Positions 1 through 36,929 of a DNA stretch of 36,929 nucleotides are shown piece after piece (positions within the stretch are counted from its first letter, which is position 1; each line of letters starts with the position of its first letter). The stretch comes from Erythrobacter sp. GTDB taxonomy: Bacteria; Pseudomonadota; Alphaproteobacteria; Sphingomonadales; Sphingomonadaceae. The position numbers and the translations under genes were made by a program. Under the pieces are notes generated by a model, which was not told the DNA's origin, did no database searches, and saw only the letters and a program-made list of their open reading frames with translations. Location of the stretch: positions 1-36,929 of the forward strand of contig JAHEBH010000024.1 in NCBI GenBank assembly GCA_024642335.1. Reading direction: 5' to 3'.

Positions 1-13
1 CAAGGGGAACAGG

Positions 14-1672
14 ATGAGATTGGCAACCGTGTTAGCGCTCGCAGTACTGGCATTGCCGGGCTCGGCAGCAGCCGGGCCCACTGCGCGATTCGATTATGTC
101 GAATACCGAGCCGTTACAGAAAATCCGGTGCCGCCGGATGGCTTCTTTCGCAATCCGGTGCTGCCCGGATTCCACCCCGATCCCTCGCTCACGCGGGCGG
201 GAGACGACTTCTATCTTGTCACATCGACCTTCGCCTGGTTTCCCGGACTGCCGATCTTCCACAGCCGCGACCTGGTAAGCTGGAACCTCGTCGGCCATGC
301 GATCGACCGGCCGGGCATGGTCGATTTTTCCGGCCTCCAAACCCACCGGGCGCTGTTTGCTCCGGCAATCACGCATCACGAGGGGCAGTTCTGGATCCTC
401 AATACTTGCGTCGATTGCAGCGGCAATTTCGTGATCACGGCCGAAAAACCGCAAGGGCCGTGGTCCGATCCAGTGTGGCTGCCCTTCGACGGGATCGATC
501 CCTCGCTGTTCTTCGACGAGGATGGCAGCGCGTGGATTGTCTATAACGATGCGCCTCCCGGAGAGCCTCTCTACGAAGGTCACCGCGCGCTGTGGCTGCA
601 GCCTTTCGACCCGGAGACCAAGAGTCTGGTGGGCGAGCGCTCGCTGCTGGTGAATGGCGGCGTCGACATTTCGCAGCAACCCGTCTGGGCGGAAGGCCCG
701 CACATCTACAAGGTCGGGGACTGGTATTATCTTCTCGCCGCTGAAGGCGGCACTGCGGACCAGCACTCGCAAACCATCTACCGCTCGGCATCGGTCACAG
801 GACCTTACGAGCCGGGGCCGGTCAACCCGATCCTGACGCAGCGGAACATGGACCCGAACCGCCCCGACCGCGTCGAGGCAACGGGCCATGCCGACATGGT
901 GCAGCTTGGTGATGGCACATGGTGGGGAACCTTCCTCGCCACGCGGCCCTTTGCCGGGCAGTCAACACTGCTGGGGCGCGAGACATTTCTCCTGCCTGTG
1001 CAGTGGGTGGACGGCTGGCCGCGCTTCCTCGATCCGGGCGAGGCAATGCCGCCCCTGGTGGAACGCCCGAACTTGCCGGAGTTTGCCGGCACGGACTGGT
1101 CACAATGGCGCGATGACTTTGATACCGATCGTCTCTCCCCGGAATGGATCAGACTGCGCAATCCCGAATATGTTCAGCTTTTGGGGCTGGATCGCCAGGC
1201 TGGTGAAATGTGGGTGGCTGCCGGAAGCGAGCCGGCCGGAAGTCTTGGCTCCATTGCCTTTGCCGGCAGCCGCCATCGCCACCACAATGCGCGCGTCGAA
1301 ACACAGGTGGAGTTCGTTCCCGAGCAGGATGGCGATTTCGCAGGCTTGCTCGCCTTCATGAACCAGGACCATTTCCTCGCCTTCGGGATCGAGGGCGAGG
1401 GCGATGCTCGCGGACTGGTAGCACGCTTGCGCGCGGATCCCTCGCAGGACGAACGCGGCGAAGTGATCGCGCGCGAGCCGGTATCGCAAACGGGCAGTGT
1501 CGAACTGGCCGTGGAACTCAGCGGCGGCAGCGCGCGCCTCTCCGCGCGCAGTGCGGGCGAAAGCGCATGGCGCGTGATAGCGCAAGACGTGAACGTGGAA
1601 CCGCTCGCCTCGATTCACGCAGACCTCTTTACGGGGCTGGTAATCGGGCCCTATGCAGTGAGCGGGGAGTAA
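14..1672 (+). CDS. Exported glycoside hydrolase family 43 (beta-xylosidase/arabinofuranosidase type)
   Basis: A 552-residue secreted glycosidase. Residues 1-20 form a Sec signal peptide ending in GSAAAG. The five-bladed propeller catalytic domain follows from about residue 45 to 345. The three GH43 acidic residues are visible: general base D56 in FHPDPS, the pKa-modulating D162 in GIDPS, and the acid E227 in WAEGPHIYK. The C-terminal 180 residues match the concanavalin-like beta-xylosidase C-terminal domain (GH43 C2) common in this family. Family knowledge suggests exo-removal of xylose or arabinose from xylan-derived oligosaccharides; the exact specificity cannot be read from sequence. The start is supported by the signal peptide, with only a modest AGGGGAACAGG leader. 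The sugar permease gene starts 53 bp downstream, suggesting one operon. The promoter lies outside the window to the left. Confidence 0.88.
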   Translation: MRLATVLALAVLALPGSAAAGPTARFDYVEYRAVTENPVPPDGFFRNPVLPGFHPDPSLTRAGDDFYLVTSTFAWFPGLPIFHSRDLVSWNLVGHAIDRPGMVDFSGLQTHRALFAPAITHHEGQFWILNTCVDCSGNFVITAEKPQGPWSDPVWLPFDGIDPSLFFDEDGSAWIVYNDAPPGEPLYEGHRALWLQPFDPETKSLVGERSLLVNGGVDISQQPVWAEGPHIYKVGDWYYLLAAEGGTADQHSQTIYRSASVTGPYEPGPVNPILTQRNMDPNRPDRVEATGHADMVQLGDGTWWGTFLATRPFAGQSTLLGRETFLLPVQWVDGWPRFLDPGEAMPPLVERPNLPEFAGTDWSQWRDDFDTDRLSPEWIRLRNPEYVQLLGLDRQAGEMWVAAGSEPAGSLGSIAFAGSRHRHHNARVETQVEFVPEQDGDFAGLLAFMNQDHFLAFGIEGEGDARGLVARLRADPSQDERGEVIAREPVSQTGSVELAVELSGGSARLSARSAGESAWRVIAQDVNVEPLASIHADLFTGLVIGPYAVSGE

Positions 1673-1725
1673 CGGCCAAGGCCACCCGCGTCTGGAGTGC
1701 GCGGGGCTACGGGAAGGATCAATCC

Positions 1726-2994
1726 ATGGAAAACAGGGCCACCGTGCGCGCGGCGTTCATTGCCGTTACCACATTGTTCTTTGCCTGGGGCTTCATCACA
1801 TCGCTGATCGATCCGCTGGTCGCAGCGGTGAAGGGCATCTTCACGCTCTCCAATGCGGAGGCGCAGCTATCGGCATCGGCCTTCTTCATTGCCTATGCAG
1901 TGATATCCTTCCCTGCAGCTGTGCTGATCGCCAGGGTGAAGGCGGTTCCGGCGATCTTGCTGGCGCTGGCGACCATGGTGGTAGCCTGCCTGATCATGCT
2001 GGGGGCGGCCAATATCGCCAATTACTCGCTCGTGCTGCTCGGCCTGTTCGTGCTCGCAAGCGGAATTACCATACTGCAGGTTGCGGCCAATCCGCTGGCC
2101 GCCGCGCTGGGCGATCCCAGGCTCAGCCATTTCCGCCTCACGCTGGCGCAGACCTTCAACAGCTTCGGCACATTCATCGGACCATACCTGGGTGCGGTGC
2201 TGTTCCTGCAAGGGCTGGAGGTGAAGGAAGGCACGGTGGTGACCGATGCCGTTCGGCAGAATGCGCTGCTGGGGATCGACAAGGCCTATTTCTGGATTTG
2301 CGGCTTGCTGATCCTGCTGCTGGCCTTCTTCTTCCTGAGCCGCAAGACGGTTGCCTCTGCCGCTCCTGAAGCGCCGCCTGCAAAGGGCATCGGCGCAATG
2401 ATTGCCGATGCCGTGTCGAGCAAATGGTGCCTGCTCGGCGGCGCGGCGATCTTCCTCTATGTGGGGGCCGAAGTCGCCATCGGCACGCAAATGGCCTTGT
2501 TCCTCAATGACGATGCGATCTGGGGCGTTTCGCTCGAAGAAGCGGGTAAGGCGGTTTCCTTCTACTGGGGCGGGGCGATGGTGGGCCGCGCGGTCGGATC
2601 GTTGTTGCTGGCTCGTTTCGACGCGGCACGGCTGCTGGCGATTTTCACGGCGATCGCCTGCGCCATGGTGCTCTATGTGGTCTCTGTGGGCGGGGTCAGT
2701 GCCGGTTATGTCGCGCTCAGCATCGGCCTGTTCAATTCGATCATGTTCCCGGTTATCTTCACGCTGACGCTGGAGCGTTCGAGTGCCAGCGAACAGGCGA
2801 CATCGGGCTTCCTGTGCACGTCAATCGTCGGCGGGGCCGCTCTGCCGCCGCTGGTGGGGCTGATGTCCGACAATATCGGCCTGGTGATGGCCCTGCTGTT
2901 ACCTGCCGCCTGCTATGCGCTGCTGTGTGTCTTCGCGATTTCGGCAGGCAAGGCCGCGCCGATCCGCGAGGCGGAGGGCGTTTCAGCGCATTGA
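1726..2994 (+). CDS. FucP-type MFS sugar permease
   Basis: A 422-residue, 12-helix inner-membrane transporter of the FGHS (fucose-glucose-galactose:H+ symporter) branch of the major facilitator superfamily. The first helix, FFAWGFITSLIDPLV, and the following segment with NAEAQLSASAFFIAYAV resemble the conserved start of FucP. The open frame extends upstream inside the GH43 gene, but the ATG at 1726 is preceded by GGGAAGG and gives a normal cytoplasmic N-terminus, so I take it as the start. It is probably co-transcribed with the upstream GH43 and would import the monosaccharide that enzyme releases (xylose, arabinose or a hexose; inference). Its 3' end faces the esterase gene with only 7 bp between the stops. 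Confidence 0.88.
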   Translation: MENRATVRAAFIAVTTLFFAWGFITSLIDPLVAAVKGIFTLSNAEAQLSASAFFIAYAVISFPAAVLIARVKAVPAILLALATMVVACLIMLGAANIANYSLVLLGLFVLASGITILQVAANPLAAALGDPRLSHFRLTLAQTFNSFGTFIGPYLGAVLFLQGLEVKEGTVVTDAVRQNALLGIDKAYFWICGLLILLLAFFFLSRKTVASAAPEAPPAKGIGAMIADAVSSKWCLLGGAAIFLYVGAEVAIGTQMALFLNDDAIWGVSLEEAGKAVSFYWGGAMVGRAVGSLLLARFDAARLLAIFTAIACAMVLYVVSVGGVSAGYVALSIGLFNSIMFPVIFTLTLERSSASEQATSGFLCTSIVGGAALPPLVGLMSDNIGLVMALLLPAACYALLCVFAISAGKAAPIREAEGVSAH

Positions 2995-3001
2995 TAGCGG
3001 G

Positions 3002-4474
3002 TCAATAGGCCGAGGCGAATGCGCAGAAGCGGGCACGCGGCGTGCCCGCTTCCATCGCCGTATCGGCTGCGGTGAAGCGCATCTGCAGCGGCGCGACGGG
3101 GTTCCAGCGTTCCCAAAGCGGGCGATCGGTGGCGATGTCGGTCGATCCGTTGGGATCGCCGGTTACCGCCAGCGCCGCCCAGTAATCCTGCAAGTGCGCG
3201 CCCGATCCGATTTCCACCCGGTCAAAGACAAAGCCGATTTCATAGGCGTGGCGGGTCAGGCCGCCGTCCTCGCCGATGTCGAATTCATAGCGCCAGACGG
3301 GCCAGCCGAGTTCGGCCAGCAGGTTTGCCATGCGGTCTGCCGGGCAGTGGAATTCCCCGTCGCTCTGGATGCGCATGGCGATGTGGGCGCGGCGTGGATC
3401 GGCCTCTTCCTCGCGGTAGGCGGAAAGTGCCGCTGCGCCATTTCCGGGGAACCAGTTTCCGGCGTGGGACTGCAGGTCCATTTCGTCGCTTGCGGGGCCG
3501 AATTCGACCTTGTCCGTGCCGATGATCACCGGTCGCGGCGTATGGTTCGCCACCAGCCTGTCTGGCGTATCGGGCAGGACGGTGCCGTCCACCGTCGTGC
3601 GCAGGAACACGGCGAAGGGATCACCCAGGGCGGGATCGCCAAAGCCGCGTTGCCGCTCGAGAATGTCCTCCACGGATAGCGCGCGCAGCGCCTGCACCGG
3701 GCCGAGATTTGCGCCCAATTCCTCTGCATCCTCGAGGCTGCGAAATGGCATGCCAAAGCCCCATGTGCCGCTTTGCAGGATCGCCTTGTGGAACAGGCCT
3801 TGCGCCGCCGGGGCCGCCAGAAGCAGGGAGGTGTCCTGCGAACCGGCGCTTTCGCCATAGATCGTCACATTGTCGGGGTCGCCGCCAAACATGTGGATGT
3901 TGTCACGCACCCATTGCAGCGCGAATATCTGGTCCATCAGCGCGTAATTGCCGCTGCCGCCTTCGCCTTCAGCGCTCAGTTCCGGATGGCTCAGGAAGCC
4001 GAGCAGGCCGAGGCGGTACTGGATGGCCACATGGACCACGCCCTGCGCGGTCATGTTGCTGTCCGCCGGTCCGCCCGCATTGCCTGCGCGGTTGGATCCG
4101 CCGTGGATCCACACCATGACCGGCAATTTGCCCTCGCGCGACGGCGTGCGGATGTCGAGCGTGAGGCAATCCTCGTCCCAGAAATCGGCCTGCGCCTGGT
4201 TCCAGCCTTCGCTGATCTGGGGGCAGGCGGGGGCGTTCTGCGTGACGTCGCGCTCCCCCTCCCAGCCGCTGGCAGGTTGCGGGGGCTGCCAGCGCAGTTT
4301 GCCCAGAGGCGCAGCGGCATAGGGAATGCCGCGAAACACCAGGTCGCCATCCAGCTGCGCGCCGCGCACCAGCCCGCCGGGGACCTCGACCAGCAGCGGA
4401 TCGACAGGCTCCGCCCGGCAAGCTGCCAGCGCGCAGACAGCGAGTACTGCCGTGGCGGTGCGCTTCAGCTGCAA
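3002..4474 (-). CDS. Type-B carboxylesterase lipoprotein
   Basis: A 490-residue alpha/beta hydrolase of the carboxylesterase type-B family. The oxyanion region is VWIHGGSNRAG (about 122-131) and the nucleophile elbow is GESAGS with S209. Cysteines 84 and 103 are placed as in the family's first disulfide (the second lies in EDCL). The start is a TTG at 4474, which overlaps the stop of the upstream GH3 gene by 10 bp. It yields a short basic N-region and a lipobox LAAC with lipid cysteine C19, so the protein should be a lipoprotein facing the periplasm. No other start gives a sensible leader; the frame stays open upstream only because it runs antiframe through the GH3 gene. Context suggests removal of acetyl or other ester groups from hemicellulose fragments, but substrate is inferred, not seen. 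Confidence 0.85.
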   Translation of the reverse strand: MQLKRTATAVLAVCALAACRAEPVDPLLVEVPGGLVRGAQLDGDLVFRGIPYAAAPLGKLRWQPPQPASGWEGERDVTQNAPACPQISEGWNQAQADFWDEDCLTLDIRTPSREGKLPVMVWIHGGSNRAGNAGGPADSNMTAQGVVHVAIQYRLGLLGFLSHPELSAEGEGGSGNYALMDQIFALQWVRDNIHMFGGDPDNVTIYGESAGSQDTSLLLAAPAAQGLFHKAILQSGTWGFGMPFRSLEDAEELGANLGPVQALRALSVEDILERQRGFGDPALGDPFAVFLRTTVDGTVLPDTPDRLVANHTPRPVIIGTDKVEFGPASDEMDLQSHAGNWFPGNGAAALSAYREEEADPRRAHIAMRIQSDGEFHCPADRMANLLAELGWPVWRYEFDIGEDGGLTRHAYEIGFVFDRVEIGSGAHLQDYWAALAVTGDPNGSTDIATDRPLWERWNPVAPLQMRFTAADTAMEAGTPRARFCAFASAY

Positions 4475-6951
4475 GGCAGCACCACCTCCGCATCCATGCC
4501 CAGGCGCACCTCTGCCAGAGAAAGATCGCCGCCGCCCTCGGTCGTCAGGATGAATGGCGCGCCGACATTGGCCATGTCCACGCCCTTGTCGCGCAGGCAT
4601 TTGAGCGCAAGACCGTAACGGACGAACTGCCCGTTGGCGGGCAGGTTGACCCTGCTCACCTGGAGGCTGTTCATCCCGCTGCGCATGGCGATGCCTGCCC
4701 GTGCGGGCGCCTTGTCCACCTTCACGGTGAAGAGCAGCATGATATCGGCATTGGTCTCGCGCGTGATGTTGACCGGTTCGAAGCTGCTGACAGAGATTGC
4801 CGCATTGCCCGACGCAATCTGGAAGCGCCGCGCGCCTTCCTGCACCACGTGGTTCACAGCGGTAATCTGCGCGCGGCCGTCCAGCGCCTCGGCTGGGACG
4901 GTGGTGATGCGCGTCTGGCTGCCCTGCTGGCTGGGATCGGCAATATGCAGCGACCATGCCGCGGCGGGCACGCCTTCGGCAAACCATACACGCGTATCGG
5001 CCGCGCCGCCCGTATCGGCCAGCGGCAGATCCTTCCATTCGGCAGGGGCGCTGGCATAGGTGAGGCCATAGCCGAATTCGAACAGCGCGCCGTCCGCCAT
5101 GTCGGGCGTCATCGGCCAGTCAGCTGGCAGCTTGCCGGTGAATTCATGGCGCGGCTTGCCCGATGCATCGCCGATCAGCACATCGGCAATGCCATTGCCC
5201 TCCGTACCCGGAAGCCAGGCTACCACGAAGGCATCGGACGTGTTGAGCGCCTCGTTCACATAGAGCGGCCGTCCGGTGATCATCACCGCCACCACCGGTA
5301 TGCCCTGCTCCTGCAGGCTGCGCATGGTCGCATAGGGGCCGGTCAGTTCGGTATCGAGGGCGAGCGTATCGCGGTCGCCCTGGAATTCCGCATAGGGCTT
5401 CTCCCCGAAGATCACGACCGCCGCATCGGGGCGCCGGGTAAAGCTGCCATCGGGCGAAAGTTCGGCGCTGCCGCCGCCCGCGCGCACCGCATCGCGCAGG
5501 CCCGCCCAGATCGAGGTTGCGCCGGGGAAACGGCTGTTGCTCAAGCCCGTGCCCTGCCAGGTGATCGTCCATCCGCCAGACTGGCGCGCGATATCGTTCG
5601 CGCCGTCACCGGCCACCAGCAGGCGGCCGCCAGGTGCGATCGGCAGCACGCCGTCATTGCGCAGCATGACGAGCGACTTGCGAACGGCTTCACGCGCCAG
5701 CGCGCGGTGTTCGGGCGCGCCCAGCACGTCGTAATCGCCAGACAGCGCGCGTTCGGAAGGACGCGGCGCATCGAGCAGGCCAAGCCGCAGCTTGACGCGC
5801 AGGATCCGCGTTACCGCATCGTCGATCCGCTCCATCGGGATTTCGCCGCTCTGCGCGCGGGCGAGCAGATCGTCATAGATCGCGCGCCAGGTATCGGGCG
5901 CCATGTACATGTCGATCCCGGCCATCAGCGCCTGCGGGCAGCTCTCGTTGGTGCAGCCAGCGACCTGTCCATGCGCGTTCCAGTCGGACACCACGAAGCC
6001 GCCGAAATCCATTCGTTCCTTCAGCACGCCGGTCAGCAGGCTGCGATTGCCGGTCATCTTCACGCCCTGCCAGCTGGAAAAGCTGGCCATGACGGTGGAG
6101 ACGCCTTCGGCAATGGCGGGGCCATAGGGTGCGCCGTGGATATCGCGCAGTTCTTCCTCGCTGACCGAGCTGTCGCCCTGGTCGGTGCCATTGTCGGTGC
6201 CGCCATCGGCGAGGAAATGCTTGGTGGAGGCGATGACATAGGGGCCGGAGAGCAAGTCATGATTGTCAGGGCTGCCCTGCAGCCCGCGCACCATCGCGCC
6301 GACATAGGAGGAGACGAGTGCCGGGTCCGACGAATAGCCTTCATAGGCGCGGCCCCAGCGGAAATCCTGCGGCACGGCCACGGTGGGGGCGAAGGTCCAT
6401 TCCTGGCCCGTCACGCGGATTTCCCTCGCCGTGGCGACGCCGATCCGCTCGATCACATCGACATCGCGCATGGCGCCAAGGCCGATATTGTGCGGGAATA
6501 TCGTCGCGCCGATGATGTTGGAATGGCCGTGCACGGCATCGGTGCCCCACACTGCCGGGATGCCCACGCCGCCATCGGATGTATCGGTGGAGGCTTCCCA
6601 GAATTCGTCCGCCAGCTTCAGCCAGTCGCTCGCGGGGGCCAGGTCGTTGCCATAGGGGCCTGAATTGCCGCCATTGAGCACCGAGCCGAGATTGTATTCG
6701 CGCACTTCGTCGGGCGTGACGCAGCAGATGTCGGCCTGCACCAGCTGGCCGATCTTTTCTTCCAGCGTCATGCGCGAAACGATATTGGCAATGCGCGCTT
6801 CATCCGCCTCGGAGAGGGTAACGGGATAGTCATAGGCTGGCCAGAGTTCGGGATGCGCCACGCCGGGTTCGCCGTCGCCCGAAACTTCCGAGCAGGCCGC
6901 CAGAGCCAATGCCGCCACGCCAGCCGTGATTGCCAATCCGATCCGAACCAT
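4465..6951 (-). CDS. GH3 beta-glucosidase/exo-glucanase lipoprotein with ExoP-type C-terminal domain
   Basis: An 828-residue family 3 glycosidase. Residues 1-20 carry a lipoprotein signal with lipobox LAAC (C20). The (beta/alpha)8 domain contains the KHF loop (244-246) and the nucleophile D323 in VVSDWNAHG. The alpha/beta sandwich second domain follows. The last 170 residues match the galactose-binding-like domain found at the C-terminus of marine exo-1,3/1,4-beta-glucanase ExoP. Family members release glucose from beta-glucans or cello/xyloglucan oligosaccharides; beta-xylosidase activity is possible. An upstream in-frame ATG exists at 6975, but the ATG at 6951 has AGAGGA at the right distance and gives the compact lipoprotein leader. 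Divergent from the other GH3 gene, with an operator-like palindrome between them. The esterase gene overlaps its end. Confidence 0.9.
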   Translation of the reverse strand: MVRIGLAITAGVAALALAACSEVSGDGEPGVAHPELWPAYDYPVTLSEADEARIANIVSRMTLEEKIGQLVQADICCVTPDEVREYNLGSVLNGGNSGPYGNDLAPASDWLKLADEFWEASTDTSDGGVGIPAVWGTDAVHGHSNIIGATIFPHNIGLGAMRDVDVIERIGVATAREIRVTGQEWTFAPTVAVPQDFRWGRAYEGYSSDPALVSSYVGAMVRGLQGSPDNHDLLSGPYVIASTKHFLADGGTDNGTDQGDSSVSEEELRDIHGAPYGPAIAEGVSTVMASFSSWQGVKMTGNRSLLTGVLKERMDFGGFVVSDWNAHGQVAGCTNESCPQALMAGIDMYMAPDTWRAIYDDLLARAQSGEIPMERIDDAVTRILRVKLRLGLLDAPRPSERALSGDYDVLGAPEHRALAREAVRKSLVMLRNDGVLPIAPGGRLLVAGDGANDIARQSGGWTITWQGTGLSNSRFPGATSIWAGLRDAVRAGGGSAELSPDGSFTRRPDAAVVIFGEKPYAEFQGDRDTLALDTELTGPYATMRSLQEQGIPVVAVMITGRPLYVNEALNTSDAFVVAWLPGTEGNGIADVLIGDASGKPRHEFTGKLPADWPMTPDMADGALFEFGYGLTYASAPAEWKDLPLADTGGAADTRVWFAEGVPAAAWSLHIADPSQQGSQTRITTVPAEALDGRAQITAVNHVVQEGARRFQIASGNAAISVSSFEPVNITRETNADIMLLFTVKVDKAPARAGIAMRSGMNSLQVSRVNLPANGQFVRYGLALKCLRDKGVDMANVGAPFILTTEGGGDLSLAEVRLGMDAEVVLPCS

Positions 6952-6993
6952 TATTCCTCTCCTGCTCCGCATCATTGGCGGAGATTCTTGCTA

Positions 6994-7007
6994 TGTGAGC
7001 GCTACCA
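6994..7007. promoter_or_regulatory. Putative LacI-type operator A (between the two GH3 genes)
   Basis: The 14-mer TGTGAGCGCTACCA is a near-palindrome around the hexamer AGCGCT. Versions of the same site occur three more times in the window, always just upstream of a gene start. It lies 60 bp before the rightward GH3 start and 43 bp before the leftward one. On the plus strand a possible -35 TTGCTA (6988-6993) and -10 CTAACT (7010-7015) flank it, which would place the site in the promoter spacer. The operator assignment is inference from recurrence and position. Confidence 0.6.
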
Positions 7008-7066
7008 TTCTAACTCTTGCCTACAAAGTCAAAGGCAAAATGATAAGGGCTTGTCCGGGAGAAGCT

Positions 7067-9385
7067 ATGACTGTCACGCATCGAACCCGTCAATTCGGTC
7101 TCTGGCTCGTCGCAGCAGTGGCGGCCTGCTTCGTGCTGCTTGCCGGTGCGCAGCCCTCGCTTGCCCGGAACGAGCCCCAGGCCGAGCAGCAGACCGACCT
7201 TGAGGCGCTGCTGGGCCGGATGACGCCGGAGGAAAAGATCGGCCAGCTGGTGCAGCGCATGGGCGGCCGCTCGAAGGCATTGAATTCGCGGCTGGGGCCG
7301 GACGAACTGGATCGCGTGCGGCGCGGCGAAGTGGGTTCCTACCTGCATGTTGCGGGCGCTGCCGAACTGCGCGAACTGCAGCGCGTGGCGGTGGAGGAAA
7401 GCCGGCTGGGCATTCCGCTGCTCTTCTCGATGGATGTGGTGCATGGCTATCGCACGATCTTCCCCGTGCCGCTGGGCATGGCGGCAAGCTGGGACGAGGA
7501 TGTCGCGCAATTGCATGCCCGTGTCGCAGCGCGGGAAGCCAGCGCATCGGGCCTGCACTGGACCTTTGCGCCGATGGTGGACATTGCCCGCGATGCGCGC
7601 TGGGGCCGCATTGTCGAAGGCGCGGGCGAGGATGCCTATCTCGGCAGCCGCATGGCAGCGGCGCAAGTGCACGGCTTCCAGGGCGATGACCTTGCCGCGC
7701 GCGATACGATCATGGCCGGAACCAAGCATTTCGGTGCCTATGGTGCTGCAGAGGGCGGACGCGACTATGCCGGGGCGGAAATCTCCGAGCGCGCGCTGCG
7801 CGAGACCTATCTCGCCCCCTTTCGCGCGGCGGCAGAGGAAGGCACGGCGAGCTACATGACCGCCTTCAACGCCATTGGCGGCGTGCCTACCACCGGCAAT
7901 GCCGGCCTGCTGCGCGGCATCCTGCGCGAGGAATGGGGCTGGGACGGATTGCTGCTGTCGGACTGGCGCGCTGTCGAAGAATTGATAGCGCATGGCGTTG
8001 CCGGCGACCGTTCGGATGCTGCTGCATTGGCGCTTCGCGCGAGCGTCGACATGGACATGGTGGCAGACGTTTATGCCGACGATCTCAAGACGGCGATCGC
8101 TGCCGATCCCGCACTGCTGCCACTGCTTGACGAAGCGGTGCTGCGCATATTGCGCGTGAAACAGAGCCTGGGCCTGTTCGACGATCCCTATGCCTATCAT
8201 GACACCGTACGCGAGGAGTTGATGCTGCTCTCGGAAGGGCATCGCGACATGGCTCGCTGGACCGCCGAACGTTCGATCGTGCTGCTCAAGAACGAAGGCG
8301 GGGTACTCCCGCTCGCACAAGGCGCAGGTCGCATCGCGCTGATCGGCGCGCTGGCCGACGATGCGCTTTCGCAGCTCGGCAGCTGGCGAGCGCAGGGGCG
8401 GGAGGAGGACGTCGTGACCTTGCGGGCGGCGCTCGAAGCGGCGCATCCAGCCGTCACCTATGTCGCCGGGGCGGACAGCCGCAGCGACGATGCCAGCGGT
8501 ATTGCCGCCGCCGTAGCCGCGGCAGAAAACTCCGACCTGGTCGTGCTCGCCATCGGTGAGGATTACGACTGGTCTGGCGAGGCGCGCAGCCGCTCCTCGC
8601 TCGAACTGCCGGGCCGCCAGCGCGAATTGCTGGAGGCGGTGGCCGCCACGGGCAAGCCGCTCGTCGTGGTGCTGATGGGCGGGCGCCCGCTTGCGATTCC
8701 CGAAGTGGACGAAGCCGCCGATGCGGTGCTCGCCACATGGCTGCTGGGCGTGGAGGCGGGACCTGCCATCACGCACACGCTGTTTGGCGAGGTGAACCCC
8801 GGCGGCAAGCTGCCCGCGAGCTTCCCGCGTTCGACGGGCCAAGTTCCCTTCTCCTATGACCATCTGCCCAGCGGCAGGCCTGCCGATCCCGACCTGTCGA
8901 AGGATACGGCGCGCTATATGGATCTGCCGATCACCCCGCTCTACGCATTCGGACACGGCCTCAGCTACACCAGCTTTACCTATGGCGAGGCGGTGTTGAG
9001 CGCAGCCGAAATTCCGGCAGATGGCGGCGAGGTGACCGTGACCATTCCCGTCACCAACGCGGGCCGTGTGACAGGTGACGAGGTGATCCAGCTCTATATG
9101 CGCGATCCTGTCGCCAGCACTTCGCGGCCCGTCATGCAATTGCGCGGGTTCTACCGCATGCGCCTGGAACCGGGCGAGACGCTGCATGTTGCGTTCACCC
9201 TCGGCGCGGCACAGTTCGCGCTCTGGGGGCTTGGCCGCGATTGGGTGATCGAGCCGGGGAGGATCGAACTGATGCTTGGCAGCGCTGCCGACGATATCAG
9301 GGCAAGGGCCGAAGTGGTGGTGACAGGCACTGCATCCGGCACGATCACCCCTGCCGCCATTCCCACGCAGGTCTCGGTCTACTGA
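7067..9385 (+). CDS. GH3 BglX-type beta-glucosidase/beta-xylosidase, exported
   Basis: A 772-residue periplasmic GH3 enzyme of the BglX layout. It has an N-terminal signal (hydrophobic residues 11-30, cleavage near SLARN), a (beta/alpha)8 domain with the KHF motif at 220-222 and nucleophile D299 in LLSDW, a sandwich domain with ELPGRQREL (near 515), and a C-terminal fibronectin-III-like domain (about 670-750, with the typical GDEVIQLYM). It should cleave terminal beta-glucosyl or beta-xylosyl residues from oligosaccharides. An open frame begins at 6926, but the ATG at 7067 follows a GGGAGAAG leader and starts the signal peptide. The GH31 gene begins 2 bp after its stop, which implies co-transcription and coupling. 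It differs from the divergent GH3 in lacking the lipobox and the ExoP-type domain. Confidence 0.9.
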   Translation: MTVTHRTRQFGLWLVAAVAACFVLLAGAQPSLARNEPQAEQQTDLEALLGRMTPEEKIGQLVQRMGGRSKALNSRLGPDELDRVRRGEVGSYLHVAGAAELRELQRVAVEESRLGIPLLFSMDVVHGYRTIFPVPLGMAASWDEDVAQLHARVAAREASASGLHWTFAPMVDIARDARWGRIVEGAGEDAYLGSRMAAAQVHGFQGDDLAARDTIMAGTKHFGAYGAAEGGRDYAGAEISERALRETYLAPFRAAAEEGTASYMTAFNAIGGVPTTGNAGLLRGILREEWGWDGLLLSDWRAVEELIAHGVAGDRSDAAALALRASVDMDMVADVYADDLKTAIAADPALLPLLDEAVLRILRVKQSLGLFDDPYAYHDTVREELMLLSEGHRDMARWTAERSIVLLKNEGGVLPLAQGAGRIALIGALADDALSQLGSWRAQGREEDVVTLRAALEAAHPAVTYVAGADSRSDDASGIAAAVAAAENSDLVVLAIGEDYDWSGEARSRSSLELPGRQRELLEAVAATGKPLVVVLMGGRPLAIPEVDEAADAVLATWLLGVEAGPAITHTLFGEVNPGGKLPASFPRSTGQVPFSYDHLPSGRPADPDLSKDTARYMDLPITPLYAFGHGLSYTSFTYGEAVLSAAEIPADGGEVTVTIPVTNAGRVTGDEVIQLYMRDPVASTSRPVMQLRGFYRMRLEPGETLHVAFTLGAAQFALWGLGRDWVIEPGRIELMLGSAADDIRARAEVVVTGTASGTITPAAIPTQVSVY

Positions 9386-9387
9386 CC

Positions 9388-12177
9388 ATGCGGTTTCTCG
9401 TTGCCCTTGCTCTGGCGCTGCTTCCCGCACAGGCATGGGCTGGCGAAGCCGAGCAGATCCCGCATGGCATGGTGGTCACCACCGATGCGGGCGAGAAGGT
9501 GCGCGTGCTCGCTTTTCGCGACGGCACCTTCCGCATCAGCGTGGCGAGCGATCTGGGCGAGGTGCTTCCCAGCCTGATGGTGAATGCCGAGGCCGATGGC
9601 GATCCGGTCTTCTATCAGGATGGCACGCGGGCGAGCCTGACGACGCATATGGGCCATGCCGCCGTCGGGCTCGGTGACGGGAGGCTGATCGTCTATGACC
9701 GCGAGGGCGCGGTGCTGCTCGACGAGTATGCCTCCGCGCGGCGCATGGACCCGCTCGAGATTGAAGGGCAGCAATGGCTCGCCACCCGCGTGCAGTTCAA
9801 CCGCGGGACCGATGAGGGGCTCTACGGCCTTGGCCAGCACCAGAACGGTCAGATGAACTACAACGGCGAGGATGTGGAACTCGCCCAGCATAACATGGCT
9901 ATCGCCATTCCCTACCTGGTCTCGACGCGCGGCTACGGCATCTTGTGGGACAACAATTCGATCACGCGCGTGGGCGACCCTGATCCTTACGAGAAGCTCG
10001 CGCTCGATTGGCGGGCGACCTATTTTGTCGGTGGGCGGACCGCAGCGGTACGACAGGAACCGGCGGTCGATTACCAGTATATCCGCGATCAGGCGCGCTG
10101 GCCGCAGGAGGCGCAGGCGGCGGTCACCGCGGCCACCACCGGCCAGAACACGGCGGGCAATTCGGCGGAGTTGCAGCAGGTGGTATGGCGCGGGGTGTTT
10201 CAGCCCGAAGTGGGCGGCACGCACAAGTTCCGTCTCTACTCCTCCTCCTATGTGAAGGTGCTGGTGGACGGGGAGGAAGTGCTCAGCCGCTGGCGGCAGA
10301 ACTGGAACCCCTGGTACCACAATTTCGAGCTCGACCTGAGCGCGGGCCAGCGTGTCGAGTTCAAGATCGAGTGGGAACCCAACCAGGGCTACATCGCGCT
10401 CGAACATGCCGATCCGCTGCCCGATGCGGACCGCCACTCGGTCAGCTTCGCGAGCGAGGCGGGCAAGGCGATCGACTATTACGTCGTGCCCGCGCCAACG
10501 ATGGATGAGGCGATTGCCGGATATCGCCGCCTGACGGGCAAGGCGGCGATGATGCCGCGCTGGGCCTATGGCTTCTGGCAATCGCGCCAGCGGTATCAGA
10601 CGCAGGACGAGCTGACGGGCGTGCTGCTGCAATATCGCAATGCCGGTATCCCGATCGACAATATCGTGCAGGACTGGTTCTACTGGCCCGAAGACCAGTG
10701 GGGCTGCCACTGTTTCGATCCCGAGCGCTTCCCCGATCCCGCCGCCATGGTTCGTGCGGTGCACGCCTTCGATGCGCGGGTGATGATCTCGGTCTGGCCC
10801 AAGTTCTATCCCGGTACCCGCAACGGGCAGGAGTTGGCGCAATGGCTTTACCAGCGCCCGCTCCAGGCGGGACAGCGCGACTGGGTGGGGCCGGGCTATG
10901 CCAACACCTTCTACGATCCCTATGCCGCCGAGGCGCGCGAGACCTATTTCCGGCAGATGGCGGACAGCCTGCTGCCGCTCGAATTCGATGCCTGGTGGAT
11001 GGATGCGACCGAGCCGGACTGGCACTCCAACCTTTCGGTGGAAGAGCGCAAGTACCAGATGACCTCGCCCGCCACCGGCGTTCCCGGCGCGGCGATCTTC
11101 AATTCCTACCCCCTGCCGCATGCAGAGGGCGTGGCGGAAGGCTTGCGCGCGTCGCAGACCGGCAAGCGGCCCTTCATCCTCACCCGCAGCGGTTTCGGCG
11201 GCATCCAGCGGGCCAGCGCGGCATTGTGGAGCGGCGATGTGGCGGCGCGGTGGGAGGATTTGCGCGACCAGATCAGCGCGGGCACCAATCTGTCCGTGGC
11301 GGGTGTGCCCAACTGGACGCACGATATCGGCGGTTTCGCGGTCGAAAGCCGCTATTCCGAAGAGCACTACCAGCACATCCCCGAATGGCGCGAACTCTAT
11401 ATGCGCTGGTTCCAGTTCGGGGCCTTCAGCCCGCTGTTCCGCAGCCACGGCGAATATCCGTACCGCGAGACGCCGATCATCGCAGCGGACGATCCGGCGA
11501 TGATGGAAGGCCTCACCCATTACCACCGTCTGCGCTATCGGCTGATGCCCTATATCTACTCGCTGGCGGCGGGCACGTATTTCGATGACGGCACGATCAT
11601 CCGTCCGCTGGTGATGGATTTCGAGGGCGACCGCGCGACCTGGGAGATCGACAACCAGTATATGTTAGGCACCGCCTTCATGGCGGCTCCTGTCACTGAG
11701 TTCGAAGCGCGCACATGGCCGGTCTACCTTCCCGCCGGGAGCGACTGGTACAATGCCGACACGGGCGAGCGCCATGCGGGCGAGCAGACCATTACGGTCG
11801 ATGCGCCGCGCGAACGCATGCCGCTGTTCATCCGTGCGGGCGCGATCATCCCGACAGGGCCGGATGTCCAGCACACCGGCGAGAACCCGCAAGCTCCGCT
11901 GACCGTGCATGTCTTTGCCGGGGCCGACGGCGCCTTCGCGCTGTATGAGGATGAGGGGACCGACATGGGCTATGCGCGCGGACAGTACACCCGCGTTCCC
12001 ATGCGCTGGTACGATGCCTCAAAAGTGCTGGCGCTGGGTGAGCGCGAAGGCACCTTCCCGGGCATGGAGGAATGGCGCGAGATTTCGGTGATCGTACACG
12101 ATGGCAGCGAGAGCGGGCCGGTCTTCGAACGCGAACCCACGGCTGGGTTCCTCTATCACGGTGAGCCGGTTCCCTGA
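9388..12177 (+). CDS. GH31 alpha-xylosidase-type glycosidase with inserted PA14 domain
   Basis: A 929-residue exported GH31 enzyme with a signal peptide ending QAWAGEA near residue 20. The catalytic barrel contains nucleophile D539 in WWMDATEPD and acid/base D617 in LWSGD. Between the N-terminal beta-sandwich and the barrel, at about 235-350, there is a PA14-like segment (VWRGVFQPEVGGTHKFRLYSS and YVKVLVDGEEV are visible). That arrangement is known from Cellvibrio Xyl31A, an alpha-xylosidase acting on xyloglucan oligosaccharides, so alpha-xylosidase is the leading call; alpha-glucosidase remains possible. The start is 2 bp after the GH3 stop with no strong Shine-Dalgarno of its own, suggesting translational coupling. 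The open frame upstream of 9388 lies inside the GH3 gene. Confidence 0.88.
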   Translation: MRFLVALALALLPAQAWAGEAEQIPHGMVVTTDAGEKVRVLAFRDGTFRISVASDLGEVLPSLMVNAEADGDPVFYQDGTRASLTTHMGHAAVGLGDGRLIVYDREGAVLLDEYASARRMDPLEIEGQQWLATRVQFNRGTDEGLYGLGQHQNGQMNYNGEDVELAQHNMAIAIPYLVSTRGYGILWDNNSITRVGDPDPYEKLALDWRATYFVGGRTAAVRQEPAVDYQYIRDQARWPQEAQAAVTAATTGQNTAGNSAELQQVVWRGVFQPEVGGTHKFRLYSSSYVKVLVDGEEVLSRWRQNWNPWYHNFELDLSAGQRVEFKIEWEPNQGYIALEHADPLPDADRHSVSFASEAGKAIDYYVVPAPTMDEAIAGYRRLTGKAAMMPRWAYGFWQSRQRYQTQDELTGVLLQYRNAGIPIDNIVQDWFYWPEDQWGCHCFDPERFPDPAAMVRAVHAFDARVMISVWPKFYPGTRNGQELAQWLYQRPLQAGQRDWVGPGYANTFYDPYAAEARETYFRQMADSLLPLEFDAWWMDATEPDWHSNLSVEERKYQMTSPATGVPGAAIFNSYPLPHAEGVAEGLRASQTGKRPFILTRSGFGGIQRASAALWSGDVAARWEDLRDQISAGTNLSVAGVPNWTHDIGGFAVESRYSEEHYQHIPEWRELYMRWFQFGAFSPLFRSHGEYPYRETPIIAADDPAMMEGLTHYHRLRYRLMPYIYSLAAGTYFDDGTIIRPLVMDFEGDRATWEIDNQYMLGTAFMAAPVTEFEARTWPVYLPAGSDWYNADTGERHAGEQTITVDAPRERMPLFIRAGAIIPTGPDVQHTGENPQAPLTVHVFAGADGAFALYEDEGTDMGYARGQYTRVPMRWYDASKVLALGEREGTFPGMEEWREISVIVHDGSESGPVFEREPTAGFLYHGEPVP

Positions 12178-12192
12178 GCGCCTGACCCTACC

Positions 12193-12284
12193 CCGCTCGC
12201 CCTGAGCTTGTCGAAGGGCAGTACTTCTGTTCAGCGTGACCTGACCAAGGAAGGACTATCCTTCGACAAGCTCAGGATGAGCGG
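12193..12284. repeat. Interspersed inverted repeat (CTTCGACAAGCTCAGG type)
   Basis: Two 25-bp arms at 12193-12217 and 12260-12284 are inverted copies of each other with two mismatches. Each contains the core CTTCGACAAGCTCAGG or its complement. The element fills the gap between the convergent GH31 and manD genes, so its transcript could fold into a long hairpin and act as a bidirectional terminator. A related element occurs at 23680-23757. It resembles REP/BIME-type elements of sphingomonads. Confidence 0.8.
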
Positions 12285-12300
12285 GATTTGTACTAATTCC

Positions 12301-13509
12301 TTACCAGCTCCACATGGTCCCGTCTTCCAGCCGCGCCACGGGTAGCTGCGCAGGGCTGTAGGGATATTTCGCCGCCAGCTTCTCGTCGATCGTCACGCCG
12401 TGGCCGGGGGTTTCCCCGCAATGGAGGAAGCCGTCGGCGAAGTGGTAATCGTGCGGGAAGACCGCGTCGGTCTCGTCCGAATGGCGCATATATTCCTGGA
12501 TGCCGAAATTGGGCACCCATGTGTCGAAATGCAGCGCCGCGCCCATGGTGACGGGCGAGAGGTCGGTGGCGCCGTGGCTTCCGGTGCGCACCTGGTAGAG
12601 GCTGGCAAGGTCGGCGATCCGGCGCAGATGGGTGATGCCGCCCGCGCGCAGCACGGTGGTGCGGATATAGTCGATCAGCTGGTTCTCGATCAGTTCCTTC
12701 GCATCCCAGATCGTGTTGAAGATCTCGCCCACGGCCAAGGGCGTGGTGGTCCGCTCGCGGATAAGGCGGAAGGCCTGCTGGTTCTCGGCAGGCGTCGGGT
12801 CTTCCATCCAGAACAGGCGATAATCCTCCAGCGACTTGCCCAATTGCGCTGCCTCGTTCGGCGTCAGCCGGTGGTGCACGTCGTGCAGCAGTTCGGGCTC
12901 GTCGCCATATTCCTTGCGCAGGGCCTCGAACAGTTTGGGAGCGAAGCGCAGATATTTGGGCGTGTCCCACACGGTTTCTGTGGGAAGCGCCGCATCGGCA
13001 GGTTCGTAATGCAGCGTGCCGCGCGCCACGCCATAGGCCTTCTCGATGCCCGGAATGCCGCTCTGCGCGCGGATCGCCTTGTACCCCATGTCGATATACT
13101 GGCCCACGGCCTCGACCGTCTCTTCCAGCGTGCCGCCATTGGCATGGCCATAGACGAGCACACGCTCGCGGCTCCTGCCGCCCAGCAGCTGGTAGAGCGG
13201 CATGCCCGCCATCTTGGCCTTGATGTCCCACAGCGCGGTATCGACCGCGGAAACGGCCGAAAGCTGCACCGGTCCGCGCCGCCAGTAGCTGCCGCGATAG
13301 AGGAATTGCCACATGTCCTCGATCCTCTGCGGGTCGCGGCCGATCAGGTTGGGGATCACGTGGTCGGTGAGATAGGAGGCCACGGCCAGCTCGCGTCCGT
13401 TGAGCGTGGCATCGCCAATGCCGGTCACGCCCTGGTCGGTTTCCACCACCAGCGTGACGAAATTTCGCCCCGGACAACACACGACTACTCTTGCGGCGGT
13501 GATTTTCAT
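12301..13509 (-). CDS. manD: D-mannonate dehydratase ManD (enolase superfamily)
   Basis: A 402-residue cytosolic enzyme that dehydrates D-mannonate to 2-keto-3-deoxy-D-gluconate. Key residues fall at the numbers I know from the characterised Novosphingobium aromaticivorans enzyme: R147, Y159, metal ligands D210, E236 and E262, H212, H312 near the second catalytic histidine, E339, and the C-terminal W402 that closes the active site. The length is identical. This supports the efficient ManD class rather than the low-activity D-gluconate dehydratases of the same family. It is divergent from uxaC with an operator-like site 17 bp before its start. It replaces the unrelated UxuA of enterobacteria. 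The ATG at 13509 gives the standard [10 protein letters not shown] start. Confidence 0.95.
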
Positions 13510-13525
13510 CTCAGACAGGCCTTTA

Positions 13526-13539
13526 CGTTAGCGCTACCA
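13526..13539. promoter_or_regulatory. Putative LacI-type operator B (manD/uxaC divergent promoter)
   Basis: The 14-mer CGTTAGCGCTACCA shares the AGCGCT core and the ACCA right half with the other sites in the window. It lies 17 bp before manD and 44 bp before the proposed uxaC start, so one bound regulator could control both directions. On the plus strand TTTACG (13522-13527) and TGTAAA (13544-13549) are spaced 16 bp and could be the uxaC promoter. The promoter reading is tentative. Confidence 0.65.
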
Positions 13540-13570
13540 TAGTTGTAAACGAGACCAGCGCATAATGCGA

Positions 13571-13576
13571 GAGGAG
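13571..13576 (+). promoter_or_regulatory. Ribosome-binding site deciding the uxaC start
   Basis: GAGGAG stands 6 bp before a TTG at 13583, whereas the upstream in-frame ATG at 13565 has no purine-rich leader. This favours the TTG as the translation start. Confidence 0.5.
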
Positions 13577-13582
13577 ACGCGC

Positions 13583-14983
13583 TTGGCCAAGCCATTATCG
13601 CTGGACGAGGACCGGCTGTTCCCGGCGGAACCGCGCGTGAAGGACGTGGCGCGGGCGCTCTATCACACGGTCAAGGGCCTGCCGATCATCAGCCCGCACG
13701 GGCACACCGACCCGGCGTGGTTCGCGCTGAACGAGCCCTTTGGCAATGCGGCGGAACTGTTGCTGCAGCCCGACCATTATCTTTTCCGCATGCTGTATTC
13801 GCAGGGGATCGCGCTCGAGGCTTTGGGCGTGAAGGGCGCGGAGGCCGATCCGCGCGAGGCCTGGCGCCTGCTGGCGCAGAATTATCACCTGTTCCGGGGC
13901 ACCCCCTCGCGCATCTGGTGCGACTGGGTGTTCCACGAGGTCTTCGGGCTGGATGTGCGGCTGGAGGGGGAAACGGCAGACCTCTATTTCGACACGATCA
14001 CCAATGCGCTGGCGACCGATGCCTGCCGCCCGCGTGCCTTGTTCGAGCGCTTCAATATCGAGGTCATTGCCACCACCGAAAATCCGCTCGACCCGCTCAC
14101 CCACCACAAGGCGATCCGTGAAAGCGGCTGGGGCGGGCGCGTGATCACCGCCTATCGCCCCGATCCGGTGGTCGATCCCGAATTCGAAGGATTTACCGAT
14201 AATCTGGACGCGCTGTCCGAGTTGACGGGCGAGGATTGCCTCGACTGGCAGGGATACCTTGCCGCGCATCGCCAGCGGCGCGCCTTCTTCAAGCAGATGG
14301 GGGCGACCTCGACCGATCACGGCCATCCCACCGCGCGAACCGCCGATCTTCCGGGCGAGGAGGCCGAGCGCCTGTTCAACCAGATCAAGCGCGGCGGTGC
14401 GCTGCCGGAAGATGCGGAACTGTTCCGTGCGCAAATGCTCACCGAGATGGCGCGCATGAGCCTGGAGGACGGGCTGGTGATGCAGCTCCATCCCGGCAGC
14501 TTTCGCAATCACAATGCGATGCTCTTCAACCGTTTCGGGCGCGATGTCGGGGCGGATATCCCGCTCGCCACCGATTATGTCCACGCGCTCAAGCCGCTGC
14601 TCGACCGTTTCGGCAATGAGCCTGATCTGTCCCTGATCCTCTTCACGCTGGACGAGACCGCCTATGCGCGCGAGCTGGCACCGCTGGCGGGCCATTATCC
14701 CTGCCTCAAGCTGGGTCCCGCATGGTGGTTCCACGACAGCCCCGAAGGCATGCGCCGCTTCCGCCGCATGACCACGGAGACAGCGGGTTTCTACAACACG
14801 GTCGGCTTCAATGACGATACGCGCGCTTTCCTGTCCATCCCGGCGCGGCATGACCTGGCGCGGCGGGTGGATTGCGGCTTCCTGGCCGAACTGGTCGCGG
14901 AGCACCGGCTGGAGGAAGACGAGGCGTTCGAGCTGGCGCAGGACCTGGCGTACAATTTGGCCAAGCGGGCCTATCGGTTGTGA
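13583..14983 (+). CDS. uxaC: Glucuronate isomerase UxaC
   Basis: A 466-residue cytosolic uronate isomerase converting D-glucuronate to D-fructuronate (or galacturonate to tagaturonate). The amidohydrolase-related metal site is visible as ISPHGHTDPAWF near the N-terminus, with HPGSFRNHN in the second half and the WWFHDSPEGMRR segment characteristic of UxaC near residue 380. Length matches the family (about 465-470). I choose the TTG at 13583 because of the GAGGAG leader; an ATG at 13565 would add six residues. It is the first gene of a likely uxaC-uxuB-GH5 operon and is divergent from manD. Because ManD and UxuB are present and the tagaturonate/altronate enzymes are absent, glucuronate rather than galacturonate is the likely substrate here. 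Confidence 0.93.
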   Translation: MAKPLSLDEDRLFPAEPRVKDVARALYHTVKGLPIISPHGHTDPAWFALNEPFGNAAELLLQPDHYLFRMLYSQGIALEALGVKGAEADPREAWRLLAQNYHLFRGTPSRIWCDWVFHEVFGLDVRLEGETADLYFDTITNALATDACRPRALFERFNIEVIATTENPLDPLTHHKAIRESGWGGRVITAYRPDPVVDPEFEGFTDNLDALSELTGEDCLDWQGYLAAHRQRRAFFKQMGATSTDHGHPTARTADLPGEEAERLFNQIKRGGALPEDAELFRAQMLTEMARMSLEDGLVMQLHPGSFRNHNAMLFNRFGRDVGADIPLATDYVHALKPLLDRFGNEPDLSLILFTLDETAYARELAPLAGHYPCLKLGPAWWFHDSPEGMRRFRRMTTETAGFYNTVGFNDDTRAFLSIPARHDLARRVDCGFLAELVAEHRLEEDEAFELAQDLAYNLAKRAYRL

Positions 14984-15006
14984 CAGGGCCAGGGGCCATT
15001 CCGTTC

Positions 15007-15095
15007 CCCCTCCCGCTTGCGGGAGGGGTTAGGGGTGGGCCTGCTTCTGGTCACGTGACGTGCCCACCCCCGGCCCCTCCCGCAAGCGGGAGGGG
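15007..15095. repeat. Interspersed inverted repeat (CCCTCCCGCTTGCGGGAGGG type)
   Basis: Two 34-bp arms, 15007-15040 and 15062-15095, are inverted copies with three mismatches. Each arm also contains its own short hairpin (stem CCCCTCCCGC), and the centre holds the perfect palindrome GTCACGTGAC (15050-15059). The element sits between uxaC and uxuB inside a probable operon. Its right end provides the purine-rich sequence before uxuB. It looks like a second REP-type family, distinct from the one at 12193. Confidence 0.8.
15088..15093 (+). promoter_or_regulatory. uxuB ribosome-binding site inside the repeat
   Basis: GGGAGG, 5 bp before the ATG at 15099, belongs to the right arm of the inverted repeat 15007-15095. 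If the repeat folds in the mRNA this site is base-paired, which could lower uxuB translation. Confidence 0.5.
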
Positions 15096-15098
15096 AGG

Positions 15099-16481
15099 AT
15101 GAGGCTTTCGCCCGATACGCTGGGCGAGTTGCCGGAAGGAATTGCGCGATATTCCTATGATCCCGATGCGCAGGCGGTGGGGATCGTGCATTTCGGCCTC
15201 GGTGCCTTTGCCCGCGCGCATCTGGCGGCCTATTGCGATGCGGCGATGGAGGCGGGCGAGGGCGGCTGGATGATTTCCGGCGTCTCGCTGCGGTCGGATG
15301 CGGTGGCGCAGCAACTCAATCCGCAGGGCGGGCTCTACACGCTGACACAGCGGAGCGGCGATGAGGCAACAACGCGCGTGGTCGGCTCGCTTCGCGAAGT
15401 GCTGGTGGCGGGCAGCGATGCGGAAAAGATTGCAGAGCGGATCGCCGCGCCCGAATGCCGCATCGTCAGCTTCACCGTTACCGAGAAGGGCTATTGCCGG
15501 GCAAGCGATGGTTCGCTCGATCTCGATCAGGCGGACAGGAGCTTCTATCCGCTGCTGGCCGAGGGTCTTCGCCGCCGCCGCACCGCAGGGCTGCCGGGTG
15601 TGACGCTGCTCAGCTGCGACAACCTGCCCGGCAATGGCGGGGTGCTGGCACGGCTGCTGGGCAGCTACACCCACTTGCGCACGCGCCACGTCAGCATGTG
15701 GGTGCCGGATGAATGCAGCTTTCCTTCCACAATGGTCGACCGCATCGTGCCCGCCGCAAGCACTGCGGATCTCGACGCCTTGGAACAACGCCTCGGTCTG
15801 CGCGACGAGGGCGCCGTGTTTACCGAGCGTTTCAGCCAGTGGGTAATCGAGGATCGCTTCGCGGGACCACGCCCGCGATGGGAAGATCACGGCGTCCAGA
15901 TAGTCTCCGATGTTGCGCCATACGAGACAGCCAAGCTGCGCATGCTCAATGGCGCGCACAGCTTCCTTGCCTATTGCGGCTTGCTGCGGGGGCACGAGTT
16001 CGTCCACCAGGCGATTGCCGATCCCGAATTGCGATTGGCTGCGGACAGGCTGATGCGGGCGGAAGCGGCGGGAACCATCGATCCGCCTTCGGGACTGGAC
16101 CTTTCCGCCTATGCCGATGCGCTGGTCGCGCGTTTCGAGGATCCGGCACTCAACCACCGGCTGGTGCAGATCGCCATGGACGGCAGCCAGAAGATTCCGC
16201 AGCGCTGGCTCGCCACGCTGGCAGTGTCGCAAGCGCAATGCCCGGCCATCCTGACCGGCATTGCCGCCTGGCTTTTGCACATATCCGGTGGCAAGCTGCT
16301 GAATGATCCGATGGCCGAGAAACTGCGAAGCGCCGTCGACAACAAGAGCATTGCGGAACAGGTAGCAGCAATATTCGGCAGGGGCGGCCTGCTCGCTTCC
16401 GCATGGGAGCCTGCTGCCGAACATATCGCATTCATAGATAGAGCCCACGGTGAACTGGGCCGCATGGGAGAGGGTCAATGA
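15099..16481 (+). CDS. uxuB: Fructuronate reductase (mannitol dehydrogenase family)
   Basis: A 460-residue NAD-dependent polyol dehydrogenase family protein. The N-terminal dinucleotide fold shows GIVHFGLGAFARAHLA. The C-terminal half holds the conserved K-x3-LN-x2-HS motif (KLRMLNGAHSFLAY). It should reduce D-fructuronate to D-mannonate, the step between UxaC and ManD; mannitol dehydrogenase is the alternative by family, but the neighbourhood strongly favours UxuB. The ATG at 15099 is chosen over the open frame from 15060, which would translate the repeat. The GH5 gene starts at its stop codon (ATGA overlap), so the two are translationally coupled. Confidence 0.9.
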   Translation: MRLSPDTLGELPEGIARYSYDPDAQAVGIVHFGLGAFARAHLAAYCDAAMEAGEGGWMISGVSLRSDAVAQQLNPQGGLYTLTQRSGDEATTRVVGSLREVLVAGSDAEKIAERIAAPECRIVSFTVTEKGYCRASDGSLDLDQADRSFYPLLAEGLRRRRTAGLPGVTLLSCDNLPGNGGVLARLLGSYTHLRTRHVSMWVPDECSFPSTMVDRIVPAASTADLDALEQRLGLRDEGAVFTERFSQWVIEDRFAGPRPRWEDHGVQIVSDVAPYETAKLRMLNGAHSFLAYCGLLRGHEFVHQAIADPELRLAADRLMRAEAAGTIDPPSGLDLSAYADALVARFEDPALNHRLVQIAMDGSQKIPQRWLATLAVSQAQCPAILTGIAAWLLHISGGKLLNDPMAEKLRSAVDNKSIAEQVAAIFGRGGLLASAWEPAAEHIAFIDRAHGELGRMGEGQ

Positions 16482-17497
16482 TACGCTTCATAGGCGGAAT
16501 TCTTGCCGCTGGTGCACTGGCGCTGTCGGGATGCGCGGCCACCGGCACCGAAATGCAGGCCAGCTTCGACGGGTCTGCACCCGAGGGCAGCCCGGTAGCG
16601 CTCAATGGCGCTCTCTCCATCGCCGATGGCAGGCTGGTGGGAGAGCACGGCGACCCGGTCACCCTGCGCGGAATGAGCCTGTTCTGGTCGCAATGGGGGC
16701 CGCAATATTACAGCCGCGAAACGGTCGACTGGCTGGTCGATGACTGGAAGGTGACCGCGATCCGCGCCTCGATTGCCGCCGAGGGGCAGGACAGCGCGCT
16801 CAACCATTTCGACCGCGAGATTGCAAAGGCCTCCACGGTAATCGAGGCTGCGGCGGCCAACGGCATCTATGTGGTGCTTGACTGGCACGCCCACCGCAAC
16901 CATCCGGAAGAGGCGGAAAGGTTCCTCACCGAGATCGCGCGGCGCTATGGCGACCTGCCCAACCTCATCTACGAACCGTTCAACGAGCCATTGCGCGACA
17001 ATGTGGACTGGAGCCGCGATGTGAAGCCCTATCACGAGCGCATGGTCGCCGCGATCCGCGCGATCGACCCTGACAACGTCATCATCCTGGGCACGCCCAG
17101 CTGGAGCCAGGACGTCGACATCGCCGCGCAGGACCCGGTCGAAGGCGAAAACCTGGGCTACACGCTCCACTACTATGCCGGCACTCACAAGGAGAAACTG
17201 CGCGCCAAGGGCGATGCGGCGATCGGTGCCGGTTTGGCGCTCATGATCACCGAGTTTGGCCTGGTCAACGCAGATGGCGACGGCCCGCTGGACATGGAAA
17301 GTTCGCAAAGCTGGTGGGACTGGGCCGAGGCCAACGGCATCAGCTGGATGAACTGGTCGATTTCCGACCGGGACGAGAGCAGCGCCGCGCTGAAACCGGG
17401 AACGCCGCCTGCGGGTTGGCGCGCGGAAGACCTGACCGAATCGGGCACGATATTGCGCAGCCGATTGCGTGCCACTGCGGGATTCGCCGAGGAGTAG
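16478..17497 (+). CDS. GH5 endo-glucanase-type lipoprotein
   Basis: A 339-residue family 5 glycosidase with a lipoprotein signal (lipobox LSGC, cysteine near residue 19). The TIM barrel shows VVLDWHAH, the acid/base E170 in EPFNEPL and the nucleophile E259 in MITEFGL, in the order seen in GH5_2-type endo-beta-1,4-glucanases. It likely cuts beta-1,4-glucan or xyloglucan chains while anchored to a membrane, with the active site in the periplasm or at the cell surface. It overlaps uxuB by 4 bp, so a polysaccharide endo-enzyme is made together with a cytosolic glucuronate enzyme. There is no carbohydrate-binding module. Substrate assignment beyond beta-1,4-linked glycan is inference. Confidence 0.87.
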   Translation: MIRFIGGILAAGALALSGCAATGTEMQASFDGSAPEGSPVALNGALSIADGRLVGEHGDPVTLRGMSLFWSQWGPQYYSRETVDWLVDDWKVTAIRASIAAEGQDSALNHFDREIAKASTVIEAAAANGIYVVLDWHAHRNHPEEAERFLTEIARRYGDLPNLIYEPFNEPLRDNVDWSRDVKPYHERMVAAIRAIDPDNVIILGTPSWSQDVDIAAQDPVEGENLGYTLHYYAGTHKEKLRAKGDAAIGAGLALMITEFGLVNADGDGPLDMESSQSWWDWAEANGISWMNWSISDRDESSAALKPGTPPAGWRAEDLTESGTILRSRLRATAGFAEE

Positions 17498-17534
17498 GGC
17501 TGAACGGGCTTGCCGCCCGCGACTTGCGCACATA

Positions 17535-17548
17535 TGGTAGCGCTATCA
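17535..17548. promoter_or_regulatory. Putative LacI-type operator C (before hexuronate permease)
   Basis: TGGTAGCGCTATCA is the most symmetric of the four related sites (one half TGGTAGC, the other GCTATCA). It ends 19 bp before the permease ATG and directly abuts the GGGAGAGGGGAG ribosome-binding region, a position fitting repression of the permease-kdgK operon. Confidence 0.68.
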
Positions 17549-17566
17549 GGGAGAGGGGAGACATAA

Positions 17567-18904
17567 ATGTCCCAGACAGAGAGTGCCGCACACGCCGAAG
17601 GTGCGGCAACGGGGCTGCAGAAGCCGCTCGGTAAATACCGCTGGGGCATCTGTGCGATGCTCTTCTTCGTTATCACGATCAACTATATCGACCGCCAGAT
17701 CATCGGCGTGTTGAAGCCGGTGATCGAGGAGGACCTGGGCTGGAGCGAGGTCGACTACGGCAATATCGTCACCGCCTTCCAGGCGAGTTACGGCATCGGC
17801 CTGCTGGTGGTGGGGCGCTGGCTCGACAAGATCGGCACCCGCAAGGGCATGGCGATCGCCATCGCGCTGTGGAGCCTTGCCGCGTGTTTCCACGCCGCCG
17901 CGCGCAGTGTGCTCGCCTTCATCATCGCCCGCGTGACATTGGGTATCGCCGAAAGCGCCGCCTATCCCGGCGCGGTCAAATCGGTCGCCGAATGGTTTCC
18001 AAAGAGGGAGCGTGCGCTGGGCGTGGGCATCCTCAATGCCGGAGCGAACGTCGGCGTGCTGCTGACGCCGATTATCGCCATCGGCATCGCCGGAGCCTAT
18101 GGCTGGGAAGCGGCCTTCCTCGTCACGGGCGGGATCGGCTTCATCGTGCTCTGGGCCTGGCTGCGCTTCTTCCGCCAGCCTGCAGAACACGAAAAGGTTA
18201 CGGATGAGGAGCGGCGCTGGATCGAGCAGGATGGCGAGGACGCGGCTGGCAAGCCTTTGAGCTGGGGCGAAGCGATCCGCCAGCGCCAGACGTGGTATTT
18301 CATCTGCGGCAAGTTCTTCACCGATCCGGTGTGGTATCTGTTCCTCTTCTGGCTCCCTGATTTCCTCTCGCGCACGCAGGGGATGGAGCTATTCCCCACC
18401 GGAGACAGCGGCATCCTTGCCACCATCGGCCCGGCGCTGATCGGCGTCTATCTGCTGGCCGATGTGGGCTCGATTGCGGGCGGTTGGCTGTCCTCGCATT
18501 TCATCGCCCGCGGCTGGTCGGTGAACCGCGCGCGCAAGACCACGCTGTTTATCGCCGCGCTGTTCGCCCTGCCGATGGTGACGGTGACCTATGCGCCCAA
18601 TCCGCTGGTGGCAGTCTTGCTGATCGGTCTGGGCACGGCGGCACATCAGGCCTTCAGTTCCAACATCTTCACCATGATCAGCGATCTCTACCCGCGCCGC
18701 GCGGTGGCGACGGTAGCAGGCATGGGCGGTGCTGCAGGTGCCGTGGGCGGCATATTGATCGCGCAGGCGACCGGCTGGACGCTCGAACTGACCGGCTCCT
18801 ACACGCCGATCGTGATCTATGCCGGGCTTGGCTATCTGATCGCATTCATTATCATCCACCTGCTGGTGCCGCGGATGGAGGCGGCCCCGCTGTCGGAGGG
18901 CTAA
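17567..18904 (+). CDS. exuT: Hexuronate-type MFS permease (ACS family)
   Basis: A 445-residue, 12-helix MFS transporter of the anion:cation symporter family. Helix 1 contains the NYIDRQIIGVLKPVIEEDLG segment and helix 4-5 the ARVTLGIAESAAYPGAVKSVAEWFP signature typical of ExuT-like uronate transporters. It should import glucuronate or related uronic acids with protons. The start has a very strong leader, GGGAGAGGGGAG. kdgK follows after one base, so both are one operon under operator C. Uronate specificity is inferred from family plus the surrounding uxaC-uxuB-manD-kdgK genes; aldonate or galactonate transport by the same family cannot be excluded. Confidence 0.87.
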   Translation: MSQTESAAHAEGAATGLQKPLGKYRWGICAMLFFVITINYIDRQIIGVLKPVIEEDLGWSEVDYGNIVTAFQASYGIGLLVVGRWLDKIGTRKGMAIAIALWSLAACFHAAARSVLAFIIARVTLGIAESAAYPGAVKSVAEWFPKRERALGVGILNAGANVGVLLTPIIAIGIAGAYGWEAAFLVTGGIGFIVLWAWLRFFRQPAEHEKVTDEERRWIEQDGEDAAGKPLSWGEAIRQRQTWYFICGKFFTDPVWYLFLFWLPDFLSRTQGMELFPTGDSGILATIGPALIGVYLLADVGSIAGGWLSSHFIARGWSVNRARKTTLFIAALFALPMVTVTYAPNPLVAVLLIGLGTAAHQAFSSNIFTMISDLYPRRAVATVAGMGGAAGAVGGILIAQATGWTLELTGSYTPIVIYAGLGYLIAFIIIHLLVPRMEAAPLSEG

Positions 18905-18905
18905 T

Positions 18906-19895
18906 TTGGCAAGGATCGCCTGTTTCGGAGAAGTCCTGCTGCGGTTTGCGCCGCAGGATGGCGTATCGCTTCGGCGCGCGAGCGGGCTGGACATGCATGT
19001 CGGCGGGGCGGAAGCCAACGTCGCCGTGGGTCTTGCGCAACTGGGCCATGACGTGCGGCTTATCTCCACGCTTCCCGCCGGGCATCTGGGTGAGTTGGCG
19101 CGGCAGAGGATCAGGGCCGAGGGGCTGGACCTTGCCTTCCTGCGTGAAGGCGAAGGGCGGATGGGCACCTATTTCCACAATCCCGGTGCCGGGCCGCGTG
19201 GCGGCGATGTGATCTACGACCGGGCAGGCAGCGCCTTCGCGCGCGCCGATGCCGAGGCCTATGATTTTGCATCGGCGCTCGGAGGGGTCGATCACCTGCA
19301 TGTCTCCGGCATTTCGCCTGCTGTAAGCAAGGAGGGCGCAGCTGCGACTTGCGCTTTGATGGAGCTGGCGGTTGCCCGGGGCTGCACGATTTCGTTCGAC
19401 GGCAATTACCGCGCCAGCCTGTGGCAGGCGAGCGGGCGCGATCCGCGCGCGGTACTAACCCCGCTGGTGGCGCAGGCGGACATGGTGATCGGCAATTATC
19501 GTGATGCGGGCCTGTTGCTGGGCCGGGATTTCGGGGACGCTGGACCGCGCAGCGCGGCCGAGGCCATGTTTACCGCCTTTCCCAAGCTGTCGATGTTGGT
19601 CTCGACCGCGCGCAGCACTCATGCGGACGAGACGCAGTCAGTGACCGCGCGGATCGACAGGCGCGAGGGCTTGATGGAGGCTGGGCCGATGGTGCTGGCA
19701 GACACAGTCGGCAGGATCGGAACGGGCGATGCCTTTGCCGCAGGTGTGCTCCATCGCTGGCTGGAAAGCGCCGGAGACAAGGCTGCGCTCTGGGCAGGCC
19801 TCAGGGCGATGGCGGTCAAATCCGCGCAGCCGGGAGATCTGCCCGATCTTGTTCCATCCGATCTGGAGGATGCTGGCGCCGATATCCAGCGTTAG
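18906..19895 (+). CDS. kdgK: 2-keto-3-deoxygluconate kinase
   Basis: A 329-residue PfkB/ribokinase-family sugar kinase. It opens with RIACFGEVLLRF, has the glycine-rich GGAEANVAVGLAQLG segment near 36-50 and the ATP/anion-hole motif GRIGTGDAFAAG with catalytic aspartate near residue 276. In context it phosphorylates KDG made by ManD to KDPG, which an aldolase elsewhere would split to pyruvate and glyceraldehyde-3-phosphate. The start is a TTG one base after the permease stop, with GGAGGG inside the permease's last codons as leader. It ends the rightward operon; a hairpin follows. Confidence 0.92.
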   Translation: MARIACFGEVLLRFAPQDGVSLRRASGLDMHVGGAEANVAVGLAQLGHDVRLISTLPAGHLGELARQRIRAEGLDLAFLREGEGRMGTYFHNPGAGPRGGDVIYDRAGSAFARADAEAYDFASALGGVDHLHVSGISPAVSKEGAAATCALMELAVARGCTISFDGNYRASLWQASGRDPRAVLTPLVAQADMVIGNYRDAGLLLGRDFGDAGPRSAAEAMFTAFPKLSMLVSTARSTHADETQSVTARIDRREGLMEAGPMVLADTVGRIGTGDAFAAGVLHRWLESAGDKAALWAGLRAMAVKSAQPGDLPDLVPSDLEDAGADIQR

Positions 19896-19915
19896 CCAAA
19901 CCGCCGGATCAAAAA

Positions 19916-19941
19916 CTCCTCCCCCTTGAGGGGGAGCGGAG
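19916..19941. terminator. Hairpin between convergent kdgK and Gfo/Idh genes
   Basis: TCCCCC-TTGA-GGGGGA forms a perfect six-pair stem with a four-base loop, extendable outward through CTCC/GGAG with a bulge. It lies in the 55-bp gap between convergent stops. There is no following T-run on the plus strand, but an A-run at 19911-19915 gives a T-run for minus-strand transcripts, so it may terminate the Gfo/Idh transcript best. Confidence 0.5.
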
Positions 19942-19950
19942 CATCGGACT

Positions 19951-21135
19951 CTAAACCGCGATATCCACCTCGACAACCGAGCCGCCGGCATCGGCGCTGC
20001 GGTACATCGCCTCCATCAATTGCATGTCGCGCAGGCCCATTTCGCCCGGCGTCAGATGCGGTGTGTTGCTGCGCGCCGCCCGGGAAAAGCCGTCGAGCTG
20101 CGCCGCAAACTGGCTCATCGGATCGCCGCTGCGGAATGTGCGCGGTGCGCCGCCAGCTTCGAGCTGGATGACGTTGTTGTCATAGGTGGTGGCGGGCTGC
20201 ATCTCGATACTGCCGGTGCTGCCGAAATAGCGCTGGCGCGAGACATAGGGGCTGTAGCAATAGGATGAGGAGCCCTGCACGCTGATGCCGCTGGCCATGC
20301 GCAGGCGATATTCGATCGCGCCTTCCACTTCGTTGAAGCGGTTATCGCCCGCTGGTGTGGAATAGGCGGCGGAAACCGAGGTCACGCGGTCACCCGGCAG
20401 CATCATCAGCGATGTATTGAGCCCGTAAATGCCGATGTCATACATCGACCCGCCGCCGCCGAGCAGCCGTTCCAGACGCCATTTGTGCGGCGGGAATTCG
20501 GGGTTGGCCGAAAAGCCATGATCGGCGGAGATGTGGCGGATCGTGCCCAGTTCGCCCGCCACGATCCGCCTTTGCGCATCGCGATTGTTGGGCTCGAAAT
20601 GGACGCGATAGGCAACGCCCAGCTGGCGGTTCGCCTCGCGCGCGGCATCGACCATCGCCTGCGCCTCGGCAGCGGTCGAGGCCATGGGCTTTTCGCACAA
20701 CACATGCTTGCCCGCCCGCAGCGCGCGGATCGTGTATTCGGCATGCAGCCCCACCGGCAGGACGATATACACGCAGTCGATTTCCTCATCCCGCGCCATG
20801 TCATCGAAATTCTGGTAATTGTAGAAGCGTGATACGCCGTAGCGCGCGCCCAGATCCTGCGCCTTGGCCGGATTGCCCGAAACAAAGGCGGTCATGCGCG
20901 ACTGCTGCGCATCGGCAAAGCCGGGGATTACCTGGTTCACGCCGAAGCTGCCGAGGCCGACGATCGCCCAGCGCATCTTCTCGCTCTCCAGTCCGGGAAG
21001 GTTCGCGCCGCCGGGCATGGGCTGCCCTTCGGCCTGTTGCGCCATCGCGCTTGCTGCGGAGACTGCACCGGCCGCCGCAACGCCGGCAGCCAGCAGCTCG
21101 CGCCGTGACAGGTTTTCGGTCTTCTTGCTGGTCAT
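19951..21135 (-). CDS. Tat-exported Gfo/Idh/MocA-family oxidoreductase
   Basis: A 394-residue NAD(P)-dependent oxidoreductase related to glucose-fructose oxidoreductase. The N-terminus is a twin-arginine signal (LSRRELLAAGVAAAGAVSAA, about 9-28), so the folded, cofactor-loaded protein goes to the periplasm. The nucleotide fold begins with RWAIVGLGSFGVNQVIPGF, and the family motif EKP occurs in GKHVLCEKPMA. Family members oxidise or reduce pyranoses, and in Zymomonas the exported enzyme keeps its NADP tightly bound. The substrate here is unknown. The start is well supported by GAGGAGAGG before the ATG. An operator-like site lies 29 bp upstream, tying its expression to the uronate genes. It is divergent from the SMP-30-type lipoprotein gene. 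Confidence 0.87.
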   Translation of the reverse strand: MTSKKTENLSRRELLAAGVAAAGAVSAASAMAQQAEGQPMPGGANLPGLESEKMRWAIVGLGSFGVNQVIPGFADAQQSRMTAFVSGNPAKAQDLGARYGVSRFYNYQNFDDMARDEEIDCVYIVLPVGLHAEYTIRALRAGKHVLCEKPMASTAAEAQAMVDAAREANRQLGVAYRVHFEPNNRDAQRRIVAGELGTIRHISADHGFSANPEFPPHKWRLERLLGGGGSMYDIGIYGLNTSLMMLPGDRVTSVSAAYSTPAGDNRFNEVEGAIEYRLRMASGISVQGSSSYCYSPYVSRQRYFGSTGSIEMQPATTYDNNVIQLEAGGAPRTFRSGDPMSQFAAQLDGFSRAARSNTPHLTPGEMGLRDMQLMEAMYRSADAGGSVVEVDIAV

Positions 21136-21163
21136 GTGCCTCTCCTCACGACGGTCACGCCGA

Positions 21164-21177
21164 TGGTAGCGCTAACT
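21164..21177. promoter_or_regulatory. Putative LacI-type operator D (Gfo/Idh promoter region)
   Basis: TGGTAGCGCTAACT carries the same AGCGCT core and TGGT half as operators B and C (B in inverted orientation). It is 29 bp before the leftward Gfo/Idh start and 101 bp before the rightward SMP-30-type gene. Control of the leftward gene is the simpler reading; control of both is possible. Confidence 0.62.
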
Positions 21178-21278
21178 TACCAGGATGCAAACTGTTACGT
21201 CTTAGGGGCTTCTCACGCCGCTTCACGGCCTTATGATGTGATGCCTGCGCCGGATCCGGCGTCTTGAGGGGAGTTCGC

Positions 21279-22253
21279 ATGGTGAGATTGGCGGGGCCGG
21301 CTGGCCGCATGGGTATTTGCGCGGCAGCGGTTATGGCTTTGGGCGCGGCAGGATGTGCGGCAGAACCGGTTGTAGAAGCAGCCTCCGCACCGCTGGAAAT
21401 CGTCATGGAGGGCGAGCGCCTGTTCCCCGAGAGCATCACCTCCGATGCCGCGGGCAATATCTATATCGGCAGCAACCCTGGCATGATCTTCCGTGCACAG
21501 CCCGGTGCCGAAACCGCGCCAGCCTGGATTGTGCCCGACGAGACGAACGGGCTGGCCACAGTGTTCGGCGTGCTGGCCGACGATCCGCGCGGACTGCTGT
21601 GGGTGTGCTCGAACGACATGGCTGGCGGCGGTGCTCCGGCGATCAAGACCTTCAGCCTTGCCGATGGCAGCTTTGCCGCGAGCTATCCGCTGGCGGTTGA
21701 CGGTCCGGCCATGTGCAATGACATGACCATTGCGGCAAACGGCGATGTCTATGCCAGCGAGATGATGGGCGGGCGGATTGTCAAGCTGGCCAATGGCGGC
21801 GAGGCGTTTGAATCCTGGGCGGTGTCGCCGGAGTTTGCCAGCATTGATGGTATTGCTTTCAGCAGCGATGGTGCGCTCTATGCCAATGCCATCCAGCGCA
21901 ACACCTTCCTGCAAATCGGCATCGAGGACAACGGGTTGTTCGATAATGTCGAGGTGCTCGAAACCTCGCAGCCGCTGAACGCGCCGGACGGGTTGCGCGC
22001 GCTGCCCGATGGCCGCATGGTCCAGTCGGAAGGCAATAGCGGCACCATCACGGTGTTGACCATTCCCGAGACCGGCCCGGTGCAGGTGGAAGTGATCGCC
22101 AGCGGCATCGACTATGCCAGCTCGGTCACGGTCGCCAATGGCCGCGCCTTCTATCCCGAAGGCAAGCTGTCCTTCATGTTCGATCCCGCCAAGCAGTCGC
22201 AGGATCCGGGCCCGTTCATTATCCGCAATGCCGCAATTCCGGGAGGGGAGTGA
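21279..22253 (+). CDS. SMP-30/gluconolactonase-like lipoprotein
   Basis: A 324-residue protein with a lipoprotein signal (lipobox AAGC, cysteine about 26) followed by a six-bladed propeller of the SMP-30/gluconolactonase/strictosidine-synthase-like type. Visible blades include LFPESITSDAAGNIYIGSNPG, MCNDMTIAANGDVYASEM and SIDGIAFSSDGALYANAI. The metal-binding positions expected for a lactonase (Glu in FPESI, Asn/Asp in CNDMT and SIDG) are present, so a periplasmic lactone hydrolase is plausible, though the family is catalytically broad. I use the ATG at 21279, preceded by GAGGGGAG, instead of a TTG 15 bp upstream that lies on that leader. Its stop overlaps the next ATG by one base, starting a four-gene operon. 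Confidence 0.78.
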   Translation: MVRLAGPAGRMGICAAAVMALGAAGCAAEPVVEAASAPLEIVMEGERLFPESITSDAAGNIYIGSNPGMIFRAQPGAETAPAWIVPDETNGLATVFGVLADDPRGLLWVCSNDMAGGGAPAIKTFSLADGSFAASYPLAVDGPAMCNDMTIAANGDVYASEMMGGRIVKLANGGEAFESWAVSPEFASIDGIAFSSDGALYANAIQRNTFLQIGIEDNGLFDNVEVLETSQPLNAPDGLRALPDGRMVQSEGNSGTITVLTIPETGPVQVEVIASGIDYASSVTVANGRAFYPEGKLSFMFDPAKQSQDPGPFIIRNAAIPGGE

Positions 22254-22951
22254 TGCGCAAACTCGTTATCGCCGCCAGCCTGCTGGTTTTGCCCCTGCCC
22301 GCACAGGCGCAAATGTCCGAGGCCCAGATCCGCGCCGAAGCCGCCGCGCTGACCGTGCGGGTGGAGAAGCTGGAAGGGGTCCGCGCGATCAAGAACCTGC
22401 AGCGCGCCTTCGCCTATTATGTCGATCGGGGCTTGTGGCGGCAGGCCGCCACGCTGTTCGCCGATGACGGGACGTTCGAAATGGGCATCGACGGCGTCTA
22501 TGCCGGCCCGCAGCGGATCGAGGAATATCTGCGCCGCCTGCACGGCGGGCAGGAAGGGCTGATCTACGGCCAGCTCAACGAATGGGTGACGCTGCAGCCC
22601 GCCATCACAGTCGCGGACGATGCGCTCACCGCCACCGCACGCTGGCGCGACCTGGGTATGCTCGGCCAGTATCATCAGCATGCCGAATGGCGCGATGGCA
22701 TCTACGAAAACTCCTATGTGCGCGAAGGGGGCGTGTGGAAGATCAAGTCGCTCCACCTCTATGTGAATTTCGAAGCCGCCTATGCCAAGGGCTGGGCGCG
22801 TCTGGATGAAGGCGAAGGATTGCAGCGGAGCCAGACCTCGGTCGATTTCCCGCCCGACCGGCCGCCGAGCGCGGAAAATGCGAGCTTCCCGCAGACCAAT
22901 ATCCCGCCCTTCCAGGCACCGCATCCCGTCACGGGGAGGCCGGTACGATGA
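22253..22951 (+). CDS. Secreted SnoaL/NTF2-like protein 1
   Basis: A 232-residue protein with a clear Sec signal (MRKLVIAASLLVLPLPAQAQ) and a single SnoaL_4/NTF2-type cone-fold domain (about 35-170). Its opening, LEGVRAIKNLQRAFAYYVDRGLWRQAATLFADDGTFEMG, is shared with the next two proteins. NTF2-fold relatives include scytalone-dehydratase- and lyase-like enzymes as well as non-catalytic binding proteins. The C-terminal Pro-rich tail (PPDRPPSAEN, PQTNIPPFQAPHPVTG) is also conserved among the three. It is translationally coupled on both sides (1-bp overlap upstream, 4-bp ATGA overlap downstream). Function is not known; periplasmic lyase or dehydratase acting with the lactonase-like protein is a guess. 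Confidence 0.8.
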   Translation: MRKLVIAASLLVLPLPAQAQMSEAQIRAEAAALTVRVEKLEGVRAIKNLQRAFAYYVDRGLWRQAATLFADDGTFEMGIDGVYAGPQRIEEYLRRLHGGQEGLIYGQLNEWVTLQPAITVADDALTATARWRDLGMLGQYHQHAEWRDGIYENSYVREGGVWKIKSLHLYVNFEAAYAKGWARLDEGEGLQRSQTSVDFPPDRPPSAENASFPQTNIPPFQAPHPVTGRPVR

Positions 22952-23655
22952 TCCGCCTCGCAATCGCCTCCGCAGTGGCGCTGGCCGTGTCCGCACCCGC
23001 CATCGCCCAATCCGCCGAAGAGCGCCTTGCCGCCTATCGCGAACGTGTCGAGCGGCTGGAGGACCAGCAGGACATCGAGGTGCTCCAGGCCACATTCGGC
23101 TATTACTTCGACAAGGGCCTGTGGAGCGAGGTGGCAGCCCTGTTCTCCCGCGATGGCCGGTTCGAGTATGGCGCGCGCGGCGTTTATATCGGGCGCGAAC
23201 GGATCGAACGGGCGCTGCTGCTGTTCGGGCCGGAAAGGCTCGCGCCGGGCCATCTCAACAACCACATGCAGTTGCAGGCCATGATCACCGTGGCGGAGGA
23301 CGGACAGACCGCCACCGGTCGCTGGCAAGGCATGGTCATGCTGTCCGAGCCTGGTGCCAATGGCAATTGGGGCGTGGGCCTGTACGAGAACGACTATGTC
23401 AAGGAGAACGGCGTGTGGAAGATTGCCGAGCTGCATTTCTACATGACCGCGCTCACCGATTACGATGCCGGTTTCGCGCGCTCGGCCATCCCGATGGAAG
23501 GGATGAGCGCGCTGTTCCCGCCCGACGAGCCGCCGAGCGAACGCTATCGCAGCTTCCCGTCCAACTACATCCCGCCGTTCAGCTATCCGCATCCGGTGAC
23601 GGGCGAGGTGATCGAGGTGGTGCAACCGCGCGACGATATTTCGGGGAGGGAGTGA
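22948..23655 (+). CDS. Secreted SnoaL/NTF2-like protein 2
   Basis: A 235-residue paralogue of its neighbours with a Sec signal ending in SAPAIAQ. The SnoaL-type domain starts at LEDQQDIEVLQATFGYYFDKGLW and includes HLNNHMQLQAMITVAEDG and GLYENDYVKENGVWKIAELHFY. The tail PPFSYPHPVTGEV is conserved. The DI-x-x-(L/V)Q and GYY-x-DKG-x-W positions shared with protein 3 are candidates for the ligand cavity. The start ATG overlaps the previous stop as ATGA. The third copy begins 2 bp after its stop. Role unknown; a member of a three-copy exported set. Confidence 0.82.
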   Translation: MIRLAIASAVALAVSAPAIAQSAEERLAAYRERVERLEDQQDIEVLQATFGYYFDKGLWSEVAALFSRDGRFEYGARGVYIGRERIERALLLFGPERLAPGHLNNHMQLQAMITVAEDGQTATGRWQGMVMLSEPGANGNWGVGLYENDYVKENGVWKIAELHFYMTALTDYDAGFARSAIPMEGMSALFPPDEPPSERYRSFPSNYIPPFSYPHPVTGEVIEVVQPRDDISGRE

Positions 23656-23657
23656 GC

Positions 23658-24539
23658 ATGTTGCCTAAACTTCTCAAATCCGCTCATGCTGAGCTTGTCG
23701 AAGCATTGCCCTTCACTTCAAAGAAGGGCGGCCCTTCGACAGGCTCAGGGCGAGCGGTGCTGGCTGGCTGTGTGATTGCCTTGGCCGCTGCTGCGACCCC
23801 CGCCGCCGCGCAGGAGGAAAGCGTCGATACCCTGCTCGACCAGCTCGACAGCCGCATTACCCGGCTCGAGGACATGAACGATATCGAGCGGGTGCAGCGC
23901 GCCTATGGCTATTTCGTCGACAAGGGCCAGTGGACCCACCTCAGCGAACTGTTCACCGAAGATGCGACGCTGGAGATCGGCGGCAAGGGCATCTTCATCG
24001 GCAAGCACCGCGTGCTCGAATATATGCAGACAGCATTCGGCCCCGATGGTGCCAATATCGGCATGCTGACCAACCACATGCAGTTCCAGCCTATCGTCAA
24101 TGTTGCGCCCGACGGTGAGACCGGCTGGATCCGCAGCCGTGCCTTTGTCATGGCGAACAGCGGCTGGGGGCTGCCGCTCTATGAAGACCAGTTCGAAAAG
24201 GGCGAGGATGGCGTGTGGCGCATGAGCCGCCTGACCGGCCCCTTCACCATGTATACCAACTGGCAGGGCTGGGGCGAAAATGCGCTCAACAATACCTGGC
24301 CCGACAAGTTCAATCCGCCGCCGGATATTCCGCCGAGCACGGTCTACCTGACCTATCCGGCCTATTACATCATTCCCTTCCACTACCCGAACCCGGTGAC
24401 GGGCGAGGTTTTCCGCCCCGATGTGGCGACGGTTGGTGCATATCACCGTCCGCCGGGCACTCCGGAACAGGTGGAGAGCCTGACGATTGGACGGCAGGCC
24501 GACGGCTCGCAGCCCATAGCCCTTCCGCCGCAGGATTGA
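23658..24539 (+). CDS. Secreted SnoaL/NTF2-like protein 3 with repeat-derived N-terminal insert
   Basis: A 293-residue paralogue, longer at both ends. From GGGAGGGAG and the ATG at 23658 it encodes MLPKLLK, then about 26 residues specified by an inverted repeat (SAHAELVEALPF...STGSGRA), then a normal hydrophobic signal core (AVLAGCVIALAAAATPAAAQ) and the SnoaL domain (DMNDIERVQRAYGYFVDKGQW; TNHMQFQPIVNVAPDGE). The C-terminal region carries the tail YIIPFHYPNPVTGEV and a further 45 residues. Without the insert the leader would be an ordinary signal peptide, so the repeat seems to have entered the n-region in frame. A GTG at 23757, with AGGG in the repeat 6 bp before it, is an alternative start that would bypass the insert. 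Function unknown. Confidence 0.78.
   Translation: MLPKLLKSAHAELVEALPFTSKKGGPSTGSGRAVLAGCVIALAAAATPAAAQEESVDTLLDQLDSRITRLEDMNDIERVQRAYGYFVDKGQWTHLSELFTEDATLEIGGKGIFIGKHRVLEYMQTAFGPDGANIGMLTNHMQFQPIVNVAPDGETGWIRSRAFVMANSGWGLPLYEDQFEKGEDGVWRMSRLTGPFTMYTNWQGWGENALNNTWPDKFNPPPDIPPSTVYLTYPAYYIIPFHYPNPVTGEVFRPDVATVGAYHRPPGTPEQVESLTIGRQADGSQPIALPPQD
23680..23757. repeat. CTTCGACAAGCTCAGG-type inverted repeat inside a coding sequence
   Basis: Arms 23680-23704 and about 23732-23757 are inverted, diverged copies of the element at 12193-12284. Between them GCCCTTC/GAAGGGC (23708-23714 and 23723-23729) form an inner hairpin. The whole element is translated in frame as the n-region of the third SnoaL-like protein. 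Confidence 0.8.
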
Positions 24540-24681
24540 GATGGTTTGGCTTTCCTACTTGCCCGTTTCGGAACAATAGCTAGGCGTGATGGCAAGGGTC
24601 TTGTTCCACCTTCTTGCGTTCCCTGGTTCGCGGAAGGTCACAGGTTCAGGGCGAATATTTTGAACAACTTATTGAATTTAC

Positions 24682-24687
24682 GAGGAA
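24682..24687 (+). promoter_or_regulatory. Ribosome-binding site deciding the GTG start of the quinohemoprotein gene
   Basis: GAGGAA stands 4 bp before the GTG at 24692, the codon that opens a compact lipoprotein signal. In-frame codons further upstream and the ATG at 24731 lack such a leader. Confidence 0.45.
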
Positions 24688-24691
24688 ATCA

Positions 24692-26815
24692 GTGATAGGT
24701 CACAGTCAATTTGCGCAGCGATCGCGTATCATGGTCTCGGCCCTCGCGCTGGCGCTTGCCAGTTGCACGACGGCGAGCAGCGACACTGCGTCTCTCACTG
24801 CAGCAGCCAGCAGCCAGGACCCGCTTGCCCATCCCGCCGCGGGAGAATGGACCAGCGACGGGCGCGATTACACTGCCCAGCGCTACAGCCCGCTGACCCA
24901 GATCAACGCCGGCAATGTCGGCCAGCTGGGCCTCGCCTGGTACGCCGATCTCGATACCTATCGCGGGGTGGAGGCAACGCCGCTCTATGCCGATGGCGTA
25001 ATCTACAACACGCTCAGCTGGAACATCACCACCGCTTATGATGCGCGCACGGGTGAGGTGCTGTGGACCTATGATCCCAGGACCCCGCGCGAATTCGGCC
25101 GCTATGCCTGCTGCGAGCCGGTCAGCCGCGGCCTTGCCATGTCGGGCAACAAGATCATCATCGCCACGCTCGACGGACGCCTGATCGCGCTCGACAAGGA
25201 TTCGGGCGCGGAGCTGTGGTCGACGCGCACCTTCGAACTCGACACCGGTTTTGCCTATTCGATCACCGGTGCGCCGCGCGTGTTCGGCGACAAGGTGGTT
25301 GTCGGCCAGTCGGGCGGCGATCTGGGCGTGCGCGGCTTTGCCTCTGCCTATGATGTCGAGACGGGCGAGCAGGTGTGGAAGTTCTTCCTTACGCCCAATC
25401 CCGATGACCGGCCCGATGGTGTGGCTTCGGACAGCGTCAATGCCATGATGCGCGCGACATGGTCCGATGAAGGCATGTGGAAGACGCTGGGCGGCGGTGC
25501 CAATCCGTGGGATGCCATTGCCTACGATCCCGATCTCAATCTCGTCTATATCGGCACCGGCAATTCGGTGCCGCATGCGCGTTTCTACCGTTCGAACAAC
25601 GAAGGGGATAACCTTTTCGTCTGCTCGATCGTCGCGCTGGATGCCGACAGCGGCGAATACCGCTGGCACTACCAGATGAACCCGGGCGAGGAGTGGGACT
25701 GGACCTGCACGGCCAGCATGATCAGCGCGGACCTCACCATCGACGGGCACAAGCGCAAGGTCTTGATGCAGGCGCCGAAGAACGGCTTCTTCTACGTGCT
25801 CGACCGCGCGACGGGTGAATTCATCAGCGCCGAAGCGCATGTGTTCCAGAACTGGAACGAGGGTTTCGATGCAAACGGCCGACCGGTCACGAGCCTTGCG
25901 GTCCGTTATGACGAGACGCCCAAGATGGTCGCGCCGGGGCCGGGCGGGGCGCACAACTGGTTCCCCATGGCCTTCAGTCCGCGCACGGGCCTCGCCTATT
26001 TCCCGGCCTACCAGTCCGCCTTTGTCTATGCCGTGCAACCCGGCTGGCAGCCGCAGCCCTTGCGCTCGAACAGCGGCTGGGGCGGCTATGCGGGTGAGGC
26101 CGGGCGTATTCGCGGCGAACTGATGGCTCAGGCGAACAGCTATGAGAAGGCCATGCTCACGGCATGGGACCCGGTGAACCAGCGGCTCGCCTGGCAGGTG
26201 GAACTGCCGCGCCACGGCAATGGCGGCGTGATGGTGACGGCAAGCGACCTTGTCTTTGAAGGGACCACCAAACAGACATTCACCGCCTTCGACGCGCGCA
26301 ATGGCAATGTGCTGTGGGAATTTCCGACGCAGAGCGCGCCCGTGGCGGGCGCCATCACCTATGAGCTTGATGGCGTGCAGTATATCGCCGTCAATGCCGG
26401 GTGGGGCGGGGGTGCCGCGCAGATCGAACGCGGTGCCGGAATCGAGATGCCGCGCGCGCCCGCTCGCCTGCTGGTGTTCAAGCTGGGCGGGAACGCAGAG
26501 CTGCCGCCGCTCGAGGAAAATGCCTCGGCTCCGCCCGAACCGCCGCGCCTGACCGCATCGGAAGATGTCGTGGCGCGCGGGCACGAGCTGTACCAGCAAA
26601 TCTGCTCCGTCTGCCATGGCCAGAACGCCATGGGCGGGGTTGCGGACCTGCGCCACATGGACCGCGAGACGCATGCCAAGTTCAACCAGATCGTGCTCGA
26701 AGGGCTCTACCTTGAAAAAGGCATGGCCAACTTCTCCGACCTGCTGACGCCGGAAGAGACCGAGGCGATCCATCACTACCTGATCGCGCGCGCGAACGAG
26801 GATTGGGGGCGCTAA
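24692..26815 (+). CDS. Quinohemoprotein alcohol dehydrogenase-type lipoprotein (PQQ + cytochrome c)
   Basis: A 707-residue periplasmic dehydrogenase. The N-terminus, read from GTG 24692, has a basic n-region and lipobox LASC (cysteine about 24). The eight-bladed PQQ propeller spans about 45-600, with the vicinal disulfide C140-C141 that stacks on PQQ and the catalytic-Asp region NPWDAIAYDPDLNLVYIGTGN. A cytochrome c domain follows with haem motif C638-S-V-C641-H642 and a likely methionine ligand in KGMANF. This is the type II quinohemoprotein ADH layout; such enzymes oxidise alcohols, aldehydes or sugar derivatives and pass electrons to the respiratory chain. Substrate unknown. It follows the SnoaL cluster after 152 bp, where I see no gene, and may have its own promoter. 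Confidence 0.88.
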   Translation: MIGHSQFAQRSRIMVSALALALASCTTASSDTASLTAAASSQDPLAHPAAGEWTSDGRDYTAQRYSPLTQINAGNVGQLGLAWYADLDTYRGVEATPLYADGVIYNTLSWNITTAYDARTGEVLWTYDPRTPREFGRYACCEPVSRGLAMSGNKIIIATLDGRLIALDKDSGAELWSTRTFELDTGFAYSITGAPRVFGDKVVVGQSGGDLGVRGFASAYDVETGEQVWKFFLTPNPDDRPDGVASDSVNAMMRATWSDEGMWKTLGGGANPWDAIAYDPDLNLVYIGTGNSVPHARFYRSNNEGDNLFVCSIVALDADSGEYRWHYQMNPGEEWDWTCTASMISADLTIDGHKRKVLMQAPKNGFFYVLDRATGEFISAEAHVFQNWNEGFDANGRPVTSLAVRYDETPKMVAPGPGGAHNWFPMAFSPRTGLAYFPAYQSAFVYAVQPGWQPQPLRSNSGWGGYAGEAGRIRGELMAQANSYEKAMLTAWDPVNQRLAWQVELPRHGNGGVMVTASDLVFEGTTKQTFTAFDARNGNVLWEFPTQSAPVAGAITYELDGVQYIAVNAGWGGGAAQIERGAGIEMPRAPARLLVFKLGGNAELPPLEENASAPPEPPRLTASEDVVARGHELYQQICSVCHGQNAMGGVADLRHMDRETHAKFNQIVLEGLYLEKGMANFSDLLTPEETEAIHHYLIARANEDWGR

Positions 26816-26918
26816 CAGCATCGCCTTCCGTTCCGGGGCGGCCTGCAAACGGCAATCCTTCGCGCTTCCGGTGCTCACGACCAATAAAGGTCGCTGCGCT
26901 CCGGGTCACGAAGGCTTA

Positions 26919-26943
26919 CCGTTTTCGACTCACTCCGAAACGG
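26919..26943. terminator. Weak hairpin between convergent genes
   Basis: CCGTTTTCG and CGAAACGG pair with one bulged T around an eight-base loop, in the 162-bp gap between the convergent quinohemoprotein and CHAT genes. No T-run follows, so termination is only a suggestion. The rest of this gap shows nothing I can name. Confidence 0.3.
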
Positions 26944-26977
26944 AATCCGACGCTGTTAGTAGGAAATCACTGCCCGC

Positions 26978-29900
26978 TCAGCGCCTCACTGCAACGGCAC
27001 CGTCTCCCACCACGGCAAAGGCCGCCCAGTAGAAGGGGTGCGAGGTCTCCGCGTCATCCATCAGGGCGAGCTGTGAGCGGCGCAGCGCCTCTGCCGTGCC
27101 GACGCCCTGGCCGCTCTCGAAGAAGCCGGAGATGAGCCTGCCGGTGGCGTCGTAGTCGTCGGGTACCGGCCAGTGGCTCGCCACCACCGTCCGCCCGCCT
27201 GCGCCGACAAAGGCGCGGACCAGTCCGTCGAGCGCGAAATCGCCGACCGTGCTCACGCCTGCCTCGCGCGCCGCGATCATGCCGCCCCGGCTGGCCGTGT
27301 TGCAAGCGGACAGGATGACGAGATCGGCATCGATCTGCAGGTCGAATATCTCCGCGAAGGAGAGCAGGCCGTCGGAATCCGCATCGCCAAAGCTGGTCAG
27401 CAGCGCGGGGCGTGGCGGGCAATCCACTTCGGGCGTGGTGACTAGACCGTGGGTGGCGAAATGGAGGATCCGATATTCATCGAGGTCGTCCATTTCCTTG
27501 AGCCGCGTATCGGTGAACTCACCGCCTGTAAGCAGTGTGGCCGCTTCGCCATCGGCCTGCAGTACCTGGCTGGCGCGGCGCAGTTCGGCATCGGGGATGG
27601 GATTGCCCCAGGTGACGGGCGACCATGCACAGCGCTGGGAAAACTGCCCCGAGCGTGTGCTGCCCGATGCCGCAAGCTGGCCCAGCGGCAGGTTCTGCCC
27701 CAGGCCGAGATAGGCGTTCATGGCATCGGACAGTCGCGCGCCGCGCACATCGCGGAAGGCTGTGGGCGAGACCGATGTGCTGACCTGCATCGCCCGGCCA
27801 AGCCAGGCGGTGCCGCGATAATCATAGGCGTCTTCCTCGGGGTCCGCAGTGCGCGCCATGTATCCGGTCACGCTGGCATCATCCATCACCAGCAGATTGG
27901 CGGGCAGGCGCAACATGGCACCGTCGGGCTCGAAAATCAGGTGCTCCACGCCCCGCAAGGAAGCGTCGACCGGGCCGAGCAGCGCGGCGTAGAGTTCGCG
28001 CGCCACGCCAATCTCGAACGGATAGGTGATCGTCTGGCCAGCCTCCTCGATGGCGATGGAATCGCGCAGGACGTCGACCATTTCCTCGACATCGTAGGCG
28101 CTGGCTTCCACGCGGTAGACCTGGGCCTGCTGCGGCCGGGCATAGATTGCGTAGACTTGCGTGCCCAGCTCCACCAATTTGAGATAGGCCTCGCCCTGAT
28201 GCAGCGATGCCTGCAGGTCGGCGAGTTCCATGCGTTCCTCGTTCACTGCGCGGTACCGCGGATATTGCGCCAGCTGCTGCTGCAGCTCGAGCTGGATCGC
28301 GCGCAACTGGTCGAGTTCGCTGGACCTGGTGGCGAAGAGGTCTGCGGCACCCGCCTCGCCCGCTTCTGCCTGCGTGCGGGCCTGCGCCACTTCGCCGCGC
28401 AATATCTCTATCGAACGGCTGATATTGATCGCCCGGCGGAACAATTGCGCCGCTTCGTCACTGCCTGCAGACAGCTCGCGTGCCAGCACCGCCTGCGTCT
28501 GGGCAAGGCCGGGGCGGACCAGCAACTGGCTGGCGGCAAACATGTCCGCGGCTGCGTCGCCATTCCCGCCGCCTGCGGCAAGCAGGTCGAAATAGGGCAC
28601 CATCAGCCGGCGCAGCGAAGCGGGGGCCTTGCCTTCCGCCTGGGTCACCAGATCGCGGAAGAGGACAAGCGCATCACCTTGCCTACCAGCACGCGCGAGC
28701 AGGCCGGCAAGCTGCGCACGGGCACTGATCAGCGCGGGCGAGCCGGGATAATTGCTTTCCAGCATGGTGATGGCCTGGAGGTGCAGGCCTTCCGCCCCGC
28801 CGATATCGCCGCGCGCTTCATGGATATCGGCCAGTTCGGCGAGGATTTGCGCACGCAGCCAGAGCATGGAGACCACTCGTCCCTCGCGCACGGCGGCGAT
28901 ATCCGCATCCGCAGCACGCAAGGTGGCCTCGGCCTCACCTGTCTGCCCCATTTGCCGCATCGCCGATGCGCGCAGGGCTGTGTTCTGCGCATCGAGCAGT
29001 TCGAGCCGCTCCAGCAAGGTCAACTCGCTGCCTATATTGCTGAGGGCATTGCCCTGTTCGGAGGAAAGCCGCTCCGCCAGAGCGTTGTCGATCTGAAGTT
29101 GCAGCGAAGCAGCCATGCTTTCGGTCAGTTCGGGCAGCGGCGCATCCAGCGCCAGCACGGCCAGGGCCGGAGCGCTGCGGTTGAGGGCATCGACGGCGCG
29201 GAAATTGCGCTCCATCCGCGCCAGCAGCGGGTTGTTCCGCGATGCTCCCTCGGCCTGCGCGAACAGCGTATCAGCTTCCCTGAAATTGCCGAGATTGGAC
29301 TGCTGGAGGGCGGAGTTGAGCAGCGCCTCTGTCGCGTCATCGCCGGACAGGGTTTCCACTGAAGCCGAAAAGAACTCCGCCGCATCGGCGAAATTGCCGG
29401 CATTGGAACGGCGATAGGCCTCGTCCAGCGCCAGCTCGGTCGAAATGGCCTCTGCCTGCGCGCGGGCGAAGGATTGCGCGCTCGCGGCCTCGGTCAGCGG
29501 CACGTCGACATTGCCTTCCACCAGCTGGTCCGTGGCGAGCGTGGCAAGGCCCAGATAGAGGGCATCGGCATATACGGAGAGCCCGTTGGCGGCAAAGCTG
29601 CGACGCCCGTCACTGCCGACCACTATCGTTCGTGCGATTGTGCTGCCGGGCGAAGTGCAGCTGTAGGCGCCGGCACTGATCAGACCAGCAGGCAAGTAGC
29701 GCAGGTCCTGCGCGCTGCATTGCGCGCCATCGCCCGCCATTTCGGCCAACGCTGCATCCATGCCGGCACTGTCCATGACATGCAGCGAGCCCACCGCGGT
29801 GGCAGCATCGCGGCAAACGATAAGGTAATCGCGTTCGAACAGGCCGTCGCCGGGGCGCGGCGACTGGATCTGCGCCTCGCACAGCCCGTTGGAGCCGATC

Positions 29901-30028
29901 GGAACAGAATCGCGTAGGCCGACCGATATCTCTTGCGCAGCAACAGGCAGCGGCGCGCTGGCCAATGCGGCAAGTGCGAACAGCGACAGGGCGATCTGGC
30001 GCATCGGGCGCTTTTGCTTTGCCATCAT
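26978..30028 (-). CDS. Exported TPR-CHAT (caspase-like) protein
   Basis: A 1016-residue protein: a Sec signal peptide (hydrophobic LSLFALAALASAPLPVAAQ), an N-terminal domain I do not recognise (about 30-190, with several cysteines), a helical TPR region (about 210-500), a coiled linker, and a C-terminal CHAT domain (about 660-1016). The caspase-type dyad is intact: H860 in LHFATHGL and C909 in LSACNTASRG. CHAT proteases are clan CD cysteine peptidases; some are activated by partners and cleave specific targets. The ATG at 30028 follows GGGAG and lies one base after the tpsA-like stop, so it is the last gene of the secretion operon. An exported CHAT protein beside a two-partner system could process the exoprotein; that is inference. 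Confidence 0.85.
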   Translation of the reverse strand: MMAKQKRPMRQIALSLFALAALASAPLPVAAQEISVGLRDSVPIGSNGLCEAQIQSPRPGDGLFERDYLIVCRDAATAVGSLHVMDSAGMDAALAEMAGDGAQCSAQDLRYLPAGLISAGAYSCTSPGSTIARTIVVGSDGRRSFAANGLSVYADALYLGLATLATDQLVEGNVDVPLTEAASAQSFARAQAEAISTELALDEAYRRSNAGNFADAAEFFSASVETLSGDDATEALLNSALQQSNLGNFREADTLFAQAEGASRNNPLLARMERNFRAVDALNRSAPALAVLALDAPLPELTESMAASLQLQIDNALAERLSSEQGNALSNIGSELTLLERLELLDAQNTALRASAMRQMGQTGEAEATLRAADADIAAVREGRVVSMLWLRAQILAELADIHEARGDIGGAEGLHLQAITMLESNYPGSPALISARAQLAGLLARAGRQGDALVLFRDLVTQAEGKAPASLRRLMVPYFDLLAAGGGNGDAAADMFAASQLLVRPGLAQTQAVLARELSAGSDEAAQLFRRAINISRSIEILRGEVAQARTQAEAGEAGAADLFATRSSELDQLRAIQLELQQQLAQYPRYRAVNEERMELADLQASLHQGEAYLKLVELGTQVYAIYARPQQAQVYRVEASAYDVEEMVDVLRDSIAIEEAGQTITYPFEIGVARELYAALLGPVDASLRGVEHLIFEPDGAMLRLPANLLVMDDASVTGYMARTADPEEDAYDYRGTAWLGRAMQVSTSVSPTAFRDVRGARLSDAMNAYLGLGQNLPLGQLAASGSTRSGQFSQRCAWSPVTWGNPIPDAELRRASQVLQADGEAATLLTGGEFTDTRLKEMDDLDEYRILHFATHGLVTTPEVDCPPRPALLTSFGDADSDGLLSFAEIFDLQIDADLVILSACNTASRGGMIAAREAGVSTVGDFALDGLVRAFVGAGGRTVVASHWPVPDDYDATGRLISGFFESGQGVGTAEALRRSQLALMDDAETSHPFYWAAFAVVGDGAVAVRR

Positions 30029-30029
30029 C

Positions 30030-33000
30030 CTAGCTCCCGCTCTCGTCGTTGTTGCCCGGCGAATAGGACGCGCTGTCACCGCCGCTGGTCACCGAACTGG
30101 TCACCAGCCCGCTATTGCCGCTGGGCGGCGCGCTCAGCAGGCTGGGGAAGAAACTCCCGAAATACTCGAGCAGGAAGGGCTGCTCGGAGGGCTCGAGATT
30201 GGTCCCTGTCGGCGGCAGCTGAGTGTAGACCACAGTCGTCACCGGCGTCTCCACTTCCGGCGGGCTCGGCGGCGGCGGTGGCGGCGGCGGAGGCGGCGGC
30301 GGTGGAGGCGGAGGCGGTGGAGGCGGTGGCGGTGGTGGCGGTGGTGGTGGCACCACGGCGCAGAGACCGGTTACAATAACGCAATCGTTGAATGTCGCGT
30401 CGGGGGTGAATTCTGACGCAGGATCGGGGCCGAAATCGACCAGGGCGAACCAGGCGTCATTGGTTACGGTCCCGCCGGAACCCAGGTCCTGCATACCATA
30501 GGCAACTGTGCGCATGGTCGCGCTGGCGCCGGAATCCGGGCTTTGCCTGATCGTCAGGCCTCCCGGACCGACGATCACGCCGGCCATCGTTCCGGCTGCA
30601 CCAGTGTTCTGCATCAGTATGTGGCTGCCACCCGAAATATCGACGCTGTTCGCACCGATGTAATTGCTGAGCGTGGCATTGACGCTGTCGTCGCCCAACA
30701 GGGTCGCGAGCGCCGGATCATCGGGATCGGCATTGATCGCGGCCAGCGCGGTACTGTCACCGGCAAAGATCTGCGGCGCGAAGAGCGTGAGCGATCCGGC
30801 CAGCGTGGTTCCGGAGGAGTCGACCATCGTCACGCTGGCGTTGGGGAGGACGAATTCCATCACTTGCGCCGCGCCCAGGACCAGCGAATCGCTTGGCCCG
30901 ACGCCGGTGAACAACAGATCGCCGACCACACCGAAATTGCCCGCGCTTTCGATGGTGACGAGCGAAAAGTCTGCGGTCGCACTGCCGGGTATGGCCAGGT
31001 CGCGCAGTTCGAGCGAGTAGGGCACTGCGCCAGCGGTATTGGCGGCCTGGAAGTAGAGATCGCTGCCCTCGATCCGGTCGAATTCTGCCTGGGTCAGCGT
31101 GTACCCGGCCCCGGCGGTTGTCCCGCCCAGGATGGTTCCTTCCGCGGCATTGGCCGAATAGAGGCTCAGCGTGGGCGCCCCGAAGCGCGCGCCGGCCAGT
31201 ACTTCGAGGTCGTTCGAAGTGATGGTCATGAACTGCGCCAGGAAGCTGGGTGTCGCGTCGTCGTCTCCGGCAATGGTCACCAGGCCATTGGCGAGCAGAT
31301 CGATACTGGCGGTAAGGTTCAGCGCGTCGCTGCCACCCAGGATCATGCCGCCCTGGCTTGTCTCGATCCGCAGATCGCCCGCCACATTGGCAGTCAGGAA
31401 GCTCGCCACGTTGAGGCTGCCATTGGTGACACTGATGGTGGAAAGCGTGGTGTCGATCCCGCCACCTGCATTGGCCGCAAACGCTTCCAGATCACCGAAA
31501 CTCGCGCTGCCGCCATTCACCAGGATGTCGAACATGCCCGATGTATTGCTCGTGCCGCCCTGCGCGGAAGCATCGAGACTGGCGCTCGTCACGCTGAGCG
31601 TGCCGCCCCCGCCGGCGAGCTGGATGTCGATTGCACCGCCAGTCGCGCTTCCGCCAGCGACAGAGCTGGCCTGCGCCTCCATGATGAGCCGCGCAAGGTC
31701 GAGTGTGGTGGCGCCCTGGACGAGCAGGCTGGCAGAACCTCCCTGCGCACTGCCGCCGTCGCCAGAGGAATAGAGTTCCGCATTGCCGCCGATGGAAAGG
31801 GTGGCGCCATTATCGACGCTGATCGCGGTGCTGCCACCAGTCGCAGCGCCGCCCACGGGTCCAGAGGTGGTTGCGCCCAGTGCAAATGCCGATTGGATCG
31901 CATTGCCGCCGATCGTGACGGTAACGGCATTGGTTGCCGATATGCTTGTCGAGCCGCCTGTGGCGGCTCCTGCGGTGGCACCCGAGGTGGCCGAGCCCGT
32001 CGCCTCCGCCTGGAGGTTTACATTGCCATCGATCTGCATCGTGCCGGGGACCGAGACGTCGTTCAGGGCATAGAGCCGGACCGAGCCTGCCGTGGCTGCG
32101 GGAGCGGTGCCTGTCGCGCCCGTGAGATCCAGTGCAAAGGCGTCAGCCGTGGCGTCGAGCGACCCGGTGACGGACAGGTTTCCGGCATTGATCAGGTCAA
32201 CCTGGACCGTCCCGCCCGTCGCATCGCCTGCTGACGCAAGCGATGAGGAGGGCAGGAAGTCCAGCGCATCGGCATGCAGGGTGACAGATCCATCCACCGT
32301 CACAAACGCATCGAGCGCATAGAGGCCGGCGAAGCCCGCCGTGGCAGAGCCTGCAATCTGCGACACCGAATCTTCGCTCGGCCTAGCGTTGGCGGTAACG
32401 GTGAGATTGCCTGTAATCTCCAGGAAGCCACCTATATCGGCGCCTACCGAGGCATTGCCAGCATTGGCATCCAGAACTGCCGGATCGCCGCTACCGAAAA
32501 GTGCGCTGCCGATATCGTCAGCAGAAACCACGACATTGCCGACAATCTGCACAAAGGCATCACCGCTGGCGAACAGCTCCGCATCGTTGCGGCCATACAA
32601 GAACACATCGCCGGTGATGTCGATCGAGCTGTTGTCTGCGGCTATGCCCGCATAGTCGGAACTGTGCATTGCGATGTCGCTGGAAATGGTCGCGCTTTCG
32701 ACGACAAGTTGCACCGGCTGGGTGTTGCGCACCGAATCTTGCGTGAAATCGTTCTGCACCGCGGTGCCGAGCACGCTGTAATTGGCAGAAAGGATGATCG
32801 TGCCATTCTCGATCGTGGCATCGACCGCAGGCTGGAAGCCCAGATTGCCCTGGAAGATCGCGCTGCCCGGCGATTGCTGGGTCTGCATCACGCCATAGAT
32901 CACATGGTTGTCACCCGCGCCGGTGCTGGCCGGGCCGGTTGTGGTGCCGGCATGGGTGATGGCAGTGGCGGCATTGCTGCCGGTATTGATGACGATGTCG

Positions 33001-33740
33001 AACAGGCCGTTGGCATAGGACAGCGTGACATTCTCGCCCGCGACATAGGCGGTCGAACCATTGATATTGGCGAGGCCGCCCATGGTAATGCTGGGGGCTG
33101 CCACCAGGAAGGAACTTCCCTCTTGCGTCCCGGTGATGGTCGCTCCCGAATTGATCTGTACGGGTGGGCTGTCGGCCTGTGCCGCGACGAAATTCATGGA
33201 CCCCGTGCCCGAAGCATATTGCGACAGGCTGTTCGTATCCGGAGCCAGCGAGGTGAGAACGAGGCTGCCGATATCGAAGCTGGCAGTGCCGCCCACCAGA
33301 ATGCCGGTGGGCGAATAGAACATCACGAAGCCGCCTGGCGTGGCTCCGCCATTGGCGTCCCGGACCTGCGAGATGATATTGCCGTCCATCACCACGATAT
33401 TGCCGGCGGAATCGGGCAAGATGCGGTTGATGACCGCGAAGTTCGGTTCGCCCAGTTCGCCCTGGAAGATGCCTGTGTTGCCAGCGGGAAGGAAGGTCAG
33501 GGCATTGCCGCCATTGTCGAGGTCGGGCCGCCAATCGATCACCGCGTCCATACCGGTGACGGTGATCGTGTCTTCACCCACCACCGAACGGTCGATATTG
33601 ACCGTCCCCTGCACCACGCTGGGCAGCGCCTGGAAGGCCTGCGCATAGGCATGGGCAGGAAACAGCATCACCGCAGAAGCGATCGCGATCTGGCCGCAAC
33701 CCAGGAGCAGATCGGTCTTGGCTTTGCTCACGCGTGTCAT
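30030..33740 (-). CDS. TpsA-type filamentous haemagglutinin-like exoprotein
   Basis: A 1236-residue secreted protein. It has a signal peptide of about 34 residues ending AHAYAQA, then a TPS (haemagglutination-activity) domain of about 250 residues (QALPSVVQGTVNIDRS, GEPNFAVINRILPD, GFVMFYSPTGILVGG). A long Ala/Gly/Ser/Thr-rich beta-helix region follows, then 28 consecutive prolines (1131-1158) and a 78-residue tail. The TPS domain is exported through the adjacent TpsB. There is no autotransporter barrel at the end. In FhaB, a proline-rich region and C-terminal prodomain are retained in the periplasm; the layout here is reminiscent but much shorter. Likely an adhesin or surface-associated protein. 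It begins 1 bp after the tpsB-like stop, and the CHAT gene begins 1 bp after its own stop. Confidence 0.86.
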   Translation of the reverse strand: MTRVSKAKTDLLLGCGQIAIASAVMLFPAHAYAQAFQALPSVVQGTVNIDRSVVGEDTITVTGMDAVIDWRPDLDNGGNALTFLPAGNTGIFQGELGEPNFAVINRILPDSAGNIVVMDGNIISQVRDANGGATPGGFVMFYSPTGILVGGTASFDIGSLVLTSLAPDTNSLSQYASGTGSMNFVAAQADSPPVQINSGATITGTQEGSSFLVAAPSITMGGLANINGSTAYVAGENVTLSYANGLFDIVINTGSNAATAITHAGTTTGPASTGAGDNHVIYGVMQTQQSPGSAIFQGNLGFQPAVDATIENGTIILSANYSVLGTAVQNDFTQDSVRNTQPVQLVVESATISSDIAMHSSDYAGIAADNSSIDITGDVFLYGRNDAELFASGDAFVQIVGNVVVSADDIGSALFGSGDPAVLDANAGNASVGADIGGFLEITGNLTVTANARPSEDSVSQIAGSATAGFAGLYALDAFVTVDGSVTLHADALDFLPSSSLASAGDATGGTVQVDLINAGNLSVTGSLDATADAFALDLTGATGTAPAATAGSVRLYALNDVSVPGTMQIDGNVNLQAEATGSATSGATAGAATGGSTSISATNAVTVTIGGNAIQSAFALGATTSGPVGGAATGGSTAISVDNGATLSIGGNAELYSSGDGGSAQGGSASLLVQGATTLDLARLIMEAQASSVAGGSATGGAIDIQLAGGGGTLSVTSASLDASAQGGTSNTSGMFDILVNGGSASFGDLEAFAANAGGGIDTTLSTISVTNGSLNVASFLTANVAGDLRIETSQGGMILGGSDALNLTASIDLLANGLVTIAGDDDATPSFLAQFMTITSNDLEVLAGARFGAPTLSLYSANAAEGTILGGTTAGAGYTLTQAEFDRIEGSDLYFQAANTAGAVPYSLELRDLAIPGSATADFSLVTIESAGNFGVVGDLLFTGVGPSDSLVLGAAQVMEFVLPNASVTMVDSSGTTLAGSLTLFAPQIFAGDSTALAAINADPDDPALATLLGDDSVNATLSNYIGANSVDISGGSHILMQNTGAAGTMAGVIVGPGGLTIRQSPDSGASATMRTVAYGMQDLGSGGTVTNDAWFALVDFGPDPASEFTPDATFNDCVIVTGLCAVVPPPPPPPPPPPPPPPPPPPPPPPPPPPPSPPEVETPVTTVVYTQLPPTGTNLEPSEQPFLLEYFGSFFPSLLSAPPSGNSGLVTSSVTSGGDSASYSPGNNDESGS
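30267..30350 (-). repeat. Triplet-repeat tract encoding 28 prolines
   Basis: On the minus strand 28 CCN codons (mainly CCG, CCA and CCT) run without interruption. Slippage in this GC-rich triplet tract would alter length in whole codons. Translation of such a run normally depends on elongation factor P. Confidence 0.95.
31600..32110 (-). repeat. Imperfect beta-helix repeats in the TpsA-like protein
   Basis: About four units of roughly 40-45 residues share the pattern GGxAxGGSxxIS-x-N-(x)n-IGGNAxL (for example AATGGSTSISATNAV, AATGGSTAISVDNGA and GSAQGGSASLLVQGA). They are consistent with stacked rungs of a right-handed beta-helix. Limits are approximate. Confidence 0.6.
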
Positions 33741-33741
33741 G

Positions 33742-35595
33742 TCAAAACCTCCACGGCGCGAGGCGGCCGGTCAGGGAAAAGAGAATGCGCGCATCACCGC
33801 GTTTCTGGCCATTGGCGTTCTGGAAGTCCGTCTTTTCCAACGGAACGGCAACGAAGAGGTCGCCCTGCATGCCGCGACCGTGGGCAATGCGCAGGCCTGC
33901 ACCTACGGAATAAAGGCCATCGGGGTTCTGCGCGCGCTGGCTGGGATCGCGGTCCCACACGGTTGCCTGATCGACGAAGACATAGGGCTGCAAGGCGAAG
34001 CTATCGACGTCTGGCGGCGCGAGTGAACCATAGCGCAGTTCGATGGAGGAGGTCAGGCCGCTGTCGCCCACTACCGATGCCGGGTCATAACCGCGCCCGA
34101 TCGAGTAATTGCCGCCAGTGATTTCCTCGAAAGCGGGCAGCGGATCGCGCGAGAACTGCCCCCTGATATTGATCGCAACGGCAACCAGCGGCGTCGGCCG
34201 GTATTCGGTGCGCAGTTCGCCGCGCAGCAGGAACGGCGTGGGATCCTGCTCTATGCGCGTGGGAACTTCATTTTCCGCGAAACAGCTTGCGAACTGCGGG
34301 CCGCGGCAATCCCGGCTGGCATCAAAGATGTCCAACCCCTGGCGCAATTCCAGACTGGCGGCGGCGTACATGTGCGGCTCGAACGGCGTAAAGCCATTGC
34401 GGCGGGCGACGGAGTCCACGTCGGTCTGCACCAGATCGAAGCGCGCCCAGGCCATGCGCACATGATCGCGCGTCAGGCGGGTGGAGTTGGCCTCGACCAT
34501 CTGGTTCACGTGGTCATAGCCAGAACTGAGATAGATCGATTGCGCTTGCGTGCGCTTGAGCGGGTAGCGCGCATGGAGCGAGGCGAACACCGTCTCGGAC
34601 CTGACATCGAAGCCGGGCAGGTCGAGCGTCGGGTTGGTCCAGCCCAATGTCAGGTCGCCGCCCAGCGTCAACCCGTCCGAACCGACCAGGAATTCGTGGC
34701 TTGCCAGCAGCGTCTGCTGCTCGTCAAAATCATGCGAGGTGTAGAAGGCGAGGCTGGTGCGGTCTCCCATGCCGGTAATGCCGTAGAATTCGGCCCGCAG
34801 CAGTCCGCCGAAACGGCCCAGCGCACGCGCGCCAAAGTTCTGGACATTGAGGTCGACCGCCACGGCGCGTCGTAGAACGGCAATCTCGCCCAGCAATTCG
34901 CCCGGCGCGCCATTGGCGAGCGGGCGCAGCGAGAGGCGCACATCCACGCCGGGAATGTCGCCTGCCAGCAGCAATTGCCGCTCAGCTGCATTGGTATTGA
35001 ACACCGGCTGGTCGACCAGCGGTTGCAGAAAACGCGCGATCAACTTTTCGTTATTGCCTGCTTCGCCGCGCACACGCAGAGCCGCAAGGCGGCCCAGCAC
35101 CACGCGAAACTCGGCCGCGCCGCCCTCGATACGCTGTTCGGGAATTTCCACCGCCGCCAGGTATCCGGCATTGGCGAGCAATGTGGTCGCCTGGGCGCGG
35201 ATGTCGCACAGGACGGAAATCGGCAGTTCGCGGCCCAGATAGGATGCGTAGGCAGGTGCCAGATCGACATCGCCTGCCGCCTCTGCCCCCGCAAAGCTTA
35301 CCTGCGACAGGGTGACGCGGATGTCGGCAAGGTCGGGATTGTCGAGCGCGCAGGCAGCGCGCGGCATCTGGTTGTCGATCGTCAGCGTGGGCGTGCGATC
35401 CTGTTCGACCTGTGCGGGCAGGGGAGCGAGTTCTTCGCGCGTGGGCGGTGCAGGCGTGTTCGCCTGCGCCAAAGCCATGCCCGGGGCTGCCAGCAGGGCA
35501 AGACCCAAACCCCCGACTGCCGCGCTGCGCATCAGTGCGGCAAGCGACAGCAAGATCGATTGCGCTGGTTGCGGAACGATTTCCGGATGATCCAT
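33742..35595 (-). CDS. TpsB/FhaC/ShlB-type outer-membrane transporter
   Basis: A 617-residue outer-membrane pore of the two-partner secretion (Omp85) type. A signal peptide (GLGLALLAAPGMALAQA) is preceded by an unusually long n-region if the ATG at 35595 is used; a GTG at 35610 and an ATG at 35532 are alternatives. A periplasmic POTRA region follows (about 75-220, with CDIRAQATTLLANAGYLAAV), then a 16-strand barrel with the L6-type motif IGRGYDPASVVGDSG near residue 520 and a C-terminal phenylalanine. It secretes the downstream TpsA-like protein, with which it is almost contiguous. Its start lies 141 bp after the upstream TPR gene, so the promoter may be in that gap or further up. Confidence 0.88.
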   Translation of the reverse strand: MDHPEIVPQPAQSILLSLAALMRSAAVGGLGLALLAAPGMALAQANTPAPPTREELAPLPAQVEQDRTPTLTIDNQMPRAACALDNPDLADIRVTLSQVSFAGAEAAGDVDLAPAYASYLGRELPISVLCDIRAQATTLLANAGYLAAVEIPEQRIEGGAAEFRVVLGRLAALRVRGEAGNNEKLIARFLQPLVDQPVFNTNAAERQLLLAGDIPGVDVRLSLRPLANGAPGELLGEIAVLRRAVAVDLNVQNFGARALGRFGGLLRAEFYGITGMGDRTSLAFYTSHDFDEQQTLLASHEFLVGSDGLTLGGDLTLGWTNPTLDLPGFDVRSETVFASLHARYPLKRTQAQSIYLSSGYDHVNQMVEANSTRLTRDHVRMAWARFDLVQTDVDSVARRNGFTPFEPHMYAAASLELRQGLDIFDASRDCRGPQFASCFAENEVPTRIEQDPTPFLLRGELRTEYRPTPLVAVAINIRGQFSRDPLPAFEEITGGNYSIGRGYDPASVVGDSGLTSSIELRYGSLAPPDVDSFALQPYVFVDQATVWDRDPSQRAQNPDGLYSVGAGLRIAHGRGMQGDLFVAVPLEKTDFQNANGQKRGDARILFSLTGRLAPWRF

Positions 35596-35736
35596 TGTAG
35601 CTTTGCCCACCCTACTTCAACAGGTCGCGTGCGGCCTCTGACCACGCATACTCAACCCGCGTCCCCGTGCGATGAATCTATGCATGGAACAGACCGCTTA
35701 AGCAACGCCCGTGACGATTGCAGCAACGGTTAGCGA

Positions 35737-36654
35737 TTATAGTCCAAGAGCCTGCGCTGCACTGTGCAATTGCGGCCCCGATTGCGGATTGGCCACGGTG
35801 GCGCGTTCCAGCGCATCGCGCGCCTGACCGGTGCGGCCCAGCGTCACATAGCTGCGCATCAGCATGATCCAGCCGTCCACGTTCTGCGGATTGTCCTCCA
35901 GCCGCGCGGCCAGGCGGGCGACCATTTCCTCTGCCATGTCCTGCTGCTGGCCTGGCGAAAGCGAAGCGGCAGCCGCCATCTGCTCTGTGGTAGGGCCGGG
36001 AACCGTCATGCCCGGCTGCATGGGCAGGATATTGCGCGTGGAAGAAGCAGTCTCGATGCGGCTGGCGACCTCGATCCCGCGCAATTCGCCCACCTGCTCG
36101 ATCGTGCGCACAAGGTCGCGCTCCCACGGTGCGTCAGGAGGCGTATCGGCGAGGAGCGCCAGCCAGTCTGCAATCGCACCCTCGTGATTTGCGGCCAGGT
36201 CTTTTTCCACCGCGAGGAAATAGCGTGCCCGCGGATTGCCAGCATCTATGGCGACCGAACGGCGGAACGCCACCAGCGCCGCTTCGGGCAGGGGATCGTC
36301 CTCGCTCGCCATGACGCGCGCCTCGCCCAGCGCCGACCACAGTTCTGCGCTCTCGGGCTCGAAGCGGGTGGCCGTGTCATAGGCTTCGGCAGCTTCGGCA
36401 AACATGTTGCGCGAAAAATAGGCGAAGCCGAGCTGCTGCCATGCCACGGGATCGTCGGGGGATGCCTCTGCCGCCTCGCGCATTTCTTCCAGTGTGAGCG
36501 GGGTGGACATGGCGACAGGTTCACCGTCATCGTTTGACCACGTCCAGCCATCCTGGCCAACAAAACGCCAGCCGAGTGCTGCGGCCAGGACCACCAACGC
36601 AGCCGCTGCGATCATCGCCCCTGCCGGCAGTCTACCAAACTTTCTGATGTCCAC
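35737..36654 (-). CDS. Membrane-anchored TPR protein, CcmI/CycH-like
   Basis: A 305-residue protein with one N-terminal membrane helix (AMIAAAALVVLAAALGW) and two TPR blocks: PVAWQQLGFAYFSRNMFAEAAEAYDTATRFEPES with its successor, and a C-terminal unit, NPQNVDGWIMLMRSYVTLGRTGQARDAL. The wording of the repeats resembles the C-terminal half of cytochrome c biogenesis protein CcmI/CycH, an apocytochrome chaperone, but no other ccm gene is visible. A general TPR scaffold is equally possible. I choose the GTG at 36654, preceded by GGGGGA, over a TTG at 36690. It is divergent from the flavoprotein gene and in the same direction as the secretion operon. Confidence 0.7.
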   Translation of the reverse strand: MDIRKFGRLPAGAMIAAAALVVLAAALGWRFVGQDGWTWSNDDGEPVAMSTPLTLEEMREAAEASPDDPVAWQQLGFAYFSRNMFAEAAEAYDTATRFEPESAELWSALGEARVMASEDDPLPEAALVAFRRSVAIDAGNPRARYFLAVEKDLAANHEGAIADWLALLADTPPDAPWERDLVRTIEQVGELRGIEVASRIETASSTRNILPMQPGMTVPGPTTEQMAAAASLSPGQQQDMAEEMVARLAARLEDNPQNVDGWIMLMRSYVTLGRTGQARDALERATVANPQSGPQLHSAAQALGL

Positions 36655-36766
36655 ACGATCCCCCGGGTCCGGAATTGGAGCTTTCCGCAAATGTGCAAAA
36701 AGCAGTACTTCGGCCTGTTTTCAATGCAGGTCCTTTCATGCATAAGCAAGCACAGGGGGATCACGC

Positions 36767-36929
36767 ATGGCGTCAGCACAAGGCCGGGTGAAGGTGGCTA
36801 TCGTGGGGTCGGGACCTGCGGGACTGAGCGCCGCCGCGCATGCCGCACACCTGGGCATGAGCCACGTGCTGATCGAAAAGACCGATCACCTCTCGGACAC
36901 GATCTTCAAATACCAGAAGGGCAAGCATG
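36767..36929 (+). CDS. FAD/NAD(P)-binding oxidoreductase, 5' fragment
   Basis: Only the first 54 codons are inside the window. They begin with a strong leader AGGGGGA and the ATG at 36767, and encode a classical dinucleotide-binding fold: VKVAIVGSGPAGLSAAAHAAHLG with GSGPAG at 14-19 and the acidic residue E37 that ends beta-strand 2. This fits a pyridine-nucleotide-disulfide/thioredoxin-reductase-like flavoprotein. Nothing more specific can be said from the fragment. The frame is open to the end of the window. Confidence 0.75.
   Translation, partial: MASAQGRVKVAIVGSGPAGLSAAAHAAHLGMSHVLIEKTDHLSDTIFKYQKGKH

Follow-up and report, generated by a model that had tools for sequence, protein, structure and literature searches.

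A conserved gene module of three SnoaL-like paralogues, a quinohemoprotein, and an SMP-30-like protein in Sphingomonadales, with a possible role in periplasmic cleavage of lignin-derived dimers

The window analyzed here is the whole 36,929-nucleotide stretch of Erythrobacter sp. DNA, and the region under study spans positions 19951 to 26815. It holds six open reading frames, whose positions and family matches bear out the gene families given in the initial annotation. On the minus strand, 19951 to 21135 encodes a Gfo/Idh oxidoreductase of the Zymomonas GFOR/Caulobacter aldose-aldose oxidoreductase (AAOR) type. The plus strand carries an SMP-30/strictosidine-synthase-like propeller (SMP; 21279 to 22253) that is a candidate lactonase or hydrolase, three SnoaL_4 paralogues, namely, Sno1 (22250 to 22951), Sno2 (22948 to 23655), and Sno3 (23658 to 24539), with SnoaL_4 matches at E values of 1.7e-25, 1.9e-28, and 6.7e-21, respectively, and a type II quinohemoprotein alcohol dehydrogenase with PQQ and heme c (24692 to 26815). 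Since the Gfo/Idh gene is on the opposite strand and divergent from the other five, the six genes do not form one transcription unit. The claimed translational coupling of the SMP-30-like and SnoaL genes holds, with 4-nucleotide overlaps between SMP and Sno1 (22250 to 22253) and between Sno1 and Sno2 (22948 to 22951), and with the likely ATG of Sno3, at 23658, lying 2 nucleotides past the Sno2 stop. The SMP start is probably the ATG at 21279 and not the TTG at 21264, and that of the quinoprotein is probably the GTG at 24692 and not the TTG at 24614. Export by the Tat, lipoprotein, and Sec routes had also been proposed, and signals read from the sequence agree for all six proteins: an SRRELL Tat motif in Gfo/Idh, a GAAGC lipobox in SMP and an LASC lipobox in the quinoprotein, making both probable lipoproteins, and Sec-type signals in the three SnoaL proteins.

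The five plus-strand genes are conserved together. Sno2 (at least 64% identity), the quinoprotein (at least 64%), and SMP (at least 39%) are all found in one set of 11 genomes out of the 149 of the family, at identity thresholds that follow a gap in identity and were chosen after the data were seen. Sno2 was found in 12 genomes at an E value of 1e-45, one of which (G117, 42%) was dropped; SMP was found in 14 at 1e-10, with three weaker ones (G067, G113, and G114) dropped; and the quinoprotein was searched at 1e-230 only. The co-occurrence still holds in those of the 11 in which SMP lies on another contig or 62 to 121 kb away. The set is missing from G103, of the same genus as G000 and G014, and from G066, of the same genus as G136. 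In a scan that covered the best 80 of 93 relatives, the same arrangement of genes turns up throughout Sphingomonadales, among them Sphingobium SYK-6, a known lignin degrader. Of the 29 loci that have both flanks, 24 show Sno1-2-3 and another 4 show 1-2-3-3, the quinoprotein gene is directly downstream of the SnoaL genes in 26 of 31 loci, and SMP is directly upstream in 23 of 33. One locus, L048, entered the gene order count with one SnoaL and no quinoprotein, as overlapping hits were filtered, and has three SnoaL frames and a quinoprotein in the other scans; some of the loci also belong to the family sample (e.g., L038 is G014 and L061 is G144). Judged by sequence comparison, the SMP-30-like gene, the three SnoaL_4 genes, and the quinohemoprotein gene are a real conserved module, and the proposal of a conserved periplasmic oxidation and lyase gene set stands for these five, reaching far past close strains. 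No description of the module was found in the open-licence literature on SnoaL-like, quinoprotein, or SMP-30 proteins in Sphingobium or on a periplasmic SYK-6 quinohemoprotein. Locus tags SLG_12190 to SLG_12240, a weak probe as they were guessed from the position of LdpA, gave no match there either, and the name quinohemoprotein alcohol dehydrogenase is absent among the matches listed for the literature on lignin, Sphingobium, and the periplasm.

The Gfo/Idh gene is a different case. Its family is clear, with PF01408 at an E value of 4e-31, Zymomonas GFOR as the best PDB match (4.7e-88), and an alignment with the GFOR precursor over residues 9 to 386, so that Gfo/Idh domains and a near full-length match accompany the Tat motif. 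What differs from the GFOR and AAOR systems is its setting, outside a conserved module. It adjoins the module in 4 of the 33 relatives with a readable upstream flank, and its distance from the module is 1.07 Mb in G136 and 0.48 Mb in G147. A Gfo protein of at least 65% identity occurs in 8 genomes, 4 of which have the SnoaL triad; this association (4 of 11 triad genomes versus 4 of 138 others) is nevertheless above chance, at a P value of 0.001, or 0.04 without the own genus. We therefore rejected a conserved six-gene unit despite the statistical association, and the co-occurrence expected of all six families stands for SMP, SnoaL, and the quinoprotein and falls for Gfo/Idh, which is probably a mere local neighbor.

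These observations bear on the idea of a six-gene pathway that oxidizes sugars or uronates in the periplasm, in which Gfo/Idh would make an aldonolactone, the SMP-30-like protein would open it, the SnoaL proteins would dehydrate the product, and the quinoprotein would oxidize it. The surroundings invite such a reading, since GH43, GH3, GH31, GH5, and glucuronate isomerase genes lie beside the operon, as do genes for fructuronate-reductase-like, MFS transporter, and KDG-kinase-like proteins, and the Gfo-triad association points the same way. However, the separation of Gfo from the module in most relatives argues against it, and the triad shows no association with glucuronate isomerase, which is present in 5 of 11 triad genomes and in 42 of 138 others (P = 0.32, Fisher test). 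Hemicellulose or uronate as the general substrate, one of the options first suggested, was accordingly rejected, and we consider the sugar pathway improbable.

The most distinctive part of the module is its set of three SnoaL proteins. Among whole arrays outside the LdpA group, 39 of 51 comprise three SnoaL domains, as three separate genes (28 arrays), one fused triple (7), 2+1 (2), or 1+2 (2). The exceptions are four arrays of four with Sno3 doubled, two arrays of two (L071 and L088), five singletons, and one array of six, possibly two triads. The cutoff, likewise chosen with the data in view, was 130 bits; for L114 it was lowered to 60, and two of the fused triples come from there (37 of 49 without that locus). 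Eleven arrays near an end, including the own locus, were excluded. Counting weak SnoaL domains (25 bits) as well gives 34 whole arrays of three and 9 of four. Each of three fused proteins tested showed three SnoaL_4 stretches. Exceptions aside, the set of three paralogues recurs across lineages, also as fusions.

In the tree, the members of outside triads, drawn from six loci labeled Alpha- or Gammaproteobacteria, fall by position: firsts join Sno1 (support, 100/98), seconds Sno2 (93/84), and thirds Sno3 (100/99). For the gammaproteobacterial triples the fit to Sno2 (34/75) and Sno3 (77/83) is only weak, and the first domains fall beside LdpA (48/65). A hydropathy test found a signal-like segment in 36 of 39 separate genes of the Sno1 clade, 36 of 37 of the Sno2 clade, and 38 of 43 of the Sno3 clade, versus 3 of 24 in the LdpA group. 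No signal is visible at the start of the fused genes in L052 and L086, indicating that not every triad is exported.

The three paralogues also differ at a site of interest. Sno2 keeps D55 and H106, the latter at the place of H97 in NaLdpA, and Sno3 retains D94 and H146 (counted from 23640), but Sno1 has W112 at this place. Structure 8abu is, by its PDB title, the H97Q mutant of NaLdpA. In the H97 column, His is found in 40 of 43 Sno2-clade rows and 44 of 44 Sno3-clade rows, and Trp is found in 34 of 48 Sno1-clade rows. AlphaFold models of two fused triples, built on 10 and 7 sequences, reached pTM values of 0.85 and 0.84, and a Foldseek search with a fused-triple model returned LdpA chains as the best matches. 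There is precedent for trimers in this fold, as LinA is a homotrimer (PMC3507683) and BaiE a trimer (PMC13101464). These two enzymes, a dehydrochlorinase and a dehydratase, respectively, resemble the Sno proteins in fold but have three identical chains instead of sets of three paralogues. Within the open-licence literature on heterotrimeric SnoaL/NTF2-like dehydratases, the match was limited to steroid dehydratase work.

From these patterns the three paralogues resemble components of a single enzyme, and we infer an exported SnoaL lyase of heterotrimeric build, with Sno1 as the subunit that lacks the LdpA His. The paralogues could instead be three separate homotrimeric enzymes that catalyze successive steps on one substrate and are kept together as a pathway. 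Paralogues of one array are about 40 to 50% identical, arrays with a doubled Sno3 exist, L071 has only two members, and L086 keeps the His in all three, all of which would suit independent enzymes. Loss of the His from exactly one member per set is also not universal, as L086 shows and as does L074, which lacks two. Against separate enzymes, 11 of the 12 whole arrays in which a fusion occurs add up to three domains (L078, at 1+2+3, is the exception), the operon has one subunit that kept the fold without the His, and the fused triples are modeled with high pTM. On balance we hold separate homotrimers to be rather unlikely.

The closest solved relative of Sno2 is LdpA (phmmer, 8abv, E value of 1.1e-31), 84 bits above BaiE, and LdpA is thus the nearest PDB relative both by sequence, for Sno2, and by fold, for the fused-triple model. 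The likeness to the LdpA/PcfL gamma-formaldehyde lyases extends to the SnoaL_4 fold, the conserved Asp and, in Sno2 and Sno3, the conserved His, a YENDYVK strand, and a proline-rich C-terminal tail ending in HPV. In contrast, LdpA genes are solitary in the loci seen and seldom carry a signal-like segment, whereas the present system has either a trio of exported paralogues, with the His missing from one of them, or a fused triple. The three LdpA rows of the tree form a separate branch (100/100) with the Sno proteins outside it, and the LdpA of SYK-6 is about 38% identical to Sno2 and looks cytosolic, so the LdpA reaction need not apply to the Sno proteins. An LdpA orthologue is present in all 11 triad genomes versus 12 of 138 others (P = 1e-10, with shared ancestry ignored); in those 12, LdpA is present and the triad is not. 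In the own genome, LdpA lies at most 8 kb from a LigB-type ring-opening dioxygenase gene. Of the substrates first suggested, which included plant aromatics, a lignin-derived compound fits best.

A periplasmic triadic module for another class of substrate (a steroid, bile acid, terpenoid, polyketide, or other compound) is a less favored alternative, and we doubt it. BaiE and LinA are among the SnoaL_4 relatives, and the SYK-6 copy adjoins genes for an aldehyde dehydrogenase (ALDH), an HpcH/HpaI aldolase, and a beta-keto acid cleavage enzyme, which would suit an aliphatic fragment. However, the score margin of LdpA over BaiE speaks against such a substrate, and the LdpA co-occurrence points to lignin users.

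The quinoprotein matches TIGR03075 (E value of 2.1e-159) and, in the PDB, best matches 1kv9 (3.2e-182); it has the PQQ propeller, the WDxT Asp (as WDWT), vicinal cysteines, and a C-terminal CxxCH heme motif (CSVCH). It resembles the type II enzymes 1kv9 and 1yiq in full-length homology and in these PQQ and heme c motifs and differs from them in being a probable lipoprotein tied to a SnoaL triad. SMP has a weak Pfam match (SSL_N, E value of 4e-6) and weak matches to solved propellers. Its E56, N152, and D195 (numbered from the TTG at 21264) are conserved in 90% or more of a set of 23 sequences that includes its own and are candidate counterparts of the SMP-30 metal ligands. A propeller with conserved E, N, and D is what it may have in common with SMP-30, gluconolactonase, and strictosidine-synthase-like propellers, from which it differs as a probable lipoprotein. 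Elsewhere in the genome are two further partners, a second quinohemoprotein and c3, an exported family without annotation that marks the 11 module genomes when an identity of at least 61% is required (23 genomes at 1e-30 before this threshold). The set of three and these partners had been missed in the initial annotation. By eye, c3 gave the impression of two NTF2-like domains, but no Pfam match up to an E value of 10 supported this, and we assign the family no annotation; SnoaL_2 matched at E values of 0.05 to 0.06, and then only the weak second copy.

In the order of steps that we infer, genes 21279 to 26815 would form one operon, and the periplasmic pathway that it encodes would act on a bulky hydroxylated aromatic, with a dimer derived from lignin as the likeliest choice. 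The quinohemoprotein would oxidize a side-chain alcohol and pass electrons via heme c towards the respiratory chain. One copy each of Sno1, Sno2, and Sno3 would assemble into a heterotrimer of NTF2-fold cones performing cofactor-free lyase or dehydratase chemistry of the LdpA kind, with Sno2 and Sno3 providing the active sites and Sno1 being mainly structural or an aid to substrate binding. The SMP-30-like lipoprotein would open a lactone or similar ester arising en route. Taken whole, with Gfo/Idh as a neighbor, this is our best explanation, and we consider its chances evenly balanced. In a more specific version, the triad would be a new type of NTF2/SnoaL enzyme, an exported obligate heterotrimer of three ancient paralogues, two of them catalytic and one that has lost the His, with single-chain fusions as its counterpart elsewhere. 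Together with the quinohemoproteins, the lactonase-like lipoprotein, and c3, it would split lignin-derived dimers before uptake. This version is put forward more cautiously, at a little below even chances.

If correct, the SnoaL triad would mark a periplasmic branch of lignin-dimer catabolism, a step outside the inner membrane; the word "periplasm" was not found in the part of the literature on bacterial lignin-dimer catabolism in which it was looked for. It would also explain part of the large uncharacterized NTF2 complement of sphingomonads, of which SYK-6 has 62 homologues according to PMC12997858. The triad would then be a clear case of paralogue specialization in a trimeric enzyme, with natural fusions hinting at the subunit stoichiometry. 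Gene disruption in SYK-6 is routine, and since the module is present there, near 1.33 Mb of NC_015976, the idea is directly testable in that strain.

The six consecutive genes at positions 19951 to 26815 of the window proved to be placed and assigned to families as the initial annotation had them, and signals legible in the sequence indicate that all six products would be exported, as it had also proposed. The Gfo/Idh gene (19951 to 21135) lies on the minus strand, opposite to the other five, which span 21279 to 26815 and encode an SMP-30-like propeller, three SnoaL_4 paralogs (Sno1, 22250 to 22951; Sno2, 22948 to 23655; Sno3, 23658 to 24539), and a type II quinohemoprotein alcohol dehydrogenase. 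Translational coupling of the SMP-30-like and SnoaL genes, another early claim, is borne out by 4-nt overlaps between the SMP-30-like gene and Sno1 and between Sno1 and Sno2. Sno3 probably starts 2 nt past Sno2, and the quinohemoprotein gene probably at a GTG at 24692, 152 nt beyond Sno3. A dispersed repeat (23682 to 23757) sits in frame within the Sno3 signal peptide, between the n-region and the hydrophobic core. Its core, CCTTCGACAGGCTCAGGG at 23733, has five exact copies in the genome versus none for the reversed control; no inverted repeat of at least 12 bases was found in it, and what looks like a degenerate copy occurs around 24600 to 24660.

Five of the six genes form a genuine conserved module, for which no description was found in a search of open-license papers. 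A scan for Sno2 relatives, one genome per species, gave 78 loci from the best 80 of 93 relatives. The 35 loci L036 to L070 show 60 to 95% identity, and the majority carry Sphingomonadales genus labels, the copy of Sphingobium SYK-6 being L061; six are labeled only as Alphaproteobacteria (L052, L056, L057, and L068), Proteobacteria (L053), or Steroidobacteraceae (L054). Among 29 loci with sufficient flank, the order was Sno1-2-3 in 24 and 1-2-3-3 in 4, the remaining locus (L048) being a filter artifact; triads with a doubled Sno3 occur at L052, L055, L056, L064, and L070. With enough flank, the quinohemoprotein gene lies immediately 3' in 26/31 loci and the SMP-30 gene immediately 5' in 23/33. 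The Gfo/Idh gene, originally counted in the set, occurs within the locus in only 4 of 33 cases and is probably a mere neighbor. All four of those loci share the GH5 and MFS genes of the window, and three also the glucuronate isomerase gene. An AraC-type regulator accompanies 10/29 loci and a TonB receptor 7/29.

Conserved co-occurrence in other genomes, which the initial annotation had put forward as a check, was found: Sno2 (at least 64% identity), the quinohemoprotein (at least 64%), and the SMP-30-like protein (at least 39%) occur in an identical set of 11 of 149 family genomes, representing 6 of the 96 genera sampled, at thresholds chosen post hoc at the identity gap. Within-genus contrasts (G103 versus G000 and G014; G066 versus G136) show the whole set gained or lost jointly. 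In 4 of the 11 genomes the SMP-30-like gene is away from the triad, beside a second quinohemoprotein gene and c3, an exported family with no Pfam or NCBIfam match. At 61% identity or above, c3 occurs in the same 11/149 genomes (for example, at 6458 to 7459 in L061, 8276 to 9181 in L120, and 621 to 1511 in L119). It adjoins the second quinohemoprotein gene, and a weaker duplicate of c3 often comes after it; in this Erythrobacter genome it shares a 3-kb contig (L119) with a partial second quinohemoprotein gene. Gfo/Idh (at least 65%) occurs in 8 genomes, 4 of them in the triad set (P = 0.001, or 0.04 without the own genus). The suggested link to uronates or hemicellulose was not upheld, since glucuronate isomerase showed no association with the triad in the 149 genomes (P = 0.32). 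These co-occurrence tests assume independent genomes, an assumption that does not hold.

Judged from its sequences, the SnoaL triad looks like the three subunits of a single exported enzyme, a feature absent from the initial annotation. Such a heterotrimer is suggested because the SnoaL relatives LinA and BaiE are described as trimers in PMC3507683 and PMC13101464, respectively, and because three paralogs stay three through fusion and fission, as a trimer with one copy of each would give. Counting domains of at least 130 bits (60 in L114), with the clade of the lignin-dimer lyase LdpA excluded and 11 arrays near an end omitted, 39 of 51 whole arrays contain three domains: 28 consist of separate genes, 7 of a single fused protein, and 2 each of 2+1 and 1+2 arrangements. 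Most of these represent one orthologous operon and hence are not independent; it is the fused and split forms that carry information. The others have one (5), two (2), four (4), or six (1) domains; counting weak domains down to 25 bits gives 34 whole arrays of three and 9 of four. A signal-like or lipobox segment begins the fused triples of L076, L078, L079, L081, L082, L085, and L087 as well as the L072 and L074 fusions (both 2+1); the L052 and L086 fusions (both 1+2) have none at the N terminus.

In an IQ-TREE phylogeny built from 82 domains, six outside sets (L052, L056, L072, L074, L079, and L086) sort by paralog: their first domains join Sno1 (100/98), the seconds Sno2 (93/84), and the thirds Sno3 (100/99). 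The fused triples of L076, L078, L081, L082, L085, and L087 make up a second group, with three well-supported clades of its own (98 to 100 bootstrap) and weak attachment to Sno2 and Sno3; its domain order is perhaps 1-3-2. AlphaFold models of two fused triples (pTM, 0.85 and 0.84; mean pLDDT, 76.6 and 75.8) suggest a defined mutual arrangement of the three domains. The own genome has 26 SnoaL_4 matches, including two further fused triples, distant from the window triad, on contig C87 (L114; 5915 to 8125, minus strand, and 14735 to 16669, plus strand), each with three SnoaL_4 stretches and an N-terminal signal-like segment.

The histidine mutated in PDB entry 8abu (NaLdpA H97Q) aligns with Sno2 H106. 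It is present in 40/43 Sno2-clade rows (Tyr in L072, L074, and L079) and 44/44 Sno3-clade rows, and the position is Trp in 34/48 Sno1-clade rows; the 10 Sno1-clade rows that retain His all lie outside the sphingomonad operon. In the second triple group, the second domain keeps this His in 1/8 rows, and the third mostly lacks the Asp (Ala in 6/8). By these counts, one subunit lacks a catalytic-site residue in the operon and most other sets, as in a division of labor; the exceptions are L086, with His in all three, and L074, without it in two.

LdpA and PcfL are characterized relatives. The parts available of PMC12997858 and PMC11323797 describe removal of formaldehyde from lignin-type dimers by both, with no cofactor named, and propose a quinone methide for the LdpA route. 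SYK-6 L089 encodes the sequence printed for PDB entry 8abv (SpLdpA), about 47 kb from the triad of that genome. An LdpA ortholog occurs in 11/11 triad genomes versus 12/138 others (P = 1e-10). Less than 8 kb from LdpA in the own genome are genes for a LigB-type ring-opening dioxygenase and a Gfo/Idh-type dehydrogenase, presumably LigC-like; an amidohydrolase gene lies slightly farther away, and a further quinohemoprotein gene follows LdpA. In Novosphingobium aromaticivorans, a PQQ-dependent enzyme is among those assayed on the side chain of a dimer, according to PMC11323797. From these observations, our best guess is that the module handles an aromatic derived from lignin in the periplasm. Near the L079 triad are a TRAP transporter and an Fe-ADH, the latter presumably maleylacetate-reductase-like; this single case agrees with an aromatic substrate. 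Genes for an ALDH, an HpcH/HpaI aldolase, and a beta-keto acid cleavage enzyme adjoin the SYK-6 triad, suggesting that the cell processes an aliphatic fragment as well.

On one side of the six genes, positions 14 to 19895 hold a xylan/glucuronate island with GH43, two GH3, GH31, carboxylesterase, glucuronate isomerase, fructuronate-reductase-like, GH5, MFS transporter, and KDG-kinase-like genes and an enolase-superfamily gene (12304 to 13509, minus strand). On the other, positions 26978 to 35610 encode a CHAT-domain protein, a long protein with no secure Pfam assignment, and an FhaC-type transporter, in that order. The CHAT gene is convergent, past the quinohemoprotein gene, and the same arrangement occurs in L037, L039, L040, and L041.
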